Shown: positions 1 through 64,000 of the stretch, piece by piece | Numbering within the stretch: position 1 is the first letter of the stretch | Layout of the letters: each line of letters begins with the position of its first letter | NCBI RefSeq assembly: GCF_006152065.1 | Contig: NZ_VDFW01000011.1 | Coordinates: 124,001 to 188,000, forward strand | Direction of reading: 5' to 3' | Length of the DNA: 64,000 nt | Source of the DNA: Amycolatopsis alkalitolerans | Lineage (GTDB): Bacteria; Actinomycetota; Actinomycetes; Mycobacteriales; Pseudonocardiaceae | The notes under the pieces: generated by a model | Told to the model about the DNA's origin: nothing | Databases searched by the model: none | Seen by the model: the letters and a program-made list of their open reading frames with translations, nothing else | Translations under genes and position numbers: made by a program

Positions 1-1394
<1,394 letters not shown>

Positions 1395-1396
1395 CC

Positions 1397-1426
1397 ATGA
1401 AGGCCCCGGCTGCCCGGGGCCTTCAT
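1397..1426. terminator. Bidirectional hairpin terminator between convergent genes
   Basis: A perfect 13-bp inverted repeat (ATGAAGGCCCCGG and its complement) with a 4-base loop CTGC starts two bases after the trmI stop. It ends about ten bases before the stop of the convergent minus-strand gene. There is no T-tract, as is common in high-GC actinobacteria. The position and symmetry suggest it serves both genes. Confidence 0.8.
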
Positions 1427-1436
1427 ACTCAGCCGG

Positions 1437-2234
1437 TCAGCTGGTCTTGTCGCCCGCGTAGCACCAGACCCCGCCTTCGAACTTGAGCCCGATCTGGAAG
1501 TCCTTGGTGCCGGCGGGGCCCTTCGCGGTGGCCGGGACGAACGCGATGTCGCCGGTCTTGTCGGCCGTGCCGTTGATGGTCACCGTGATGCCCTGCGGGA
1601 TGTCCGGCGCCTTCTGGCCCGTGCTCAGGCACACCGTGTCCTGCAGGGCCTGCCGGTCGGCGTTGTCGTAGGCCTGTGCCACCGCGTTGGCCGTGGCCTC
1701 CGGGGTCGACTTGCCGCCGACCGCCGGGGTGCCACTCGACCCCGAAGCGCTGGGCGGCCGGCTGGAACTGGACTTGCCCGTCGCGGGTGCCTTCTGGCTC
1801 ACGGGCGGCGGGGCCGCGGTGGCGCCGGACTTGTTGTCGTTGCCGGTCAGCAGGATCAGCGCGGTCACCCCGCCGCCGACCAGCACGACCACGGCCGCGA
1901 CGATGCCGATGATCATCCCGGTCTTCTTCTTCGGCGGCTCGCCGCCGGGGAACTGCCCGTAGCCGCCGAACTGCTGCGTGGGCCCGTCCGGGTAGCCGGG
2001 CTGCTGCGGGCCGCCGGGATACCCGGGCTGCGGCTGCGGGCCGCTCTGCGGGTACCCGGGCTGCTGCGGGTACCCGGGCTGCTGCGGGTAGCCGGGCTGG
2101 GGCTGCGGGCCGCTGGGCGGGAACCCGCCGCCCGGTGGCGGCTGCTGTCCCCACTGGCCGCGGCCGCCCTGGCCCTGCTGGCCGTACGGGTCCTGCGGCC
2201 CCCACTGCCCCGGCTGCTGTGGTGGATAGGTCAT
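1437..2234 (-). CDS. Proline/glutamine-rich single-pass membrane protein with C-terminal NTF2-like domain
   Basis: A 265-residue protein of three parts. Residues 1-95 are a low-complexity cytosolic arm rich in Pro, Gln, Gly and Tyr, with tandem PGYPQQ-type repeats. One membrane helix (about 105-127) follows a basic PPKKK stop-transfer. The remaining 135 residues are extracytoplasmic, with two cysteines that could pair. The outer part ([14 protein letters not shown] onward) looks like the small NTF2-like or lumazine-binding-like folds attached to such anchors in actinobacteria. Function is unknown. The next gene upstream on the same strand has the same architecture and the same MTYPP start, so the two are probably tandem paralogues in one transcript, 52 bases apart. 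Confidence 0.75.
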
Positions 2235-2286
2235 CGGGCTCCAGTCCCCTCGGTTCGGATGCGCCCTCGCGGGGCGGGTGCCCGGG

Positions 2287-2892
2287 TCAGGACCCGTCGA
2301 TGCACCATTTCTGCCCTTGCTGCCGCATCGGGATGGTCGTGCTCTGTGTGCTCCCGTTATAGGACACGCTCACCTGCGCCGTCGCGGTGGAGCCGCTGAT
2401 CCGAGGCGAACCGGACATGCTGCCATGCAGGTCGCTCGCCGCCGTCCACTGCCGCTGCAGCTTCGTCACGTCGGTCAGGCTCGGCGTGGTGCACAGCAGG
2501 GACGCGTAGCGCTGCGCGTCGCGGCTGTTGAACGCCGCGACCGCCTGCTGGGCCACGCTCGCCGGGCTGCCGGGCGCCGGGGCTTCGCTCCCGCCGGATC
2601 GGGTCAGCAGCACCAGCGCGGCGACCCCGCCGCCGACCACCACGACCGCGCCGACGGCGATGCCGGCGATCAGGCCCGTGCGCTTCTTCGGCCGCGGGGC
2701 GACCGGGCCTTCGAGGCTGCCGTAGGCCTCGAACGCGCCGGGTGGCTGGCCCCACGGGTCGAACTGCTGCGGGGGCGGGGGCAGCTGCCGTGTGCCCGGC
2801 GGGAACCCGCCCTGGGGGGCGAACGGCCCGGCCCCGCTGGGCATGCCGGGGGGTCCGGGCTGGCCGGCCGGCCCGCTCGGCGGGTAGGTCAT
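2287..2892 (-). CDS. Proline-rich single-pass membrane protein, paralogue of the downstream gene
   Basis: A 201-residue protein beginning [10 protein letters not shown], the start chosen because the upstream extension is arginine-rich nonsense and an AGGAG-like site precedes the ATG. It has a Pro/Gly-rich cytosolic arm (1-70), a PRPKKR basic motif, one membrane helix (about 75-97) and an outer domain. [22 protein letters not shown] in that domain is a typical first helix of an NTF2-like or DUF4878-type fold. Two cysteines are present in the outer domain (LLC and KWC). It is transcribed away from arc and is probably co-transcribed with the next minus-strand gene. Its molecular role is unknown. 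Confidence 0.72.
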
Positions 2893-3452
2893 GCGCTCCT
2901 CGCTCCCTGTCAGGTGGCCGTCAACGCTGCCTTCGACGCACCGGAGGCCGGTCTGGTTCGCCCGGCGGCGGAATTCGCCGTGCCGGCGACCGCGTGATCT
3001 TAGCGTGGCCGCCGGTGGCTTCCCGGCGAACATCGAACCGGACCTGGCAGGAGTTCACTTCGTGGGAAGTTCACCGGACGGCCGGTGTGGGAAAGCGCTC
3101 TCCCGGCGCCGCGCGGCGGCCCCGGCCCGCCCACCCTGGCGAACGAGGAGGCGTTTTTCCTTGGTTTGAACGGCTTTCCCGCGGGCACTCGTCCAGATGA
3201 ACGTCCTGTAAAGCCTTGGTTGGGTGGTCGTGACATGGGTGACGCGCGCACAGCCCGGTCGGCCGCTCAGCGTTGCCTTGGCTCTACGGAGAGTAGTTCC
3301 AGGTTCCCGTTACGGAACACCGTGACGGGCGCTTGCGTAACGCGTTGGAACGTGTATCCGGTGCGACGCGCCGATCCTGTGATGCGGATAGACCTTTTCT
3401 TGTCGGTGATCGCCGGTACCGTGGACGAAAAGCACTCCGAGGAGGTGCCGAC
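2893..3452. other. 560-bp divergent intergenic region upstream of arc
   Basis: I see no convincing gene here; the overlapping open frames lack codon bias and family signals. It must hold the promoters for the minus-strand membrane-protein pair and for arc. Notable elements are a near-perfect 16-bp palindrome containing AAAGCGCT at 3089-3104 and a GTTCC-N6-GGAAC inverted repeat at 3303-3318. The stretch 3300-3420 is visibly richer in A and T than its surroundings, as expected of a promoter, but I cannot name the -35/-10 boxes with confidence. Confidence 0.6.
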
Positions 3453-5264
3453 ATGCAACACGACCTTCCCGGAGGTCGGCATGAAGAAGCCGACCCTTCA
3501 GAGACGACTGGAGCAGGAAAGACGCCGGACGAGTACGCGCGGCAGATGCGTTTCCTCGAGGAGGAAGTCGCACTGCTGCGGAGGAAGCTGACCGATTCCC
3601 CCCGCCAGAACCGGGTGCTGGAGCAACGCCTCGCCGAAGCATCGGAACGTGTGGCCCAGCTCACTGAGCGGAACAGCAAGCTGGTCGAGACCTTGCGCGA
3701 GGCGCGTGGGCAACTGCTCGCCCTGCGTGAGGAGGTCGACAGGCTTGCCCAGCCGCCCAGCGGTTACGGCGTGTTCGTCGAGGCCTATGAGGACAGTACG
3801 GTCGACGTCTTCACGGCGGGACGGAAGATGCGGGTGTCCGTATCTCCGGCGGTGGAGATCGACTCGCTGCAGCGTGGTCAGGCGCTGCGGCTCAACGAGG
3901 CCCTGACCGTGGTCGAGGGCGGCGACTTCGAGCGCACCGGTGAGGTGTGCGCGCTGCGCGAGGTGCTCGCCCCCGAGATCGAGGACGGCGCGCACCGTGC
4001 GCTCGTCGTCGGGCACGCCGACGAGGAGCGGGTGGTCTGGCTTTCGGATCCGCTGGCGGCGCAAGCGCTCAAACCGGGCGATTCGCTCCTGGTCGACTCG
4101 AAGGCGGGCTACGCCTACGAGCGAGTGCCGAAGGCCGAGGTCGAGGATCTCGTGCTGGAAGAGGTCCCGGATGTCCGGTATGAGGACATCGGCGGTCTCG
4201 GCCGGCAGATCGAGCAGATCCGCGACGCGGTCGAGCTCCCGTTCCTGCACGCGGACCTCTACCGCGAGTACGAGCTGCGGCCGCCCAAGGGTGTCCTGCT
4301 CTACGGCCCCCCCGGCTGCGGTAAGACCCTGATCGCCAAGGCGGTGGCCAACTCGCTGGCGAAGAAGGTCGCCGAGGCCAGGGGTGAAGGCGACGGCACG
4401 GTGGAAGCCAAGTCGTACTTCCTCAACATCAAGGGCCCGGAGCTGCTGAACAAGTTCGTCGGGGAGACCGAGCGGAGCATCCGCCTGATCTTCCAGCGGG
4501 CGCGGGAAAAGGCCTCGGGCGGCACCCCCGTCATCGTCTTTTTCGACGAGATGGAGTCGATCTTCCGCACCCGTGGCAGCGGTGTCTCCTCGGACGTGGA
4601 GACCACGATCGTGCCGCAGCTGCTGGCGGAGATCGACGGTGTCGAAGGGCTCGAGAACGTCATCGTGATCGGCGCCTCGAACCGTGAGGACATGATCGAC
4701 CCGGCGATCCTGCGGCCGGGCCGGCTCGACGTGAAGATCAAGATCGAACGGCCCGACGCCGAGGGCGCGAAGGACATCTTCTCCAAGTACCTCACCTCGG
4801 GGCTGCCGATCCACGCCGACGACCTCGCCGAGTTCGGTGGCGACATCCCGGCCACGATCGACGCGATGATCCAGCACACCGTCGAGAGGATGTACTCCGA
4901 AACCGACGAGAACAGGTTCCTCGAGGTCACCTACGCCAACGGGGACAAGGAGATCCTGTACTTCCGCGACTTCAACTCGGGCGCGATGATCCAGAACATC
5001 GTGGACCGGGCGAAGAAGTCGGCGATCAAGTCCGTGCTCGAGACCAAGCAGCCGGGCCTGCGGGTCCAGCACCTGCTGGACGCGATCGTGGACGAGTTCG
5101 CGGAGAACGAGGACCTGCCGAACACGACCAACCCGGACGACTGGGCCCGGATCTCCGGTAAGAAGGGCGAGCGGATCGTGTACATCCGCACGCTCGTCAC
5201 CGGCAAGAACCAGGATTCCGGGCGCGTCATCGACACTGCGACCAACACCGGCCAGTACCTGTAG
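3453..5264 (+). CDS. arc: Proteasomal AAA+ ATPase ARC (Mpa)
   Basis: A 603-residue ring ATPase that recognises pupylated proteins, unfolds them and feeds them to the 20S proteasome. A coiled coil (about residues 25-80; this part captures Pup in the family) precedes two OB-type folds (about 85-235) and the AAA+ module. The Walker A motif GPPGCGKT is at 285-292 and Walker B ([10 protein letters not shown]) follows. The C-terminus ends GQYL, with the penultimate tyrosine that docks into proteasome alpha-ring pockets. The ATG at 3453 has GGAGGTG six bases upstream; the longer upstream frame lacks support. Equivalent to Rv2115c (mpa). It stands apart from dop by about 2.7 kb of unrelated genes. 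Confidence 0.96.
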
Positions 5265-5271
5265 GGGTTGG

Positions 5272-5310
5272 GAAAGCGGGGCCGCCGACCAGTTCGGCCG
5301 CCCCGCTTTC
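5272..5310 (+). terminator. Hairpin terminator of arc
   Basis: An 11-bp perfect inverted repeat (GAAAGCGGGGC / GCCCCGCTTTC) with a 17-base loop begins eight bases after the arc stop codon. It has no long T-tract, like the other terminators in this window. Confidence 0.75.
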
Positions 5311-5334
5311 GCATGTCGCGCCGACGCGTTGTCT

Positions 5335-5350
5335 GTATAACGATCTATAC
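5335..5350. promoter_or_regulatory. Palindromic operator candidate GTATA-N6-TATAC overlapping a -10 box
   Basis: The sequence is GTATA ACGATC TATAC. Its right arm forms the first five bases of TATACT (5346-5351), a near-consensus -10 box eight bases before the ATG at 5360. A bound protein would therefore block the promoter. The downstream gene encodes a small HTH-like protein, so autorepression is plausible. An almost identical palindrome (one base different) occurs at 58949-58964. Confidence 0.5.
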
Positions 5351-5359
5351 TTCGGCGCT

Positions 5360-5698
5360 ATGAGCGAGCCTGCCCGTCCCCACGCTCCGGTGACCGCCGC
5401 GGATGTGCTGACCTGGCTGGAAGAGACCGCGATCGCCGTGCGGGCCGGGGAGGTCGGCGCGGACGAGCTGATCGCCGTGCTCGGCGAGCTGCGGCGCGCC
5501 TCGGCGGCCTGTGCCGACGCGTCGGACTGGGCACTGCTGGCCGCGCGCGAGGCGGGCGCGAGCCTGCGGCAGATCGCGCCCGTGTTCGGCAAGGGTTACG
5601 TGCGCGCGCCCGCGGCGCGCCTGGAGAAGCTGCACCGGCAGGCGCTGAACTCCGGGCAGTGGCTGGAAATCCTCCGCCAGCGCGCGGACGGTGTATAA
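5360..5698 (+). CDS. Small putative HTH DNA-binding protein
   Basis: A 112-residue, mostly helical protein that I do not recognise as a named family. Residues about 60-95 (AREAGASLRQIAPVFGKG) read like a helix-turn-helix of the sigma-region-4 or MerR-like kind, in which GASLRQIA is the turn. The N-terminal 50 residues form two predicted amphipathic helices. There is no signal peptide or membrane segment. The ATG lies close behind a TATACT box with no Shine-Dalgarno, so translation is probably leaderless. The palindrome over that promoter suggests it may regulate itself. It sits alone between the arc terminator and an aldo/keto reductase. Confidence 0.6.
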   Translation: MSEPARPHAPVTAADVLTWLEETAIAVRAGEVGADELIAVLGELRRASAACADASDWALLAAREAGASLRQIAPVFGKGYVRAPAARLEKLHRQALNSGQWLEILRQRADGV

Positions 5699-5731
5699 CC
5701 ACCTGGGGGCAGACATCGACACTCGCCATGT

Positions 5732-5775
5732 GTTGTCGCGGGTGGCACGGACCGTTGCCGCGGGTGGCACGGACC
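5732..5775. repeat. Two tandem copies of a 22-bp unit
   Basis: Two abutting 22-bp units, each starting GTTG and ending GGCACGGACC, differ at only one position (T versus C at base 5). They lie in the short gap before the aldo/keto reductase gene, about 20 bases before its likely start. The spacing is close to two helical turns, so they could be paired binding sites, or simply a slippage duplication. Confidence 0.75.
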
Positions 5776-5794
5776 ATGAGGAAGGGGCAGGGCC

Positions 5795-6721
5795 CTGCGT
5801 ATCGGACTCGGCTTGGCCGCGGTGGGCCGGCCCGCGTACATCAACTTGGGCAGGGCGGAGGAACTTCCCGCGGAGCGGGACGTCGAGACGATGCGGCGGG
5901 TCACCTACGCCATGCTCGACGGGGCCTACCAGGCCGGCGTCCGCTGGATCGACGTCGCGCGGTCCTACGGCAGGGCCGAGGAGTTCCTGGCCGGGTGGCT
6001 GGCCAGGCGGAACCACGGCGACCTCACCGTGTCCAGCAAATGGGGGTACACCTACGTCGGCGCGTGGCGGATGGACGCGGCGATGCACGAGGTCAAGGAG
6101 CACTCGGCGAGCAGCTTTTCCCGCCAGTGGTCGGAAAGCCGGGCCCTGCTGGGCTCGGCGATCAACCTGTACCAGGTGCATTCGCTGACCACGGACAGCC
6201 CGCTGTTCACCGACGAGCCGCTGCTGCGCGCGCTGTCGGCCCTCGGTGACGACGGGGTGCGCGTCGGGTTTTCGACGTCGGGGCCGCGTCAGGCTGAGGT
6301 CATCCGGCGTGCCTTCGAACTCGAGGTCGCCGGGCGGCCGATCTTCACCGCGGTCCAGTCCACCTGGAACCTGCTGGAACCCTCGGCCGGGCGCGCGCTC
6401 GCCGAGGCGCATGCGGCCGGGAACCTGGTGCTGGTCAAGGAAACGCTCGCCAACGGCAGGCTCGTGGTCTCCCCGCCGCCGGTGGTGTCCCGGATCGCGG
6501 CCCGCCACGGGGTCGGGCCCGACGCCGTCGCGGTCGCGGCCGTGCTGGCGCGGCCGTGGGCGGGCACGGTGCTCGTCGGGCCGTCCAGTACCGCGCAACT
6601 GACCGCCAATCTCGCCGCGACCAGGGTGAATCTCGCCGACGGTGAACTGCGGGCGCTTGCGACGCTCGCCGAGCAACCGCGCGACTACTGGGCACGCCGA
6701 TCCTCTTTGCATTGGCGGTGA
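5795..6721 (+). CDS. Aldo/keto reductase family oxidoreductase
   Basis: An NADPH-dependent reductase of the aldo/keto reductase barrel fold, acting on an unknown carbonyl. The family pattern is visible in order: IGLGLAAVGRPAYINLGR at the N-terminus, GVRWIDVARSYG (Asp and Tyr of the active site), VSSKWGYTY (Lys), YQVHS (His region) and VLVGPSS near the C-terminus (cofactor loop). The first ATG/GTG/TTG gives TTG at 5813, but that cuts off the conserved RIGLGL strand. A CTG at 5795 restores it and has GAGGAAGGGG ideally spaced upstream; the frame is closed by a TGA at 5777. I therefore place the start at CTG 5795 (308 residues). Confidence 0.82.
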   Translation: MRIGLGLAAVGRPAYINLGRAEELPAERDVETMRRVTYAMLDGAYQAGVRWIDVARSYGRAEEFLAGWLARRNHGDLTVSSKWGYTYVGAWRMDAAMHEVKEHSASSFSRQWSESRALLGSAINLYQVHSLTTDSPLFTDEPLLRALSALGDDGVRVGFSTSGPRQAEVIRRAFELEVAGRPIFTAVQSTWNLLEPSAGRALAEAHAAGNLVLVKETLANGRLVVSPPPVVSRIAARHGVGPDAVAVAAVLARPWAGTVLVGPSSTAQLTANLAATRVNLADGELRALATLAEQPRDYWARRSSLHWR

Positions 6722-6774
6722 AGGCTTCCGCTAGTCTCGGCGCCCCAGCTACCGAGCAGAACGGGGGCGATTCG

Positions 6775-7392
6775 GTGCGTTACGGACGGTTAGTGGTCCT
6801 GAGCACGGTCCTGCTGGCCGGACTCGCGGGTTGCGCCGACCGGCCCAACAATCTCGAGACGTACTACGACCGGCCGGCCGGCGCGGCCACCACGAGCACC
6901 CCGCCGCCGGCCGCGCCCGGGAAGCCGGACGCGGCGGCCGCCGCGGCGAGCAGCGCTCAGCGGGAGATCGCGGACGAGGTGACCGCGGCGGTGCTGACCA
7001 AGAGCGATCTCGCCGGCGAGGGCGTGCGCCCGGCGACCGAACGCCCCGAGAGCAGTGCGTGCTTCAACGGGGTGCCCGCGGGCGATCCGCGCGGCGCGAG
7101 CTGGACCTATTCCAGCGGTTCCTCGCTGATCCAGCAGGTCACCGGCTATCTCGACGAGACCGCGACCGGTGTGCTCGACCGGGTGCGGTGCGACGGGCGT
7201 GCGCTGGACCTCCCCCTGCCCTCCGGGGCGGAGTCGGTTCGCGGCTGGTGTTCCGGCGGGACCTGCACGGTGTTGCTGGCGGCCGGGCATGTGCTGTCGG
7301 GCCTGGAGGTCTCCGCGACCACCAGCACCCGCGCCGAGGACGCCGTGAAGAGCCTCGCCCCGCTGGCCGCGCGGAAGCTGCCCGCCACCTGA
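6775..7392 (+). CDS. Secreted lipoprotein of unknown function
   Basis: A 205-residue protein with a short basic N-terminus, a hydrophobic core and the lipobox LAGC (lipidated cysteine at residue 20). A linker rich in Pro, Thr and Ala (about 30-60) leads to an extracellular domain of about 140 residues with four cysteines. I chose the GTG at 6775 because it places the signal peptide correctly; the longer frame from 6712 would bury it. The outer domain resembles the sensor-like or PknH-type folds that are common in actinobacterial lipoproteins, but I cannot assign one. It converges with the Nudix gene 15 bases away. Confidence 0.72.
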   Translation: MRYGRLVVLSTVLLAGLAGCADRPNNLETYYDRPAGAATTSTPPPAAPGKPDAAAAAASSAQREIADEVTAAVLTKSDLAGEGVRPATERPESSACFNGVPAGDPRGASWTYSSGSSLIQQVTGYLDETATGVLDRVRCDGRALDLPLPSGAESVRGWCSGGTCTVLLAAGHVLSGLEVSATTSTRAEDAVKSLAPLAARKLPAT

Positions 7393-7407
7393 TCCCGGCT
7401 CACGAGT

Positions 7408-7911
7408 TCAGCCGTAGCGGCGGAACCACTCGAGAATGCCGGCGCGGCCGTCGGGAATCAGCGGGCTCGACGGGTCCTGCGCCCACGCCCGCAGTTCGCC
7501 CAGTGGCATCCAGCGCCCTTCGACGATCTCCTCGGGCTGGTGCGTGATCGGGCCGTCCCAGCGGGCCTCGAAGGCAAAGTTGTGGCACCGGTACGGCGGC
7601 TGCTCGAAGACATGGGTGAACAGCGGTGTCAGTGCCGTGCGCACGCCCAGCTCCTCGGCCAGCTCACGGGAAGCGCATTCGGCGGGCGTTTCCCCGGCGG
7701 CGACCACCCCGCCCGCCCAGCAGTCCCACAGCCCGCCGAACACGTCCTTGTCCGGCGAGCGGCGGTGGATGTAAGCGCTTTCTCCGTCGCCCGACCGGAG
7801 CAGGACCTCACCGGCGGCATGCCACAGCCCGCGTGCCCGCATCTCCGCCCTCGTCGTGCTGCCGGTGACGGTACCGAGGGCGTCGTAGACGGCCACCTGC
7901 TCGTCGGGCAT
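7408..7911 (-). CDS. Nudix hydrolase
   Basis: A 167-residue hydrolase of nucleoside diphosphates linked to another moiety. The Nudix box is complete: G-x5-E-x7-REL-AEELGV, starting GVVAAGE and ending in the metal-binding EELG. An N-terminal extension (MPDEQVAVYDALGTVTGSTTR) is typical of the isopentenyl-diphosphate-isomerase-like or YfcD-type Nudix subgroup. I chose the ATG at 7911; a longer frame to 7953 adds an arginine-rich segment without support and would crowd the dop promoter. It is divergent from dop, with 77 bases between the starts. Confidence 0.85.
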   Translation of the reverse strand: MPDEQVAVYDALGTVTGSTTRAEMRARGLWHAAGEVLLRSGDGESAYIHRRSPDKDVFGGLWDCWAGGVVAAGETPAECASRELAEELGVRTALTPLFTHVFEQPPYRCHNFAFEARWDGPITHQPEEIVEGRWMPLGELRAWAQDPSSPLIPDGRAGILEWFRRYG

Positions 7912-7976
7912 GCACCGACGGTAGCGGTTACCGGCTCGCAACGTGGACGCCACGCGCCGGCCGCCGCGGCGACCCG

Positions 7977-7982
7977 TAGGCT
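7977..7982 (+). promoter_or_regulatory. -10 box of a leaderless dop promoter
   Basis: TAGGCT fits TAnnnT and is separated from the dop ATG by exactly six bases, so transcription would start at or next to the start codon. No Shine-Dalgarno is present. The -35 is not recognisable. Confidence 0.5.
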
Positions 7983-7988
7983 TGGGAC

Positions 7989-9491
7989 ATGCGGCGGATC
8001 ATGGGAACCGAGGTCGAATACGGCATCGCGGTGCCGGGTGACGCGACCGCGAACCCGGTGCTGACCTCGACACAGGTGGTGCTGGCCTACGCGGCCGCGG
8101 CCGAGATCCCCCGGGCACGGCGGGCGAGATGGGACTACGAGGTCGAGTCCCCGCTGCGGGACGCGCGCGGGTTCGACCTGGCGGGCCCTGGCGGGCCCGG
8201 CCACGACCCCGACGTCGAGGACCTCGGCGCGGCCAACGTCATCCTCACCAACGGCGCCCGGCTCTACGTCGACCACGCCCATCCCGAGTACTCCGCGCCC
8301 GAGGTCACCAACGCGCGCGACGCGGTGATCTGGGACAAGGCGGGGGAGCGGGTGATGGAGGAGGCCGCGATCAAGGCCGCCACCGTGCCCGGCCAGCCAC
8401 CCCTGCAGCTGTACAAGAACAACGTCGACGGCAAGGGCGCCAGCTACGGCACCCACGAGAACTACCTGATGTCCCGCGCGACGCCGTTCACCTCGGTCAT
8501 CGGGGGGCTCACCCCGTTCTTCGTCTCGCGCCAGGTCGTCACCGGCTCCGGCCGGGTCGGCGTCGGCCCGCAGGGCGAGGAGGCCGGCTTCCAGCTGTCG
8601 CAGCGCTCGGACTACATCGAGGTCGAGGTCGGCCTGGAGACCACGCTCAAGCGCGGCATCATCAACACCCGCGACGAACCGCACGCCGACGCCGACAAGT
8701 ACCGCAGGCTGCACGTCATCATCGGGGACGCGAACCTCGCCGAGTACTCGACGTTCCTCAAGGTCGGCACCACCGCGCTGGTGCTGGACATGATCGAGAC
8801 CGGCCAGCGGTTCGACGACCTCAAGCTCGACGAGCCGGTCCGCTCGGTGCACCAGATCAGCCACGATCCCACCCTCAGGACGAAGGTGCCGATCGCCGGC
8901 GGCCGGAAGTACACCGGGCTGGAGATCCAGTTCGCCTACCACGAGCTGGCGGCCGCGCACCTGGAGCGCGAGGGCGGCGACGAGCAGTCCAAGGAGGTGC
9001 TGCGGGTCTGGGGCGAGGTCCTCGACGCGCTCGCGCGCGATCCGGCCGAGTGCGCCGACCGGCTGGACTGGGTCGCCAAGCTGCGCCTGCTGGAGGGTTA
9101 CCGCCAGCGTGACCAGCTGGGCTGGGGCGCGCCGCGGCTGCACCTGGTCGACCTGCAGTACTCCGACGTGCGCCTCGACAAGGGCCTCTACAACCGCCTG
9201 GTCACCCGCGGCTCGATGAAACGCCTGGTCAGCGAGGACGAGGTGCAGCACGCGATCACGAACCCGCCGGAGGACACGCGGGCCTACTTCCGCGGCCGGA
9301 CGCTGGAGAAGTACGCGGCCTCGATCGCGGCCGCGTCCTGGGATTCGGTCATCTTCGACGTGGGCAAGGAATCGCTCGTGCGGATCCCGACCCTGGAACC
9401 GCTGCGCGGCACGAAAGCGCACGTCGGCAAGCTGCTGGAGGACTCCGCGACAGCCGAGGAGCTGGTGGAGGCGCTCACCGGCAGCGACTGA
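7989..9491 (+). CDS. dop: Depupylase/deamidase Dop
   Basis: A 500-residue enzyme of the glutamine-synthetase-like carboxylate-amine ligase fold. It deamidates the C-terminal Gln of Pup to Glu and also removes Pup from substrates. The start [18 protein letters not shown] is diagnostic (Glu in the ATP/Mg site). A Dop-specific loop rich in Gly and Pro follows (about 55-80), and [11 protein letters not shown] and [22 protein letters not shown] supply further nucleotide and Pup-binding residues. Equivalent to Rv2112c. It heads dop-pup-prcB-prcA; the gap to pup is 83 bases. Its paralogue PafA is encoded 2.2 kb downstream. Confidence 0.96.
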
Positions 9492-9574
9492 CCCACGGCA
9501 AGCCGTGCCGTGACCATGCCCCGATTGTCGTTCCCACTGGGTAGTCTGGAAGCAACAGCTCACCGGGAGGCGAG

Positions 9575-9769
9575 ATGGCTCAGGAAAAGATCGAAAAGCA
9601 CGGCGGCGGCGACTCGGACGAGGAACTCGAGGGGGGCGCCCCGGCAGGCCAGGAACGCCGCGAGAAGCTCGGCGAGGACGTCGACACGATCCTCGACGAG
9701 ATCGACGACGTGCTGGAGGAGAACGCGGAGGACTTCGTGCGTGCCTACGTGCAGAAGGGCGGGCAGTAA
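9575..9769 (+). CDS. pup: Prokaryotic ubiquitin-like protein Pup
   Basis: A 64-residue disordered tag protein. It ends Gly-Gly-Gln, so it must be deamidated by Dop before PafA can join it to lysines of target proteins. The middle helix (EDVDTILDEIDDVLEENAEDFV) is the part that binds the ARC coiled coil. The only cis features needed are present: a clear GGGAGG site before the ATG and a TAGTCT box at 9542-9547 that may give it its own promoter. It lies between dop and prcB, the standard order. Too small for many gene finders but unmistakable. Confidence 0.97.
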   Translation: MAQEKIEKHGGGDSDEELEGGAPAGQERREKLGEDVDTILDEIDDVLEENAEDFVRAYVQKGGQ

Positions 9770-9840
9770 CGCCGTCCGCTCCGGCCACTAGGCTCACCGC
9801 ATCGCCAGCCCCACCGACCTGATGGGAATCACGAGCACGC

Positions 9841-10701
9841 ATGGACAACACGCCGGGCTCCTCGGGTTCTTCGCTGCCCGCGGCCTATTTCTCGACCACG
9901 ACCTCGTCGTTCGCCGAGTTCCTCAAGATGCAGGCGCCTGACCTGCTTCCGGGGCACCGGCAGGCGCCGGGCACGTCCGCGAAGGAGCTGGACGCGCCGC
10001 ACGGCACCACGATCGTCGCGGTGACCTTCTCCGGCGGCGTGCTGATCGCCGGTGACCGGCGGGCGACCTCGGGCAACCTGATCGCCTCGCGGGACATGGA
10101 CAAGGTCTCCGTGACCGACGAGTACTCGGCGGTCGGGATCGCGGGCACGGCGGGGCTGGCGGTCGAGCTCATCCGGCTGTACGCGGTCGAACTCGCGCAC
10201 TACGAGAAGATCGAGGGCGTTCCGCTGTCGCTGGACGGCAAGACGAACAAGCTCTCGACCATGGTCAAGGGCAATCTCGAGGTGGCGATGGCGGGGCTGG
10301 CGGTGCTGCCCCTGTTCGTCGGCTACGACATCGAGGCGGACGACCCGAAGCGCGCGGGCCGCATCGTGTCCTACGACGTGACCGGCGGCCGGTACGAGGA
10401 GAGCGCCGGCTACCACGCGATCGGCTCCGGTTCGCTGTTCGCGAAGTCCGCGCTGAAGAAGCTCTACGACCCCGAGGCCTCGGAGGAGGCCGCGGTCCGC
10501 GCCGCCGTCGAGTCGCTCTACGACGCCGCGGACGACGACACGGCGACCGGCGGGCCGGACATGGTGCGCCGGATCTTCCCGACGGTCGTCACGATCACCG
10601 CCGAGCGCGGGGCCGAGCTGCTGCCGGCCGACCAGACCGCGGCGGTGGCCGAGGCCGTCGTCGAGGACCGCCGCGAGCAGGCCGCCGCCGGCCGCAGCTG
10701 A
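9841..10701 (+). CDS. prcB: Proteasome subunit beta PrcB
   Basis: The catalytic subunit of the 20S proteasome, 286 residues. A propeptide of 55 residues ends in HG and is removed autocatalytically, exposing Thr56 ([12 protein letters not shown]) as the N-terminal nucleophile. The [19 protein letters not shown] region supplies the conserved Asp/Arg and the Lys of the active site. The propeptide contains the [15 protein letters not shown] stretch typical of actinobacterial PrcB. TAGGCT at 9789-9794 could be an internal promoter. prcA follows after 42 bases. Confidence 0.96.
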
Positions 10702-10743
10702 GAAGTACCTTCCCGTTCCACCGAGCACTCTGGAGCCGCCACC

Positions 10744-11511
10744 GTGACGATGCCGCTGTACGCCTCACCCGAGCAGTTGATGCGCGAGCGCTCGGAGCTC
10801 GCTCGCAAGGGCATCGCGCGCGGGCGCAGTGTGGTCGTGCTGAAGTACGCGGGCGGGGTGCTGTTCGTCGCCGAGAACCCGTCGACGACGCTGCACAAGT
10901 TCTCCGAGATCTACGACCGGATCGGGTTCGCGGCGGTCGGCCGCTACAGCGAGTTCGAGAACCTGCGGGTCGCCGGTATCCGGCACGCGGATCTCAAGGG
11001 CTACCAGTACGACCGCCGCGACGTGAGCGCGCGGGCGCTGGCGAACGCGTATGCGGCCACGCTGGGCAGCATCTTCACCGAGCAGCTCAAGCCGTATGAG
11101 GTGGAGATCTGCGTCGCCGAGGTCGGTGCCACCTCGGCCGAGGACCAGCTGTTCCGGCTGACCTACGACGGGTCGATCTTCGACGAGCCGCAGTTCGTGG
11201 TGATGGGCGGGCAGACCGAGCCGATCATCAACAAGCTCAAGGAGGAGTTCGAGGAGGAAGCCGAGCTGGAGCAGGCGCTGCCGATGGCGGTGCGCACGCT
11301 GCGCTCGACCTCGCCGAACAACGGCAGCGCCGAGCCGGTCAAGCTCGAGGTCGCGGTGCTGGACCGCAACCGCCCGCGCCGTGCCTTCCGGCGCATCACC
11401 GGGGCGGCGCTCGACGCGCTGCTGCCGGCGCCCGAGCCCGCCGCGCCCGAGGGTGCGGAGAAGCCCGGCGAGGACGGCGAGAAGCCGCAGAACGGGGACT
11501 CCGCCGGCTGA
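10744..11511 (+). CDS. prcA: Proteasome subunit alpha PrcA
   Basis: A 255-residue structural subunit forming the outer rings of the proteasome and the docking site for [32 protein letters not shown] is the gating N-terminus and H0 helix of the family. The C-terminal 40 residues are a disordered acidic Pro/Glu/Gly tail. The GTG at 10744 is preceded by GGAG; an ATG two codons later is an alternative. prcA ends this transcript: a strong hairpin follows within 20 bases. Confidence 0.95.
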
Positions 11512-11529
11512 CCTGCGCGACCACGTCGG

Positions 11530-11558
11530 AGGGAGCCCCGGGACGCCTGGGGCTCCCT
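11530..11558 (+). terminator. Hairpin terminator of the dop-pup-prcBA unit
   Basis: A 10-bp perfect stem (AGGGAGCCCC / GGGGCTCCCT) with a 9-base loop is followed by TT, beginning 18 bases after the prcA stop. It separates the proteasome subunit genes from pafA, which has its own promoter. Confidence 0.8.
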
Positions 11559-11653
11559 TTGTGGTGCCCGGCGAAACCGCTGGTGAACACCCGTGGGCCG
11601 GGCCACGGCGTGTCGCCGCCCGAACGGCGCACCGCTACTGGCCCGAAAGCGCC

Positions 11654-11659
11654 TAGCAT
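11654..11659 (+). promoter_or_regulatory. -10 box of a leaderless pafA promoter
   Basis: TAGCAT lies exactly six bases before the pafA ATG, the same arrangement as at dop. It sits downstream of the prcA terminator, so pafA is likely an independent, leaderless transcript. No -35 consensus is visible. Confidence 0.5.
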
Positions 11660-11665
11660 TGAGTA

Positions 11666-13024
11666 ATGCAGCGGAGGATTTTTGGCATCGAGACCGAGTT
11701 CGGGGTCACGTGCACTTTTCATGGCCAGCGCCGCCTTTCGCCGGACGAGGTCGCCCGGTACCTGTTCCGGCGGGTGGTCTCGTGGGGGCGCTCCTCCAAC
11801 GTGTTCCTGTCCAACGGCTCACGGCTCTACCTCGACGTGGGCTCGCACCCGGAGTACGCGACGGCCGAATGTGACGACCTCGTCCAGCTGGTCACGCATG
11901 ACAAAGCCGGTGAGCGGATCCTCGAGGACCTGCTGGTGGACGCCGAGCGGCGGCTGGCCGACGAGGGCATCGGCGGTGACATCTTCCTGTTCAAGAACAA
12001 CACCGACTCGGCGGGCAACTCCTACGGCTGCCACGAGAACTACCTGGTCACGCGTGCCGGCGAGTTCTCGCGGATCGCGGACGTGCTGCTGCCCTTTCTC
12101 GTCACCCGCCAGCTGATCTGCGGCGCGGGCAAGGTCCTGCAGACCCCGCGCGGCGCGGTGTACTGCCTTTCCCAGCGGGCGGAACACATCTGGGAAGGCG
12201 TGTCCAGCGCCACCACGCGGTCGCGGCCGATCATCAACACCCGCGACGAGCCGCATGCCGACGCCGAGCGCTACCGCCGCCTGCACGTCATCGTGGGTGA
12301 CTCGAACATGGCGGAGCCCACCACGCTGCTCAAGATCGGCAGCGCGCACCTCGTGCTGGAGATGATCGAGCAGGGCGTGCAGTTCCGGGACTTCACCCTG
12401 GACAACCCGATCCGCGCGATCCGGGAGATCAGCCACGATCTGAGCGGCCGGCGCCCGGTGCGTCTCGCCGGCGGCCGGGAGGCTTCGGCGCTGGACATCC
12501 AGCGCGAGTACTACGGCCGCGCCGTGCAGCACGTGAAGGCCAACGACTCGGGCCCGACCGCGCGGCGGGTGATCGAACTGTGGGGCCGCGCGCTGGACGC
12601 CGTCGAGCAGCAGGATTTCACCAAGATCGACACCGAGATCGACTGGGCGATCAAGCACCGGCTCGTGGAGCGTTACCGCGCGAAGCACAATCTGGACCTG
12701 TCCAGCCCGCGGGTCGCGCAGCTCGACCTGGCCTACCACGACATCCGGCGTGGCCGCGGCCTGTTCGATCTGCTGCAGCGCAAGGGCCTGGTGCGCCGCA
12801 TCACCGACGACGGCGAGATCGAACTGGCCAAGGACACCCCGCCGCAGACGACGCGGGCGAAGCTGCGCGGTGACTTCATCGCCGCCGCCCAGGCCGCGGG
12901 CCGCGATTTCACCGTGGACTGGGTGCACCTGAAGCTGAACGACCAGGCCCAGCGGACCGTGCTGTGCAAGGACCCGTTCCGCGCCGTGGACGAACGCGTC
13001 GACCGCCTGATCAGCTCGCTGTGA
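11666..13024 (+). CDS. pafA: Pup-protein ligase PafA
   Basis: A 452-residue ligase that uses ATP to activate the C-terminal Glu of deamidated Pup and joins it to substrate lysines. [18 protein letters not shown] carries the catalytic Glu of the Mg-ATP site. The protein shares the fold of Dop ([36 protein letters not shown]) but lacks the Dop loop after residue 35, which distinguishes the two. Equivalent to Rv2097c. In M. tuberculosis pafB and pafC follow directly; here an MMPL/TetR pair intervenes. Confidence 0.96.
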
Positions 13025-13051
13025 CCGGCGAGCGCCCGCAGTGCGAGCGCG

Positions 13052-13079
13052 GAAGGCCGGACGGTGGCGTCCGGCCTTC
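13052..13079. terminator. Hairpin terminator between pafA and the convergent MMPL gene
   Basis: A 12-bp stem (GAAGGCCGGACG paired with its complement) with a 4-base loop lies 27 bases after the pafA stop and 15 bases before the stop of the minus-strand MMPL gene. It can serve both directions. Confidence 0.75.
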
Positions 13080-13093
13080 GTTGACGACTCGCA

Positions 13094-15265
13094 TCACGTC
13101 GCTGAACTGACCGGCACCCGCGGCGTCTCGGCTTCGCTGAGGCCTACCCGCGAATGCAGGCGGCGCAACGGCGCGGGTGCCCACCAGGCGTGCCGGCCGA
13201 GCAGCCGCATCCCGGCGGGCAGCAGCACGCCGCGCACGAGCGTCGCGTCGAGGAGCACGGCGAGCCCGGTGCCGATGCCGAACATCTGGATGAAGCTGAC
13301 CCCGCTCGTGCCGAACGCGAACAGGCTGACCGCGAGCAGAGCCGCGGCCGCCGACACGATCCGCCCGGAGCGGGAGAGCCCCTGGATGACGGCTTCACGC
13401 GGCCCGGCGCCGGCGTCGTGTGCCTCCTTGATCCGGCTGATCACGAACACCTCGTAGTCCATCGACAGCCCGAACGCGATGCAGAACAGCAGCATCAGCA
13501 TGCTCGTGTCGAGCGGCAGCGGGGTGAAGCCGAGCACCGAGGACGCGAACCCGTGCTGGAACACCAGCACCATCAGCCCGAGCGTCGCCGACAGGCTCAG
13601 CAGGTTGAACAGCAGCGCGCGCAGCGGTTGCAGGATGCTGCCGGTGAACAGGAACAGCAGCACGAAGGTGGTCACCGCGATCAGCCCGCCGGCCAGTGGC
13701 AGGCGGCTGGCGATCGCGTGCTTCGAGTCCACCAGCACCGCCGCGTCACCGCCGACCTTGACCTCGGTCGGCGCCGCTGTCCGGCGGATCTGGCCGACCA
13801 CGTCCTGCGCTTCGGCCGACCGCGAGTCCGTGGTGTCCGGCAGGACGGTGAGGCGCTGGGCGTCGCGGGCGGCGAGCGTCGAGTCGGCCGGGGAAACGCC
13901 CAGCGACCGGCCGTGGCTGTAGTCGCCGGCACTGGACGAGACATGTGAGACGCCCGGCAGTTCGGACAGGCGCTGCGCGTAGCCGCCGAGCGCCGCGCCG
14001 GGGGAGCCGACCGTCACCACCTGGATGGCCCGGCTGTCGTTCTGCGGATAGTCGGCGCGCAGCACGTCGCCGACCACGCGGCTCGACGCGGGCGGCTGCA
14101 GGACGCGCTCGTCGGGCGTACCGAATCGCACGCCGAACAGCGGTACCGCGGCCAGCACCAGCAGGATGAGCACGGGCAGGGCGGCGCGGGCGGGACGGCG
14201 CAGCGTGGCGCCCGCGATCCGCGCCCACCACGGCGAGACGGTGCTCGTCGGGCGTGCCCACGGCAGGCGCCCGGCGTTCACGCGCGGCCCGAGGACCTTC
14301 AGCAGCGCGGGCAGTACGAAGAGCGCGCCGAGCATCGCGATCACGATCACCCCGATCCCGGCGTAGGCGAAGGAGCGCAGGAAGTACAGCGGGAACAGCA
14401 GCAGCGCGGCGAGCGCGACGGCGACGGTGGCGGCGCTGAACGCGATCGTGCGCCCGGCGCTGCCCACCGTCCGGGCCACGGCGTCGCGCACGTCCCCGCC
14501 GGCCGCGATCTCCTCACGGAACCGGTTCACGGTCAGCAGCGCGTAGTCGATTCCGAGACCGAGGCCCAGCGCGGTGGTCAGGTTGATCGCGAACACGGAC
14601 ACGTCGGTGAGGGATCCGATGACCGACAGTTCCGCGAAGGTGCCGAGTACGGCGATCCCGCCGACGACGAGGGGGAGCAGCGCGGCGACGAGGCTGCCGA
14701 ACACGATCACGAGCAGGATCGCGATGATCGGCACGGCGATCATCTCCGCGCGCATCAGGTCCTTCGCGACCTGGTCGGTCACGTCGGTGTTGGCGACCGC
14801 GGCCCCTCCCGCGGTGACGGTGACCGGGCCGTCGTCGCCCTGGTAACGGTCGACGATGTTTTCGACGTCCTTCTGGTTTTCCGCGTGCGCGACGATCAGC
14901 GCCGAGCGGCCGTCGGCCGATTTCAGCGCGGGCGCGCCCGTCTGCCAGTACGACGCGGTACCGGAGAGAGCACGGTCGGCGGCGACGCGCCGGCCCAGTT
15001 CGGTGCCGGCGGCACGGACGGCGGCGTCGTCGACGGTGCCGGCCTTCGCCTGCACCAGCAGGACGAAGTTGGTGCCGCCGCCGAAGTCGCGCTGGACGAG
15101 GTCCTGGGCCTGGCTGGACTCGGCCGCCGGGTCGGTGAACCCCTGCGAGTGGAGCTTGCCGAAGGCCGTCATACCGAGTGCCCCGGCGCCGATCATGAGC
15201 AGGACGGCGACGGCGAGGACGGCTCGTGCGTGGTCGGCGGCGAACCGCCCGAGGCGAGCGAACAT
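13094..15265 (-). CDS. MMPL family (RND-type) membrane transporter
   Basis: A 723-residue transporter of the MMPL/RND superfamily, which exports lipids, drugs or other hydrophobic molecules using the proton gradient. Two repeats each comprise one membrane helix, an extracytoplasmic domain and five further helices (first group about 170-345, second about 500-700). GLGLGIDYALLTVNRFREE and FGLSMDYEVFVISRIKEAH carry the Asp-Tyr pairs of the proton relay. I start it at MFARLGRFAADHARAVL because the longer frame from 15340 runs through the operator region. It is divergent from a TetR gene that probably represses it. The pair interrupts the usual pafA-pafB order. Confidence 0.88.
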   Translation of the reverse strand: MFARLGRFAADHARAVLAVAVLLMIGAGALGMTAFGKLHSQGFTDPAAESSQAQDLVQRDFGGGTNFVLLVQAKAGTVDDAAVRAAGTELGRRVAADRALSGTASYWQTGAPALKSADGRSALIVAHAENQKDVENIVDRYQGDDGPVTVTAGGAAVANTDVTDQVAKDLMRAEMIAVPIIAILLVIVFGSLVAALLPLVVGGIAVLGTFAELSVIGSLTDVSVFAINLTTALGLGLGIDYALLTVNRFREEIAAGGDVRDAVARTVGSAGRTIAFSAATVAVALAALLLFPLYFLRSFAYAGIGVIVIAMLGALFVLPALLKVLGPRVNAGRLPWARPTSTVSPWWARIAGATLRRPARAALPVLILLVLAAVPLFGVRFGTPDERVLQPPASSRVVGDVLRADYPQNDSRAIQVVTVGSPGAALGGYAQRLSELPGVSHVSSSAGDYSHGRSLGVSPADSTLAARDAQRLTVLPDTTDSRSAEAQDVVGQIRRTAAPTEVKVGGDAAVLVDSKHAIASRLPLAGGLIAVTTFVLLFLFTGSILQPLRALLFNLLSLSATLGLMVLVFQHGFASSVLGFTPLPLDTSMLMLLFCIAFGLSMDYEVFVISRIKEAHDAGAGPREAVIQGLSRSGRIVSAAAALLAVSLFAFGTSGVSFIQMFGIGTGLAVLLDATLVRGVLLPAGMRLLGRHAWWAPAPLRRLHSRVGLSEAETPRVPVSSAT

Positions 15266-15289
15266 GGTATCCCCACGGAAGTTGGCAGG

Positions 15290-15342
15290 TGTTAACTTGG
15301 CGACTGTTAACTTGCCATCGATGTGTGCGGGTGTCAACATTG
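15290..15342. promoter_or_regulatory. Operator candidates between divergent MMPL and TetR genes
   Basis: TGTTAACTTG occurs twice 15 bp apart (15290-15299 and 15305-15314), and a related TGTCAACATTG lies at 15332-15342, directly before the TetR start. Each GTTAAC is itself palindromic. On the minus strand TTGACA (15331-15336) could be the -35 box of the MMPL promoter. This is the expected place for a TetR regulator to control both genes. Confidence 0.55.
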
Positions 15343-15346
15343 ATCT

Positions 15347-16012
15347 GTGAGTTCCTCAGCCCCTGTTCGAACCGGCTACCACCACGGCGACCTGCGCAAC
15401 GCCCTCATCCGGGCGGCGGCCGACCTCGCGCAGTCCGGCGGTCCCGCCTCGGTGACGATCCGCGCGGCGGCACGGGCCGTCGGCGTCACCCCGACGGCCG
15501 CGTACCGGCATTTCGCGGGCCACGAGGAACTGTTGCACGCGGCCAAGGAAGAGGCGATGGAGCGGCTCAGCGCGGCGATGAGCGAGGTGCTGACCCGGGT
15601 GCCCGAGACGGAGGACCGGGTGCGGCGGGCCGTCTGCGCCGTCGCCGCGATCGGCCGGGGCTATCTCAACTTCGCACAGGCCGAACCAGGCCTGTTCCGC
15701 ACCGCGTTCGCGGCGGCGGCCGACGTGCCCGCCTTCGCCACCACCAGACCGTTCCTCCGGCTGGTCGAGGCGCTCGACGAACTGGCCGCGGCCGGGTACC
15801 TGCCCGCCGAACGGCGGCCGATGGCGGAGATCGCGGCGTGGTCGTCGGTGCACGGGCTCGCGATGCTGTGCCTCGACGGCCCGTTGCGTTCGGTGGGTTC
15901 CGACCAGCGGCGGCAGGCGATGGGGCGCGTGGTCGAGGTGGTCATGGAGGGGCTTGGCGGCCGCGCGCTCTCACCCGGGCTGCGCGCCGACATCCTGGAA
16001 TTCGCGCGCTGA
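15347..16012 (+). CDS. TetR family transcriptional regulator
   Basis: A 221-residue repressor-type regulator. The N-terminal DNA-binding domain is complete (GYHHGDLRNALIRAAADL, then ASVTIRAAARAVGVTPTAAYRHFAGHEEL, about residues 10-60). The C-terminal domain with RGYLNFAQAEPGLFRTAF is of the WHG / TetR_C type, which binds an unknown hydrophobic ligand. The GTG at 15347 has no Shine-Dalgarno, so it may be leaderless. It is divergent from the MMPL exporter 81 bases away, the classic repressor/exporter arrangement, with repeated TGTTAACTTG sites between them. Confidence 0.85.
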   Translation: MSSSAPVRTGYHHGDLRNALIRAAADLAQSGGPASVTIRAAARAVGVTPTAAYRHFAGHEELLHAAKEEAMERLSAAMSEVLTRVPETEDRVRRAVCAVAAIGRGYLNFAQAEPGLFRTAFAAAADVPAFATTRPFLRLVEALDELAAAGYLPAERRPMAEIAAWSSVHGLAMLCLDGPLRSVGSDQRRQAMGRVVEVVMEGLGGRALSPGLRADILEFAR

Positions 16013-16091
16013 CTAAACCACACGTTCGGTCATGGGTTCGAATCTGCGGCGTGTAATGCCGGACCTCCGATCGCGGCTTGCGGATGCGAGC

Positions 16092-16097
16092 TACTGT
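16092..16097 (+). promoter_or_regulatory. -10 box of a leaderless pafB promoter
   Basis: TACTGT (TAnnnT) ends six bases before the GTG start of pafB. With no Shine-Dalgarno present, a leaderless mRNA is likely. Confidence 0.4.
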
Positions 16098-16103
16098 GTT
16101 CGG

Positions 16104-17081
16104 GTGTCCACCGCCCGCGCCGAGCGCCTGGTCAATCTGGTGCTCGCCCTGCTGTCCACCCGGCAGTACCTCACCGCTGACCGGATTCGCGGGATCGTGC
16201 CCGGGTACGCGGACGCGTCCAGCGACGAGGCGTTCTCGCGGATGTTCGAGCGGGACAAGACCGAACTTCGCGAGCTGGGTATCCCGCTGGAAGTCGGGCG
16301 GAACTCGGTGTTCGACTCGCAGGACGGCTACCGGATCGCGCGGCGTGACTACGAGCTCGGTGAGATCGAGCTCGCGCCCGACGAGGCGGCGGCGGTCGGG
16401 CTCGCCGTGCGGCTGTGGGATTCCCCGGAGCTGACCGGGCAGGCCCAGGGCGCGCTGGTGAAGCTGCGCGCGGCGGGGGTCGAGGTCGACCACACCGCGC
16501 CGCCCGTCGTGGAGTCGCGGGTTCGCACCGAACCGGCGTTTTCCCCGCTGCTCGCGGCGGTTCAGCAACGCCAGGCCGTCCGGTTCGGCTATCGCCGGTC
16601 CGGGTCCGCGGAGCGGATGACGCGCACCGTCGAACCGTGGGGCGTCGTGTCGTGGCGCGCCCGCTGGTACGTCGTCGGCCACGACCGGGATCGCGCCGCG
16701 CCCCGGTGCTTCCGGCTGTCCCGGATCGTCGGCGAGGTGCGCGCGATCGGCGAACCCGGTGCGGTGGAGCGGCCCCAGGACGTGAACCTGCTCGAGTTCG
16801 TCGCGGGCAGCGACGGGAGCCGCGAGCATTCACCGGTCGCCACCGCGAAGCTGTGGATCGCCGACCGGCGCGCGGCCGGGGTGCGCCGCCGCGCGAAGCT
16901 CACCGGACGGCTGACGGTCGACGGGATCGAGGGCGATCTCGCGGAGCTGGAGCTGTACTACCCGGAGAGCGCCGCCGACTGGATCGCCGGGCACGGCCCG
17001 GACGTGCTCGTGCTCGAACCGGACGTGCTGGCCAAGTCGGTGCACGAGCGGCTGCGGGCGGTGGCGGGGGAAAGATCGTGA
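16104..17081 (+). CDS. pafB: WYL-domain transcriptional regulator PafB
   Basis: A 325-residue protein with an N-terminal winged-helix segment (STARAERLVNLVLALLSTRQYLTADRIRGIVPGY) and a WYL domain (about 140-230, with WRARWYVVGHDRDR). A C-terminal WCX extension follows. In mycobacteria PafB and PafC form a heterodimer that activates the LexA/RecA-independent DNA damage response by binding single-stranded DNA through the WYL domains and contacting RNA polymerase. It has no direct role in pupylation. The GTG at 16104 removes an unsupported upstream extension. It overlaps pafC by four bases (GTGA), indicating translational coupling. Confidence 0.93.
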   Translation: MSTARAERLVNLVLALLSTRQYLTADRIRGIVPGYADASSDEAFSRMFERDKTELRELGIPLEVGRNSVFDSQDGYRIARRDYELGEIELAPDEAAAVGLAVRLWDSPELTGQAQGALVKLRAAGVEVDHTAPPVVESRVRTEPAFSPLLAAVQQRQAVRFGYRRSGSAERMTRTVEPWGVVSWRARWYVVGHDRDRAAPRCFRLSRIVGEVRAIGEPGAVERPQDVNLLEFVAGSDGSREHSPVATAKLWIADRRAAGVRRRAKLTGRLTVDGIEGDLAELELYYPESAADWIAGHGPDVLVLEPDVLAKSVHERLRAVAGERS

Positions 17082-18058
17082 GCAGTTCGACCGATCGCAT
17101 GCCGCGGCTGCTCGCCCTGGTCCCGTACCTGCTCGCGCGGCCGGGGATCAGGATCGACGACGCGGCCCGTGATTTCGGCGTGTCCCCGAAACAGCTCCGC
17201 CGCGACCTGGAACTGCTGTGGATGTGCGGGCTGCCCGGGTACGGGCCCGGGGACCTGATCGATCTGTCCTTCGCCGGAGACACCGTCACGGTCACCTTCG
17301 ACGCCGGGATGAACCGGCCGCTGCGGCTGACCGGCGGGGAGGCGACCGCGTTGCTGGTCGCGCTGCGGGCCCTGGCCGAGACCCCGGGCCTGCTCGACAC
17401 CGACGCCGTCCGCCGCGCGATCGCCAAGATCGAGGCCGCCGCCGGGCAGGCCCAGCCCTCCGGGGTGGTCGTCGGCCTCGGTGTCCGGGAGGGCGAGAGG
17501 ACCGCGCACACGCGTGGCGTGGTGCAGCGGGCGCTGCAGGCCCGTCGCGCGCTGCGCATCCGCTACTACACCGCGTCACGGGACGAGATCACCGAGCGGA
17601 CGGTCGACCCGATGCGGCTGCTGATCGTGCAGGCCGTCGGCTACCTGGAGGCCTGGTGCCGCCGCGCCGAGGGCGTCCGGCTGTTCCGGCTCGACCGCAT
17701 CGACGACGTGCGGGTCCTCGACGAGCCCGCCGCGCCGCCACCGGCCGCGCGGCCCACCGACATCTCCGACGGCGTGTTCGCGGCCCGGCCCGGCCAGGAG
17801 GTCGCCGAGGTGGTGCTCGAACCCGACGCCCGCTGGGTCGCCGAGTACTACCCGTGTGAGGAGCTCGCCGAACTCGAGGGCGGGCGGCTGCGGGTGCGGA
17901 TGCGTTACGGCGACGAGTCCTGGATGTCCCGGCTGATGCTCAGCCTCGGCGGCGACGCGCGCGTCGAAAGCCCGCCACAGCTCGCGGCGGCCGTTCGTCG
18001 GCGGGCCGCCGACGCACTGGCGCGGGCACGTCACCTTCCGTCCACCTTGAGCCAGTAG
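17078..18058 (+). CDS. pafC: WYL-domain transcriptional regulator PafC
   Basis: A 326-residue partner of PafB with the same layout: HTH (RMPRLLALVPYLLARPGIRIDDAARDFGVSPKQLRRDLELL), WYL domain (about 150-235, with VGYLEAWCRRAEGVRLFRLDRID) and WCX tail. The typical WYL tripeptide region reads GYLEAWC here, as in other PafC proteins. The start GTG overlaps the pafB stop. The stop codon TAG at 18056 is also the first part of a TAGGGT box serving the next gene. Confidence 0.93.
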   Translation: MSSSTDRMPRLLALVPYLLARPGIRIDDAARDFGVSPKQLRRDLELLWMCGLPGYGPGDLIDLSFAGDTVTVTFDAGMNRPLRLTGGEATALLVALRALAETPGLLDTDAVRRAIAKIEAAAGQAQPSGVVVGLGVREGERTAHTRGVVQRALQARRALRIRYYTASRDEITERTVDPMRLLIVQAVGYLEAWCRRAEGVRLFRLDRIDDVRVLDEPAAPPPAARPTDISDGVFAARPGQEVAEVVLEPDARWVAEYYPCEELAELEGGRLRVRMRYGDESWMSRLMLSLGGDARVESPPQLAAAVRRRAADALARARHLPSTLSQ

Positions 18059-18061
18059 GGT
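18056..18061 (+). promoter_or_regulatory. -10 box for the small membrane-protein gene, overlapping the pafC stop
   Basis: TAGGGT ends six bases before the GTG at 18068, so the next gene could be transcribed as a leaderless mRNA from a promoter lying in the pafC 3' end. Confidence 0.4.
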
Positions 18062-18067
18062 GACCGG

Positions 18068-18280
18068 GTGTCGTACCTGCCGAGCATCCTGCTCGCCGCC
18101 GCCGGCCTCGTGCTGCTGGGCGTTCTGCTGTTTGTCGTGGTCAGGGGCTTGCGCCGGTTCCGCTCGGCGTTGACCATGGTCGTGACGAGCACGAACGATC
18201 GCGCCGGGCTGCTCAGGGCGCGCTCGGCCGGTCTGCGGGTCGCATTCCGGCAGCTTCGGCGCGCCGGGGAAAACCAGTAG
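18068..18280 (+). CDS. Small single-pass membrane protein of unknown function
   Basis: A 70-residue protein with one strong membrane helix (about residues 5-26, SILLAAAGLVLLGVLLFVVV) and a basic cytosolic tail with seven arginines. I do not recognise a named family. It lies between pafC and tatA on the same strand, 34 bases before tatA. A tail-anchored basic peptide beside the Tat genes is a recurrent arrangement in this group as far as I recall, but I cannot assign a role. Confidence 0.6.
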   Translation: MSYLPSILLAAAGLVLLGVLLFVVVRGLRRFRSALTMVVTSTNDRAGLLRARSAGLRVAFRQLRRAGENQ

Positions 18281-18314
18281 CATTGGGCAAGAAACGAACG
18301 AAGGAGGCCAGGCT

Positions 18315-18608
18315 ATGCTGAACGGGTTGCAGCCGTGGCACGTGATCATCTTGGTGCTGTTGGTGGTTCTGCTGTTCGGTGCCAAGCGGCTTCCCGACGC
18401 CGCCAGGTCGATCGGCAAGTCCATGAAGATCTTCCGGGCCGAGACGAAGGACATGCGCGAAGAGGAAACCGCGACCGAGCCCGAGAAGAAGGAGCTCCCC
18501 TCCGCGACGGCCCAGCCTGCCGGTACCGACCAGCAGGTGGCCGACCTGCAGCGCCAGCTCGACGAGCTGAAGAAGCAGCAGGACCAGGCGCAGAAGCACG
18601 CCAGCTGA
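18315..18608 (+). CDS. tatA: Sec-independent protein translocase subunit TatA
   Basis: A 97-residue pore-forming subunit of the twin-arginine translocase. The membrane helix is residues 8-23. The hinge FGAKRLPDAARSIGKSMKIF forms the amphipathic helix, with the invariant Phe-Gly. The acidic, Gln-rich C-terminal tail is disordered or coiled. A near-perfect AAGGAGG site precedes the ATG. TAGCAT at 18278-18283, overlapping the preceding stop codon, may be its -10 box. It is followed 22 bases later by tatC. Confidence 0.96.
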   Translation: MLNGLQPWHVIILVLLVVLLFGAKRLPDAARSIGKSMKIFRAETKDMREEETATEPEKKELPSATAQPAGTDQQVADLQRQLDELKKQQDQAQKHAS

Positions 18609-18630
18609 CGCGGGAACGGGGTTAGTTCCA

Positions 18631-19596
18631 GTGGCGGACTCCGCCCCCGAAAGCCGCCGGTCGCGGCGGCGCAAGCGCAGCCGTCGGCACAATCCCGACG
18701 GCACCATGACGCTCGTCGAGCACATCTACGAGTTCCGCAGGCGGCTCGGCTGGGCCCTGCTCGCGCTCGTCATCGGCGGCATCTTCGGCTTCGTCTGGTT
18801 CCAGACGAGGCTCGGTCCCGTCGAGTCGCTCGGTCAGCTGATGAACGGCCCGTACTGCGGGATCCCGGCGAACCGCCTGCTGCCAGGGACGATCGGGCCC
18901 GACGGCACCTGCCGGCTGCTGCAGACGGCGCCGTTCGAAGGCATCATGATCCAGCTGAAGGTCGGTCTGGCGGCCGGCGCGGTGCTCACCTCGCCGTTCT
19001 GGCTGTACCAGCTGTGGGCGTTCATCGCCCCGGGCCTGTACTCGAAGGAGCGCAAGTACGCGCTGATCTTCGTCGGCTTCGCGAGCGTCCTGTTCGCGGC
19101 CGGCGCGGTCCTGGCGTACCTGCTGGTGCCGCACGCGTTCAAGGCGCTGATGAGCTTCGGCGGCGACTTCTTCACCACCGCGCTCACCGCGGACAAGTAC
19201 ATCTCGTTCGTACTGTCGCTGCTGGTGATCTTCGGGGTGAGCTTCGAGCTGCCGCTGCTGGTGGTCATGCTCAACCTCGTCGGGGTGGTCAAGTACGCCC
19301 AGCTGAAGAAGTGGCGCCGCGGCATCGTCTTCCTGCTGTTCGTCTTCGCCGCATTCGCGACCCCGGGTTCGGACCCGTTCTCGATGCTGGGGCTGGCCGG
19401 TGCGCTGACGGTCCTGTTCGAGGTCGCGATCCAGATCGCGCGGATCAACGACAAGCGCAGGGAGCGCCGGCGCCAGGAAGAGGGCTGGGACGAGGTCCCC
19501 GACGACGAGGCCGCCCCGTTCGACTACACCCCGAGCACGATCGACGAACCGGCCCCGGAGGCGGCGGGCAAGACCAGCACCGACGACATCACCTAG
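18631..19596 (+). CDS. tatC: Sec-independent protein translocase subunit TatC
   Basis: A 321-residue, six-helix membrane protein that recognises twin-arginine signal peptides. MTLVEHIYEFRRRLGWALLAL is the conserved N-terminal motif with the signal-binding Glu. SPFWLYQLWAFIAPGLYSKERKY contains the FxxPgL signature between helices 2 and 3. The N-terminus has an extra 25 basic residues (SRRRKRSRRHN) and the C-terminal 60 residues are acidic and disordered, both common in actinobacteria. The GTG start is preceded by a GGGG-type site. It is four bases upstream of the lipid-kinase gene. Confidence 0.96.
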   Translation: MADSAPESRRSRRRKRSRRHNPDGTMTLVEHIYEFRRRLGWALLALVIGGIFGFVWFQTRLGPVESLGQLMNGPYCGIPANRLLPGTIGPDGTCRLLQTAPFEGIMIQLKVGLAAGAVLTSPFWLYQLWAFIAPGLYSKERKYALIFVGFASVLFAAGAVLAYLLVPHAFKALMSFGGDFFTTALTADKYISFVLSLLVIFGVSFELPLLVVMLNLVGVVKYAQLKKWRRGIVFLLFVFAAFATPGSDPFSMLGLAGALTVLFEVAIQIARINDKRRERRRQEEGWDEVPDDEAAPFDYTPSTIDEPAPEAAGKTSTDDIT

Positions 19597-19599
19597 GCC

Positions 19600-20442
19600 G
19601 TGCGGGCGGCGCTGGCCGTGCACCGCGACTCCGGGCGCGGGGCGGCTCTGAGCATCGCCGGCGTGGTCGCCGAGCGGTTGCGTGAGCACGTCGAGCACCT
19701 CGAACTGTGCACGGGTGCGCTGCCGGAGCACGGGTTCGACGTGCTCGTCGCGCTCGGCGGGGACGGAGCCGTGCACCAGGCCGTCCAGCACTGCGCGGGC
19801 ACCGGCGTGGCGCTGGGACTGGTGACCGCGGGCAACGGCAACGACTTCGCCCGCGCGCTCGGGATCCCGCTCGACCCGCTCGGCTCCCTCGAAACGCTGC
19901 TGACCGGGCTGCGTGAGGGCCGGCGGCGGCACCTCGATCTCGGCAAGGCCGGTTCGCGCTGGTTCGCGACCGTGCTGTGCGCGGGGTTCGACGCCGGGGT
20001 CGCCCGCCGCGCGGCCACCCTGCGCCGGCCTCGCGGGCCCCACCGCTACGACGTGGCGGTCGTCGCGGAACTCGCCCGTTTCCGGCCACGGCCGGTGACG
20101 GTCCAGACCGAACACGAGCGGTTCGAGCTCGACGCGACGCTGGTGGCGATCGGGAACACGCCCTACTACGGCGGCGGGATGCCGATCTGCCCGGCGGCCC
20201 GGCCCGACGACGGCCTGTTCGACGTCACGATCGTCGGCGCCGCGAGCCGCCTCGACCTGGTCCGGATGCTGCCGAAGCTGCGCACCGGCGCCCACCTGGC
20301 CCACCGCGCGGTCCGGACGCTGCGCGCGCGGGAGATCCGGCTCGGCGGGGCGGAGCTCCCGGTCGCCGCGGACGGCGAGATCCTCGGCCCCTCGCCGGTC
20401 CTCGCCCGCTGCGTGCCCGGCGCGCTCACCATGGTCGCGTGA
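19600..20442 (+). CDS. Diacylglycerol/lipid kinase family protein
   Basis: A 280-residue member of the DAGK catalytic (PF00781-type) family, which phosphorylates diacylglycerol, sphingoid bases or phosphatidylinositol-like lipids. GGDG at residues 53-56 with VTAGNGNDFAR nearby forms the ATP-binding motif. The C-terminal IGNTPYYGGGMPICPAARPDDGLFDV pattern is the usual second half. The protein begins directly at the first strand and is a little short at the N-terminus. It starts three bases after the tatC stop, so it is probably in the tat transcript. Substrate unknown. Confidence 0.85.
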   Translation: MRAALAVHRDSGRGAALSIAGVVAERLREHVEHLELCTGALPEHGFDVLVALGGDGAVHQAVQHCAGTGVALGLVTAGNGNDFARALGIPLDPLGSLETLLTGLREGRRRHLDLGKAGSRWFATVLCAGFDAGVARRAATLRRPRGPHRYDVAVVAELARFRPRPVTVQTEHERFELDATLVAIGNTPYYGGGMPICPAARPDDGLFDVTIVGAASRLDLVRMLPKLRTGAHLAHRAVRTLRAREIRLGGAELPVAADGEILGPSPVLARCVPGALTMVA

Positions 20443-20473
20443 CGTGCCCTCAGCCGTGGACGTGACGCCCCGG

Positions 20474-20479
20474 TAGCCT
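20474..20479 (+). promoter_or_regulatory. -10 box of a leaderless helY promoter
   Basis: TAGCCT ends six bases before the GTG of helY, repeating the spacing seen at dop and pafA. Confidence 0.45.
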
Positions 20480-20485
20480 GGCGAG

Positions 20486-23236
20486 GTGGCCGCTAGCCCT
20501 TCTCCCTCTCCGGCCGAGGCTTATCAGGCTTCGCGGCGCCGGGGCAGGTATCCCCAGCTGACCCGTTTCGCGGCGGAGGCGGCGTTCGAGTTCGACGAGT
20601 TCCAGATCCGCGGCTGCGAAGCCCTCGAAGGCGGGCACGGCGTGCTGGTGTGCGCGCCCACCGGCGCCGGCAAGACCGTCGTCGGCGAGTTCGCCGTGCA
20701 CCTCGCGCTCGCCGAAGGCCGCAAATGCTTCTACACCACGCCGATCAAGGCCCTGTCGAACCAGAAGTACAACGATCTCGTCGACCGGTACGGCACGGAA
20801 GCGGTCGGCCTGCTCACCGGCGACACCGCGATCAACGGCAGTGCGCAGATCGTCGTGATGACCACCGAGGTGCTGCGCAACATGCTCTACGCGGGCTCCT
20901 CGGCGCTGACCGACCTCGGCTACGTGGTGATGGACGAGATCCACTACCTGGCCGACCGGTTCCGCGGCGCGGTGTGGGAGGAGGTCATCCTCCACCTGCC
21001 CGAGTACGTGCGGGTGGTGGGCCTGTCCGCGACGGTGAGCAACGCCGAGGAGTTCGGCGAGTGGCTCGTCGAGGTACGCGGGGACACCACGGTCGTCGTT
21101 GACGAGCACCGGCCGGTTCCGTTGTGGCAGCACATGATGGTCGGCAACCGGATGATGGACCTGTTCGCCGTCGACAGCGGCGCCGGGGAGGCCATGAACC
21201 CGGGCCTGCTGCGGCGCGTCGAGGAGGTCGGGCGGCTGCACGCTCCCGCCGGGTCGCGGGGCCCGCGCAACCGGGGGCGCCAGCAGTTTCGCGGCCCGCG
21301 CTTCCGGCCACCGTCCCGTGTGGACATCCTGACCCGGCTCGACGCCGCCGGGCTGCTGCCCGCGATCGTGTTCATCTTCTCGCGGGCCGGCTGCGACGCG
21401 GCCGTCGCCCAGTGCACCCGGGCGGGCCTGCGGCTCAACACGCCCGAGGAGAGCGGCCAGGTCCGGAAGATCATCGCCGAGCACACCGGTGACCTGCCCG
21501 AGGGCGACCTGGGCGTGCTGGGCTACTGGGAATGGCGCGAGGCGCTGGAAGCCGGGGTCGCGAGCCATCACGCCGGGCTGCTGCCGGCGTTCAAGGAGAC
21601 CGTCGAGGAGCTGTTCGTCCGCGGGCTGGTGAAGGTCGTGTTCGCGACCGAAACGCTCGCGCTCGGCATCAACATGCCGGCCCGCACGGTCGTGCTCGAA
21701 CGCCTGGTCAAGTACAACGGCGAGGCGCATGTCGATCTGACGCCGGGGGAGTACACGCAGCTGACCGGCCGCGCCGGGCGTCGCGGGATCGACGTCGAGG
21801 GGCACGCCGTCGTCGTCTGGCAGCCCGGGGTCGATCCGAAACAGGTCGCGGGGCTCGCCTCGACGCGGACGTACCCGCTGCGGTCGTCCTTCCGGCCCGG
21901 CTACAACATGGCGATCAATCTCGTCGCCCAGCTCGGCCCGGAGAAGGCGCGGGAACTGCTGGAGCAGTCCTTCGCGCAGTTCCAGGCCGACCGGTCGGTG
22001 GTGGGGCTGGCCCGGCGCATCGAGAAGAACCGCGACGCGCTGGACGGCTACGCCGAAGCGATCACCGGCGACTTCGACGAGATGCTCGAGTATGTCGCGC
22101 TCCGCAAGAAGATCTCGGACCGGGAGAAGGCGCTTTCCAGGCAGAACGGCGCCGCCCGCCGGGCCAGCACCGCGGACTCGCTGGAGAAACTGCGCAAGGG
22201 CGACGTGATCGCCGTGCCCGCCGGGCGCCGCGCGGGGCTCGCGGTCGTGATCGACCCGGGGCTCGACCCGGTCCGCGAACCGCGCCCCGTGGTGGTCACC
22301 GAGGACCGCTGGGCCGGGCCACTGTCCCTTTCGGACTTTCCGGCACCCGTGGAACCGTTGGGGCGCCTGAAACTGCCCAAGCACGTCGAGCTCCGCTCGC
22401 CCAAGACCCGGCGGGACATCGCGTCCAGCCTGCGGAACACGGGTATCTCGGTTCCCTCGCGCCAGCGTCGCCGGTCGAGTGCGAACGACGACGCCGAGCT
22501 GGCGATGCTCCGCCGTGAACTGCGCGCGCACCCGTGCCACGGGCTCGCCGAGCGCGAGGCGAACCTGCGCTGGGTCGAGCGGTACCAGCGCCTGCAGGAC
22601 GAGACCGCGCAGCTGGAGCGCCGGGTCGCCGCGACAACGCATTCGCTCGCGCGCGCCTTCGACCGCATCCGCGACCTGCTCGACGAGCGGGGCTACCTCG
22701 GCAAGGGCGAGAACCGGATCACCGAGCACGGCCAGCGGCTGGCCCGGCTCTACAGCGAATCGGATCTGCTCGCCGCGGAATGCATCCGCCACGACGTGTG
22801 GAACGGCCTGAACCCGGCCGAGCTCGCCGCCGTCGTGTCGACGCTGGTGTTCGAGGCGCGCCGGGACTCGCCCGGCCAGGCGAGGCTGCCTTCGGGCGCG
22901 GTGCCGCGGGCCTGGCAGGACACCGCGCGGCTGTGGTCGGAGCTGGCCGAGGACGAGCGCCGTTACCGGCTCGACCGCACGCGTGAACCCGATCCCGGGT
23001 TCGCCTGGCCCGTCTACCGCTGGGCCCGCGGGGAATCGCTGGAGCAGGTGCTCACCGCGGCCGCGGCCAACGGGCAGGAGCTGTCCGCGGGTGACTTCGT
23101 GCGCTGGGCACGCCAGGTGATCGACCTGCTCGACCAGATCCGGACCGTGCTGGGCCGCCACGACCAGGTCGGCGCGGCGGCCGCGAAGGCGGTCAAGGCA
23201 TTGCGGCGGGGTGTCGTCGCGGCCGGGGCCGAGTAG
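20486..23236 (+). CDS. helY: Superfamily 2 DExH-box RNA helicase HelY (Ski2/Mtr4-like)
   Basis: A 916-residue ATP-dependent helicase. Motif I is APTGAGKT (57-64), motif II is DEIH (150-153), and motif III SAT and motif VI QLTGRAGRRGID are present. The C-terminal third contains the rRNA-processing-like linker and a DSHCT domain (about 740-910). Actinobacterial HelY resembles eukaryotic Ski2/Mtr4 helicases that feed RNA to exonucleases. Equivalent to Rv2092c, which also follows tatA-tatC. An internal insertion rich in Arg and Gly (about 245-275) may bind RNA. Confidence 0.9.
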   Translation: MAASPSPSPAEAYQASRRRGRYPQLTRFAAEAAFEFDEFQIRGCEALEGGHGVLVCAPTGAGKTVVGEFAVHLALAEGRKCFYTTPIKALSNQKYNDLVDRYGTEAVGLLTGDTAINGSAQIVVMTTEVLRNMLYAGSSALTDLGYVVMDEIHYLADRFRGAVWEEVILHLPEYVRVVGLSATVSNAEEFGEWLVEVRGDTTVVVDEHRPVPLWQHMMVGNRMMDLFAVDSGAGEAMNPGLLRRVEEVGRLHAPAGSRGPRNRGRQQFRGPRFRPPSRVDILTRLDAAGLLPAIVFIFSRAGCDAAVAQCTRAGLRLNTPEESGQVRKIIAEHTGDLPEGDLGVLGYWEWREALEAGVASHHAGLLPAFKETVEELFVRGLVKVVFATETLALGINMPARTVVLERLVKYNGEAHVDLTPGEYTQLTGRAGRRGIDVEGHAVVVWQPGVDPKQVAGLASTRTYPLRSSFRPGYNMAINLVAQLGPEKARELLEQSFAQFQADRSVVGLARRIEKNRDALDGYAEAITGDFDEMLEYVALRKKISDREKALSRQNGAARRASTADSLEKLRKGDVIAVPAGRRAGLAVVIDPGLDPVREPRPVVVTEDRWAGPLSLSDFPAPVEPLGRLKLPKHVELRSPKTRRDIASSLRNTGISVPSRQRRRSSANDDAELAMLRRELRAHPCHGLAEREANLRWVERYQRLQDETAQLERRVAATTHSLARAFDRIRDLLDERGYLGKGENRITEHGQRLARLYSESDLLAAECIRHDVWNGLNPAELAAVVSTLVFEARRDSPGQARLPSGAVPRAWQDTARLWSELAEDERRYRLDRTREPDPGFAWPVYRWARGESLEQVLTAAAANGQELSAGDFVRWARQVIDLLDQIRTVLGRHDQVGAAAAKAVKALRRGVVAAGAE

Positions 23237-23304
23237 CGCTTCCGGGTGCACCTGGGCGTGTGGTTGGATCGCGCAGAGCGAGACGGGCGCGGATTGGAGT
23301 CGCG

Positions 23305-23859
23305 ATGAGCACGCCATACGGCGGCAACGACCCTCAGCAGTGGGGCCAGCAGCCGTACCCCCAGCAGCCCCCGCAGGGGTACCCGCCCTCCGGCGGGTTT
23401 CCCGCGCAAGGCTATCCGCAGCAGCCGCCGCCGCAGTACGGGCAGTACCCGCAACAGCCGGGGTACCCGCCGCAACAGCAGTATCAGCAGCCCTACTACG
23501 GCCAGCAGCCGCCCGGGTTCGGTGCGCCGGCGCCGCAGCGTAAGGGGCGGGGGACGCTGCTGTGGATCGTCGGCGGCGTGGTGGTCGTCGTGCTCGTGGC
23601 GCTGGGCATCACCGGGTTCGTGACGCCCGGGTTCTTCGTCACGAAGGTGCTCGACCAGACCGCGGTGCAGGACGGGGTCAAGCAGACGCTCTCGACCTAC
23701 GGGGTCACCGCGGACAGCGTCTCCTGCCCGGCGAAGCAGGAGGTCAAGGCGGGCACGACGTTCACCTGCACCGCGACGGTCAACGGCAAGCAGCAGCAGG
23801 TCACCGTCACCGTGCTGGACACCGCCGGCAACTACCAGGTCGGCCGGCCCCAGGGGTAA
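23305..23859 (+). CDS. Proline/glutamine-rich membrane protein with DUF4333 domain
   Basis: A 184-residue protein. Residues 1-75 are a cytosolic arm of Pro/Gln/Tyr/Gly repeats, one membrane helix spans about 85-108, and a DUF4333 domain (about 112-184) lies outside the cell. The domain has the usual two cysteines (VSCP and FTCTATV), likely a disulfide, and the VTVTVLDTAGNYQV strand. Start at ATG 23305 with GGAG upstream. It matches Rv2091c in position and architecture, directly after helY. An Eis-like gene follows; the same DUF4333-plus-Eis pairing recurs at 25132-26761. Confidence 0.82.
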   Translation: MSTPYGGNDPQQWGQQPYPQQPPQGYPPSGGFPAQGYPQQPPPQYGQYPQQPGYPPQQQYQQPYYGQQPPGFGAPAPQRKGRGTLLWIVGGVVVVVLVALGITGFVTPGFFVTKVLDQTAVQDGVKQTLSTYGVTADSVSCPAKQEVKAGTTFTCTATVNGKQQQVTVTVLDTAGNYQVGRPQG

Positions 23860-23900
23860 ACCGGTGGCCGCGGGTGCCGGCCTTCGCGAGGATCGGGTAC

Positions 23901-25100
23901 GTGAGCGACTACACCGTCCGCGTCCTGCGGCCCGACGAGACCCGTGAGGCCGCCGACCTGTTCCGCACCGCCCTGCTCGTCCCGCCGCTGAAGGACGAGG
24001 AGGTGCCCTACGCCGAGCGGATGTACCAGCCGGGGCGGGCCCTCGGCGCGTTCGACACGGAGCTGATCGGCACCGCCCGTTCCTTCGACGCCGAGCTGAC
24101 CGTGCCCGGCGGTGAACCCGTGCCGTTCGCCGCGGTCACCGGCGTCGGCGTGCGCGCCGACCGTACCCGCCGCGGGGTGCTGGGCCGGCTGATGCGCGCG
24201 CAGCTGACCGAGCTGGCCGGGCGTGGCGTCCCGCTCGCGGCGCTGTACGCGAGCGAAGGGCCGATCTACGGCCGGTTCGGGTACGGGGTGGCGACCGTCG
24301 TGCACGACTACCAGGTCGAGCGGCGCCGCGCGGTGCTGCGGCCCGAGGTCCCGGCGGGCGGCGAGATCGAGCTGCTGCGCCTGGACGCGGCGGTCGAGCG
24401 GCTCCCGGCGCTGTATGCCGGGCTGCCGCGGACCCGGTCTGGCAGCATGACGCGCCCGGCCTACTGGTGGCCCGGGATGGAGCGGACCGCGCGCCAGTCG
24501 GACACCCCGCCGGTGACGATCGTCCACCATGGACCGAACGGGCCCGAAGGCTACGCGATCTACCGTGTCAACCGGAAGAGCTGGCAGGATCCGTCCATTT
24601 TGGAGGTCGCGGACCTGCGTGCGGCGACGGCGGAGGCCTTCGCCGGGCTGTGGCGGTACCTGCTGGCCGTCGATCTCGTCGACACCATCGAGGCCCCGGG
24701 CCGTCCGCTCGACGAGCCGATCCCGCTGCTGTTCGCCGACCCGCGTGCCGCGAAGGTCACCGGCGGCGGTGACGATCTGTGGCTCCGCCTGGTCGACGTC
24801 CCGGCGGCACTGGCCGCGCGGGAGTACGAGGGTGAGCCGGTGGTACTGGAGGTCACCGATCCGGTGCTGACGGCGAACTCGGGCCGTTACCGCGTCGGCC
24901 CAGAAGGGGTGACTCGGGCCGAGGCGCCCGCCCAGCTGGGGCTCGGCGTGGACGCGCTGGCGATGCTGTACTTCGGCGCCTGGGCGGCCTCCGCGCTGGT
25001 CACGGCGGGCCGGATCCAGGTAGCCGGGCCGGATGACGCCGAGCGCGCGGACCGGCTGTTCGCCACCCGCCCGCCGGCCTGGTGTGGTACACACTTCTGA
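23901..25100 (+). CDS. Eis-like GNAT family N-acetyltransferase (first copy)
   Basis: A 399-residue acetyltransferase of the Eis family: two GNAT folds followed by a sterol-carrier-protein-like domain. GVGVRADRTRRGVLGRLMRAQL (about 82-103) is the acetyl-CoA pyrophosphate loop. YASEGPIYGRFGYGVA follows, with the conserved tyrosine. The protein ends CGTHF, where the terminal carboxylate of Phe takes part in catalysis in Eis. Eis enzymes acetylate amines, including aminoglycosides and protein lysines; the natural substrate here is unknown. Start GTG at 23901 gives the expected SDYTVRVLRPDE. A paralogue lies 455 bases downstream. Confidence 0.87.
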   Translation: MSDYTVRVLRPDETREAADLFRTALLVPPLKDEEVPYAERMYQPGRALGAFDTELIGTARSFDAELTVPGGEPVPFAAVTGVGVRADRTRRGVLGRLMRAQLTELAGRGVPLAALYASEGPIYGRFGYGVATVVHDYQVERRRAVLRPEVPAGGEIELLRLDAAVERLPALYAGLPRTRSGSMTRPAYWWPGMERTARQSDTPPVTIVHHGPNGPEGYAIYRVNRKSWQDPSILEVADLRAATAEAFAGLWRYLLAVDLVDTIEAPGRPLDEPIPLLFADPRAAKVTGGGDDLWLRLVDVPAALAAREYEGEPVVLEVTDPVLTANSGRYRVGPEGVTRAEAPAQLGLGVDALAMLYFGAWAASALVTAGRIQVAGPDDAERADRLFATRPPAWCGTHF

Positions 25101-25131
25101 CCACACTGGACTTCGGAGCTCGGGGGGAACC

Positions 25132-25512
25132 GTGTCTCGGGGTGCCCGATTCTGGGCCGGCCTGGCCGGCGCGGGCGTCATGCTACTCGCCGGCTGCGAT
25201 TCCTCCGGCGGCGATCAGCCGCCGCCGACCTCGCTGGGCGGCACGTCGGGCGGTGGCGCGCCTTCGGCCGGCACGACCCTGCCCCCGGCGCCGCGCGTGT
25301 TCGACACCGGGGCGCTGCAGAACGGCGTGCGCCAGGTCCTCACCCAGTCCTACGGGCTCACCGACGTGACGGGGGTGCGCTGCCCGTCCGGGCAGGCCGT
25401 GCAGGTCGGCGTGTCCTTCGACTGCGCGGTGACGGTTGCGGGCGAACCCAAGTCCGTCACGCTGACGGTGCAGACCGCCGACGGTACCTACCAGGTGTCC
25501 GCGCCGAAGTGA
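25132..25512 (+). CDS. DUF4333 lipoprotein
   Basis: A 126-residue lipoprotein with a signal peptide ending in the lipobox LAGC (cysteine at residue 22). A Pro/Gly/Ser linker precedes a DUF4333 domain (about 60-126) with two cysteines (VRCP and FDCAVTV). It is the secreted counterpart of the membrane-anchored DUF4333 protein at 23305. GTG start with GGGGGGAA upstream. It lies between two Eis-like genes, forming a repeated pair. Confidence 0.8.
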   Translation: MSRGARFWAGLAGAGVMLLAGCDSSGGDQPPPTSLGGTSGGGAPSAGTTLPPAPRVFDTGALQNGVRQVLTQSYGLTDVTGVRCPSGQAVQVGVSFDCAVTVAGEPKSVTLTVQTADGTYQVSAPK

Positions 25513-25555
25513 AATTCGCATGCTTCGCGGCGGGGGAGCGGGCAGTATCACGGGA

Positions 25556-26761
25556 GTGACCGACTTCGAGATCCGTTTGCTGAGCGAGGGCGAGCAGCGT
25601 GCGACCCACGAGATGCTCGGCCGTGCCTTCCACGATCCGCGACTGACCGACGAGGAATGGGAAAGGCTGGCCTCCGCGTTCCCGGCCGACCGCAAGTTCG
25701 GCGCATTCGACGGGGACGCGGTGATCGGCGCCGCCAGCTCGTTCGGCACGGAACTGGCGGTGCCGGGCGGCAAGGCCGTGCCCGCCGCCGCGGTGGACGG
25801 GGTCGGCGTCCGTCCCGACCGCACCCGGCGCGGGGTGGCGACGGCGCTGATGCACGCGCAGCTGCGTGACTGTGCCGATCGGGGTGAGGTTGTGGCGTAC
25901 CTGCGCGCGAGCGAGGCGACGATCTACGGCCGTTTCGGTTACGGCGTCTCGGCACGCTGGAAGTCCCTGCGGATCGACACCTCGCACGCCCGGTTCCGCG
26001 ACGACGCTCCGGCCGGGGGCACCGTGCGGCTGCTGGAACCCGACGAGGCGCACGAGCTGCTGCCCGCGCTGTACGACCGGATCGGCCTGCACCGCCCCGG
26101 CATGATCGCGCGCACGGAGCGCTGGTGGTCCTGGGGCCATCCGCGGATGATCGACGAGCATGTCACCGCCGTCCACAGTGGACCTGACGGTGACGACGGT
26201 TTCGTTCTGTACAAACCGCATGATCGCCGGACGCTGGACCGGCCGGAGGCGGGCGTGGCACTACTGGCGGCCGATCTGCACGCCGCGAACCTCGGCGCGC
26301 TCGTGGGTCTGTGGCGGTTCCTGCTCGGCGTGGACCTGGTCGGGCAGGTCGTCGCGTACCGGCCGCTGGACGAGCCGATCGGCCTGCTGCTCACCGATCC
26401 GCGGGCCTGCGAGGTCACCAGGCTGGAGGACAACACGTGGCTGCGCGTGCTGGACGTACCGGCGGCGCTCGCCGCGCGGGCCTACGGCCAGGCCGCGCCG
26501 GTGGTCATCGAGTTCGTGGATCCGTTGCTGGCGGCCAACTCCGGCCGGTACCGCATCTCGCCCGACGGAGCCGAGCGGACCGGCGCGCCCGCCGGCCTCC
26601 GGCTCGGCCCCGAGGCGTTCGGGATGCTGTACCTGGGCGACCGCGCGCCCAGCCTGCTCGCCGCGCTGGGCCGGGTCGAGGTGCTGAACCCGGCGGCGCT
26701 CCCCGCCGCGGACCGCCTCTTCGAGACGCCACTAACCCCACACTGCGGCACCCGCTTCTAA
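25556..26761 (+). CDS. Eis-like GNAT family N-acetyltransferase (second copy)
   Basis: A 401-residue paralogue of the gene at 23901, with the same order of motifs. GVGVRPDRTRRGVATALMHAQL is the acetyl-CoA loop, RASEATIYGRFGYGVS follows, and the terminus is CGTRF. Start GTG at 25556 gives TDFEIRLLSEGEQR, aligned with the first copy; a longer frame from 25520 adds a glycine-rich segment without support. Residues 150 onward (about FRDDAPAGGTVRLLEPDEAHELLPALYDRI) diverge more, hinting at a different substrate. It converges with an ABC permease gene across a short GC-rich palindrome. Confidence 0.87.
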   Translation: MTDFEIRLLSEGEQRATHEMLGRAFHDPRLTDEEWERLASAFPADRKFGAFDGDAVIGAASSFGTELAVPGGKAVPAAAVDGVGVRPDRTRRGVATALMHAQLRDCADRGEVVAYLRASEATIYGRFGYGVSARWKSLRIDTSHARFRDDAPAGGTVRLLEPDEAHELLPALYDRIGLHRPGMIARTERWWSWGHPRMIDEHVTAVHSGPDGDDGFVLYKPHDRRTLDRPEAGVALLAADLHAANLGALVGLWRFLLGVDLVGQVVAYRPLDEPIGLLLTDPRACEVTRLEDNTWLRVLDVPAALAARAYGQAAPVVIEFVDPLLAANSGRYRISPDGAERTGAPAGLRLGPEAFGMLYLGDRAPSLLAALGRVEVLNPAALPAADRLFETPLTPHCGTRF

Positions 26762-26774
26762 CCCCCGCGGGGGT
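26761..26774. terminator. Short GC-rich palindrome between convergent genes
   Basis: ACCCCCGCGGGGGT is a perfect 14-bp palindrome starting at the last base of the Eis-like stop codon and ending three bases before the convergent permease stop. It could form a small hairpin in either transcript. Confidence 0.45.
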
Positions 26775-26777
26775 GGG

Positions 26778-27959
26778 TCAGGCGGCCAGGGCGTCGCGGA
26801 GCTTGACCTTGGCGCCGGTGCGCAGCACCGCGTTGCGGTAGATGCGGCCGGCGAGCCAGATCAGCGCCGGGATCAGCACCACCACGAGCGCGACGGAAAC
26901 GCCCGCCTCCCACGCCGGTACCCCGCCCATCGCCAGGCGCATCGACATCAGCGTCGGCGCGAACACCGGGATCACCGAGAGGATCTCGACGAGCCCGCTG
27001 CCCGGGTTCGAGGGCAGGATCGAGATGCCGACGACGTACCCGGCGACGACGAACATCAGCGCCGGGGTCACCGCGCCGGCGACGTCCTCCTGCCGGGACA
27101 CCAGCGCGCCCAGGCCCGCGAACACGATCGAGTACATCAGGAAGCCCAGCAGGTACCACACGATGAGCCACACCACCGTGCCCGCGGCCGCCGACACCGA
27201 AATCGTCAGCACCCCGGTCGCGATCCCGGCGATCACGCCGGCGATCGCGATGGCCAGGATCTGCAGGAGCCCCACCGCGCCGATGCCGAGCACCTTGCCC
27301 GCCATCAGCTGCCACGGCCGGATCGTGGCGAGCAGCAACTCGACCACCCGGCTGGTCTTCTCCTCGACCACGCCCTGCGCCACCGACTGGCCGTTGATCA
27401 TCAGCGACAGGTAGATCAGCACCCCGGCGATGATGCCGAGCGCGAGTTGCTGGGAGTTGTACTGGCGCGGCTGCTCCAGCGGCTGCACGTCGACCGAAGC
27501 GCTCGCGACCGCGGCGTTGACACGCGCCGGGTCACCGCCGAGCGCGGTGATCTGCTGGTCGAGCGCGAGCCGGTTCGCGAGCACGTTGAGCGCGTTGCGC
27601 AGCCCGGAGTCCAGTTGCTTCTTCACCACGACCCGTACGTGCGTGCCGTCGCCGACGAGCAGCGCGTCGAGCGAGCCACTGCGCACCTCGTCCTGGCCCT
27701 GCGCTTCGGTGACCTGCCGCGTGGTCACGTTCTCGCCCACGGCTTTCGCGCTCACCTGCAGCGGCGCGGACAGGACGGCGTTCGGCGCGGTGAACCCCAC
27801 CGTCGTCTCGGAGACGCTGCCGCTGATCAGCTTCATGACCACGGCGAACGCGATGAGCACGATCATCATCACCAGCGTGCTGACGAGGTACGCTTTCGAC
27901 CGCAGCCGCGTGGTGATCTCGCGGCCGGCGACGAGGCTGATCGAGTTCCAGCTGTTCAT
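26778..27959 (-). CDS. ABC-2 type exporter permease
   Basis: A 393-residue membrane protein: one N-terminal helix (about 22-45), a large extracytoplasmic domain (about 46-170) and five or six helices in the C-terminal half (about 175-385). This is the NatB / ABC-2 layout. The start MNSWNSISLVAGREITTRLRSKAYL is the usual cytosolic lead-in. It is translated from an ATG overlapping the stop of its ATPase partner (ATGA), so they form one exporter. Similar pairs export sodium, lipids or antibiotics; the substrate here is unknown. Confidence 0.86.
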   Translation of the reverse strand: MNSWNSISLVAGREITTRLRSKAYLVSTLVMMIVLIAFAVVMKLISGSVSETTVGFTAPNAVLSAPLQVSAKAVGENVTTRQVTEAQGQDEVRSGSLDALLVGDGTHVRVVVKKQLDSGLRNALNVLANRLALDQQITALGGDPARVNAAVASASVDVQPLEQPRQYNSQQLALGIIAGVLIYLSLMINGQSVAQGVVEEKTSRVVELLLATIRPWQLMAGKVLGIGAVGLLQILAIAIAGVIAGIATGVLTISVSAAAGTVVWLIVWYLLGFLMYSIVFAGLGALVSRQEDVAGAVTPALMFVVAGYVVGISILPSNPGSGLVEILSVIPVFAPTLMSMRLAMGGVPAWEAGVSVALVVVLIPALIWLAGRIYRNAVLRTGAKVKLRDALAA

Positions 27960-28948
27960 CGGGTCACTCCTTCGGCGCTATGCGGGAGTTCCCGCACCCC
28001 ATCGGTCCTCCAGCGCGGGCGTTCCTCCGTCACACCCGCTTCGTGCGGGGCCTCGGTCACCACGCTGCGGAACAGTTCCGTCAGCGACGGCCGCCGCCGC
28101 GCGAACTCGTGCACCGGCCCGGTCGCGAGCGCGGCCTTGAGCACGGCCTGATCGTCGCCGCCTTCGGCCAGTTCGAGTTCGCTGCGGGTGCCCTGGCGGG
28201 TGAGCAGCTGCACACCGGGCAGCGACTCGGTCCAGCGCGGCGGCGCCAGCGGGGCGTCGACGACGAGCCGCTCCGCGCCGCCCGTGCGCAGTTCGTCCAC
28301 CGTGCCGCAGGCCACCATCTGTCCACTGCGGACGATGCCGACCCGGTCGCACAGCCGCTGCACGAGATCCAGCTGGTGGCTGGAGAACACGACGGGCACC
28401 CCCTGGCGGGCCTTGTCCCGCAGGACCTCGCTCATGATGTCCACCGCGACCGGGTCGAGCCCGGAGAACGGTTCGTCGAGCACGAGAATCCGCGGATCGT
28501 GCACGAGTGCGGCGGCGAGTTGCACGCGCTGCTGGTTGCCGAGGCTGAGCTTCTGGACCTCGTCGTCGCGGCGGCCGGCCACGCCCAGCCGCTCGGCCCA
28601 CTCGTCGGCGGCGCGGCGGGCCGCGGGCGCGCGCAGGCCGTGCAGCCGGGCGAGGTAGGTCAGCTGCTCGCCGACCTCCATCTTCGGGTACAGGCCGCGC
28701 TCCTCGGGCATGTAGCCGATGACCCGGCGGGTTTCCAGCGTGATCGGCTTACCGTCCCAGCGGACGCTGCCCCCGTCCGCGGCCAGCACCCCCAGCACGA
28801 TCCGCATGGTCGTGGTCTTCCCTGCCCCGTTGCTCCCGACGAACCCGAACAGCTCGCCCGCGCGCACGTCGAACGTCATCTCGCGCAGGGCGACGGTCCC
28901 CCCGTATCGCTTGGACAGCCGGTCGATCTCCAGACGACGGTCGCTCAT
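27956..28948 (-). CDS. ABC exporter ATP-binding protein
   Basis: A 330-residue ATPase. Walker A is GSNGAGKTT (about 37-45), the signature reads LSLGNQQRVQ rather than LSGGQ, and Walker B is ILVLDEPFSGLD, followed by the H-loop SSHQ. About 110 C-terminal residues follow the nucleotide domain, as in NatA-like proteins. I take the ATG at 28948; the much longer frame to 29527 is an artefact. It is divergent from the SPFH gene, sharing an 82-bp control region with a palindrome. Confidence 0.9.
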   Translation of the reverse strand: MSDRRLEIDRLSKRYGGTVALREMTFDVRAGELFGFVGSNGAGKTTTMRIVLGVLAADGGSVRWDGKPITLETRRVIGYMPEERGLYPKMEVGEQLTYLARLHGLRAPAARRAADEWAERLGVAGRRDDEVQKLSLGNQQRVQLAAALVHDPRILVLDEPFSGLDPVAVDIMSEVLRDKARQGVPVVFSSHQLDLVQRLCDRVGIVRSGQMVACGTVDELRTGGAERLVVDAPLAPPRWTESLPGVQLLTRQGTRSELELAEGGDDQAVLKAALATGPVHEFARRRPSLTELFRSVVTEAPHEAGVTEERPRWRTDGVRELPHSAEGVTR

Positions 28949-28974
28949 GGCTGCTCCCCTCAGTGACGGAAAAT

Positions 28975-28990
28975 GTGATATCACTATGCT
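28975..28990. promoter_or_regulatory. Palindrome GTGATATCAC and -10 box upstream of the SPFH gene
   Basis: GTGATATCAC (28975-28984) is a perfect 10-bp palindrome lying immediately before TATGCT (28985-28990), a TAnnnT -10 candidate for the plus-strand SPFH gene. It also sits 27 bases upstream of the divergent ABC operon, so one regulator could act on both. Confidence 0.45.
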
Positions 28991-29030
28991 AGTCCTCGGC
29001 GGAGGACGCAAGCCGAATCGAGGGGAAGAG

Positions 29031-29921
29031 ATGACCGAGACCGCTGTGGAGATGCCGGTGCCGCGGATCGAGGAGCGCCGGGCCGGGAGCGTGCCGGGGT
29101 TCCTGATGTTCGCGGTGGGCCTGGTGCTGCTCGCGGGTGGTGTCGCGCTGCTGGTGACCGGCAACGCGGGGCTGAAGGCGCTCGGGATCGTGCTCGCGCT
29201 CGCCGGGCTGGCGCTGCTGCGGGGGCTGACCCCGGTCGCGCCCGGTGAGGCGCGGGTCGTGCAGGTGCTGGGCCGGTACGCGGGGACCGTCCGCACCGAC
29301 GGCCTGCAGTGGGTGAACCCGATCGCCGCGCGGCGGCGCGTGTCCACCCGGATCCGCAACCACGAGACCGGCGTGGCGAAGGTGAACGACCTGGACGGCA
29401 ACCCGATCGAGATCGCGGCCGTCGTGGTGTGGCAGGTGCGCGACACCGCGCAGGCACTGTTCGAAGTGGACGATTTCGTGGAGTTCGTCGCGATCCAGAG
29501 CGAGACCGCGGTGCGGCATATCGCCAACGCCTACCCGTACGACACGACCGAACCGGGCGTGCTGTCCCTGCGGGACAACGCCGACGAGATCACCGAGAAG
29601 CTGCGCGGGGAGATCGGCGCGCGGGTCGCGTCGGCCGGGGTGAAGGTGATCGAGTCGAGGATCACGCACCTGGCCTACGCCCCGGAGATCGCCCAGGCGA
29701 TGCTGCGCCGCCAGCAGGCGGGCGCGATCGTCGCGGCGCGTGAGCGGATCGTCGAGGGGGCCGTTGGCATGGTCCAGACCGCGCTGGACCGGCTCGCGTC
29801 GCAGGATGTGGTGGACCTGGACGAGGAACGGAAGGCCGCCATGGTCAGCAACCTGATGGTGGTGCTGGTCGGTGACCGGGACACGCAGCCGGTGGTGAAC
29901 GCCGGGACCCTGTACTCGTAA
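29031..29921 (+). CDS. SPFH (stomatin/prohibitin/flotillin) domain membrane protein
   Basis: A 296-residue protein with two adjacent hydrophobic segments (about 24-45 and 48-64) and then an SPFH domain (TPVAPGEARVVQVLGRYAGTVRTDGLQW onward, about 70-230). An alanine/glutamate-rich helix (RRQQAGAIVAARERIVEGAV) follows. Such proteins oligomerise into membrane microdomain scaffolds and often modulate proteases or channels. GGGGAAGAG precedes the ATG. A ribbon-helix-helix gene starts two bases after its stop, and a GPP34 gene overlaps that one, so the three are one operon. Confidence 0.87.
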   Translation: MTETAVEMPVPRIEERRAGSVPGFLMFAVGLVLLAGGVALLVTGNAGLKALGIVLALAGLALLRGLTPVAPGEARVVQVLGRYAGTVRTDGLQWVNPIAARRRVSTRIRNHETGVAKVNDLDGNPIEIAAVVVWQVRDTAQALFEVDDFVEFVAIQSETAVRHIANAYPYDTTEPGVLSLRDNADEITEKLRGEIGARVASAGVKVIESRITHLAYAPEIAQAMLRRQQAGAIVAARERIVEGAVGMVQTALDRLASQDVVDLDEERKAAMVSNLMVVLVGDRDTQPVVNAGTLYS

Positions 29922-29923
29922 CC

Positions 29924-30148
29924 GTGGCCGAACGGAAGAAGCTGCTGCTGCGGCTCGACCCGGCCGTGCACGACGCGCTCGCGCGCTGGGCGGCCGACGA
30001 GCTGCGCAGCACCAATGCGCAGATAGAGTTCCTGCTGCGCAAGGCTTTGTCCGACGCCGGGCGGTTACCGCGCGACGTCGGGAGGATGCGGCCGCGGGGA
30101 CGGCCGCGCAAGAACACCGAAGAGGGGGAAGCCGATGAATCCGCCTGA
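29924..30148 (+). CDS. Arc-like ribbon-helix-helix protein
   Basis: A 74-residue basic protein. KLLLRLDPAVHDALARWAADELRSTNAQIEFLLRKAL (about 6-42) matches an Arc/MetJ-type ribbon-helix-helix: a short strand followed by two helices, with Asn-Ala-Gln-Ile as in Arc. The tail is rich in Arg, Lys and Glu. It starts two bases after the SPFH stop and its end overlaps the GPP34 gene by 14 bases. It may be an autoregulator of this trio; there is no toxin-like partner. Confidence 0.72.
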   Translation: MAERKKLLLRLDPAVHDALARWAADELRSTNAQIEFLLRKALSDAGRLPRDVGRMRPRGRPRKNTEEGEADESA

Positions 30149-30773
30149 ATCCTTGGCGGCGAAGATGTTCCTGCTGGCCTTCGATCCGCGCAAGCAGCGC
30201 CTGACCGCTCGTGACGATCTCGGCTACCTGCTACGCGCGGCCGCGCTCGCCGAACTGGTCCTCAATGGACGGTTGCGCGACGAGGACGGCAAGGCGGTCG
30301 CGGCGGGACCGGCGCTGGCCGGCGATCCGGTGCTGGACGAACAGTGGTCGCGGATCGAAGCGGCCGGCCCGCGGTCGTGGCGCCGCTGGGTGGGTCACGA
30401 CCGCCGCCAGATCTTCGCGGCGGTGCGGGATCAGCTCGCGGAGGCCCATGTGATCAAGACGGAACAGGTGAGGATCCTCGGCCTGTTCCCGTACACCAGG
30501 GTCACTTTGCGTGACACGCGCGCCGCGCGCCGCGTCGCGGAGCAGGTCTCGCGTGCCGTTCGCGGCGGGCAGGCGGCCGGGCGGGTGGACCGGGACGCGG
30601 GGGTGCTGGCCGCGCTCGCGGCCGCGGGGCAGTTGCGGGTGGTGCTCGGCGGCCGCGAGCGGCGGCAGTTCAAGACCCGGCTCGACCGGTTGGGGGAGCC
30701 GGTCGAGCCGGTGGCGAAGGCACTGCGCCGGGCGATCACCTCGAAGCGTGCCGCCGCCGCGTCAGGAGGCTGA
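30135..30773 (+). CDS. GPP34 (GOLPH3/VPS74-like) family protein
   Basis: A 212-residue protein of the GPP34 family: AAKMFLLAFDPRKQRLTARDDLGYLLRAAALAELVLNGRL is the conserved N-terminal helix bundle. Eukaryotic relatives bind phosphatidylinositol-4-phosphate at the Golgi. Bacterial members are common in actinobacteria but mostly uncharacterised, and I infer a peripheral membrane or lipid-binding role. It overlaps the upstream ribbon-helix-helix gene, and its 3' end overlaps the convergent exonuclease gene by 12 bases. Confidence 0.83.
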   Translation: MNPPESLAAKMFLLAFDPRKQRLTARDDLGYLLRAAALAELVLNGRLRDEDGKAVAAGPALAGDPVLDEQWSRIEAAGPRSWRRWVGHDRRQIFAAVRDQLAEAHVIKTEQVRILGLFPYTRVTLRDTRAARRVAEQVSRAVRGGQAAGRVDRDAGVLAALAAAGQLRVVLGGRERRQFKTRLDRLGEPVEPVAKALRRAITSKRAAAASGG

Positions 30774-31694
30774 TTCGAGGGCGGCCAGCAGCCGCTTCAC
30801 CGAGCCGCCGAGGTTCCAGCGTTCGGCGAGTTCGGCCACCCGGTCCGGGTCCTTCGGCGCGGACGGCACGGCGTCCGGGCCGGAGAGGGAGACCGGCGCA
30901 TCCACGGCCACCCGCACCACGGTCGGGGCCACGCTCAGGTAGTCCTCGGCGGCGGTGATCTTGAGCCGCATCTTGAGCGGCAGCTCCTTGCTGCCCGACT
31001 TCGCCGCGTCCAGCAGCGCTTCGACCGAGCCGAACTGGGTGATCAGCTTCGCCGCGGTCTTCTCGCCGATACCCGCGACCCCGGGCAGCCCGTCGGACGG
31101 GTCGCCGCGCAGGGCGGCCATCGCGGCGTAACCGGGGCCCGCGCCGGCCACCGGCACCCCGTAGCGTTCCGCGACCTCCGCCGGGCCGAGCACCTCCGCC
31201 TTCGCCCAGCCCTTGCCGACGTAGATCACCGACGCGGGTGACGGCTCGGTGCGGACGAGCTGGAACAGGTCGCGGTCCCCGGTGATCACCTCGACCGGGT
31301 CCGACTTCTCGCGTGCGGTGAGCGCGCCGATGACGTCGTCGGCTTCGTAGCCCTCGGCCTCCGCCGTGGCCAGGCCGACCGCGTCGAGCAGCTCCAGGAT
31401 GACCGGCACCTGCGGGGTCAGCGTGTCGGGCACCTCCTCGACATTGGCCTCGGCATCGGCTACCCGGTGCGCCTTGTAGCTCGGCAGCAGATCGACGCGG
31501 AATCGCGGGCGCCAGTCGGCGTCCAGGCACGCGACGAGCCGGGTCGGCCGGCGGTCGGTGAGGATGCGCGCGACGGTGTCGGCGAACCCGCGCACGGCGT
31601 TGACCGGGGTGCCGTCGGGCGCAGTCATCGAGTCCGGCAGCGCATAGAACGAGCGGAAGTACAGGCTCGCGGAGTCCAGCAGGGCTAACGTCAC
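30762..31694 (-). CDS. 5'-3' exonuclease (FEN-like)
   Basis: A 310-residue nuclease similar to the polymerase I 5'-nuclease domain. LLDSASLYFRSFYALPDSM opens the fold. CLDADWRPRFRVDLLPSYKAHR and EAEGYEADDVIGAL, ITGDRDLFQLV and GDPSDGLPGVAGIGEKTAAKLI supply the metal-binding acidic residues and the helix-hairpin-helix DNA clamp. I place the start at GTG 31694; the ATG at 31730 is possible but adds 12 unusual residues and overlaps the divergent gene's start. Equivalent to Rv2090, which also follows the helY region. It likely acts in replication or repair. Confidence 0.88.
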   Translation of the reverse strand: MTLALLDSASLYFRSFYALPDSMTAPDGTPVNAVRGFADTVARILTDRRPTRLVACLDADWRPRFRVDLLPSYKAHRVADAEANVEEVPDTLTPQVPVILELLDAVGLATAEAEGYEADDVIGALTAREKSDPVEVITGDRDLFQLVRTEPSPASVIYVGKGWAKAEVLGPAEVAERYGVPVAGAGPGYAAMAALRGDPSDGLPGVAGIGEKTAAKLITQFGSVEALLDAAKSGSKELPLKMRLKITAAEDYLSVAPTVVRVAVDAPVSLSGPDAVPSAPKDPDRVAELAERWNLGGSVKRLLAALESAS

Positions 31695-31728
31695 GGGCAC
31701 AGCCTGCCAGAACGGGAGAGGGGACGGC

Positions 31729-32361
31729 ATGGAGAATCGCCTGTTCGCCTGGTGGTTCGCCCGCTACGGCGGCCGCAACGAGGCCCGCGGCAACGCCCGG
31801 CTGCGCGCGGAGCTGCTGGCCGGGGTGTCCGGGCGGGTGCTCGAGGTCGGGGTCGGCACCGGGCTGAACCTGCCGCACTACCCGGCCGGGGTCGAGCAGC
31901 TCACCGCCGCCGAGCCGGAACCCACCATGCGCGAGAAGGCGGCCGGGGCGGCGGCCAGGGCGCCCGTGCCGGTCCGGCTCGTGGACGCCTTCGCCGACGC
32001 GCTGCCCGTCGAGGACTCCTCCCAGGATGCCGTCGTCGTGTCCGGCCTGCTGTGCTCGGTGCCCGATCCGGTGGCCGCGCTGGTCGAGTTCCGGCGTGTC
32101 CTCAGACCTGGCGGCGAGCTGCGGTTCTACGAGCATGTGCGGGCGCGGCAGCCGGTGCGGGCCCGGTTCCAGGACCTCTCGGATCACGTCTGGCCCCGGC
32201 TGATGGGCGGGTGCCATCCCAACCGCCGGACGCTGGAGACGATCCGCGCGACCGGGTTCGAGATCGAGCACGTGCGCGATCTGATCTTCCCGCCGGGCGC
32301 GAAGGTGTCCGTCGTCGCGCCGCGGATTCACGGGCTCGCCCGGAAGCCCAGTGCAATGTGA
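31729..32361 (+). CDS. Class I SAM-dependent methyltransferase
   Basis: A 210-residue methyltransferase. Motif I is VLEVGVGTGLNLPHY (about 38-52), followed by AAEPEPTM, DAFADALPVEDSSQDAVV and the FRRVLRPGGELRFYEHV strand, as in UbiE/Methyltransf_11-type enzymes and the small thiol methyltransferase-like group. Substrate unknown. The ATG has GGGAGAGGGG upstream. It is divergent from the exonuclease gene, with overlapping possible starts, and ends 12 bases before the hydroxyproline-type operon. Confidence 0.82.
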   Translation: MENRLFAWWFARYGGRNEARGNARLRAELLAGVSGRVLEVGVGTGLNLPHYPAGVEQLTAAEPEPTMREKAAGAAARAPVPVRLVDAFADALPVEDSSQDAVVVSGLLCSVPDPVAALVEFRRVLRPGGELRFYEHVRARQPVRARFQDLSDHVWPRLMGGCHPNRRTLETIRATGFEIEHVRDLIFPPGAKVSVVAPRIHGLARKPSAM

Positions 32362-32367
32362 CATACT
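32356..32367 (+). promoter_or_regulatory. Promoter/operator candidate of the hydroxyproline-type operon
   Basis: CATACT (32362-32367) lies six bases before the GTG at 32374, matching the leaderless spacing used elsewhere in the window, though its first base departs from TAnnnT. It is overlapped by the 9-bp palindrome ATGTGACAT (32356-32364), a shape expected of GntR/FadR-type operators; a GntR gene ends this operon. Confidence 0.4.
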
Positions 32368-32373
32368 ACTGCC

Positions 32374-33513
32374 GTGGATGTCGTGGTCGTGGGCGCGGGA
32401 ATGGTCGGCGCGGCGTGCGCCTACTTCTGCGCGGAGGCCGGGCTGGATGTCGCGGTGGTGGACCGTGGCGCCATCGCGGGCCGCACCACCAGCGGCGGTG
32501 AGGGCAACATCCTCGTCTCCGACAAGGAGCCCGGCGCCGAACTGGACCTGGCGCTGTACTCGGTGCGGCGGTGGGCGGAGCTGGGCGAACGGTTCGGCCC
32601 GGGCGGGTTCGAACTGGAGCACAAGGGCGGCGTCGTGGTGGCGCGGGCACCGGAGGCCGCGGCCGGGCTGGCGAAGCTCGCCGCCGAGCAGCGGGACAGC
32701 GGTGTCGACGCGATCGACGTGTCCCCCGCCGAACTGGCCGGGCTGGAGCCGAACCTCACGCGCGAGGTCTGCGGCGGCGCGTACTACCCGCAGGACATGC
32801 AGGTCCAGCCGATGCTCGCGGCGGCTGAACTGCTGCGCCAGGCCCGGCGCCGGGGTGCGACCGTCCACACGGGAACGGAAGTACTGGCCTTCCGGCACTC
32901 AGGCGGGCGTGTCGCCGGGGTCGAGACGAGCGCGGGGCCGCTGACGGCGCAGTGGGTGGTCAACGCCGGCGGTACCTGGGGCGGCGAGATCGCCGCGCTC
33001 GCCGGTGCGCCCGTGCCGGTGCTGCCGCGCCGCGGATTCGTGCTGGTCACCGAACCGCTGCCGGTCGTCGTGCGGCACAAGGTATACACGGCGGACTACG
33101 TGGCGAACGTGGCCAGCGGTGACGAAGGGCTCGAGACCTCGGTGGTCGTCGAGGGCACGCGGGCGGGCACCGTGCTGGTCGGCGCGAGCCGCGAGCGCGT
33201 CGGGTTCGACCGGACCTTCTCGCTGCCGGTGGTCCGGAAGCTCGCCGCGCAGGCGATCGGCCTCTTCCCGTTCCTGGCCGAAGTCGCGCTGCTGCGCGCC
33301 TACCTCGGATTCCGCCCCTACTGCGCCGACCATCTGCCGGTGCTCGGGGAGGACCCGCGCGTGCCCGGGCTCGTGCACGCGTGCGGGCACGAGGGCGCGG
33401 GGATCGGGCTGTCCGCCGGGACCGGGCGCCTCGTCGCGCAGGTCGTGTCGGGCGCGCGGCCGGATCTCGACCTGAGCCCGTTCCGGCCGGACCGGTTCGA
33501 GGAGGTCGCGTGA
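32374..33513 (+). CDS. FAD-dependent oxidoreductase, probable D-hydroxyproline dehydrogenase beta-type subunit
   Basis: A 379-residue DadA/SoxB-like flavoprotein. It starts with the dinucleotide motif VVVGAGMVGAACAYFCAEAG and ends with GLVHACGHEGAGIGLSAGTG, the FAD-binding C-terminal motif. It resembles the subunit that oxidises the amino acid ring in heteromeric D-hydroxyproline or D-proline dehydrogenases, with electrons passed to the two downstream partners. The next gene ([2Fe-2S] protein) starts inside its stop codon region (GTGA), so the subunits are translated together. Substrate assignment rests on the neighbouring epimerase and deaminase genes. Confidence 0.78.
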   Translation: MDVVVVGAGMVGAACAYFCAEAGLDVAVVDRGAIAGRTTSGGEGNILVSDKEPGAELDLALYSVRRWAELGERFGPGGFELEHKGGVVVARAPEAAAGLAKLAAEQRDSGVDAIDVSPAELAGLEPNLTREVCGGAYYPQDMQVQPMLAAAELLRQARRRGATVHTGTEVLAFRHSGGRVAGVETSAGPLTAQWVVNAGGTWGGEIAALAGAPVPVLPRRGFVLVTEPLPVVVRHKVYTADYVANVASGDEGLETSVVVEGTRAGTVLVGASRERVGFDRTFSLPVVRKLAAQAIGLFPFLAEVALLRAYLGFRPYCADHLPVLGEDPRVPGLVHACGHEGAGIGLSAGTGRLVAQVVSGARPDLDLSPFRPDRFEEVA

Positions 33514-33776
33514 CGTTTTCCTTCGACGGCAAGGAGATCGAGGCCGAACCGGGGCAGAGCATCGGGGCCGCGCTGATCGCCGCCGGGTACCGGTCCTGGC
33601 GCACCACCCGGCACGAAGGCGCGCTGCGCGGGGTGTTCTGCGGGATCGGCGTGTGTTTCGACTGCCTCGTCGTGGTCAACGGGAGGCCGAATCAGCGGGC
33701 CTGCCTGACCGACGCGCGGGCGGGGGACCGGATCGAGCCGCAGGAAGGAGCCGGGCATGGCGAGTTCGCCTGCTGA
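33510..33776 (+). CDS. (2Fe-2S)-binding protein, probable dehydrogenase gamma-type subunit
   Basis: An 88-residue ferredoxin-like protein. Cys44, Cys49, Cys52 and Cys65 form a C-x4-C-x2-C-x12-C cluster site of the plant-ferredoxin type. Such small subunits occur between the two flavoproteins of HcnABC-like and D-hydroxyproline dehydrogenase complexes. Its GTG overlaps the previous stop by four bases and its end overlaps the next gene by 20 bases, showing tight translational coupling. Confidence 0.82.
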   Translation: MTFSFDGKEIEAEPGQSIGAALIAAGYRSWRTTRHEGALRGVFCGIGVCFDCLVVVNGRPNQRACLTDARAGDRIEPQEGAGHGEFAC

Positions 33777-35118
33777 CATCGCGGTGATCGGCGCGGGCCC
33801 GGCCGGGCTCGCCGCCGCGGTCGCCGCCTCCCGCGCCGGTGCGAAGGTCGCGCTGATCGACGGCAACGCCCGGGTGGGCGGGCAGTACTGGCGGCATCGC
33901 GAAGGCGACACCGGGCGCGGGCATCACCACTGGTCCGTCCTCACGCGACTCCGCGCGGGCGCGCCGGAATTCCTTGGTGGACACCAGGTCTGGCATGTCG
34001 AACGCACCGGTGACGGGTTCACCGTGCACACCTGTGGCGGTGAGATCGCGTGCCGGACGCTGATCATCGCCACGGGGGCCTACGACCGGCAGCTCCCGTT
34101 CCCCGGCTGGACGTTGCCGGGGGTCTTCACGGCGGGCGGGGCGCAGGCCCTGCTCAAGGGGCACGGGGTGACCGCCGGGCGGCGGATCGTGGTCGCCGGG
34201 ACGGGTCCGTTCCTGCTGCCGGTCGCCGCCGGGCTCGCCGAGGCGGGCGCGCGCGTCGTCGGCGTGTTCGAGGCGGGCGCTCCCACCGGTTTCGCCCGGC
34301 ATCCCGGCGCGCTGGCGGCCAATCCGGGGAAGCTCGCGGAGGGCGCCGGGTACCTGCGAACCCTGGCGCGCCACCGGATCCCGTACCGGACCCGGACGAC
34401 GGTGACCGCCGCGCACGGCACGGAAAGCGTTTCCTCGGCGACCGTCGCCGTCCTCGACGAGGGCTGGCGAGTGGTGCGTGAACGCGAGGTGGACTGTGAC
34501 GCGATCGCGGTCGGCTACGGGTTCACGCCGCAGCTGGAAATCCCGCTGCAACTGGGGTGCTCGACGCGTGCCGACCGCGACGGCAGCCTTGTCGCGTGCG
34601 CGGACGAACAGCAGCGGGCGAGCGTGCCCGGCGTATACCTGGCGGGGGAGGTGTGCGGGGTCGGCGGCGCGCCACTGTCCCTTGTGGAGGGTGAGCTGGC
34701 GGGGCTACACGCGGCCTTGACGACCATCGGGGCGGAGCCGGACGGTGCACGTGTCGGCCGGTTGCTGCGGCGGCGCCGAGCGAACCGGGCGTTCGCGGCC
34801 GCGCTGCACGAGGTGCATCCGGTACGGCGTGGCTGGCTGGACTGGCTCGACGGCCGGACGCAGCTGTGCCGGTGCGAAGAGGTGACCGTGGACCGCGTCC
34901 GCGAGTCCATTGTAGAGCTCGGCGCGACGGATGCCCGTTCGGTGAAACTCATGGCGAGGCCGGGAATGGGGCTGTGTCAGGGACGGGTGTGCGGGTACGC
35001 GACCTCGTGCTTCGTCGCCGACGCGTGCGGCAGGCAGCCGGCGGAACAGGATCTGCTCGCCGTCGCCACACGGCCCATCGCGCAGCCCATCACGCTGGGC
35101 GCACTGGCCCACGACTGA
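33757..35118 (+). CDS. NAD(P)/FAD-dependent oxidoreductase with C-terminal BFD-type [2Fe-2S] domain, probable dehydrogenase alpha-type subunit
   Basis: A 453-residue flavoprotein. Residues 7-30 (VIGAGPAGLAAAVAASRAG) bind FAD, IIATGAYDR is the second FAD motif, and RIVVAGTGPFLLPVAAGLAEAG is a second dinucleotide fold. The C-terminal 90 residues contain LCRCEEVTVDRV and GMGLCQGRVCG, the four cysteines of a BFD-like [2Fe-2S] domain. This architecture is that of the alpha subunit of D-hydroxyproline dehydrogenase (HcnB-like). With the two preceding genes it completes a three-subunit enzyme. Confidence 0.82.
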   Translation: MASSPADIAVIGAGPAGLAAAVAASRAGAKVALIDGNARVGGQYWRHREGDTGRGHHHWSVLTRLRAGAPEFLGGHQVWHVERTGDGFTVHTCGGEIACRTLIIATGAYDRQLPFPGWTLPGVFTAGGAQALLKGHGVTAGRRIVVAGTGPFLLPVAAGLAEAGARVVGVFEAGAPTGFARHPGALAANPGKLAEGAGYLRTLARHRIPYRTRTTVTAAHGTESVSSATVAVLDEGWRVVREREVDCDAIAVGYGFTPQLEIPLQLGCSTRADRDGSLVACADEQQRASVPGVYLAGEVCGVGGAPLSLVEGELAGLHAALTTIGAEPDGARVGRLLRRRRANRAFAAALHEVHPVRRGWLDWLDGRTQLCRCEEVTVDRVRESIVELGATDARSVKLMARPGMGLCQGRVCGYATSCFVADACGRQPAEQDLLAVATRPIAQPITLGALAHD

Positions 35119-35129
35119 AAGGAATGCTC

Positions 35130-36014
35130 ATGACCGCATGGCACGGAGTCCTGGTGGCGACCGCGTTGCCGCTCACCGAGACCCTCACCGTCGACTTCGA
35201 GAAGTACGGCGAGCACGTCGCCTGGCTCGCCGCGGAAGGCTGCGACGGGGTGACCCCGAACGGCTCGCTGGGGGAGTACCAGACGCTCACGCCGGAGGAG
35301 CGCGCGCGAGTCGTCGCCACCGCGGTCGAGGCCGCGCCCGAGGGCTTCACCGTCATGCCGGGAGTCGCCGCCTACGGTGCCGCGGAGTCGCGGCGCTGGG
35401 CCGAGCACGCCGCCGAACTGGGTTGCCCGGCGGTGATGTTGTTGCCCCCCAACGCCTACCGGGCCGACGACCGCGCGGTGCTCGCGCACTACCGCGAGGT
35501 CGCGAAGGCGGGCCTGCCGATCGTGGCCTACAACAACCCGTTCGACACCAAGGTCGATCTCGTGCCGGAACTGCTCGCGGAGCTGCACGCGGAGGGGCTG
35601 ATCGTCGGGGTCAAGGAGTTCTCCGGTGATGTGCGCCGCCCGTACCGGATCGCCGAACTGGCCCCCGGCCTGGATGTCCTTTGTGGAGCGGACGACGTGT
35701 CGCTCGAGCTGGCGATCTCGGGCTCGCCGGGCTGGGTGGCCGGGTATCCCAACGCCCTGCCGAGGGCGTGCGTCGAGCTGTGGCGCGCCGCGAGCGCGGG
35801 AGACCTGGAGAAAGCGCTTCCGCTCTACCGGCAGCTGCATCCGCTGCTGCGCTGGGATTCGCGCACGGAGTTCGTCCAGGCGATCAAGCTGAGCATGGAT
35901 CTGGCCGGCCGGTACGGCGGCGCGTGCCGGCAGCCGCGCGTGCCGCTGACCGACGAGCAGGAGAAGCAGGTGCGCGAGGCGACCGGGAAAGCGCTCGCGG
36001 AGGGGCTGCGCTGA
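35130..36014 (+). CDS. DapA-family aldolase/deaminase, probable pyrroline-4-hydroxy-2-carboxylate deaminase
   Basis: A 294-residue TIM-barrel protein of the dihydrodipicolinate synthase superfamily. Tyr134 (AYNNPFD) and the Schiff-base Lys162 (VGVKEFSGD) are present. In the hydroxyproline pathway this family deaminates the product of D-hydroxyproline oxidation to alpha-ketoglutarate semialdehyde, which fits the order of genes. ATG at 35130 has AAAGGA eight bases upstream; an ATG two codons earlier would overlap that site. Its stop shares bases with the next ATG. One AAAGCGCT palindrome lies inside the gene at 35811. Confidence 0.82.
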   Translation: MTAWHGVLVATALPLTETLTVDFEKYGEHVAWLAAEGCDGVTPNGSLGEYQTLTPEERARVVATAVEAAPEGFTVMPGVAAYGAAESRRWAEHAAELGCPAVMLLPPNAYRADDRAVLAHYREVAKAGLPIVAYNNPFDTKVDLVPELLAELHAEGLIVGVKEFSGDVRRPYRIAELAPGLDVLCGADDVSLELAISGSPGWVAGYPNALPRACVELWRAASAGDLEKALPLYRQLHPLLRWDSRTEFVQAIKLSMDLAGRYGGACRQPRVPLTDEQEKQVREATGKALAEGLR

Positions 36015-37015
36015 TGCGTGCCAAGCGGGTTTTCCACGCGGTGGACTCGCATACCGAGGGCATGCCGACGCGGGTCATCACCGGCGGCGTCGGCCTCGTT
36101 CCGGGCGAGACGATGTTCGACCGGCGGCGGTACTTCATCGAGCATCTCGACCACGTGCGGCAGCTGCTGATGAACGAGCCGCGCGGGCATTCGGCGATGA
36201 GCGGCGCGATCCTGCAGCCGCCGGCCCGCCCCGATGCCGACTGGGGCGTGCTGTTCATCGAGGTCTCCGGCTGCCTGCCGATGTGCGGGCACGGCACGAT
36301 CGGCGTCGCGACGGTGCTGGTCGAGACCGGGATGGTGGAGGTGACCGAGCCGGTCACCACGGTCCGGCTCGACACGCCCGCCGGGCTCGTCGTGGCGGAG
36401 GTGGCCGTGTCCGACGGGGTGGCCCGCGCGGTCACCATCCGGAACGTGCCGTCCTTCGCGGTCGGGCCGGACCGCAAGGTCACGGTGCCCGGCCTCGGTC
36501 AGGTTCGTTACGACCTCGCGTTCGGCGGAAACTTCTACGCGATCGTCGAGCTTGCCGAGCTGGGCCTGCCGTTCGACCGCGCCGAGAAGCAGAAGCTCCT
36601 GGACGCCGGGCTCGCGATCATGGCCGCGATCAACGCCCACGACCGGCCCGCCCACCCGGCGAATCCGGAGATCACCGGCTGCCATCACGTGTACCTCGCC
36701 GCGCCAGGTTCCGACGCGCGGCACTCGCGGCACGCGATGGCCATCCACCCCGGCTGGTTCGACCGTTCGCCGTGCGGCACCGGGACGAGCGCGCGGATGG
36801 CCCAGCTGCACGCGCGCGGGCAGTTGCCGCTGCACACCGACTTCCGGAACGAGTCGTTCATCGGCACCGAGTTCATCGGGCGGCTCGTCGAGGAGACGGA
36901 GGTCGGCGGCCTCCCGGCGGTCGTTCCGACGATCACCGGCCGGGCCTGGCTGACCGGTACCGCGCAGTACTTCCTGGATCCCGACGACCCGTTCCCGGCG
37001 GGGTTCGAGCTGTGA
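36014..37015 (+). CDS. Proline racemase family, probable 4-hydroxyproline 2-epimerase
   Basis: A 333-residue enzyme of the proline racemase family. Both catalytic cysteines are present: Cys91 in PMCGHGT and Cys254 in SPCGTGTSAR. That separates it from the dehydratase branch, which has a threonine. The family inverts trans-4-hydroxy-L-proline to cis-4-hydroxy-D-proline, the substrate of the dehydrogenase encoded upstream. VDSHTEGMPTRVI is the typical N-terminus. Translation is coupled to both neighbours (TGATG before, GTGA after). Confidence 0.88.
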   Translation: MRAKRVFHAVDSHTEGMPTRVITGGVGLVPGETMFDRRRYFIEHLDHVRQLLMNEPRGHSAMSGAILQPPARPDADWGVLFIEVSGCLPMCGHGTIGVATVLVETGMVEVTEPVTTVRLDTPAGLVVAEVAVSDGVARAVTIRNVPSFAVGPDRKVTVPGLGQVRYDLAFGGNFYAIVELAELGLPFDRAEKQKLLDAGLAIMAAINAHDRPAHPANPEITGCHHVYLAAPGSDARHSRHAMAIHPGWFDRSPCGTGTSARMAQLHARGQLPLHTDFRNESFIGTEFIGRLVEETEVGGLPAVVPTITGRAWLTGTAQYFLDPDDPFPAGFEL

Positions 37016-37884
37016 TCGGGATGCGCGCGGCCATCGACGCGCTGGCCGCCGCCCTGCGCGCCGGGCTCGACCCCGAGGCCGATCCGCCGCGGTCGGTCGT
37101 GCCGGTGCGGCACGGGCAGCTCCTGCTCATGCCCGCCGAATGGGGCCGCTACGCCGGGGTCAAGATCGCGACCGTCGCGCCGGGGAACCCGTCACGCGGG
37201 CTGTCCCGGATTCAAGGCCAGTACCTGCTGCTGGACGGCGAAACCCTGACCCCGCTGGAGGTGCTGGACGCGGTGGCCCTGACGGCTGTGCGGACGGCGG
37301 CGGTTTCGGCGGTCGCCGTGGACGCTCTGGCCGAACCGGATGCGGCGCGGCTCGTCGTGTTCGGCGCGGGGCCGCAGGCGCGCAGCCATGTCGAGGCCCT
37401 GCGCCTGGTGCGGCCGGTGTCGGAGATCGTCGTGGTTGGGCGGGATCCCGGGCGGGCGCGCGCCTTCGCGGCTGCAGTAGGTGGCCGCGTGGGCTCGCCT
37501 TCGGACGTAGCGGGCGCGGATCTCGTCGCGTGCTGCACGACCGCCTGCGAGCCGCTGTTCGACGGTGCGCTGCTGGCGCCGCACGCGACGGTCGTGGCGG
37601 TGGGCTCGCACGAGCCGGAGGCCCGCGAGGTCGACGACGAGACGGTCCGCCGCTCGACGGTCGCGGTCGAGTCGCGCGCGACGGCGCTGCGTGAGTCGGG
37701 CGATGTGATCCAGGCCGTTCGGGCGGGGGCATGTTCGCCCGGGGACCTGGTCGGTCTGGCCGCCGCCGTGCGCGGTGAGGTGAAAGCCGCGCCGGACGCG
37801 CCGCGGCTTTTCAAGAGCGTGGGGATGGCGTGGGAGGATCTGGTGATCGCCGCGAGGAGCTATGAGGCCAGGGAGAGCGCGTGA
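37012..37884 (+). CDS. Ornithine cyclodeaminase/mu-crystallin family, probable pyrroline-2-carboxylate reductase
   Basis: A 290-residue NAD(P)-dependent protein. VVFGAGPQARSHVEALRLVRP is the nucleotide-binding motif (about 115-136), preceded by GVKIATVAPGNPSRGLSRIQG with the active-site Lys. In hydroxyproline clusters this family reduces 1-pyrroline-2-carboxylate, which arises from trans-3-hydroxyproline or D-proline. That reading is inferred from context; true ornithine cyclodeaminase activity cannot be ruled out. Its GTG overlaps the epimerase stop, and its stop overlaps the GntR start. Confidence 0.8.
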   Translation: MIGMRAAIDALAAALRAGLDPEADPPRSVVPVRHGQLLLMPAEWGRYAGVKIATVAPGNPSRGLSRIQGQYLLLDGETLTPLEVLDAVALTAVRTAAVSAVAVDALAEPDAARLVVFGAGPQARSHVEALRLVRPVSEIVVVGRDPGRARAFAAAVGGRVGSPSDVAGADLVACCTTACEPLFDGALLAPHATVVAVGSHEPEAREVDDETVRRSTVAVESRATALRESGDVIQAVRAGACSPGDLVGLAAAVRGEVKAAPDAPRLFKSVGMAWEDLVIAARSYEARESA

Positions 37885-38549
37885 CCGTATCCGACCAGCC
37901 GGCGCTGCCCTCGTTCGGCACGCGAGCGAATCTCCGCGACGAGATCATCCAGACCCTGCGCGCGGCGGTGATCTCCGGTGAGCTGCGGCCCGGGGTGGTG
38001 TATTCCGCGCCGAGTCTGGCCGCGCAGTTCGGCGTGTCGGCGACGCCGGTCCGCGAGGCGATGCTCGACCTGGCCAAGGAAGGGCTTATCGATACGGTGC
38101 GGAACAAGGGTTTCCGCGTCACCGAGCTGTCCGAAAAGGACCTGGACGAGCTGTCCGAGCTGCGCGCGCTGATCGAGGTGCCGACGGTACGGCGGATCAC
38201 CGAGGCCGGGGTGGACCCGGCGGTCATCGAGCGGCTGCGGCCCCTGGCGGTGGCGATCGAGGACGCCGCGGCGGCCGGTGACCTGATCACCCACGTGAAG
38301 GTGGACATGGAGTTCCATCTGGGGCTGCTCGCCGAGTCCGGCAACCCGCACCTGGTGGAGACGGTGCGCTCGCTGCGCGCTCGGTCGCGGATCTACGGCC
38401 TGCGTTCCCTCGCCGACCGCGGTGAGCTCGTGCCCTCCTCCCACGAGCACGCCGAACTCCTCGATCTCGTCGCCGCGGGCGACGCCTCCGGCGCGGAGGC
38501 CCTGATGGACCGCCACATCCGCCACGTCCGCGGCATCTGGGCCCACTAA
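37881..38549 (+). CDS. GntR family transcriptional regulator (FadR/FCD subfamily)
   Basis: A 222-residue regulator: winged HTH (about 14-78, with SAPSLAAQFGVSATPVREAMLDLAKEGLIDTVRNKGFRV) and a helical FCD ligand domain (about 88-215) with VDMEFHLGLLAESGNPHL supplying metal or acid ligand residues. It is the last gene of the seven-gene overlapping operon (GTGA with the preceding gene) and probably senses an intermediate of that pathway and controls the promoter near 32362. Confidence 0.88.
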   Translation: MTVSDQPALPSFGTRANLRDEIIQTLRAAVISGELRPGVVYSAPSLAAQFGVSATPVREAMLDLAKEGLIDTVRNKGFRVTELSEKDLDELSELRALIEVPTVRRITEAGVDPAVIERLRPLAVAIEDAAAAGDLITHVKVDMEFHLGLLAESGNPHLVETVRSLRARSRIYGLRSLADRGELVPSSHEHAELLDLVAAGDASGAEALMDRHIRHVRGIWAH

Positions 38550-38660
38550 CTCTGGAGTGCGCGGCGCATAGTGGACGGGCGCGAGTGGGTGCGGCGAGCA
38601 CATCGGGCGGCCACGGCGAACTTCTAGTTTCCAGGCACGTCTGCTGGATTGGAGTTCGTC

Positions 38661-40700
38661 ATGGCGCGGTACCGCGTGTCGATGGACATCGGGGGCACGT
38701 TCACCGATGTGGTCACCTACGACGACGAGGCCGGGGCGTTCGCGGCGAGTAAGGCCTCGACTACGCCCGACGACCTGAGCGAGGGTGTCATGGCCGGGCT
38801 CGGCTCGGTCGTCGGCTCGCCCGGCGACATCGGCTTCCTCGTGCACGGCACCACCCAGGGCCTCAACGCCTTCCTCGAACGCCGCGGTGTGCCGGTGCTT
38901 CTGCTCGGCACGGCGGGCGCAGAGGACAGCTACCACATCGCCCGCGGCCCCCGGACCCGCCTCTACGATCTGCACTACCGCAAGCCCGAGCCACTCGTGC
39001 CGCGACGCGACGTGCTCGGCATCGGCGGCCGGATCGCGCCCGACGGGAGCGAGCTGACGCCGCTGGACGAACAAGCCGTACGAGCGGCCGCGAACACCGC
39101 CGAAGAACGTGGCCACGGCGCGATCGCGATCGCCTTCCTGTTCAGCTACGCCAACCCCGCCCACGAGCTTCGCGCTCGTGAGATCGTCCTCGAAGAGCTG
39201 GGGGAGGATTTCACCGTCTCGCTTTCCCATGAGGCCGCGAAGGAGTGGCGCGAGTACGAGCGCACGTCCTCGGCGGTCATCGAGAGCTATACCGGCCCGA
39301 TCGTCCGCCGCTACCTCAGCCATCTCGAAGTCCGGCTGCGCGACCGCGGCCTCGGCGTTCCGTTGCACGTCATGCAATCCTCCGGCGGTATCCTCACCGC
39401 CGACTCCGCCCGCGCCCGCCCGCTGCAAACCCTGCTGTCCGGTCCGGTGGGCGGGGCGATCGCGTGCGCCGAGCTGTCCCGGGTCAGCGGCCGGGACAAC
39501 CTGATCGGCATCGACATGGGCGGGACCTCGTTCGACGTCTCGCTCATCGTCGGCGGCGAACCCGACGTGTCGGCGGAGGCCCACCTCGAAGGGCTGCCGA
39601 TGCTGATGAGCGTGGTCAACATCCACACCGTCGGCGCGGGCGGTGGCTCGGTGGCCTGGGTGGAGGCCGGCGGCCTGCGGGTCGGCCCGCGTTCGGCCGG
39701 TGCCAGGCCCGGGCCGGCGTGCTACGGGCGCGGCGGCACCGAGCCGACCGTGACCGACGCGAACCTCGTGCTCGGGCGGATCGACCCCAACGGCTTCGCG
39801 GGCGGCCAGCTGACGCTCGACACGGAAAGCGCTTCCGGCGCGGTCCGCGAGCTCGGCGAGGCTTTCGGCCTGGACGCGATCGCGATGGCCGAGGGTATCT
39901 GCGACGTGGCGAATTCCAAGATGGCACAGGCGATCCGGACGATCACCGTGTCCCGGGGGATCGAACCGCGCGATTCGAGCCTCGTCGCGTTCGGCGGCGC
40001 GGGCCCGATGCACGCGGTGTTCCTCGCCCGCGAGCTGGGCATCACCGAAACCATCGTGCCGCGTTTCCCCGGCGCGTTCTCGGCGTGGGGCATGCTGCAG
40101 ACGAAGATTCGCAAGGACTTCACCGAACCGTACTTCTGCCTCGACGAGGACCTTGACGGCGCCGGTCTGACCACCGTGCTGACCCGGCTCGAGGAGCACG
40201 GACTGTCCACTTTGGGTGAAGAAGGCGTAGCGGAGGAGCACCGTTCCGTGCAGCACTCGGTCGATATCCGTTACGCCGCACAGGAATACACTTTGACCGT
40301 TCCTCTGGATGACGCCGCCGAACCGTCCACACCGGACTTCCTCAAGACGATCGCCGAACGGTTCGCCGAGATGCACCACAGCCGCTACGGGCATGCGAAC
40401 CGCGGCGCGCCCATCGAGTTCGTCACGGTGCGCAGTGCCGCTTTCGGCGATCTGGGCCGGCCGGAGCCGCAGAAATGGCCGCAGGCTCAGGGGCCGGCGT
40501 TCCCGCACGAGACCAGTCAGGTCGTTTTCGGCGGCGTACCACAGGATTCGATCTTCGCGCGCCGCGACGACCTGCTCGCCGGACACGCCCTCGAAGGGCC
40601 GGCAGTGATCCTCGAGGACACCGCCACCACCGTCGTTCCCCCCGGTTACTCGGTGACCGTCGATGAGATCGGTTCGCTGATCATCAAGGAGCTGCCATGA
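38661..40700 (+). CDS. hyuA: Hydantoinase/oxoprolinase subunit A (first copy)
   Basis: A 679-residue ATPase-type subunit: YRVSMDIGGTFTDVVTY is the N-terminal phosphate-binding strand and LIGIDMGGTSFDVSLI the central one. Family members open hydantoin, N-methylhydantoin or 5-oxoproline rings with ATP hydrolysis, or carboxylate ketones. They work with a B subunit encoded next door (four-base overlap). A GGAG site precedes the ATG; a TTG four codons upstream is less likely. The 111-base gap after the GntR gene may contain its own promoter (TAGTTT at 38625). An AAAGCGCTT palindrome is at 39826-39834. Confidence 0.87.
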   Translation: MARYRVSMDIGGTFTDVVTYDDEAGAFAASKASTTPDDLSEGVMAGLGSVVGSPGDIGFLVHGTTQGLNAFLERRGVPVLLLGTAGAEDSYHIARGPRTRLYDLHYRKPEPLVPRRDVLGIGGRIAPDGSELTPLDEQAVRAAANTAEERGHGAIAIAFLFSYANPAHELRAREIVLEELGEDFTVSLSHEAAKEWREYERTSSAVIESYTGPIVRRYLSHLEVRLRDRGLGVPLHVMQSSGGILTADSARARPLQTLLSGPVGGAIACAELSRVSGRDNLIGIDMGGTSFDVSLIVGGEPDVSAEAHLEGLPMLMSVVNIHTVGAGGGSVAWVEAGGLRVGPRSAGARPGPACYGRGGTEPTVTDANLVLGRIDPNGFAGGQLTLDTESASGAVRELGEAFGLDAIAMAEGICDVANSKMAQAIRTITVSRGIEPRDSSLVAFGGAGPMHAVFLARELGITETIVPRFPGAFSAWGMLQTKIRKDFTEPYFCLDEDLDGAGLTTVLTRLEEHGLSTLGEEGVAEEHRSVQHSVDIRYAAQEYTLTVPLDDAAEPSTPDFLKTIAERFAEMHHSRYGHANRGAPIEFVTVRSAAFGDLGRPEPQKWPQAQGPAFPHETSQVVFGGVPQDSIFARRDDLLAGHALEGPAVILEDTATTVVPPGYSVTVDEIGSLIIKELP

Positions 40701-42367
40701 CCACCGTCGACCCGGTGACCGTCGAGATCATCCGCAACGCGCTCAACTCGGCGGCGGACGACATGAACGCGACGCTGATCCGTTCGGCCTACACCCCCAT
40801 CATCTACGAATGCGGCGACTGCGTGGTCGCGCTGCTGGATGCCGAGCACCAGGTGCTCGGCCAGTCCGCGGGCCTGCCGATCTTCCTGGGGAACCTCGAG
40901 ACGTGCACGAAGGCGACCGAGGAGCAGTTCGGCCGCGAAGTGTGGCAGCCGGGCGATGTGTGGATCCTCAACGACAGCTACCTCGGCGGCACGCACCTCA
41001 ACGACGTGACGATCTTCGGCCCGGTCTTCGCCGGGGACACGCTGATCGGGTTCACCGCGTCGCGCGCGCACTGGATCGACGTCGGCTCCAAGGACCCCGG
41101 CGGTTCGATGGACTCGGTGTCGATCTTCCAGGAGGGCCTGCGGCTCGGCCCGCAGAAGCTCGTCTCCGGTGGCGAGAACGAGGCCGCGCTGATGGACACG
41201 ATCGCCCGCAACGTACGTTTCCCTTATCCCACAACGGGTGACATGCATGCGATGATCGCCTGCATCACGATGGGGGAGAAGCGGCTGCGCGAGATCGTGG
41301 ACCGGTTCGGCCTGGAAACCCTGGAGCTGGCGCGCGACGAGATCTTCCGCCAGACCGAACTGCTCGAGCGCGAAACGATCGCCGCGATCCCGGACGGGGT
41401 GTACGCCGCGGAAGGCGTGCTGGACAACGACGGGGTCGCGCTCGACGCCCCGGTCCCCATCCGGCTCAAGATCACCGTCGACGGGGAGACGATCGACTTC
41501 GACGTCACCGAGTCCGCCGGCCAGACCGCGGGACCGGTCAACTGCGGTGTGGCACAAGCGGTTTCCGCGCTGCGCGTGGGCTACAAGCTGCTGGTGAGCC
41601 CGGATCTGGCCGGTAACGGCGGCTCGTTCCGCACGATGACCACGCAGGTCCGCGAGGGCTCGGTGCTCGGCGCGACGGCACCGGCGGCGTGCCAGTGGTA
41701 CTTCTCGCATCTGGGCCTGCTGATCGACATGGTCGCCCGCGCGCTCGCCCCCGCGATGCCGGACCGGGTCGCGGGCGCGAGCCACGGGGACTCGATGATC
41801 GTGCTGACCTCCGGGCTGGATCCGCGGTTCGGCCGCGAGTTCGTCAGCCTCGAGGCCACCGTCGGCGGCTGGGGCGCGTGGTCGGGTTCGGACGGGGAAA
41901 GCGCTCTCATCAACAACGTGAACGGATCGCTGAAGGACATCCCGATCGAAGTGCTGGAGACCCGCTATCCCTTCCGGATCACCGAATACCGCATCCGTCC
42001 CGATTCGGGTGGCGCGGGGAGGTGGCGTGGCGGCAACGGCGTGATCCGCGAGTACGAGGCGCAGACCGACTGCTCGCTGTCGCTGTGGTTCGAACGGTCC
42101 CGGCAGCCGGCGTGGGGCCTGTTCGGCGGCGAGGACGCGGTCGGCCCCGAGGTCGTGATCAACCCCGGGCGGTCCGACGAGCGGCGGATGCTCAAGGTCA
42201 ACGGGACCGCGATCCGCCGGGGTGACGTGATCCGCTGCGCGACCGGCGGTGGCGGCGGCTACGGCGATCCGGTCGAGCGCGACGCCGAGGACGTGCGGGC
42301 CGACGTCGCGGACCGCAACATCACCGCGGAGCGCGCGCTGAGCCGGTACGGCATCGGCGACTCGTAG
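40697..42367 (+). CDS. hyuB: Hydantoinase/oxoprolinase subunit B (first copy)
   Basis: A 556-residue partner of the preceding HyuA-like protein. TTVDPVTVEIIRNALNSAADDMNATLIRSAYTPIIYE is the standard N-terminus, with the metal and active-site region around DVWILNDSYLGGTHLNDVTIF. FRITEYRIRPDSGGAGRWRGGNG and GGGGGYGDPVERD are the typical C-terminal motifs. ATG overlaps the hyuA stop (ATGA). It ends the rightward unit and converges on the conservon across an array of GACTCG repeats. The actual ring substrate is not deducible. Confidence 0.87.
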   Translation: MTTVDPVTVEIIRNALNSAADDMNATLIRSAYTPIIYECGDCVVALLDAEHQVLGQSAGLPIFLGNLETCTKATEEQFGREVWQPGDVWILNDSYLGGTHLNDVTIFGPVFAGDTLIGFTASRAHWIDVGSKDPGGSMDSVSIFQEGLRLGPQKLVSGGENEAALMDTIARNVRFPYPTTGDMHAMIACITMGEKRLREIVDRFGLETLELARDEIFRQTELLERETIAAIPDGVYAAEGVLDNDGVALDAPVPIRLKITVDGETIDFDVTESAGQTAGPVNCGVAQAVSALRVGYKLLVSPDLAGNGGSFRTMTTQVREGSVLGATAPAACQWYFSHLGLLIDMVARALAPAMPDRVAGASHGDSMIVLTSGLDPRFGREFVSLEATVGGWGAWSGSDGESALINNVNGSLKDIPIEVLETRYPFRITEYRIRPDSGGAGRWRGGNGVIREYEAQTDCSLSLWFERSRQPAWGLFGGEDAVGPEVVINPGRSDERRMLKVNGTAIRRGDVIRCATGGGGGYGDPVERDAEDVRADVADRNITAERALSRYGIGDS

Positions 42368-42373
42368 CCGAAA

Positions 42374-42475
42374 GCCGGACTCGCGCGGTGGTGGCCCGAC
42401 TCGGGTGCGGGGAAGGCCGGACTCGGGTGCGGTGGATTCCGACTCGCGCGCGGGGAAAGCCGGACTCGCGGGGCT
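42374..42475. repeat. Five degenerate GACTCG repeats at about 21-bp period
   Basis: GACTCG starts at 42378, 42398, 42420, 42441 and 42463, that is spacings of 20, 22, 21 and 22 bp. Each copy is followed by a GC-rich variable part, usually ending GGGGAA or similar. The array fills the gap between the convergent hyuB and cvnD genes and reaches the last bases of cvnD. The period is two helical turns, so all copies face the same side of the DNA. Confidence 0.7.
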
Positions 42476-43142
42476 AAGGGAGGGGGGCGGGGAGACCGCG
42501 TTTGGTGGCCATGACGTGTTCGATGAGGGTGACCAGGACCTGCTTGGTCGACTCCTTCTCGCGCGCGTCGCACAGCAGGACCGGGATCGCCGGGTCGAGT
42601 TCCAGCGCGTCCCGGATCTCTTCCGTGCCGTAGCGGTAGGCGCGGTCGAAGCAGTTCACGCCGACCACGAACGGCAGGCCGCGCCGCTCGAAGAAGTCGA
42701 TGGCGGGGAAGCAGCTTTCCAGCCGTCGCGTGTCGGCGAGGACCACCGCGCCGAGCGCGCCGAGCGCGAGTTCGTCCCACATGAACCAGAACCGGTCCTG
42801 CCCCGGCGTGCCGAACAGGTACAGGATCAGCTCGGGGTTGACCGTGATGCGCCCGAAGTCGAGCGCGACGGTCGTGGTGGTCTTGCGCTCCACGCCGGTC
42901 AGGTCGTCCACGCCCGCGGACACGGCGGTGAGCGCTTCCTCGGTGTGCAGCGGGGGAACCTCGCTGACCGAGCCGACCATCGTCGTCTTCCCGACCCCGA
43001 ACCCGCCCGCGATGAGCAGCTTCAGCGTCATCGCGTTGAGGTTGCGCCGGTACCGCGGCACGCCGCCGCCAGGGTTCGAGAGCTGTCCTCGAACGGGGGA
43101 GTCCACTTTCGTTGCCGCCCTATCAGAGTCTGCGGATGCCAT
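42474..43142 (-). CDS. cvnD: Conservon GTP-binding protein CvnD
   Basis: A 222-residue small GTPase of the conservon type. The P-loop GGFGVGKTT is at about residues 45-53, FGTPGQDRFWFMWDEL is the DxxG-like switch region, and GVNCFD stands for NKxD. It should act with CvnA-C as a G-protein-coupled-receptor-like module at the membrane. The first 35 residues before the fold are poorly conserved, so the start could be later. It overlaps cvnC by 20 bases. Confidence 0.88.
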   Translation of the reverse strand: MASADSDRAATKVDSPVRGQLSNPGGGVPRYRRNLNAMTLKLLIAGGFGVGKTTMVGSVSEVPPLHTEEALTAVSAGVDDLTGVERKTTTTVALDFGRITVNPELILYLFGTPGQDRFWFMWDELALGALGAVVLADTRRLESCFPAIDFFERRGLPFVVGVNCFDRAYRYGTEEIRDALELDPAIPVLLCDAREKESTKQVLVTLIEHVMATKRGLPAPLP

Positions 43143-43506
43143 CGAGCACCGCCTGGAGGATGCGTTCGTCGGGGGCCGCGGTCATCGGGTTCGCGCTGCG
43201 GAAGATGACGTGGTTCTGCTCGATCAGGTCGGCCAGTAGCACCTTCACCACCGGCAGCGGCAGCTCGAGGTACGCGGCGACCTCGGCCACCGACAGCGGC
43301 TGCTGCAGCAGGCGCACGACGCGGGCGTACTCCTGCGGCAGCATGGCCGCCTCCATGATCGTGGTCACCGCGACCACGAGGGTGAGCAGATCGAGGCCGA
43401 CCGTGCCCGTGCGGGTGCGCCCGCCGGTGACGGTGTAGGGCCGGGCCAGCGGGCCGGCGTCGTCGTCGAACCAGGCCTCTTCCTCGGCCGTCATGGCACC
43501 GCGCAC
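43123..43506 (-). CDS. cvnC: DUF742 conservon protein CvnC
   Basis: A 127-residue DUF742 protein. GPLARPYTVTGGRT is the hallmark N-terminal motif. LLQQPLSVAEVAAYLELPLPVVKVLLADLIEQN forms a winged-helix-like fold with conserved Pro-Val. It is the third member of the conservon operon, seven bases after cvnB and overlapping cvnD. Two in-frame Met codons at the start (MRGAM) leave the exact N-terminus open. Confidence 0.9.
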   Translation of the reverse strand: MRGAMTAEEEAWFDDDAGPLARPYTVTGGRTRTGTVGLDLLTLVVAVTTIMEAAMLPQEYARVVRLLQQPLSVAEVAAYLELPLPVVKVLLADLIEQNHVIFRSANPMTAAPDERILQAVLDGIRRL

Positions 43507-43513
43507 CCGGCCA

Positions 43514-43927
43514 TCATGCGTAGCCGCCGGCGTGCTCGACGCGCGGCGCCGTGCTGAGCATCGTGCCGACCCGCTTGATCATCATGTTCATCGCGTACGC
43601 GACCAGCCCCATGTCGGCATCGTCGCTGGTGAGCAGCGCGAGGCAGGCACCGTACCCGGCGGCGGTGACGAAGAGGAACGCGTGGTCCATCTCCACCACC
43701 GTCTGGCGCACCTGCCCGCCGCCGAAATGGCGGCCGGTGCCCTTCGCCAGGCTCTGGAACGCCGAGGCGACGGCCGAGAGGTGTTCGCCGTCCTCCTCGG
43801 TCAGGTTGGTGGACCGGCCGATGAGCAGCCCGTCGGCCGACAGCACGACCGCGCGGTCCGCGCCGGCCACCTGCTGCAGCAGATCGTCGAGCAACCAGTC
43901 CAGCTCGTTCATCCCCGGATTGGTCAT
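43514..43927 (-). CDS. cvnB: Roadblock/LC7 domain protein CvnB
   Basis: A 137-residue Roadblock/LC7 protein, a family that regulates small GTPases such as CvnD. LDWLLDDLLQQVAGADRAVVLSADGLLIGRS and the later VVEMDHAFLFVTAAGYGACLALL form the conserved sheet. ATG at 43927 overlaps the cvnA stop by four bases. The same frame is open far upstream, but there it is only the shadow of cvnA. Confidence 0.92.
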   Translation of the reverse strand: MTNPGMNELDWLLDDLLQQVAGADRAVVLSADGLLIGRSTNLTEEDGEHLSAVASAFQSLAKGTGRHFGGGQVRQTVVEMDHAFLFVTAAGYGACLALLTSDDADMGLVAYAMNMMIKRVGTMLSTAPRVEHAGGYA

Positions 43928-46362
43928 CGGTGCTCTCCAAAGAAGTCGGTGGCGGCGGGATCCTGGCTGCGGGCACGCCGGGTTCCCTGCTGGAACGCGG
44001 CGAGGCGGGTACGGGCTTGGTCCGGGTCGTCCCTGGGCTCCATCGTCGTTTCGGGGAAAGGTGTTTCGTCCGTCCGCAGCTGGGGCGCCAGGTTCTGCTG
44101 GCGCCGCCGCCGTGGCAGCTGGGGCCGGTCGGGCGACAGCGGGCCCTGCGGCTGCGGGGACCGGGTGTCGGCCGGCGGGCGGTTCTGGCGTGGTGGCTGC
44201 TGCGGGCGGCTCGGGGCCGGTGCCGGTGGCTGCTCGCGCGCGGGGCGGAACAGGTCGACGCGCGTGCCGGCCTCGGCGGGGGCGAGCGTGCCGTTGTGCC
44301 CCGGGATGTCCTCCGGCGGCGGCACCGGCTGCGGTTGCCGGGCCGGGAGGCTCGGGTGGTTCGCCGCGGCCTGCTGCGCCGGAACTCCGACCGGCTGGGC
44401 GGCGGGCGCCGGCTCCTCGGCCACCGGCACCGGGGTCAGCAGATCCGAGCGGACGAGCACGATCGCGCGCGTGCCGCCGTAGGCCGAATGCCGCAGGGTG
44501 ACCGAGATACCGTGCCGTGAAGCCAGCCGCGCGACCACGAACAGGCCCAGTCGCGGCTCGTGGGAGAGCGCCATCACGCTGAAGTCCGGCGGGTCGGCGA
44601 GCATCGCGTTGAGCTCTTCGACCTGCTCCGGCTCCATCCCGACGCCCTGGTCCTCGATCTCCAGCACGACGCCGCGGCCGACCACGTCGCCCCAGACCTC
44701 GACCCGTGACTGCGGCGGCGAGAACGACGTCGCGTTGTCGATCAGTTCGGCGAGCAGGTGGATCAGGTCGGCGACCACGGGGCCGTTCACCGCGAGCCCC
44801 GGCATCCGGCCGACGTTGACCCGCGTGTAGTCCTCGGTCTCGGCGGTCGCGCCGCGGATGAGATCGGCCAGCGCCACCGGGTTGCGCCACTGCCGACCGG
44901 GCCGCTCGCCGCCGAGGATGATCAGGTTCTCCGCGTTGCGGCGGGCCCGGGTGGACAGGTGGTCGAGTTTGAACAGCAGGTCGAGCTGGTCGGGGTCCTC
45001 CTGTTTGCGCTCGGCCTCGTCGAGCGCCTGGAGCTGGCGGTGCACCAGGACCTGGCTGCGGTGGGCGATGTTGAGGAACACCTTGGACGTGCCCTCGCGG
45101 GTCTTCGCCTCGTCCACCGCGGCCGCGACGGCGGTCTGCTGCGCCTTGTTGAACGCGTCGGCGACCTGCCCGATCTCGTCGCTTCCGTGGTCCAGCAAGG
45201 ACATCTCGCGGTCGAGGTCGACGTCCTGGCCGCTGCGCACCCGGCCGACCAGATCGGGCAACCGCTTGTCGGCCATCTCCAGGGTCTCCTCGCGCAGGCG
45301 GCCGAGCCGGCGCACGAGCCTGCTCGACATACGCCACGCGAAGACCGTCACGAGGACGGCCAGCACGATCGCCGCCGCCCCGGCCGCGATCGCGGTCATC
45401 AGGTTCCGGTTGCCGGTGTCGATCTCGATATTGGTCGCGTTGGTGCTCTGCTGGATGTAGAGGTTCATCAGCGCGCCGGCGACCTGCGTCGCGCTCGCCT
45501 GCCACTGCTGCGGGGTGACGCCCGGCGGGAGCGCGCGGTGGTTCCCGTTCAGCACCGACCGTTCCACGCTCGTGACGGTCGTCCAGGCCGGGCTCGCCTT
45601 GAGCGCGTTGTACTGCTGCGCGACGGCGGGGATCATCTCGGGCACCGCGTTGTCGAACCCGGCGTGATAGGCGCCGACCACGCCGGTGAACGCGGAGTAC
45701 TCGTCGTCGTTCAGCCCGCCCTGGCTGAACCCGCCCGAGGCGAGGGCGACGCTGCGCGCCATCTGGTCCGCCGCGACGAACAGCGGCATCGCGGTCACGC
45801 GCAGGTACGCGGTCTGCGCGTCCGGCGTTCCTTCGGCGACGCCCAGCAGGCCTTCGGTGTACTCGTCGAGGATGCGGTTGTAGAACGTGTATGCGTCCAG
45901 CAACGAGACCTGGCCGGCATCGACCTTGGCGCGGAAGTCCGGCAGCTGCGCGAAGTTCGCGGCGGTGCGGTCGATACTCGCCTGCACGCGGGCCGGCGCC
46001 TGGCTGTAGAGTCCCGCCAGGTTCTGGGCCTGGCCCGCGCCGGTGGCGTCGGTCTTCGCGCGTGTCTGGTCGAGTTGCGCCGTTACGGATCCGTGTGTCG
46101 CCAGATCGGTGAGCGTGAGCTGGCGCTCCTGCTGCACCGAGGCGAAGAACTGCACGGCGATGGGGGCGGAGTCGTGCACCTTCGTGATGAACTCGCGCGC
46201 CGCGATCGCCGTGTACAGCAGATAGCCTGCCAGCGCCACACCCGCCAGCAGCAGCGCGATACTGGGCACGAAGGCGATCGAGAGCACCCTCGTCCGGATC
46301 GACGCACGTCGGTTATGTGTCCCGGGATTCTTCTTCAAGGCTCCTGCAGGGCCTTCCCACAC
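43924..46362 (-). CDS. cvnA: Sensor histidine kinase-like conservon protein CvnA
   Basis: An 812-residue membrane sensor. It has a basic N-terminus, helix 1 (about 28-50), an extracytoplasmic nitrate/nitrite-sensor-like domain (about 51-318), helix 2 (about 320-342), a HAMP segment and a dimerisation stretch LDHLSTRARRNAENLI (about 465). The HATPase domain (about 540-635, GVVLEIEDQGVGM) is followed by a Pro/Arg-rich disordered tail of 170 residues. The GTG at 46362 is the first supported start. It heads cvnA-B-C-D; a good promoter lies upstream. The kinase may not phosphorylate a partner; conservons lack response regulators. Confidence 0.88.
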   Translation of the reverse strand: MWEGPAGALKKNPGTHNRRASIRTRVLSIAFVPSIALLLAGVALAGYLLYTAIAAREFITKVHDSAPIAVQFFASVQQERQLTLTDLATHGSVTAQLDQTRAKTDATGAGQAQNLAGLYSQAPARVQASIDRTAANFAQLPDFRAKVDAGQVSLLDAYTFYNRILDEYTEGLLGVAEGTPDAQTAYLRVTAMPLFVAADQMARSVALASGGFSQGGLNDDEYSAFTGVVGAYHAGFDNAVPEMIPAVAQQYNALKASPAWTTVTSVERSVLNGNHRALPPGVTPQQWQASATQVAGALMNLYIQQSTNATNIEIDTGNRNLMTAIAAGAAAIVLAVLVTVFAWRMSSRLVRRLGRLREETLEMADKRLPDLVGRVRSGQDVDLDREMSLLDHGSDEIGQVADAFNKAQQTAVAAAVDEAKTREGTSKVFLNIAHRSQVLVHRQLQALDEAERKQEDPDQLDLLFKLDHLSTRARRNAENLIILGGERPGRQWRNPVALADLIRGATAETEDYTRVNVGRMPGLAVNGPVVADLIHLLAELIDNATSFSPPQSRVEVWGDVVGRGVVLEIEDQGVGMEPEQVEELNAMLADPPDFSVMALSHEPRLGLFVVARLASRHGISVTLRHSAYGGTRAIVLVRSDLLTPVPVAEEPAPAAQPVGVPAQQAAANHPSLPARQPQPVPPPEDIPGHNGTLAPAEAGTRVDLFRPAREQPPAPAPSRPQQPPRQNRPPADTRSPQPQGPLSPDRPQLPRRRRQQNLAPQLRTDETPFPETTMEPRDDPDQARTRLAAFQQGTRRARSQDPAATDFFGEHR

Positions 46363-46406
46363 TCGTCAGTAGCTGGCCAGGGCCCCCGCGCCCAGGTACA
46401 TGGCGC

Positions 46407-46436
46407 AGGTTAATCGTGCTGGCAACTGTGAGTCAA
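46407..46436 (-). promoter_or_regulatory. Promoter of the conservon operon
   Basis: On the minus strand TTGACT (46436-46431) and TAACCT (46412-46407) are separated by 18 bases, a good housekeeping-type promoter. The transcript would begin near 46400, leaving a leader of about 38 bases before the GTG of cvnA. The surrounding 170-bp gap is AT-rich for this genome. Confidence 0.65.
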
Positions 46437-46538
46437 CTTCATGTTTTTGTTAACTCCAAGGTGGGTCTTGACACGCGATGGCGAACATTTTCCAACCACT
46501 CACGGTAGAGAATTTCTGCTGCCCCAAGGGGAATCGGC

Positions 46539-48059
46539 TCACGACCGTCCGCGCACCCAGAGCGAGGCCAGCGAATAGCACAGAACGTGCAGCGCGAGCC
46601 GCCGCGCCGGGTCGTCGAGCACCAGGCCCAGTTCCTTCGCCCGCGCGACTCGCGAGAGCACGGTGTTGCGGTGCACGCCGAGCCGCGCGGACGCCTGGCT
46701 GAGGGATCCACCACAGTCGAGGACCGCGAGCACGGTATCGACCAGGGCCGTGCGGTCACGTGCCTCCATCAGATCGGCCAGGCACAGGTCGGCGACCTCG
46801 GCGATCTGCGCGCGCGGCAGCCAGGCCAGCACCGCGCGGGCCCCGACCTGGTCGAACCACTGCACCGAACCGGGGCCGCCGTCGCGGGCCACGTGCGCGG
46901 CCAGCCGGGCTTCGGTGACCGAGCGCATGAGACCGGGGACACCATCGTGCAAGCCGCCGACGCCGAGGACGAGCGCGTGGCTTTCGGCCGCGCCGGCGAC
47001 CGAGCCGATCGCCCGGCGCATCCCGGACGCGGTGTCGTCGGCGCTGTCCTCGCCGTCCGCGAGGTTCTGCCACGAGATCCAGCCGTCGGAGTCGGCGACC
47101 AGCGGCCAGTCCGGCCGGTGCTGCTGCCAGGCGGCGCGGATCAATTGCGTGAGCTCCTCGGCCGGCGCGCCCCGCAGCGGCGAGATCCACACCGCGCGGT
47201 TGCGGCCCTCCACCCGCCAGCCCAGTTCACCCGTCCACGCCGGGACCTCGATTTCGGTCGCCTGCCGGGTGTCGGCGGGCTCGGTGACGAGGCGGCGCAG
47301 CAATCCGAAGGCCGCTTGTTCCTGTGCCGCCTGTGCGGAGCTGTTCATCCGGGTCTGCGCCCACACCGCCAGCAACGGCAGGCGCGCAAGCCGCAGCACC
47401 GATTCGACATGCCCGGCCGCGGCGGCGCTCTTCGCGGGGATCGCGGCGACCAGTTCGGCCCACGGGCGCCCGGCGGCGGTGATGTCGACGCGCACGGTGG
47501 TGCCGACCGGTTTGCCCGCGGCGCCGGCCGCGCGCCCGGCCGTGACGGCGCCGCCGGTCGTGAGCGCGACCGGGATCGGGGAGAGTTCGCTGTTCAGCAC
47601 ACCCAGCACGCCGCGGATGCTCGACTGCTCGGCGAGCCGCTCCGCGCACAGCGCGACCCGCAGCGCGCGGGCCGCTTGCGGCGCGCTGACCTGCCCGGCG
47701 AGGGTGAGCGCGACGTCGACCGGTTCGTCTTCGATGACCAGCAGAGCGATCCCCAGCCGTTCGGCGAGCACGGCACTCGACGGGTTCATCGCGTGGGCGG
47801 GCACCGCGACGGCCGACACGTTGCGTTCCCACCCGGCGTGCAGTGCCGCGGCGAGCGCCCAGCCGCCGGTCGCGGCCTCGTCGTGCAGGACCACCAGGGA
47901 ATGCGGGGCGGCCCGGTGCAGCCGGTCGAAGGTTTCGGCGAGCACGACCTGATGCACGTGCCGCGCCGGATCGGGCAGGTGCACGGCTTCCGCGCGGGAC
48001 AGCGGTTCGACGCGCAGCAGTTCGGCGAGATCCAGCGGGGCCAGTGGCGCTCTGGTCAT
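46539..48059 (-). CDS. PucR family transcriptional regulator
   Basis: A 506-residue regulator with an N-terminal PucR-like sensory region (about 10-120), a middle GGDEF-like/CdaR segment and a C-terminal HTH_30 domain. In the latter LDCGGSLSQASARLGVHRNTVLSRVARAKELGL (about 445-480) is the recognition region. The family typically activates purine, allantoin or amino acid catabolism. It is the last gene of the leftward catabolic operon: its ATG overlaps the DUF917 stop (ATGA). It probably controls the neighbouring transporter and hydantoinase genes. Confidence 0.85.
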   Translation of the reverse strand: MTRAPLAPLDLAELLRVEPLSRAEAVHLPDPARHVHQVVLAETFDRLHRAAPHSLVVLHDEAATGGWALAAALHAGWERNVSAVAVPAHAMNPSSAVLAERLGIALLVIEDEPVDVALTLAGQVSAPQAARALRVALCAERLAEQSSIRGVLGVLNSELSPIPVALTTGGAVTAGRAAGAAGKPVGTTVRVDITAAGRPWAELVAAIPAKSAAAAGHVESVLRLARLPLLAVWAQTRMNSSAQAAQEQAAFGLLRRLVTEPADTRQATEIEVPAWTGELGWRVEGRNRAVWISPLRGAPAEELTQLIRAAWQQHRPDWPLVADSDGWISWQNLADGEDSADDTASGMRRAIGSVAGAAESHALVLGVGGLHDGVPGLMRSVTEARLAAHVARDGGPGSVQWFDQVGARAVLAWLPRAQIAEVADLCLADLMEARDRTALVDTVLAVLDCGGSLSQASARLGVHRNTVLSRVARAKELGLVLDDPARRLALHVLCYSLASLWVRGRS

Positions 48060-49156
48060 CGGCGCCTCGGGTGGTCCAGCGGGATGCCGTGGGAGGCGGG
48101 GCCGACCATAGCCAGCCCTTCGGCCGAGTACCAGACCGCGTCCGCGGGCATGACCAGGACGTCCACCAGGTCGCCCGGCTCCAGGCTGTCCAGTGTGGAC
48201 AGTTCGCCGCGCAGGACGTCCACGAGGCAGATCAGATCGGGCGCCGCCGCGGCGAGCGCGCCGTCGGCGAACGCCGCGACGATCTCGCTGCGCAGCTCGA
48301 GCCGCAGCAGCCGGCCCTGCCCGCCGAGCTCGTCGATCACCACACTGGAGGGGTGCGCCGGGATCGTGACGTCGGCGGGGCGGCTCAGATGCTCCAGTTC
48401 GACGATGCGGCCGCGGCCGATCCGGCGGCAGCCGGTCACCGCGGCGAGCCGGGCCACCAGTACGTCGGGGTCGCTGCAGGCCAGCAGGAGGCGGCCGACG
48501 TTGATCAGCCGGGACACGGTGCCGGTGAGCGCGGCGCGGCGCAGCTGCCCCGCGGTCGCCGGGTAGGCGGCCAGCGCGGCCCACCCGCCGACGACGTCCA
48601 CATTGGACCGTAGCAGCGCGTCCGCGCGGGCGGGCCTCGGCGCGGTGATCGCGACGTTCTCCCCGGTGACGCCGCGGATCACCAGCGGGGTGGGCGAGAC
48701 GCCGCCCAGATGCATCGCGGTGTGGTGGATGAGCGCGAACGTCCGGCCCATCCCGTCGGCGTCCAGCAGTGGCACGTCGAGCTGCGCGGCGGCGGCCAGC
48801 GGCGCGAGCGCGCTGACCGTCGCCGCGGCGATCGGGTACACGGCGTCGAACCGGCGCCGGGTCAGGCGTTCCAGCTCGCGCACGGCTAGCGCGAACTCGT
48901 CGCCCGAGGGCGGCAGATCGGCCAGCGCGGCCCCGGAACCGATCACGCAGATCGCGGCGCAGCGGGTCTCCGGCGCGACCGAGTCCGGGCGCACGAGGGT
49001 GACCGGGCCGTTGCGGTCGAGGAGGCTCGCGGTCCACGACAGCAGCGTGGTCTTGTCCGGCGCGACGGCGGGTGAGTAGAACTTGGCGCCCTCGTACAGC
49101 GCGGGCACGTCCTCCGCGCTGATCGTGGTGGCGGCGCCGACGTACCGGGTGCTCAT
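48056..49156 (-). CDS. DUF917 family protein (S-methyl thiohydantoin desulfurase-like)
   Basis: A 366-residue DUF917 protein. STRYVGAATTISAEDVPALYEGAKFYSPAV starts the fold. GVSPTPLVIRGVTGENVAI and the later LVMPADAVWYSAEGLAMVGPASHG give the metal and substrate region. DUF917 proteins are usually encoded beside HyuA-like proteins, and one branch acts on S-methyl thiohydantoins in ergothioneine breakdown. Here it overlaps both the short HyuA-like gene upstream and the PucR gene downstream by four bases, so all three are translated together. The precise reaction is inferred only. Confidence 0.78.
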   Translation of the reverse strand: MSTRYVGAATTISAEDVPALYEGAKFYSPAVAPDKTTLLSWTASLLDRNGPVTLVRPDSVAPETRCAAICVIGSGAALADLPPSGDEFALAVRELERLTRRRFDAVYPIAAATVSALAPLAAAAQLDVPLLDADGMGRTFALIHHTAMHLGGVSPTPLVIRGVTGENVAITAPRPARADALLRSNVDVVGGWAALAAYPATAGQLRRAALTGTVSRLINVGRLLLACSDPDVLVARLAAVTGCRRIGRGRIVELEHLSRPADVTIPAHPSSVVIDELGGQGRLLRLELRSEIVAAFADGALAAAAPDLICLVDVLRGELSTLDSLEPGDLVDVLVMPADAVWYSAEGLAMVGPASHGIPLDHPRRR

Positions 49157-50352
49157 GGCTCTGGCGCTCCCGCCACGCGCACCCGCACCCGCACGGTGCC
49201 GGACGGGCTGTACGGCACCGCCACGGTCGACACCTCGACGGCGTCGGCCCGGCCCGGGGTGGCGCCGTTGGCCGTCGCGATCGCGGTCGCCCGCGCTTGC
49301 GCGTCGCGGCGGATCCGGTCGAGCTCGTCGGTCGATTCGATGAACGCGATCTCGTCGAGCCACGCGGTCGGGCGGCTCACAGCGGCGCCGACGCAGGTCA
49401 GCTCACCCGCGTCCTGGTCGGCCTTCACGAACGCGATGTCGCTCGCGCGGGAGGCGTCGGCGCGGGTCAGCACGGCGGTCGGGGTGACCAGCGCGCTGCC
49501 GAGCTCGCTCACCATCTGCGGCCGGACGGCGGCGAGGCCGCGGCGAACGTCGCCGACCACCGGCCGCGGGCCGTCCAGCAGCACGCGGCAGTCGGGCGTG
49601 CCAGCGAGATGGGCCGCGCCCTGCAGCCGGAGTGCCTCGGCCGCGCCGATCCCGAGCACCGGCAGCGCGCGGAGCCGCTCGGGGCTGACCCAGCCGCCGT
49701 CGCCGCGCGCGAGGCGGAACGGGATGCCCCGCGCGCCGCGCCGGCACGCGTCGAGGATCCGGCCGGCGGCACCGGTGAGCGCCGCGTTGAGCACGACGGT
49801 CGCCTCGCGCGCGGCGAGCCCGTGCCCGCCGAACTCGTAGGCGGCGGAGATCCGCGCGTCCGGCATCGCCGCCTGCAGGCTGTCCGCGACCTCGCGTTCG
49901 TGCCGCGGCTGGGCGGGCGAACCCGAAGCGACGACGGCGATGTCGCGGGCCGGGCCCTGCTGGATCTCCCGGCAGACCGCGCGCAGTGCGCCGCGGTCGA
50001 TCGGGCGCAGTTCGCGGCCGAACAGGTCATGCCCGCCCGGCACGGTGTGGCGGTGCGCGATGAGCCGTTCGACGACCTCGTCCGGATGCCGCGCCAGCGC
50101 CGGGTCGGTGGCGGCGCGCGGCACGACGCGGATCATCACCACGGGCGAGAGCCGTTCGTGGTGACGCAGCACGTGATCGGCCAGCAGTTCGCTCAGATCG
50201 ACCACGATGCCGCTCGGGGGTTCCGGGCAGGCGCGCACGATCTCGGTGATGAGCTTCGCCGGATCGGTCCCGGTCACCGTGGCGCGCACGGCGCGGCCGG
50301 AGACGGCCACCGCGCACGACCGTCCCGGACCGAGGCTGACGCCCACCCGCAT
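49153..50352 (-). CDS. Short hydantoinase/oxoprolinase N-terminal-like protein
   Basis: A 399-residue protein. MRVGVSLGPGRSCAVAVSGR resembles the phosphate-binding start of HyuA but with Gly-Pro-Gly replacing the usual Gly-Gly-Thr. SALVTPTAVLTRADASRASDIAFVKADQDAGELTCVGAAVSRP resembles the end of a HyuA core. It is about 270 residues shorter than a full HyuA. It overlaps DUF917 by four bases. A GTG two codons upstream is an alternative start. I place it in the HyuA family with moderate confidence; it may act as the ATPase partner of DUF917. Confidence 0.6.
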   Translation of the reverse strand: MRVGVSLGPGRSCAVAVSGRAVRATVTGTDPAKLITEIVRACPEPPSGIVVDLSELLADHVLRHHERLSPVVMIRVVPRAATDPALARHPDEVVERLIAHRHTVPGGHDLFGRELRPIDRGALRAVCREIQQGPARDIAVVASGSPAQPRHEREVADSLQAAMPDARISAAYEFGGHGLAAREATVVLNAALTGAAGRILDACRRGARGIPFRLARGDGGWVSPERLRALPVLGIGAAEALRLQGAAHLAGTPDCRVLLDGPRPVVGDVRRGLAAVRPQMVSELGSALVTPTAVLTRADASRASDIAFVKADQDAGELTCVGAAVSRPTAWLDEIAFIESTDELDRIRRDAQARATAIATANGATPGRADAVEVSTVAVPYSPSGTVRVRVRVAGAPEP

Positions 50353-50415
50353 CTGCACAATCTAGCGTCGCGAAGCGTCTCCATGGGGGGGTGGTGGTCG
50401 GGCGAGGGGCTGGCG

Positions 50416-51411
50416 CTACCTGGACTTTTTCCGCAGGTACCGGTCGACGGTGACGGCGAGCAGGATCAGGCAGCCCTGCACGACCTGCTGGTAGGTGGTG
50501 TCCCAGCCGAGCAGGTTGAAGCCGTTGCCGATGAGGGTGAGCAGCAGCGCGCCGACCACCCCGCGCCAGATCGCGCCCTCGCCGCCGAGGATGCTGGTGC
50601 CCCCGATGACCGCGGCCGCGATCGCGGACAGCTCCATCCCGGTAGCCATGCTCGACTGCGCCGAACCCGCGCGCGAGGCGAGGATCAGCCCGGCGAGCGC
50701 GGAGCAGATCCCGCTCACCACGTAGGCCGCGATCCGGACCTGGCCGACGCGGATGCCGGACAGCCGCGCCGCTTCGGCGTTGCCGCCCACGGCGTAGACG
50801 CGGCGGCCGAACGTGGTGGCCGAGACGAGTACCCAGATCGCGCCGACCACGACGAGGAACACGATCGTCGCCGAGGTCAGCCCGCCGATGGAAGGCCAGG
50901 TGAGCATGGCGAAATCCTCTTGGCTACCGGCCAGCGGGTAGACGATGGATCCGGCGGTGACGATCACGGCGAGCCCGCGGTAGACGATGCTGGTGGCGAG
51001 CGTCGCGATGAACGAATGCACCCCGCTGCGGACCACGACCGTGCCGGTGACCAGCCCGAGCAGCGCGCCCGCGACGACCGCCGCGGCGAACCCGGCGAGC
51101 ACCCCGAACTGGCGCCCGGCCTGCACCCCGATGATCGCCGACACGGCCAGCGAAGCGCTCGCGGTCAGGTCGAAGACCCCGCTCATGATGCAGATGGTCG
51201 CGCCCGCGGCCAGCAGCCCCACGACCGAGCACTGGTCGAGCAGGTTGATCATGTTCGAGGTGCTCAGGAACGTGCTGGTGGACAGCGAAAGCGCCAGCAC
51301 GATCGCGAGCAGCGCGACCACGATCCCGTAGTCGCGCACCCGCCCGCCCCGGCGCGCGGCCTTGGTCGCGGCGGTGGTGCTCGCCGTGTCGGTTGCGGTG
51401 TCGACGGTCAT
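50416..51411 (-). CDS. CUT2-type ABC importer permease (RbsC-like)
   Basis: A 331-residue permease with eight to ten helices. GLLAAGATICIMSGVFDLTASASLAVSAIIG and YAVGGNAEAARLSGIRV are the signature segments of the RbsC/CUT2 family; IAAAVIGGTSILGGEGAIWRGVVGALLL is the conserved C-terminal loop. The family imports ribose, other sugars, AI-2 or purine nucleosides. It overlaps its ATPase partner by four bases (GTG-TGA style) and is followed by the HyuA-like gene after 63 bases. Confidence 0.9.
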   Translation of the reverse strand: MTVDTATDTASTTAATKAARRGGRVRDYGIVVALLAIVLALSLSTSTFLSTSNMINLLDQCSVVGLLAAGATICIMSGVFDLTASASLAVSAIIGVQAGRQFGVLAGFAAAVVAGALLGLVTGTVVVRSGVHSFIATLATSIVYRGLAVIVTAGSIVYPLAGSQEDFAMLTWPSIGGLTSATIVFLVVVGAIWVLVSATTFGRRVYAVGGNAEAARLSGIRVGQVRIAAYVVSGICSALAGLILASRAGSAQSSMATGMELSAIAAAVIGGTSILGGEGAIWRGVVGALLLTLIGNGFNLLGWDTTYQQVVQGCLILLAVTVDRYLRKKSR

Positions 51412-52907
51412 GCCGATTCCCCTTCCTGCCCGAAGGCCACCGCGATGACGTCCTCGCGTGGTGCGCCCCGGGTGAACTGGCCGGCGATCCGGCCGTGCCG
51501 CAGTACCAGCACCCGGTGGGCGAGCCCGAGCACCTCTTCGATCTCCGAGGACACCACGACCACCGCGATGCCCTGTGCGGCCAGTTCGACGATCAGCTGG
51601 TGGATCTGGGTCTTGGCGGCGACGTCGACGCCGCGCGTGGGTTCATCGATCAGCAGCACGCGCGGTCCGCGCAGCAACCACTTGGCGAACAACGCTTTCT
51701 GCTGGTTGCCGCCGGAGAGGGTTTCGATCGCGGCGTCGGGCTTCGCGGCGCGGATGTCCACCGACGCCGAAACCCGCCCGACCGCCGAGCGCTCGCCGCG
51801 GCGCCGGACGAACGGCCCGAACCGCCGAACGCCCAGGGAAGCGAGCGCCACGTTCTCGCGCACCGAGCGGGCCATGACCAGGCCCTGGTCCTTGCGGGAC
51901 TCTGGCACCATCGCGATCCCCGCACCCATCGCGCGCCGCGGGGTCGGTCTCGTCAGCGCCTTCCCGTCGACCTCGACGACGCCCGCGGTGGCCCGGTCGG
52001 CGCCGAACAGCAGCCGCAGGGTTTCGGTGCGGCCGCTGCCGACGAGCCCGGCGATGCCGAGGATCTCCCCGGCCCGCACGGTCAGGTCGATGCCCTCGAC
52101 CATGCCGCGGCCCAGGCCCTTCGCGGCCAGGCGCACGGGCGCGCCGGCGGGCAGCGGCGGGGGATCGGGGTGCGGTACGTCGAGCTGCCGCCCGACCATG
52201 TGCCGGACGAGCGTGCCGGGGGTGTGCTTCGCCGCTTCCTCGCTGATCACCAGGTCCCCGTCGCGCAGCACGGTGACCCGGTCGGCGACGCCGAGCACCT
52301 CGTCGAGGAAGTGCGAAACGAGGATGACGGTGGTGCCACCGGCCGCGAGCCGCCGGATCAGCTCCAGCAGGTTCTCCTTCTCGCGCTCGGTCAGCACCGC
52401 CGTCGGCTCGTCCATGGCCAGCACCCGCGCGCCGCGCGCCAGTGAGCGAAGGATCTCGACCTGCTGCTGGACCCCGATCGGCAGTTCGGCCACGCGGGCC
52501 TGCGGATCGACCACGAACCCCGTGGTGGCAAGGAGTCCGCCGAACGCCCGGCGGTCGCCGCGGCGGCGCGCGAACCCCGCCCGGTTCGACCACCGGCCGA
52601 GGAACACGTTCTCCAGCACGGTCCTGGCCGGCACCAGCGCGCCCTCCTGCGAGATGAGGCTGATGCCGTGCCGGATCGCGTCCCGCGGGTTGTGGATCGT
52701 GGCCGGGACGCCGTCGAAGCTGACCGTGCCCGCGTCGGCCCGGACGGCGCCGCCGAGGATCTTCAGCAGCGTGCTCTTGCCGGCGCCGTTTTCCCCGACG
52801 AGGCTGTGGATCTCACCGGGGGCGATGTCCAGGTCGATGTCGCGGAGGACCGAAACCCCGCTGTAGCTCTTTCCGGCTCCGCGCACGGAGATCGCGGGCG
52901 CCCGCAT
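51408..52907 (-). CDS. CUT2-type ABC importer ATPase (RbsA-like, two nucleotide domains)
   Basis: A 499-residue fused ATPase. The first half has Walker A GENGAGKST, signature variant LPIGVQQQVEI and Walker B VLAMDEPTAVL. The second half has the degenerate GLVGSGRTE P-loop, LSGGNQQK signature and VLLIDEPTRGVDV, the usual asymmetric pattern of RbsA/MglA. ATG at 52907 shares one base with the stop of the binding-protein gene. It energises the permease encoded next. Confidence 0.92.
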   Translation of the reverse strand: MRAPAISVRGAGKSYSGVSVLRDIDLDIAPGEIHSLVGENGAGKSTLLKILGGAVRADAGTVSFDGVPATIHNPRDAIRHGISLISQEGALVPARTVLENVFLGRWSNRAGFARRRGDRRAFGGLLATTGFVVDPQARVAELPIGVQQQVEILRSLARGARVLAMDEPTAVLTEREKENLLELIRRLAAGGTTVILVSHFLDEVLGVADRVTVLRDGDLVISEEAAKHTPGTLVRHMVGRQLDVPHPDPPPLPAGAPVRLAAKGLGRGMVEGIDLTVRAGEILGIAGLVGSGRTETLRLLFGADRATAGVVEVDGKALTRPTPRRAMGAGIAMVPESRKDQGLVMARSVRENVALASLGVRRFGPFVRRRGERSAVGRVSASVDIRAAKPDAAIETLSGGNQQKALFAKWLLRGPRVLLIDEPTRGVDVAAKTQIHQLIVELAAQGIAVVVVSSEIEEVLGLAHRVLVLRHGRIAGQFTRGAPREDVIAVAFGQEGESA

Positions 52908-53920
52908 CAGTCGGAGTAGTCCGCGGTCTGCCCGGCGAGGGTCTCCTTCGTGCCGAGCGCCTTGTACGGGGTCAGCGTGCGCGCGTCGGTCGCGACCGGC
53001 ACCTGCTGGCCGCGCGCCTTGGCCAGCCCCAGTTCGGCCGCCTTCGCGCCCTCCGTCTTCTCGGGGATGACGTACACGCCGTACCAGGAACCGGTCTTGA
53101 CGCCGTCGAAGGCCTGGGTCGAACCGCCGTTGCCGACGAACTTGATGTTCTTGCCCGCCGCCAGCGGCGCCGCGCCCTCGATCGCCTGCGACGAGCCGAT
53201 CACGACGTTGACGTCGGGGTGGGCCTGCAGCACGTTCTGGAACGCCGCCCGCCCGGAGTCCGGCGTGTAGCCGCCGACCACGCTCGCCACGACGTCGGCG
53301 CCACCGGCCTTGAGCGCGTCCACGGTGGCGTTGGTGCGGGCGGTGTCGAGCGGGTAGTTCGCGAAGCCCTGCAGGTAGGCCACCTTGCACGGGGTCGCCG
53401 CGGCCTCCTTGCACGCGCCGAGGCCCAGGGTGGCCAGGCCCTGGCCGTTGAGCGTGGGCGCGTCCACGATGCTGACCGTGCCGGGCACCTGCGGGCCGGT
53501 CGTCGAGTAGTCACCGCCGACCGGGGTGAACTCGATGACCACGGTGATCCCGGCCGCGACGGCCTGCTTGACCGCGTTCACGATCGCGGTCCCGTCATTG
53601 GCCTGCACGATCACCACGTCGTAGCGCTTGGACGTGACGGCGTCCTGCAGCTGGTTGACCTGGGTGGGGCCGTCGAAGTTCGAATCCAGGAAGGTCGCGG
53701 TCGCGTTGTGCGCCTTCGCGTACTCCTGGATCCCGGCCCACGTCGCCTGCGCGAAGGAGTTGGCCTTCGCGAAGCCGAGGAAGCCGATCGACAGGGTCTT
53801 GTCCGCGGGCGCCGCCGAAGTGGGTGCCGCGGCCTGGGTGCTGGGGCGGCTGCACGCGGCCAGCGACACCGTCAGTGCCGCCGCGCCCGCGAGTGCCGCG
53901 AGTCGAAGCGAGGTTTTCAT
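52907..53920 (-). CDS. CUT2-type ABC importer substrate-binding lipoprotein
   Basis: A 337-residue periplasmic-binding-protein-like lipoprotein. The signal peptide ends LAAC (lipidated Cys23) and is followed by an Ala/Ser/Pro linker and a type 1 binding fold (TLSIGFLGFAKANSFAQATWAGIQEYAK, then VVIVQANDGTAIVNAVKQAV). GGAGGAGGG precedes the ATG. It heads the leftward operon binding protein-ATPase-permease-HyuA-like-DUF917-PucR and is divergent from the second hyuA. The ligand is unknown; the ribose-type fold also binds purines and other polar ring compounds. Confidence 0.9.
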   Translation of the reverse strand: MKTSLRLAALAGAAALTVSLAACSRPSTQAAAPTSAAPADKTLSIGFLGFAKANSFAQATWAGIQEYAKAHNATATFLDSNFDGPTQVNQLQDAVTSKRYDVVIVQANDGTAIVNAVKQAVAAGITVVIEFTPVGGDYSTTGPQVPGTVSIVDAPTLNGQGLATLGLGACKEAAATPCKVAYLQGFANYPLDTARTNATVDALKAGGADVVASVVGGYTPDSGRAAFQNVLQAHPDVNVVIGSSQAIEGAAPLAAGKNIKFVGNGGSTQAFDGVKTGSWYGVYVIPEKTEGAKAAELGLAKARGQQVPVATDARTLTPYKALGTKETLAGQTADYSD

Positions 53921-54032
53921 CGAGCCCTCCTCCGCCTTTCTCCAGTGGTCGAGGTGGGGGAATGCTGACTGTGCGGCAGATCGCGCGGATGTGCTCGCAG
54001 CACAGCGCGGGCGCCGGCGGCTGTGCACCGTC

Positions 54033-54065
54033 ACACGGCCGTGTCCTCGGCGAAACCCTGATACT
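54033..54065. promoter_or_regulatory. Palindrome and promoter between divergent catabolic operons
   Basis: ACACGGCCGTGT (54033-54044) is a perfect 12-bp palindrome in the 152-bp gap between the importer operon and hyuA. GATACT (54060-54065) is a near -10 box ending seven bases before the hyuA ATG, which lacks a Shine-Dalgarno. One regulator, for instance the PucR protein, could control both directions from the palindrome. Confidence 0.5.
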
Positions 54066-54072
54066 GCGCCGC

Positions 54073-56070
54073 ATGACACAGACCAGCAGGCTGGCGATCG
54101 ACGTCGGCGGGACGTTCACCGACGTCGTCCAGCTGCGGCCCGCCACCGGCGAGCTGCGCTTCGACAAGGTCGCGACGACGCCCGATTCGCCCACCGCCGG
54201 GGTGCTCGACGCGTTCGCCGTGACCGGTACCGGATTCGGCGAGATCGCGATGTTCACGCACGGCACGACGCTGGGTCTCAACGCGCTGCTGACCCGCACC
54301 GGCGCCCGCACCGCGGTGATCGGCACCCGCGGGTTCCGCGACGTGTACCTGCTCGGCCGCACCGACCGCCGCACGAACTACGACATCACCTACCGCCCGC
54401 CGGAGCCGCTGCTCGAACGCTACGACACCTTCGAGGTGACCGAGCGCAGCCTGTTCGACGGCAGCGTGCACACGCCGTTCGACGTCGAGGACGCGCGGCG
54501 GGTGGCTCGCGTCGTCGCTTCGCGGGGCTACGAGTCGGTCGCGGTCGCGTTCCTGCACGCCTATGCCAACCCGGCGCACGAGCGGGCGATGCGCGAGGTA
54601 CTCGGCCAGGTCGCGCCCGGGGTGGCGGTGACGTGCTCGCACGAGCTGTCCCGCGAGTATCGCGAGTACGAGCGCACCAGCACGGCGGTGCTCGACGCGT
54701 ACGTGAAGCCGATCGTGCGCCGCTACCTGGAGGATCTCGACGGCGAGCTGATCGCTCGCGGGTTCGGCGGGCGGTTCCTGATGACCCGCTCGGGCGGCGG
54801 CGCGATGACCGTCGGCACCGCGCGGGAGCAGCCGGTGAGCCTCATCCTGTCGGGACCGGCGGGCGGGGTGATCGGCGCGGCGGCGTTCGCGGAGATGGTC
54901 GGCGAGCCGAATCTGATCACGATCGACATGGGCGGCACGAGCCTCGACGCCTCGCTGATCCTCGACGGCGAACCGGTGCTGTACCAGGGTGCCGAGTTCG
55001 AGGGGCTGCCGATCAACACGCCCTCGCTCTACATCCACACGATCGGCGCGGGCGGAGGGTCCGTCGCGTATCTCGACGAGGCCGGTGCGCTGCAGGTCGG
55101 GCCGCAGAGCGCGGGCGCCGCCCCGGGCCCGGCGTCCTACGGCCGCGGCGGCACCGCGCCCACGTTCACCGACGCCGCGCTCGCGATCGGCTATCTCGGC
55201 ACCGACACGCCGCTCGGCGGGAAGCTGGTACTGGATCGCGTGCTCGCGGAGAAAGCGCTTTCACCGATCGCGCGGCGGCTCGGGATGAGCGTGCCCGCGC
55301 TCGCCCGCGGCATCGTGCGCATCTCCAGCACGAAGATCATGGGCGCGGTCCGGGCGATCACGGTCGAGGTCGGCCGTGACCCGAAGGACTTCGCGCTGCT
55401 GTCCTTCGGCGGCGGGGGCGGGCTGGTGGCCGTGGACGTGGCCGCCGAGCTGGGTATCCCGACCGTGATCGTGCCGCCCGGACAGGGCGCGTTCTCCGCG
55501 TTCGGCATGCTCATGGCCGACGTGCAGCACGACTACTCCCGCACGCTCGTCTCGCCGCTGGCGGACCTCGACGCGGCTGAGGTCGAGGCTGCCTACCGGG
55601 AGATGGCGCGGGAGGCGGCGAAAACCCTTGCCGCGGAAGGCTTCGCGGCGACGATGAGCCGCAGCCTGGACGTCCGGTACGCCGGGCAGGAGCATTCGGT
55701 GACCGTCCCGTTCGCGGATCTGGCCGGCGTGCGGGAGCAGTTCGCACGCTTGCACGAGCGGCAGTACGGGCACACCATGAGCGACCCCGTCGAGGTCACC
55801 ACCCTCCGGCTGCGCGCCACCGGCGCGGTGGACAAGCCCCGGCTGCCGCTGCTGGACGCGCGGGCTTCGGGCGCGCCGGAACCGGACGGCACCCGCGAGG
55901 TGTTCGGTGCCGGGCGCCCGTATTCGCTCCACACCAGGGAAAACCTGCTCGCCGGGGACGAGATCGACGGACCCGCCGTTATCGCTGAGCACACCGCCAC
56001 CACCGTCATCCACGCCGGCCACCACCTGCGGGTGGGCCCGTACGGCGAACTCGTCATCGGAGTGTCATGA
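54073..56070 (+). CDS. hyuA: Hydantoinase/oxoprolinase subunit A (second copy)
   Basis: A 665-residue HyuA-like protein with RLAIDVGGTFTDVVQL at the start and LITIDMGGTSLDASLI in the middle, the two phosphate-binding strands. THGTTLGLNALL and SGPAGGVIGAAAFAEM are also typical. It is only distantly similar to the copy at 38661 outside these motifs, so it probably has a different substrate. The ATG lies close behind a GATACT box, likely leaderless. It overlaps hyuB by four bases. A perfect GAAAGCGCTTTC palindrome lies inside at 55251-55262. Confidence 0.87.
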   Translation: MTQTSRLAIDVGGTFTDVVQLRPATGELRFDKVATTPDSPTAGVLDAFAVTGTGFGEIAMFTHGTTLGLNALLTRTGARTAVIGTRGFRDVYLLGRTDRRTNYDITYRPPEPLLERYDTFEVTERSLFDGSVHTPFDVEDARRVARVVASRGYESVAVAFLHAYANPAHERAMREVLGQVAPGVAVTCSHELSREYREYERTSTAVLDAYVKPIVRRYLEDLDGELIARGFGGRFLMTRSGGGAMTVGTAREQPVSLILSGPAGGVIGAAAFAEMVGEPNLITIDMGGTSLDASLILDGEPVLYQGAEFEGLPINTPSLYIHTIGAGGGSVAYLDEAGALQVGPQSAGAAPGPASYGRGGTAPTFTDAALAIGYLGTDTPLGGKLVLDRVLAEKALSPIARRLGMSVPALARGIVRISSTKIMGAVRAITVEVGRDPKDFALLSFGGGGGLVAVDVAAELGIPTVIVPPGQGAFSAFGMLMADVQHDYSRTLVSPLADLDAAEVEAAYREMAREAAKTLAAEGFAATMSRSLDVRYAGQEHSVTVPFADLAGVREQFARLHERQYGHTMSDPVEVTTLRLRATGAVDKPRLPLLDARASGAPEPDGTREVFGAGRPYSLHTRENLLAGDEIDGPAVIAEHTATTVIHAGHHLRVGPYGELVIGVS

Positions 56071-57779
56071 ACGACTCCATCACCACCGAAATCATCCGGC
56101 ACGGGCTGCTCGCCGCCGCCGAAGAGATGGCGCGGAACCTGTGCCGCACCGCTTACAACACGGTCGTCTACGAGATCCACGACTACGGCATCGGCATCCA
56201 CGACGCGCGCGGGGACGTGGTCGCCGACGCGCCGGGGATCGCGATCTTCACGCGTGGCAACGACGCCGGCATCAAGGAGGCGGTGAAGTTCCTCGGCGCG
56301 GACGCGATGCGGCCCGGGGACGTGTTCGTGCTGAACTACCCGTACTGGTCGTCCGCGCACACCCTCGACCCGCTCGTGTTCGCGCCGGTCCACGACGGCG
56401 GCGGGCTCATCGGGTTCGCCTCATGCCGCATCCACGTGCTCGACCTCAAGCAGAAGGATCCGGGTTACGTCCTCGATTCCACCGACATGTACCAGGAGGG
56501 CCTGTTCTTCCCGGCGACCCGGCTGTATCGCGAAGGCGTGCAGAACGACGACATCTTCAACATCATCCGTTTCAACAGCCGCCTGCCCGAACGCACGATC
56601 GGTGATCTGCAGGCCCAGGTCTCGGCCTGCGTCACGGGCGTCCGGCGTACGCGGGAGATCGCCGCGAAGTACGGCGCGGGCACGCTCGTCGCAGCGATGG
56701 ACGCGATCAACGACCACGGCGAGCGGCTGGCCCGGCTCGCGCTCGCGAAGCTGCCCAACGGCACCTGGACCGCCGAAGACTTCGTCGACTCCGACGGGGT
56801 GGACCTGGACCGGATGATCAAGCTGCGCGCCACCGTCACCGTCACCCAGGACGAGCTGCTGATCGACTGGACCGGCAGCGAGCACGGTGTCCGCGGCCCG
56901 GTCAACCTGCCGCTCGGTCAGACCGAAGCGTTGTGCAGCCTGGTGTTCAAGGCGCTCACCACCCCAGGCACCTCGGTGGTGGCTGGGAACTTCCGGCCGC
57001 TGCGGGTGGTGACCGAACCGGGTTCGGTGATGCACGCGGTGCCGCCGATGCCGACGTTCACGCTGTGGACCGGGCTGCTCGCTGGCGAGGTGGTGCTGAA
57101 AGCGCTTTCGCAGGGCATGCCCGACCGGGTACCGGCGTGTTCGGGCGGGGACGTCTGCTCGATGATGGGCCTGGGCGTCAACCCGCGCACGGGCGAGGCC
57201 TGGCTCGAGGCGACGAACGAGGCCGTCGGCTTCGGCGGGCACGCGGGCGGCGACGGCGCGGACGGGATCATGCACCTGTCGGAACCGGGCTGCCGCAACA
57301 ATCCGGTCGAGGTGCTGGAGACCAAGTCGCCGATGTTCATCGAGTCCTACGGCTACCGGCTCGACACCGGGGGCGCGGGGCGGCACCGCGGCGGCGTCGG
57401 GGTCAGCCGGGTGTACCGGTTCACCGCGCCCTCGACCGGGATCTGCCTGGTGTACAAGACGAAAACGAAGCCGTGGCCGATCGGCGGCGGGCGCCCGGGG
57501 GAGAACAACCGCATCGTGCTCAACCCGGGTACCGCGCGCGAGATCGTGCAGGGCGGCAGCTACAACCGCCTCGAAGCCGGTGAGGTGCTGGTCAACGACA
57601 CCGGGGGAGGTGGCGGGTACGGCGATCCCTTCGAGCGGGAACCCGCGCGGGTCGCCCGCGACGTGCGTAACGGGTTCGTCTCGCCCGAGGCGGCCGCCCG
57701 CGAGTACGGCGTGCTCGTCGACCCGGCTACCTTCGAGGTGGATATCGAGGAAACGGCGAGGCTGAGGAGCGTGGCGTGA
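56067..57779 (+). CDS. hyuB: Hydantoinase/oxoprolinase subunit B (second copy)
   Basis: A 570-residue HyuB-like protein: DSITTEIIRHGLLAAAEEMARNLCRTAYNTVVYE at the start, DVFVLNYPYWSSAHTLDPLVF in place of the usual NDPY segment, and YRLDTGGAGRHRGGVGV and GGGGGYGDPFERE near the end. It pairs with the HyuA encoded just before (ATGA overlap), and its stop overlaps the amidohydrolase start. A GAAAGCGCTTTC palindrome is at 57098-57109. Confidence 0.87.
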   Translation: MNDSITTEIIRHGLLAAAEEMARNLCRTAYNTVVYEIHDYGIGIHDARGDVVADAPGIAIFTRGNDAGIKEAVKFLGADAMRPGDVFVLNYPYWSSAHTLDPLVFAPVHDGGGLIGFASCRIHVLDLKQKDPGYVLDSTDMYQEGLFFPATRLYREGVQNDDIFNIIRFNSRLPERTIGDLQAQVSACVTGVRRTREIAAKYGAGTLVAAMDAINDHGERLARLALAKLPNGTWTAEDFVDSDGVDLDRMIKLRATVTVTQDELLIDWTGSEHGVRGPVNLPLGQTEALCSLVFKALTTPGTSVVAGNFRPLRVVTEPGSVMHAVPPMPTFTLWTGLLAGEVVLKALSQGMPDRVPACSGGDVCSMMGLGVNPRTGEAWLEATNEAVGFGGHAGGDGADGIMHLSEPGCRNNPVEVLETKSPMFIESYGYRLDTGGAGRHRGGVGVSRVYRFTAPSTGICLVYKTKTKPWPIGGGRPGENNRIVLNPGTAREIVQGGSYNRLEAGEVLVNDTGGGGGYGDPFEREPARVARDVRNGFVSPEAAAREYGVLVDPATFEVDIEETARLRSVA

Positions 57780-58954
57780 GCCTTTCGATCATCAACGGCA
57801 CCGTGTTCGACGGCGTGTCCGAGGAGCTGATCGAGGAATCCGTGCACATCGAGGACGGCCGGATCGCGCGGATCGGCGGCCCCTTCGAGGCGGACCGGGT
57901 GCTCGACGCGCGCGGCAAGACCGTCCTGCCCGGACTCATCGACGCGCATTTCCACGCCTACGGCATCGCCCTCGACCTGGTGGAGATCGAGTCACGGTCG
58001 CCGAGCTACCTCGCCTACTCGGGCGCGCGCCGGCTGAAAAGGGCTCTGGAGCGGGGTTTCACCACCGTGCGGGACGTGGCCGGCGGCGACCCCGGTATCA
58101 CGCGCGCGCTCGCCGAGGGGCTCATCGCCGGGCCCCGCTACCTCTACACCGGGCCCGCGCTCAGCCAGACCGGCGGGCACGGCGACCCGCGGGGCACCGA
58201 CAGCGATTTCTGCGGCTGCCACGAGTTCCTGAACGAGGTCGTCGACGGTGCCGACGCGCTGCGGCAGGCGGTGCGTGACCGGTTCCGCCGCGGCGCGCAC
58301 GCTATCAAGATCATGGCTTCGGGTGGGGTCGTCTCGCTGACCGACCCGATCCGCGTCCCGCAGTACTCACCCGAAGAAGTCCGTGCGGTGACGGAAGAAG
58401 CGAAGCGGCGCGGCAGCTACGTGGCGGCGCACGCTTACTCGCCGGAGGCGATCCGGCATGCGGTCGAGAACGGCGTGCGCTCGGTGGAACACGGCAACCT
58501 GCTCGACGCCGAGACGGCGAAGCTGATGGCCGAGCACGACGCCTTCCTCGTGCCGACGCTGGCCGCCTACGACGCGATGGACCGGCGCGGCGCGGAGCTG
58601 GGCATGGCGGCGGTGTCGCAGGAGAAGAACCGCGAGGTGCTGGCGTCCGGGCAGAAGGCCGTCGAGGTGGCGCGCGCGGCCGGGGTGCGGATCGGGTTCG
58701 GCACCGATCTGATGGGCGTGCTGGAGGACGAGCAGTTGACCGGCCTGCGCCTGCAGGTCGAGGTGGAGGGGCCGCTGCGGGTCCTGCGAGCGGCCACCTC
58801 GGTCAACGCCGAGCTGCTGCGGCGCCCGGACCTCGGCCGGGTCGCCGCCGGCTGTGCCGGGGACCTGCTGCTCGTCGACGGCGATCCGTTCGCGGATCCG
58901 GCGGTGCTGTGGTCCGGCGAGCGCACGGTCGTGCGAGCCGGGCAGGTTGTATAA
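57776..58954 (+). CDS. Metal-dependent amidohydrolase
   Basis: A 392-residue amidohydrolase-superfamily enzyme, close to imidazolonepropionase/prolidase-like hydrolases. LPGLIDAHFH gives the metal-binding His58-x-His60, KIMASGGVVS the bridging Lys, AAHAYSPEAI and SVEHGNLL the two further histidines, and GFGTDLMG the catalytic Asp. It should hydrolyse a cyclic amide, a natural second step after HyuAB or a hydantoin-like ring opening. GTG overlaps the hyuB stop. Its TAA stop is embedded in the GTATA-N6-TATAC palindrome. Confidence 0.85.
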   Translation: MSLSIINGTVFDGVSEELIEESVHIEDGRIARIGGPFEADRVLDARGKTVLPGLIDAHFHAYGIALDLVEIESRSPSYLAYSGARRLKRALERGFTTVRDVAGGDPGITRALAEGLIAGPRYLYTGPALSQTGGHGDPRGTDSDFCGCHEFLNEVVDGADALRQAVRDRFRRGAHAIKIMASGGVVSLTDPIRVPQYSPEEVRAVTEEAKRRGSYVAAHAYSPEAIRHAVENGVRSVEHGNLLDAETAKLMAEHDAFLVPTLAAYDAMDRRGAELGMAAVSQEKNREVLASGQKAVEVARAAGVRIGFGTDLMGVLEDEQLTGLRLQVEVEGPLRVLRAATSVNAELLRRPDLGRVAAGCAGDLLLVDGDPFADPAVLWSGERTVVRAGQVV

Positions 58955-58964
58955 CGACCTATAC
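58949..58964. promoter_or_regulatory. Second copy of the GTATA-N6-TATAC palindrome, at a convergent gene junction
   Basis: GTATA ACGACC TATAC differs from the copy at 5335-5350 by one spacer base. It covers the stop codons of both the amidohydrolase (TAA, 58952-58954) and the convergent HAD gene (58959-58961), so it is not in a promoter here. It may be a second binding site for the same protein or a chance similarity. Confidence 0.4.
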
Positions 58965-59654
58965 GGCGAGTTGTTCGGCGAGGTCGAGGAAATCGGTGGC
59001 GTAGAACTCGGCATCGACGTCGGCGGCCCGGTCTCCGGCGCGGTCCGGGCCCTTCTCCCTCGGGCGTGCCACGAACGCCGTCCGCAGGCCCGCGGCGGCG
59101 GCGCCGGCGAGGTCCCAGCCGTGCGCGGCGACCATCAGCACCTCGTCCGGCTCGACATCGAGCAGGCTCGCCGCCGTGCGGTAGACGCGCGCGTCGGGTT
59201 TGTACGTGCGGGCCAGTTCCGCCGACAGGATGCAATCGAACGGCAGGTTCGCGGCCTTGACCAGGTTGGTCATCAGCGCGAACCCGCCGTTCGACAGGGC
59301 GGCGACGGTGTGGCGCTCGCGCAGGCGGCGAAGGCCTTCGACGGTGTCTTCCCAGGCGGGCAACCGATGCCACGCCTGGACGAGCCGCTGCCGGGTCGCC
59401 TCGTTGGCGTCGATCCCGTGCTGTCGCAGCAGATCGTCGAGCGATTCGCGGTGCAGCGTGTCGAGGTACACCCAGTCCCGCTCGCCGCCGGTGACCCGCG
59501 CCATGGAAGGCAGGTACCGGTCGCGCCATTCGTTCGCGAAGGTGCCCGCGTCGAGCAGGTCGCCGAGGATCTCGGCGACCTGCCGGGCGACCCCGGTGTA
59601 CCAGTCGACGGTGGTGCCGAAGATGTCGAAAGTCAGTACGCGTAGCTGGCTCAT
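58959..59654 (-). CDS. HAD superfamily hydrolase, haloacid dehalogenase type II
   Basis: A 231-residue HAD hydrolase. Asp10 (LTFDIFGTTVDW) is the nucleophile, ALSNGGFALM is motif II, YKPDARVYRTAASLL supplies the Lys, and MVAAHGWDLAGAAAAGLRTAFVARP the motif IV acids. The pattern is that of L-2-haloacid dehalogenases, although many such proteins have other or unknown substrates. It is convergent with the amidohydrolase, both stops sharing the palindrome. Confidence 0.85.
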   Translation of the reverse strand: MSQLRVLTFDIFGTTVDWYTGVARQVAEILGDLLDAGTFANEWRDRYLPSMARVTGGERDWVYLDTLHRESLDDLLRQHGIDANEATRQRLVQAWHRLPAWEDTVEGLRRLRERHTVAALSNGGFALMTNLVKAANLPFDCILSAELARTYKPDARVYRTAASLLDVEPDEVLMVAAHGWDLAGAAAAGLRTAFVARPREKGPDRAGDRAADVDAEFYATDFLDLAEQLAV

Positions 59655-59669
59655 GCGTGCCAGTGTGGA

Positions 59670-59762
59670 TCACATCGCGTTGACCGTCACCGTCAGGACT
59701 TCCGGATCGCCCGCGAACACCGAGCCGCTGAAGTCCTGGCCGGGGATGATCGCCTCCGCTGT
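59670..59762 (-). pseudogene. Possible C-terminal gene remnant
   Basis: On the minus strand a frame ending in TGA at 59670 reads AEAIIPGQDFSGSVFAGDPE then VLTVTVNAM. Nearly every third codon position is G or C, as in real genes here. No ATG, GTG or TTG start is available before the frame closes near 59810. It could be the tail of a lost or truncated gene, or a short gene with an unusual start; I do not recognise the family. Confidence 0.3.
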
Positions 59763-59798
59763 GGTCCAGACAACCGACCATCGTAGGTTATCTGGACC
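59763..59798. repeat. 13-bp inverted repeat with 10-base spacer
   Basis: GGTCCAGACAACC and GGTTATCTGGACC are complementary at 12 of 13 positions, spacing ten. It lies five bases beyond the stop of the minus-strand LuxR-type gene and 109 bases before the HAD start. It may be the LuxR-gene terminator or an operator for the downstream unit; unlike the GC-rich terminators elsewhere it has mixed composition. Confidence 0.6.
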
Positions 59799-59802
59799 AT
59801 TT

Positions 59803-60480
59803 CTAGATCATGCCTTCGCGCAGGGCGTAGGCGACGGCGTGGGTGCGGTTGCGCAGGCCCAGCCGGGAGAGCAGGTTGTGCAGGATGTTTTTCACCGTGC
59901 GCTCGGAGTAGGTCATCTCCGCGGCGATCTCGGCGGTGTCCATCCCGTCGGCGAGCAGCCGCAGCACCTCCGCCTCGCGCCGGGAAAGCCCGCTCAACGT
60001 CAGCTCCCGCGGGGCCAGCACGTCCTGGTGCAGCCGCGACAGCCCGCGCAGCAACGGCCCGAGCTGTTCGGGGGGCAGGTCACCGCGGCCGGCGTGCGCG
60101 TCGGCGATCGCCTGCAGCAGCCGCGCGGTGGTCGCCTCGGCGCGGGGCACGAGGACGGCCAGCCCGTGCTCGACGGCGCTCCACAGCTCGGCGGTGCCCG
60201 CCTGGTCGGCCACCAGCACGAGCTTCGCGCCCGCGGCGATCGACAGCTGCTCCCGCAGGTCCCGTGCCGGGTCCGCGACGGCGACCACGACCTCGGGCCG
60301 GACCTCCCCGCGCGGGTCGATCACCTGCACCCCGGGCTTGTCCCGCAGCTCGGCCAGGATGCCCGTGCGGACGAACCGGTCGGTCGCGAGCACCGCGACC
60401 TTGACGGCGGGCCGCGGTGCCGAGACGGCGTGCAGCTGGGGCCTGCCGCCTTCCCCGGCCCACGCGATACGCGATGACAT
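59803..60480 (-). CDS. LuxR family response-regulator-like protein with degenerate receiver
   Basis: A 225-residue protein. The C-terminal LuxR HTH is complete (about 155-220: LSRREAEVLRLLADGMDTAEIAAEMTYSERTVKNILHNLLSRLG). The N-terminal 130 residues have a receiver-like pattern (VKVAVLATDRFVRTGILAEL) but lack the paired acidic residues and a clear phospho-acceptor Asp: the expected motif reads RPEVVVAVADP. It is therefore probably not phosphorylated. Start ATG 60480; a TTG four codons upstream is possible. It is divergent from the XRE/NB-ARC gene, with nested palindromes between them. Confidence 0.8.
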   Translation of the reverse strand: MSSRIAWAGEGGRPQLHAVSAPRPAVKVAVLATDRFVRTGILAELRDKPGVQVIDPRGEVRPEVVVAVADPARDLREQLSIAAGAKLVLVADQAGTAELWSAVEHGLAVLVPRAEATTARLLQAIADAHAGRGDLPPEQLGPLLRGLSRLHQDVLAPRELTLSGLSRREAEVLRLLADGMDTAEIAAEMTYSERTVKNILHNLLSRLGLRNRTHAVAYALREGMI

Positions 60481-60525
60481 AGGGCCCAGCAAACCCGATG
60501 TCCCGCGCGCTGAGTAGGCGGAACC

Positions 60526-60560
60526 ACCGGCAGCTTTACCGGCCGGTCAATCCTGCCGGT
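60526..60560. promoter_or_regulatory. Nested inverted repeats between LuxR-type and XRE/NB-ARC genes
   Basis: ACCGGCAG (60526-60533) pairs with CTGCCGGT (60553-60560), and the perfect 10-bp palindrome ACCGGCCGGT (60538-60547) lies between them. The set sits in the 93-bp divergent gap, 13 bases upstream of the GTG at 60574. It is the expected operator position for one of the two regulators. Confidence 0.5.
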
Positions 60561-60573
60561 TGAATGGGGGGCG

Positions 60574-62967
60574 GTGAATCGAGCGAATGGTGATCAAACG
60601 GATCAGGAAGCCTCGGCGTTCGGCCGCCTGCTGCTGCGGCACCGGCGGGCCGCGCGGCTGACCCAGGCGCAGCTGGCGGCGGCCTCCGGGGTGAGCGTGC
60701 GCGCCGTGCGCGACCTCGAGCGCGGACGTGCGCAGGCCGCGCAGCAGCGGTCCGCCGCCGCGCTCGCCGACGCGATGGGCCTGGCCCGGGAAGACCGGGC
60801 GGAGTTCCTCGCCGCGGCCCGCGACGGCCGCCGCCGCGTGCCGAAGGCCGACGACGACCTGTCGTGCCGGCTGCCCCCGGCGGTGCCGGACCTGCTGGGC
60901 CGCGACACGGAACTGGAACGGCTGTGCAAGGCCGCGGCCGCCGAATCGCCGAGCGGGGTGGTGCTGTCGATCATCGGCCATCCCGGGGTCGGCAAGACGG
61001 CGCTCGCCGTCGCGGCGGCGCACGCGCTCGCCGATCGGTACCCCGACGGGTGTTTCGCCCTCGACCTGCGCGGGATGGACGAGCAGCCGGTCGGCTCGCG
61101 CGCCGCACTCGAACAGCTCCTGCGCGCACTCGGGGTTCCGGCGCAGCAGATCCCGCCCGCGGGCGTCGAACAGCAGCACCTGTTCCGCTCGCTGCTCGTC
61201 GGGCGGCGGGTGCTCCTGCTGCTGGACAACGCGGCCGACGAGGCCCAGGTCCGGCCGCTGCTCGCGGCGAGCCCCGGCTGCCTCACGCTCATCACGTGCC
61301 GTCGCGCGCTCGCGGGACTGGAAACCGGCCAGTGGGTGTGGCTGGAACCGCTCGATTCCGCGGGCGCGACCGGGCTGCTGGCCACGATCGCCGGCGCCGG
61401 CCGGGTCGGGGCCGAGCCCGAGGCCGCGGCCGAACTGGTGGCGCTGTGCGGGTACCTGCCGCTGGCGGTCCGCATCGCCGGTAACCGTCTCGCCACGCGC
61501 CCGGGCTGGTCCATCGCGTACCTGGTGAGTCAGCTGCGCGACGTCAGCACACGCCTGGGCTCGCTGGCCGCGGGCGACCTGCAGGTGCGCTCGGCGTTCG
61601 AGCTGTCCTACCGCCGGCTCTCCCCGTCCGCGCGCCGCGTGTTCCGCCGCCTCGCCGCGATTCCCGGTGCCGATTTCGCCGCCGGGCTCGCCGCCGTCGC
61701 CACCGCGGTGAGCGAGGCGGAAGTCCAGCCTTACCTGGAGGAGCTCGCCGACGCGAACCTCGTGCAGGTCGCGACCTCACCCGGCCGGTACCGGTTCCAC
61801 GACCTGATCCGGATCTTCGCGGCGGAGCGGCTGGACGCGGAGGAGCAGCCGCGGGATTCGGGCAGGCTGGCGGACGCGACCCGGCGGCACCTGCTCGGTA
61901 CCGCCTCGGCCGCCGCGCGCGCGTTCGCCCCGGACGTGCGCGATCCCCGGCCGTTCGCCTCCCGCCGCGACGCCGCGGCCTGGCTCGACGCCGAGGCGAC
62001 GAACTGGCTGGCCGCGCACCGGGCCGCCGCGGCGGCCGGCCACCACCGCGAGGTGCTCGAACTGGCGCGGGCGATGCACTGGTACTCCGGCGGGCGCACG
62101 CAGCACCGGCCGTGGTTCGAGATCTTCAGCCTCGGCGTCACCGCCGCGCGGGCACTGGGCAGCCGGCGGGACGAGGCCGCGATGCTCGACTTCGCCGGCT
62201 GGGCGCGCTACTTCTGCCTTGCCGACAACGAAGGGGGGCTCGCCGCGCACTCCGAGGCGTTGCGGATCGCGACGGAGACGGGGGACCGGCGCGAACAGGC
62301 CTGGGCGCAGGCGTATCTCGCCTCGGTGCTGATGCGGCTCGGCCGGCTCGACGACGCGCTCGGCCACGCGCGCGGCGCGGTGGAACTCGCGCGAGAGCTG
62401 GAGTTCTGGCTCGGCCAGGGCACCATCCGCAACACGCTGGGCGCGATCCTGCGGACGCTCGGGCGCGTCGACGAGGCGCTCGCGGTGCACTGGGCCGTGC
62501 TCTCCGACGTCGAGGCCCGCTACGGCGAGGCGAATCCCGAGGCGCGCCGGTTGTTCCGGGCATCGACGCTGCTCGACATCGGGCTGGACCTCAACGACGC
62601 CGATCGCTGGCCGCGCGCGGCGAACACCTTCCGCGAGGCGCGTGCGCTGTTCCGGCAGGGCGGGTTCCGGCTCGAGGAGGCGCACGCCGCCCTCAACGAG
62701 GGCCGTGCCCGGCGCGAAGTCGGCCAGCACGCGTTCGCCGGGGTGTGCCTCCAGCTCGCGCTCACGGCGTTCACCGGGGTGCCGCTGCGTTGGCCCCGGG
62801 CCCGCACCCTCGCGGAGCTGAGCACACTGCGGCTGGCCACTGGTGACCTCGAGGCCGCCGGCGACTACCGGCGGCAGGCGCTCGCGCTGTGCGACGAGCT
62901 GGGCACCGGGGAGGCGAGGGCACTGGCCGCCGGGCTCGCCCGCGACCGGTCCACAGTGGACGGTTGA
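60574..62967 (+). CDS. XRE-HTH / NB-ARC / TPR regulator (STAND ATPase)
   Basis: A 797-residue regulator. An XRE-type HTH (about 14-70: FGRLLLRHRRAARLTQAQLAAASGVSVRAVRDLERG) is followed by an NB-ARC ATPase (about 105-400; Walker A GHPGVGKT at 135-142, Walker B VLLLLDNA). A winged segment and a C-terminal TPR-like helical region (about 500-790) complete it. Such proteins resemble the AfsR core without the SARP domain and switch between ADP and ATP states on ligand or peptide binding. GTG start. No obvious target operon is adjacent apart from the divergent LuxR-type gene. Confidence 0.85.
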   Translation: MNRANGDQTDQEASAFGRLLLRHRRAARLTQAQLAAASGVSVRAVRDLERGRAQAAQQRSAAALADAMGLAREDRAEFLAAARDGRRRVPKADDDLSCRLPPAVPDLLGRDTELERLCKAAAAESPSGVVLSIIGHPGVGKTALAVAAAHALADRYPDGCFALDLRGMDEQPVGSRAALEQLLRALGVPAQQIPPAGVEQQHLFRSLLVGRRVLLLLDNAADEAQVRPLLAASPGCLTLITCRRALAGLETGQWVWLEPLDSAGATGLLATIAGAGRVGAEPEAAAELVALCGYLPLAVRIAGNRLATRPGWSIAYLVSQLRDVSTRLGSLAAGDLQVRSAFELSYRRLSPSARRVFRRLAAIPGADFAAGLAAVATAVSEAEVQPYLEELADANLVQVATSPGRYRFHDLIRIFAAERLDAEEQPRDSGRLADATRRHLLGTASAAARAFAPDVRDPRPFASRRDAAAWLDAEATNWLAAHRAAAAAGHHREVLELARAMHWYSGGRTQHRPWFEIFSLGVTAARALGSRRDEAAMLDFAGWARYFCLADNEGGLAAHSEALRIATETGDRREQAWAQAYLASVLMRLGRLDDALGHARGAVELARELEFWLGQGTIRNTLGAILRTLGRVDEALAVHWAVLSDVEARYGEANPEARRLFRASTLLDIGLDLNDADRWPRAANTFREARALFRQGGFRLEEAHAALNEGRARREVGQHAFAGVCLQLALTAFTGVPLRWPRARTLAELSTLRLATGDLEAAGDYRRQALALCDELGTGEARALAAGLARDRSTVDG

Positions 62968-62970
62968 CGG

Positions 62971-63390
62971 TCAGGCCACGTCGTGTACGGTCCGCCGCGC
63001 CTCGTACCACGTGGTGCCGGCGGGCTTGCCCTCGAGGTTCCAGGTCCACGAGATCGTCGGGGTGATCCGGAGGTAGAAGCCGGGTCCGACGAGCCCGGTC
63101 CGTTCGACGGGGCCGTCCGCCACGCCGTAGACCCGGATGCTGCGGGAGATGAACGGGTCGAGCGACACGAGGTCGTCGACGGTCAGGGAGACCCTGTGGT
63201 TGCCCGCGGCGACGTTGCGGAACTTCCGGGTGCCCAGCACGGCCGCACCCGTGCCGCCGACCCAGATGAACGTGCCGTCGAACTCGAACGCGAGCGGGAC
63301 CACGTCCGGCTGCCCGTCGGGGCCGACGGTCGCGACACGCGCCAGGGGCTGCGATCGGAGATAGGCGATCTCCTCCTCGGTGAAGGACAT
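62971..63390 (-). CDS. PPOX-class F420/FMN-dependent split-barrel oxidoreductase
   Basis: A 139-residue protein of the pyridoxamine-5'-phosphate-oxidase-like fold. It starts SFTEEEIAYLRSQPLARVATVGPDGQPDVVPLAFEFDG, the standard lead of actinobacterial PPOX-class F420-dependent enzymes, and TRKFRNVAAGNHRVSLTVDDL provides the cofactor-phosphate contacts. The substrate is unknown. It lies 15 bases downstream of the DUF1876 gene on the same strand, probably co-transcribed, and converges with the XRE/NB-ARC gene three bases away. Confidence 0.82.
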   Translation of the reverse strand: MSFTEEEIAYLRSQPLARVATVGPDGQPDVVPLAFEFDGTFIWVGGTGAAVLGTRKFRNVAAGNHRVSLTVDDLVSLDPFISRSIRVYGVADGPVERTGLVGPGFYLRITPTISWTWNLEGKPAGTTWYEARRTVHDVA

Positions 63391-63405
63391 GCCGTCACGC
63401 TAACG

Positions 63406-63684
63406 TCACGCGCGGACCGGCAGCGTGATCACCGCCCCCGGCGCGGCCGATTCGATATCGGAGGCGACCGCTTCCAGCAGTTCCTCGGTCAGATCGCTGC
63501 ACGCGCGGGCGATCGCCAGCTCCGCCGCGATATCGGGCAGGTGCACCCCGCGGGCCCCGCCCCGGACAAGCCCGATGCCGTGGAAGACCGCGCCGTTGCC
63601 CGCCACCAGCCGGACCTGGGCTCGGGTGGTGCCGGTGTGCTCGTCGAGCGCGACTTCCATGGTCCATTTCGCCGGTCGTGACAT
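63406..63684 (-). CDS. DUF1876 (Rv1738/Rv2632c-like) dormancy-type protein
   Basis: A 92-residue protein: MSRPAKWTMEVALDEHTGTTRAQVRL followed by GVHLPDIAAELAIARACSDLTEELL is the DUF1876 strand-helix pattern. Its M. tuberculosis relative Rv1738 is one of the most strongly hypoxia-induced members of the DosR regulon and has a ribosome-hibernation-factor-like fold. I take the ATG at 63684; the upstream frame to 63717 lacks support. A LuxR-type response regulator gene of DosR type lies immediately upstream. Confidence 0.75.
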   Translation of the reverse strand: MSRPAKWTMEVALDEHTGTTRAQVRLVAGNGAVFHGIGLVRGGARGVHLPDIAAELAIARACSDLTEELLEAVASDIESAAPGAVITLPVRA

Positions 63685-63743
63685 AACACTCCTATCCGTC
63701 ACTCCCAGCCTGAACACCCGCCGTTGCCCGGCGTAGAGTCGAA

Positions 63744-63763
63744 GGGCCCTAGTTGGGTAGTCC
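63744..63763 (-). promoter_or_regulatory. Candidate DosR-like box upstream of the DUF1876 gene
   Basis: Read on the minus strand the 20-mer begins GGACTACC and ends AGGGCCC, reminiscent of the GGGAC...GGCCC half-sites of DosR boxes, but the spacing is not standard. It lies 60-80 bases upstream of the DUF1876 start, a suitable place for an activator. Confidence 0.3.
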
Positions 63764-63771
63764 AGAGCGGA

Positions 63772-64000
63772 TCAGCCGCTGTCCTGCTTCTTCTCGTGGA
63801 GCTTCGCGGCGAGGACGGCCGCCTGGGTGCGGCGTTCGAGGCCGAGTTTGGTCAGCAGGCGGGAGACGTAGTTCTTGACGGTCTTCTCGGCGAGGAACAT
63901 CCGCTGGGCGATCTGCCGGTTCGTCAGGCCCTCGCCGATCAGGTCCAGCAGGGTCTGCTCGCGTTCGCTCAGCCCGGCCAGCGGGCCCGCGTCGGTCGCG
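63772..64000 (-). CDS. LuxR/DosR-type response regulator, C-terminal part (partial)
   Basis: The frame runs off the window edge; the last 75 residues are visible. They form a complete Lux[24 protein letters not shown], then [20 protein letters not shown] and [15 protein letters not shown]. The [11 protein letters not shown] recognition helix is that of the DosR/DevR/NarL family. The receiver domain would lie beyond 64000. Adjacency to a DUF1876 gene supports a hypoxia or redox role, but this is inference. Confidence 0.82.

Follow-up and report, generated by a model that had tools for sequence, protein, structure and literature searches.

The 64,000-nucleotide Amycolatopsis stretch analysed here (the window) carries, between about 32374 and 58954, what we read as a system for scavenging L-hydroxyproline (Hyp), probably also proline, in which a nine-gene island would be the uptake and ring-opening branch for cyclic dipeptides of Hyp and proline; we put the probability of this reading at roughly 0.55. 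The island (46539–58954) consists of nine tightly packed genes in two divergent operons (Table 1), and neighbouring genes on the same strand overlap by 1–4 nt, the permease and short HyuA (sHyuA) genes being the exception. All nine genes listed in the initial annotation are present and supported by Pfam matches (Peripla_BP_4, ABC_tran, BPD_transp_2, Hydant_A_N, S-Me-THD_N/C, HTH_30, Hydantoinase_A/B and Amidohydro_1). The extent given there was too short, however, since we take the functional unit to reach left to 32374; no link had been drawn to the region 32374–42367, which holds the Hyp operon and a second HyuAB pair.

Table 1. Genes and operator candidates of the proposed system, in window coordinates
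Feature	Position	Strand	Basis
HypR-like operator candidate CAGTGCAATGTGAC, upstream of Hyp operon	32349..32362	+	2 mismatches to published S. coelicolor HypR consensus
DAO-family flavoprotein, D-Hyp dehydrogenase beta-like	32374..33513	+	Pfam PF01266, 243 bits; same order position as SCO6289
2Fe-2S protein, D-Hyp dehydrogenase gamma-like	33510..33776	+	Pfam Fer2_4, 88 bits
Pyr_redox + BFD protein, D-Hyp dehydrogenase alpha-like	33757..35118	+	Pfam; SoxA family 118 bits, cut-off 1164
DHDPS-family protein	35130..36014	+	Pfam PF00701, 154 bits
4-Hyp epimerase / proline racemase family	36014..37015	+	Pfam PF05544, 434 bits
Ornithine cyclodeaminase (OCD) family, Delta1-pyrroline-2-carboxylate reductase-like	37012..37884	+	NCBIfam PRK06141, 201 bits, cut-off 322
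GntR-FCD regulator, HypR-like by position	37881..38549	+	Pfam
Operator candidate GGTGCGGCGAGCACA, upstream of HyuA2	38588..38602 (core 38589–38601)		
HyuA2, ATP-dependent lactamase alpha subunit	38649..40700	+	Pfam; start TTG 38649 or in-frame ATG 38661
HyuB2	40697..42367	+	Pfam PF02538, 552 bits
PucR-family regulator	46539..48059	-	HTH_30, 55.7 bits
DUF917 / S-Me-THD-like protein, lacking glycine-rich motif of classical members	48056..49156	-	Pfam; alignment
sHyuA, pseudo-ATPase candidate	49153..50352	-	Hydant_A_N weak, 28.5 bits; motif comparison
CUT2 permease	50416..51411	-	Pfam BPD_transp_2
CUT2 ATPase, two ABC domains	51408..52907	-	Pfam ABC_tran
Substrate-binding protein (SBP), lipoprotein-like start (read by eye), lacking sugar-binding Asp/Arg motifs	52907..53920	-	Peripla_BP_4; alignments
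Operator candidate TGTGCTCGCAGCACA, divergent promoter region	53990..54004		
HyuA1, ATP-dependent lactamase alpha subunit, ASKHA phosphate motifs intact	54073..56070	+	Pfam; alignment
HyuB1, Asp-His-Asp-His metal tetrad aligned to CapB	56067..57779	+	Pfam; alignment
Xaa-Pro-dipeptidase-like amidohydrolase	57776..58954	+	Amidohydro_1; family scores; solved relatives

Conservation of the island and its association with Hyp genes

The operon directly 5' of HyuAB2 has the order DAO, Fer2_4, Pyr_redox/BFD, DHDPS, Pro_racemase, followed by OCD and GntR, and this domain order together with a GntR gene is that of a HypR-type L-Hyp catabolic operon. Its epimerase falls below the NCBIfam 4-Hyp epimerase cut-off (PRK13971, 356.1 bits; cut-off 376). 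In S. coelicolor, deletion of the epimerase gene SCO6293 is reported to have abolished growth on L-Hyp (PMC6608401).

Four other Amycolatopsis genomes hold all nine island genes in identical divergent order at 76–93% identity, and the same order occurs in seven loci outside Amycolatopsis, in one of which (L039) the amidohydrolase is cut by the locus edge. Because the order is kept in both groups, the island is not a chance assembly. The two operons, whose co-occurrence the initial annotation had proposed as a check, are found together in 12 loci. The trio of sHyuA, DUF917 and PucR is accompanied by HyuB2 in 19 of the 19 loci large enough to judge, and the importer genes lie directly 5' of sHyuA in 13 of 19 core loci. 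HyuAB1 adjoins the amidohydrolase in every locus with both HyuAB1 and the core (12/12), and also in L088 and L089. This adjacency, together with the overlap of the HyuAB1 and amidohydrolase genes in the window, argues against a division of labour in which the amidohydrolase serves linear Hyp or Pro dipeptides and the HyuAB pairs act on some other lactam (oxoproline- or valerolactam-like), the genes being neighbours only through joint regulation. We think such a division unlikely, even though L093 (from a genome of the same class) has the amidohydrolase within a Hyp cluster with no HyuAB match, and four reduced core modules have no amidohydrolase in the locus DNA examined.

The link of the island to Hyp is strong. 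Hyp genes adjoin it in all five island-bearing Amycolatopsis. Among other genomes, the epimerase (79%) is one gene away from the amidohydrolase in a genome of the same order (G039); L088 and L089, again from genomes of the same class, combine D-Hyp dehydrogenase genes, CUT2, HyuAB1, amidohydrolase and GntR; Paenarthrobacter has the layout HyuAB2-GAF-amidohydrolase-PutA; and on two Burkholderia plasmids an amidohydrolase relative (46%) adjoins a 4-Hyp epimerase. About 46 kb of the Arthrobacter plasmid p232 encodes an M9 metallopeptidase, a D-Hyp dehydrogenase-like trio, epimerase (74%), DHDPS and OCD, along with a Xaa-Pro aminopeptidase-like protein, an Opp-type importer, sHyuA-DUF917-PucR, HyuAB2 and the amidohydrolase (62%). 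In the Amycolatopsis locus L113 an aconitase X gene sits inside the Hyp genes; members of this family are reported to act as cis-3-hydroxy-L-proline dehydratase (PMC5144071). In six genomes the epimerase is encoded at a separate location, and two others have none at E<=1e-20. No Hyp-gene match was found within ~10 kb of the amidohydrolase in five loci of one family, and no match to proline racemase or D-Hyp dehydrogenase turned up among the plasmid genes next to more distant relatives of the amidohydrolase.

A CUT2 importer without sugar-binding motifs

By its Pfam content (a Peripla_BP_4 SBP, a double ABC ATPase and a BPD_transp_2 permease) the importer is of the CUT2 type. CUT2 systems import mostly sugars, and the top named models for permease and ATPase are AraH and AraG, both under cut-off, as might be the case for a sugar importer that happens to lie next to unrelated amide-hydrolysing genes. 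However, the SBP reaches only 25.4 bits against RbsB (cut-off 337) and lacks the Asp-Arg, Asn-Asp and Gly-x-Asp segments, which we take to be the ligand segments of CUT2 sugar-binding proteins; all three occur in three of five relatives compared (4YV7, 7E7M, 2IOY), and they were likewise not seen in eight other aligned SBPs. The frequent position of the importer genes before sHyuA also argues against a sugar importer, a reading to which we give very little credence. As judged from these motifs, the earlier suggestion of a CUT2 importer for a non-sugar substrate appears sound.

HyuAB lactamases and the amidohydrolase

In alignments to 6YRA, HyuA1 keeps the DxGGT motifs and HyuB1 the Asp-His-Asp-His metal tetrad, as in ATP-dependent lactamases; the ATP and metal residues compared are those named for CapAB (PMC8453981). 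The caprolactamase CapAB equivalog models give 468.8 and 213.6 bits (cut-offs 1000 each), and the best solved relative of both HyuA1 and HyuB1 is the N-methylhydantoinase 7HK5. HyuA2 and HyuA1 fall in separate clades.

By far the best family for the amidohydrolase is Xaa-Pro dipeptidase (NF051886), at 246.5 bits with the cut-off of 500 not reached, and among solved structures the protein is closest to 3MKV and 3FEQ/3N2C, of which 3FEQ/3N2C carries the label prolidase. These scores predict a relative of Xaa-Pro dipeptidases. Imidazolonepropionase, the type first assigned, was rejected at 29.8 bits (TIGR01224, cut-off 298). The solved relatives presumably accept N-acyl-prolines, and a hydantoin route can be drawn from this: a fused hydantoin derived from Pro or Hyp would be opened by HyuAB to N-carbamoyl-Pro or -Hyp, which the amidohydrolase would then cut as an N-acyl-proline. 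The relationship to 7HK5 and the adjacent Hyp genes fit this route, and nearly the same enzymes would serve, which counts against the cyclic-dipeptide reading. Nevertheless, the Arthrobacter plasmid set comes with a peptide-type importer, a Xaa-Pro aminopeptidase-like protein and an M9 peptidase, and to our knowledge fused hydantoins of Pro and Hyp are not common nutrients; we consider the hydantoin route quite unlikely.

sHyuA and DUF917

Where the initial annotation counted two sets of HyuA-like ATPases, HyuA1 has its motifs intact but sHyuA does not: PHOSPHATE 1 (DxGGT) and PHOSPHATE 2 (DVGGT), as named in PMC5214803, are absent from all 11 sHyuA proteins examined (for the first motif in L058 and L031, the check used the full reading frame), and the alignment shows that the block carrying GxxPGP in HyuA1 is missing. 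Despite the loss of both motifs sHyuA is under purifying selection, and it is a probable pseudo-ATPase.

The DUF917 protein belongs to the S-Me-THD Pfam family (97.9 and 114.7 bits; gathering scores 27 each), and this had led to a thiohydantoin or modified hydantoin being proposed as substrate, as in ergothioneine breakdown. Its scores against the thiohydantoin and S-methyl-thiohydantoin desulfurase models are 51.3 bits (NF058532, cut-off 450) and 34.6 bits (NF058529, cut-off 440), and the GxGGGG motif near the N terminus, our alignment-based rather than published mark of classical members, is found in 5/5 classical copies aligned and 0/12 of the island subgroup. The amidohydrolase reaches just 31.8 bits against ErtD (cut-off 650), and the adjoining operon serves Hyp. 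We therefore regard a thiohydantoin pathway as improbable. The AlphaFold model of the DUF917 protein had a mean pLDDT of 34.8, too low for use. A 2024 paper calls DUF917 proteins not experimentally characterized (PMC11055893); NCBIfam now has desulfurase models for the family.

We tentatively raise the possibility that sHyuA and the DUF917 subgroup degenerated together into a pair of pseudoenzymes that no longer use ATP but still bind the cyclic substrate, and that this pair assists PucR or HyuAB2 by sensing or activation; with HyuAB2 it might form an undescribed ATP-dependent cyclic-dipeptide hydrolase system opening access to Hyp in diketopiperazines.

Operator candidates

The HypR-like site upstream of the Hyp operon is kept in both other Amycolatopsis aligned there. 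The consensus gave 16 hits in the window at <=3 mismatches (16.9 expected) and two at <=2 mismatches (0–3 in 20 mononucleotide shuffles); since these numbers are not above chance, only the position and conservation of 32349–32362 were used. The other 2-mismatch hit, at 54021–54034, is not claimed as a site.

A palindrome, GTGC-N5-GCAC, is present in the SBP/HyuA1 divergent region in 12/12 loci and upstream of HyuA2 in 9/9 regions complete enough to judge, there as a 13-base core only (full 15-base form in 0/9). Since both upstream regions have it in common, the two gene sets probably share a regulator. A search of the own genome for the full 15-base form gave four sites, one of them the island's, against 12 for a reversed-pattern control; we accordingly claim no wider regulon.

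Proposed pathway

Read from sequence, the enzymes seem best explained by import of a cyclic amide and its stepwise opening, as first proposed. We infer that the importer would take up a cyclic amide that contains Hyp or Pro, the likeliest candidate being a 2,5-diketopiperazine cyclo(X-Hyp/Pro), perhaps derived from collagen-like proteins (an M9 collagenase search of the own genome found no match, and its control likewise matched nowhere). HyuAB1 and HyuAB2 would activate the secondary amide as an imidate and then hydrolyse it. Since the X-CO-N(Hyp) bond is a tertiary amide, no imidate can form there; the product would thus be X-Hyp rather than Hyp-X, and the amidohydrolase would cut X-Hyp. Released Hyp would pass through the epimerase, the three-subunit D-Hyp dehydrogenase and the DHDPS-family deaminase to 2-oxoglutarate semialdehyde and finally 2-oxoglutarate. 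sHyuA and DUF917, with PucR, may form a unit that is associated with HyuAB2 and has an accessory or sensing role.

With Hyp catabolism as the common link, ATP-dependent lactamases, DUF917 and a dipeptidase each receive a named, testable substrate class; the gene set also suggests a possible CUT2 role beyond sugars and offers in sHyuA a conserved pseudo-ATPase for study. A 2013 study describes diketopiperazine degradation as poorly known (PMC3852281), and among the matches listed for open-licence PMC (titles and abstract starts) there was no paper on this gene system.

Comparison with known systems

Caprolactamase CapAB of Pseudomonas jessenii (PMC8453981) has the DxGGT motifs and metal tetrad in common with HyuA1/HyuB1, whereas the scores below the equivalog cut-offs, the gene context and presumably the substrate set the island apart. 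Acetophenone carboxylase (PMC5214803) is a precedent for two HyuA-like subunits within one complex, although both keep the ATP motifs that sHyuA lacks. Thiohydantoin desulfurases and ErtD of ergothioneine use share the DUF917 family with the island, but its DUF917 and amidohydrolase both differ from theirs as described above. The prolidases 3MKV and 3FEQ/3N2C match the amidohydrolase over nearly its full length (300.8 and 291.8 bits), sharing with it the HxH, Lys, His, His and Asp positions as well as the segments QTGGHGD and AHAY, but diverging from it in the stretch that follows the GTDLMG Asp. The closest parallel to the left-hand operon is the HypR regulon SCO6289–SCO6294 of S. coelicolor (PMC6608401), which shares the domains and gene order of 32374–37015, a GntR gene and a HypR-like site upstream of DAO. 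The HypR genes tabulated in that paper include no HyuAB, DUF917, amidohydrolase or CUT2 importer, whereas the window has an additional OCD gene within the operon and HyuAB2 behind it.

The island and its hydroxyproline neighbours

The nine divergent genes of the initial annotation (a substrate-binding protein (SBP), CUT2 ATPase, permease, short HyuA (sHyuA), DUF917 protein and PucR regulator facing HyuA1, HyuB1 and an amidohydrolase) are tightly packed, and every named family was confirmed by Pfam. The amidohydrolase, previously assigned to the imidazolonepropionase type, turned out otherwise: it scores 29.8 bits against the imidazolonepropionase model versus 246.5 against the Xaa-Pro dipeptidase model, the latter below its cut-off of 500. 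Among solved structures it is closest to 3MKV and 3FEQ/3N2C, which we take to be hydrolases of X-Pro dipeptides and N-acyl-prolines, and its HxH, Lys, His, His and Asp positions, presumably metal ligands, are kept in all seven aligned sequences, a Burkholderia relative included.

The nine genes stand, while their treatment as a whole unit does not, since an L-hydroxyproline (Hyp) operon and a second HyuAB pair, HyuAB2, adjoin at the left. HyuA2 is 83% identical to the HyuA near PucR in Pseudonocardia alaniniphila (L037) and is followed by HyuB2; immediately upstream on the same strand lie DAO, Fer2_4, Pyr_redox/BFD, DHDPS, proline-racemase-family, ornithine cyclodeaminase family (OCD) and GntR genes, mostly overlapping. 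An sHyuA orthologue at at least 77% identity occurs in 5 of 19 Amycolatopsis genomes, this one included. In two of the others (L115, L116) all seven Hyp operon genes and HyuAB2 adjoin the island; in L113 and L114 the Hyp operon genes within the fetched stretch are also kept, with 3.1-3.6 kb separating Pyr_redox from DHDPS, a gap in which L113 has aconitase X (430 bits) plus an MFS transporter. Aconitase X is described as a cis-3-hydroxy-L-proline dehydratase frequent in Hyp gene clusters (PMC5144071).

HyuB2 and PucR abut in Actinomadura and lie about 1 kb apart in P. alaniniphila. In the window they are separated by a NIT/HAMP/HATPase sensor, a DUF742 protein and a GTPase-like protein, a set that we take to be conservon-like; all three are beside the island in the four other Amycolatopsis. 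To the right of the island is a regulator with HTH, NB-ARC and TPR domains.

Coordinates of features in the window and in related loci
Feature	Record	Positions	Strand
Nine-gene island	window	46539-58954	divergent
sHyuA	window	49153-50352	-
HyuAB1	window	54073-57779	+
Hyp operon	window	32374-38549	+
HyuAB2	window	38649-42367	+
HyuA2	window	38649-40700	+
Conservon-like set	window	42474-46362	-
HTH/NB-ARC/TPR regulator	window	60574-62967	+
Palindrome, SBP/HyuA1 divergent region	window	53990-54004	
Palindrome upstream of HyuA2	window	38588-38602	
Classical DUF917 locus	L032 (G000:C1)	372001-392000	
Hyp-related block	Arthrobacter p232	125750-171995	
Putative collagen-to-2-oxoglutarate block on Arthrobacter Rue61a p232 (also L040)	L139	7700-9967	
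Small GAF-domain protein	L040	22549-23004	
Small GAF-domain protein	L094	7475-7927	
Small GAF-domain protein	L101	7446-7943	
Luciferase-like oxidoreductase	L029	2257-3144	
Luciferase-like oxidoreductase	L058	18477-19472	
Luciferase-like oxidoreductase	L091	11979-13139	

A conserved core of sHyuA, DUF917 and PucR

The ASKHA motifs are termed strictly conserved in hydantoinase alpha subunits (PMC5214803); PHOSPHATE 1 (DxGGT) and PHOSPHATE 2 (DVGGT) are missing from all 11 sHyuA sequences compared, as is from sHyuA a block of about 100 residues that both HyuA1 and the HyuA partners of classical DUF917 proteins have. When the window is compared with four other Amycolatopsis, dN/dS is 0.24-0.35 for sHyuA versus 0.08-0.26 for the twelve other genes tested, so that sHyuA is under constraint, though weaker than that on neighbouring genes. 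The accompanying DUF917 subgroup keeps Asp132, Asp134, Arg138, Arg183, Glu291, Asp298 and Asp307 in 17 of 17 sequences and lacks the GxGGGG motif found in all five classical DUF917 copies.

This subgroup occurs with an adjacent sHyuA in 20 loci (the window, L025-L031, L037-L041, L055-L060 and L091), always in the order sHyuA, DUF917, PucR, with PucR cut by the contig end in L038. That locus (3.8 kb) is too short for wider gene counts; among the 19 remaining, HyuB2 is universal, HyuA2 was seen in 18 (in L091 it lies beyond the edge), and the amidohydrolase, CUT2 importer and HyuAB1 are found in 15, 13 and 12, respectively. HyuA1 and HyuA2 form separate clades. Two loci (L088, L089) carry HyuAB1, the amidohydrolase and a diverged CUT2 set (30-47% identity) and have no matches to sHyuA, DUF917 or PucR. 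What calls for an explanation is that sHyuA and DUF917 are invariably tied to PucR and HyuB2.

The DUF917 subgroup is rare. With about five candidates scored per genome, matches at E<=1e-40 were found in 11 of the 397 genomes sampled from the order, nine of these with at least 42% identity, and in two of 396 from the phylum, namely this genome and one at 34%.

Elsewhere, a related operon in genome G620 (L062) combines a HyuA that keeps its ATP motifs with DUF917, HyuB, HyuA and an Opp-type importer, and may be akin to the ancestor of the sHyuA-DUF917 pair; at a distance of about 15 kb there is a proline-racemase-family gene (47%). The Amycolatopsis genome studied here also has a classical DUF917 locus, with three DUF917 genes, a HyuA-like gene and a PucR gene. 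In Arthrobacter, Paenarthrobacter and Paraburkholderia the amidohydrolase is preceded by a small GAF-domain protein (about 150-165 residues), and luciferase-like (LLM) oxidoreductase genes lie near the amidohydrolase in three loci.

Linkage to hydroxyproline genes in other genomes

Hyp genes are adjacent in five Amycolatopsis, G039, L088, L089, L093 and Arthrobacter p232. About 46 kb of p232 holds an M9 metallopeptidase, two proline-racemase-family genes, a trio resembling the three-subunit D-hydroxyproline dehydrogenase, DHDPS, OCD, an aldehyde dehydrogenase, an Opp-type importer, an Xaa-Pro-aminopeptidase-like M24 protein and a weakly prolyl-iminopeptidase-like hydrolase, and further on sHyuA-DUF917-PucR, HyuAB2 and the amidohydrolase; it looks like a collagen-to-2-oxoglutarate block. 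This plasmid of Arthrobacter Rue61a was typed as conjugative, and a neighbouring gene is annotated AbaF, a fosfomycin efflux transporter.

In G122 the epimerase shares a contig with the core, at a distance of about 30 kb; it is not adjacent to the core in G094, G136, G1046, G403, G146 and G034, and gave no match at E<=1e-20 in G036 and G1032; in G1045 and G287 it lies on a different contig from the island, whose contigs of 34 and 33 kb leave adjacency undecidable. PutA adjoins the amidohydrolase in Paenarthrobacter, whose plasmid gave no epimerase match, and no Hyp genes were found beside the amidohydrolase in L084-L087 and L090. At E<=1e-140 the epimerase is present in 10 of 12 non-Amycolatopsis core-bearing genomes (a set omitting G620, of the classical type, and two plasmid records); the figure for the order is 36 of 200 genomes, of which seven are known core carriers. 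Because the genomes are related, we regard this comparison as support, not as a test.

A shared operator candidate

Each of 12 SBP/HyuA1 divergent regions has a single copy of the palindrome GTGC-N5-GCAC, in all 12 as the longer TGTGC-N5-GCACA. Upstream of HyuA2, all nine loci with sufficient upstream DNA have one or more copies (two in L118), none of them in the longer form. Control gaps of 3, 4, 6 and 7 gave no palindrome in either set and a gap of 8 gave 2 of 12 and 0 of 9, while mononucleotide shuffles gave means of 0.33 loci (maximum 3) and 0.12 (maximum 2). Region edges were set by tblastn matches, so that some regions include coding DNA; for L117 and L118 a set length of about 630 bases was used, there is slight overlap between some fetched loci, and L057 is absent from the HyuA2 count. 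The palindrome is not in excess in the window itself (5 versus 3.45 expected), and the case for an operator rests on position and conservation.

L055 and L058 have no palindrome upstream of HyuA2, but just 80 and 172 bases are available there. Outside the 12-locus group it was found near HyuA2 in L030 only, not in L031, L040, L059, L060 or Paenarthrobacter L094; it is likewise missing upstream of sHyuA in six regions (L030, L031, L040, L041, L059, L060), upstream of the SBP in CUT2-bearing L091, and from L088 and L089, which lack PucR. On this pattern, PucR is the best candidate for the protein that binds the palindrome in the 12-locus group.

Substrate and comparison with known systems

Of the Asp-Arg, Asn-Asp and Gly-x-Asp segments, all shown by its relatives 4YV7, 7E7M and 2IOY, the window SBP has none; two further relatives, 4YLE and 4RY9, have just part of them. 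Two cysteines and a G-x7-PQxxG loop are common to nine aligned SBPs representing both CUT2 groups.

We infer that the substrate of the island is a cyclic amide. Hydantoinase uses ATP in imidate phosphorylation (PMC5214803, Figure 1 legend). By our own chemical argument, in a cyclo(X-Hyp) the Hyp-CO-NH-X amide alone could become an imidate, and ring opening should therefore yield X-Hyp, the kind of molecule that an Xaa-Pro-type amidohydrolase would be expected to cleave. Fused proline hydantoins would fit the same logic as cyclo(X-Hyp).

The ATP motifs and metal tetrad that were targets of mutation in CapAB (PMC8453981) are, by alignment, intact in HyuA1 and HyuB1. Streptomyces coelicolor could no longer grow on L-Hyp once SCO6293 was deleted, and a putative collagenase gene is likewise under repression by its HypR (PMC6608401). 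The window Hyp operon differs from that of S. coelicolor by an inserted OCD gene; the two are alike in that a semialdehyde dehydrogenase was seen within neither, and the gene order in the window is that of SCO6289-6293 with the repressor HypR (SCO6294).
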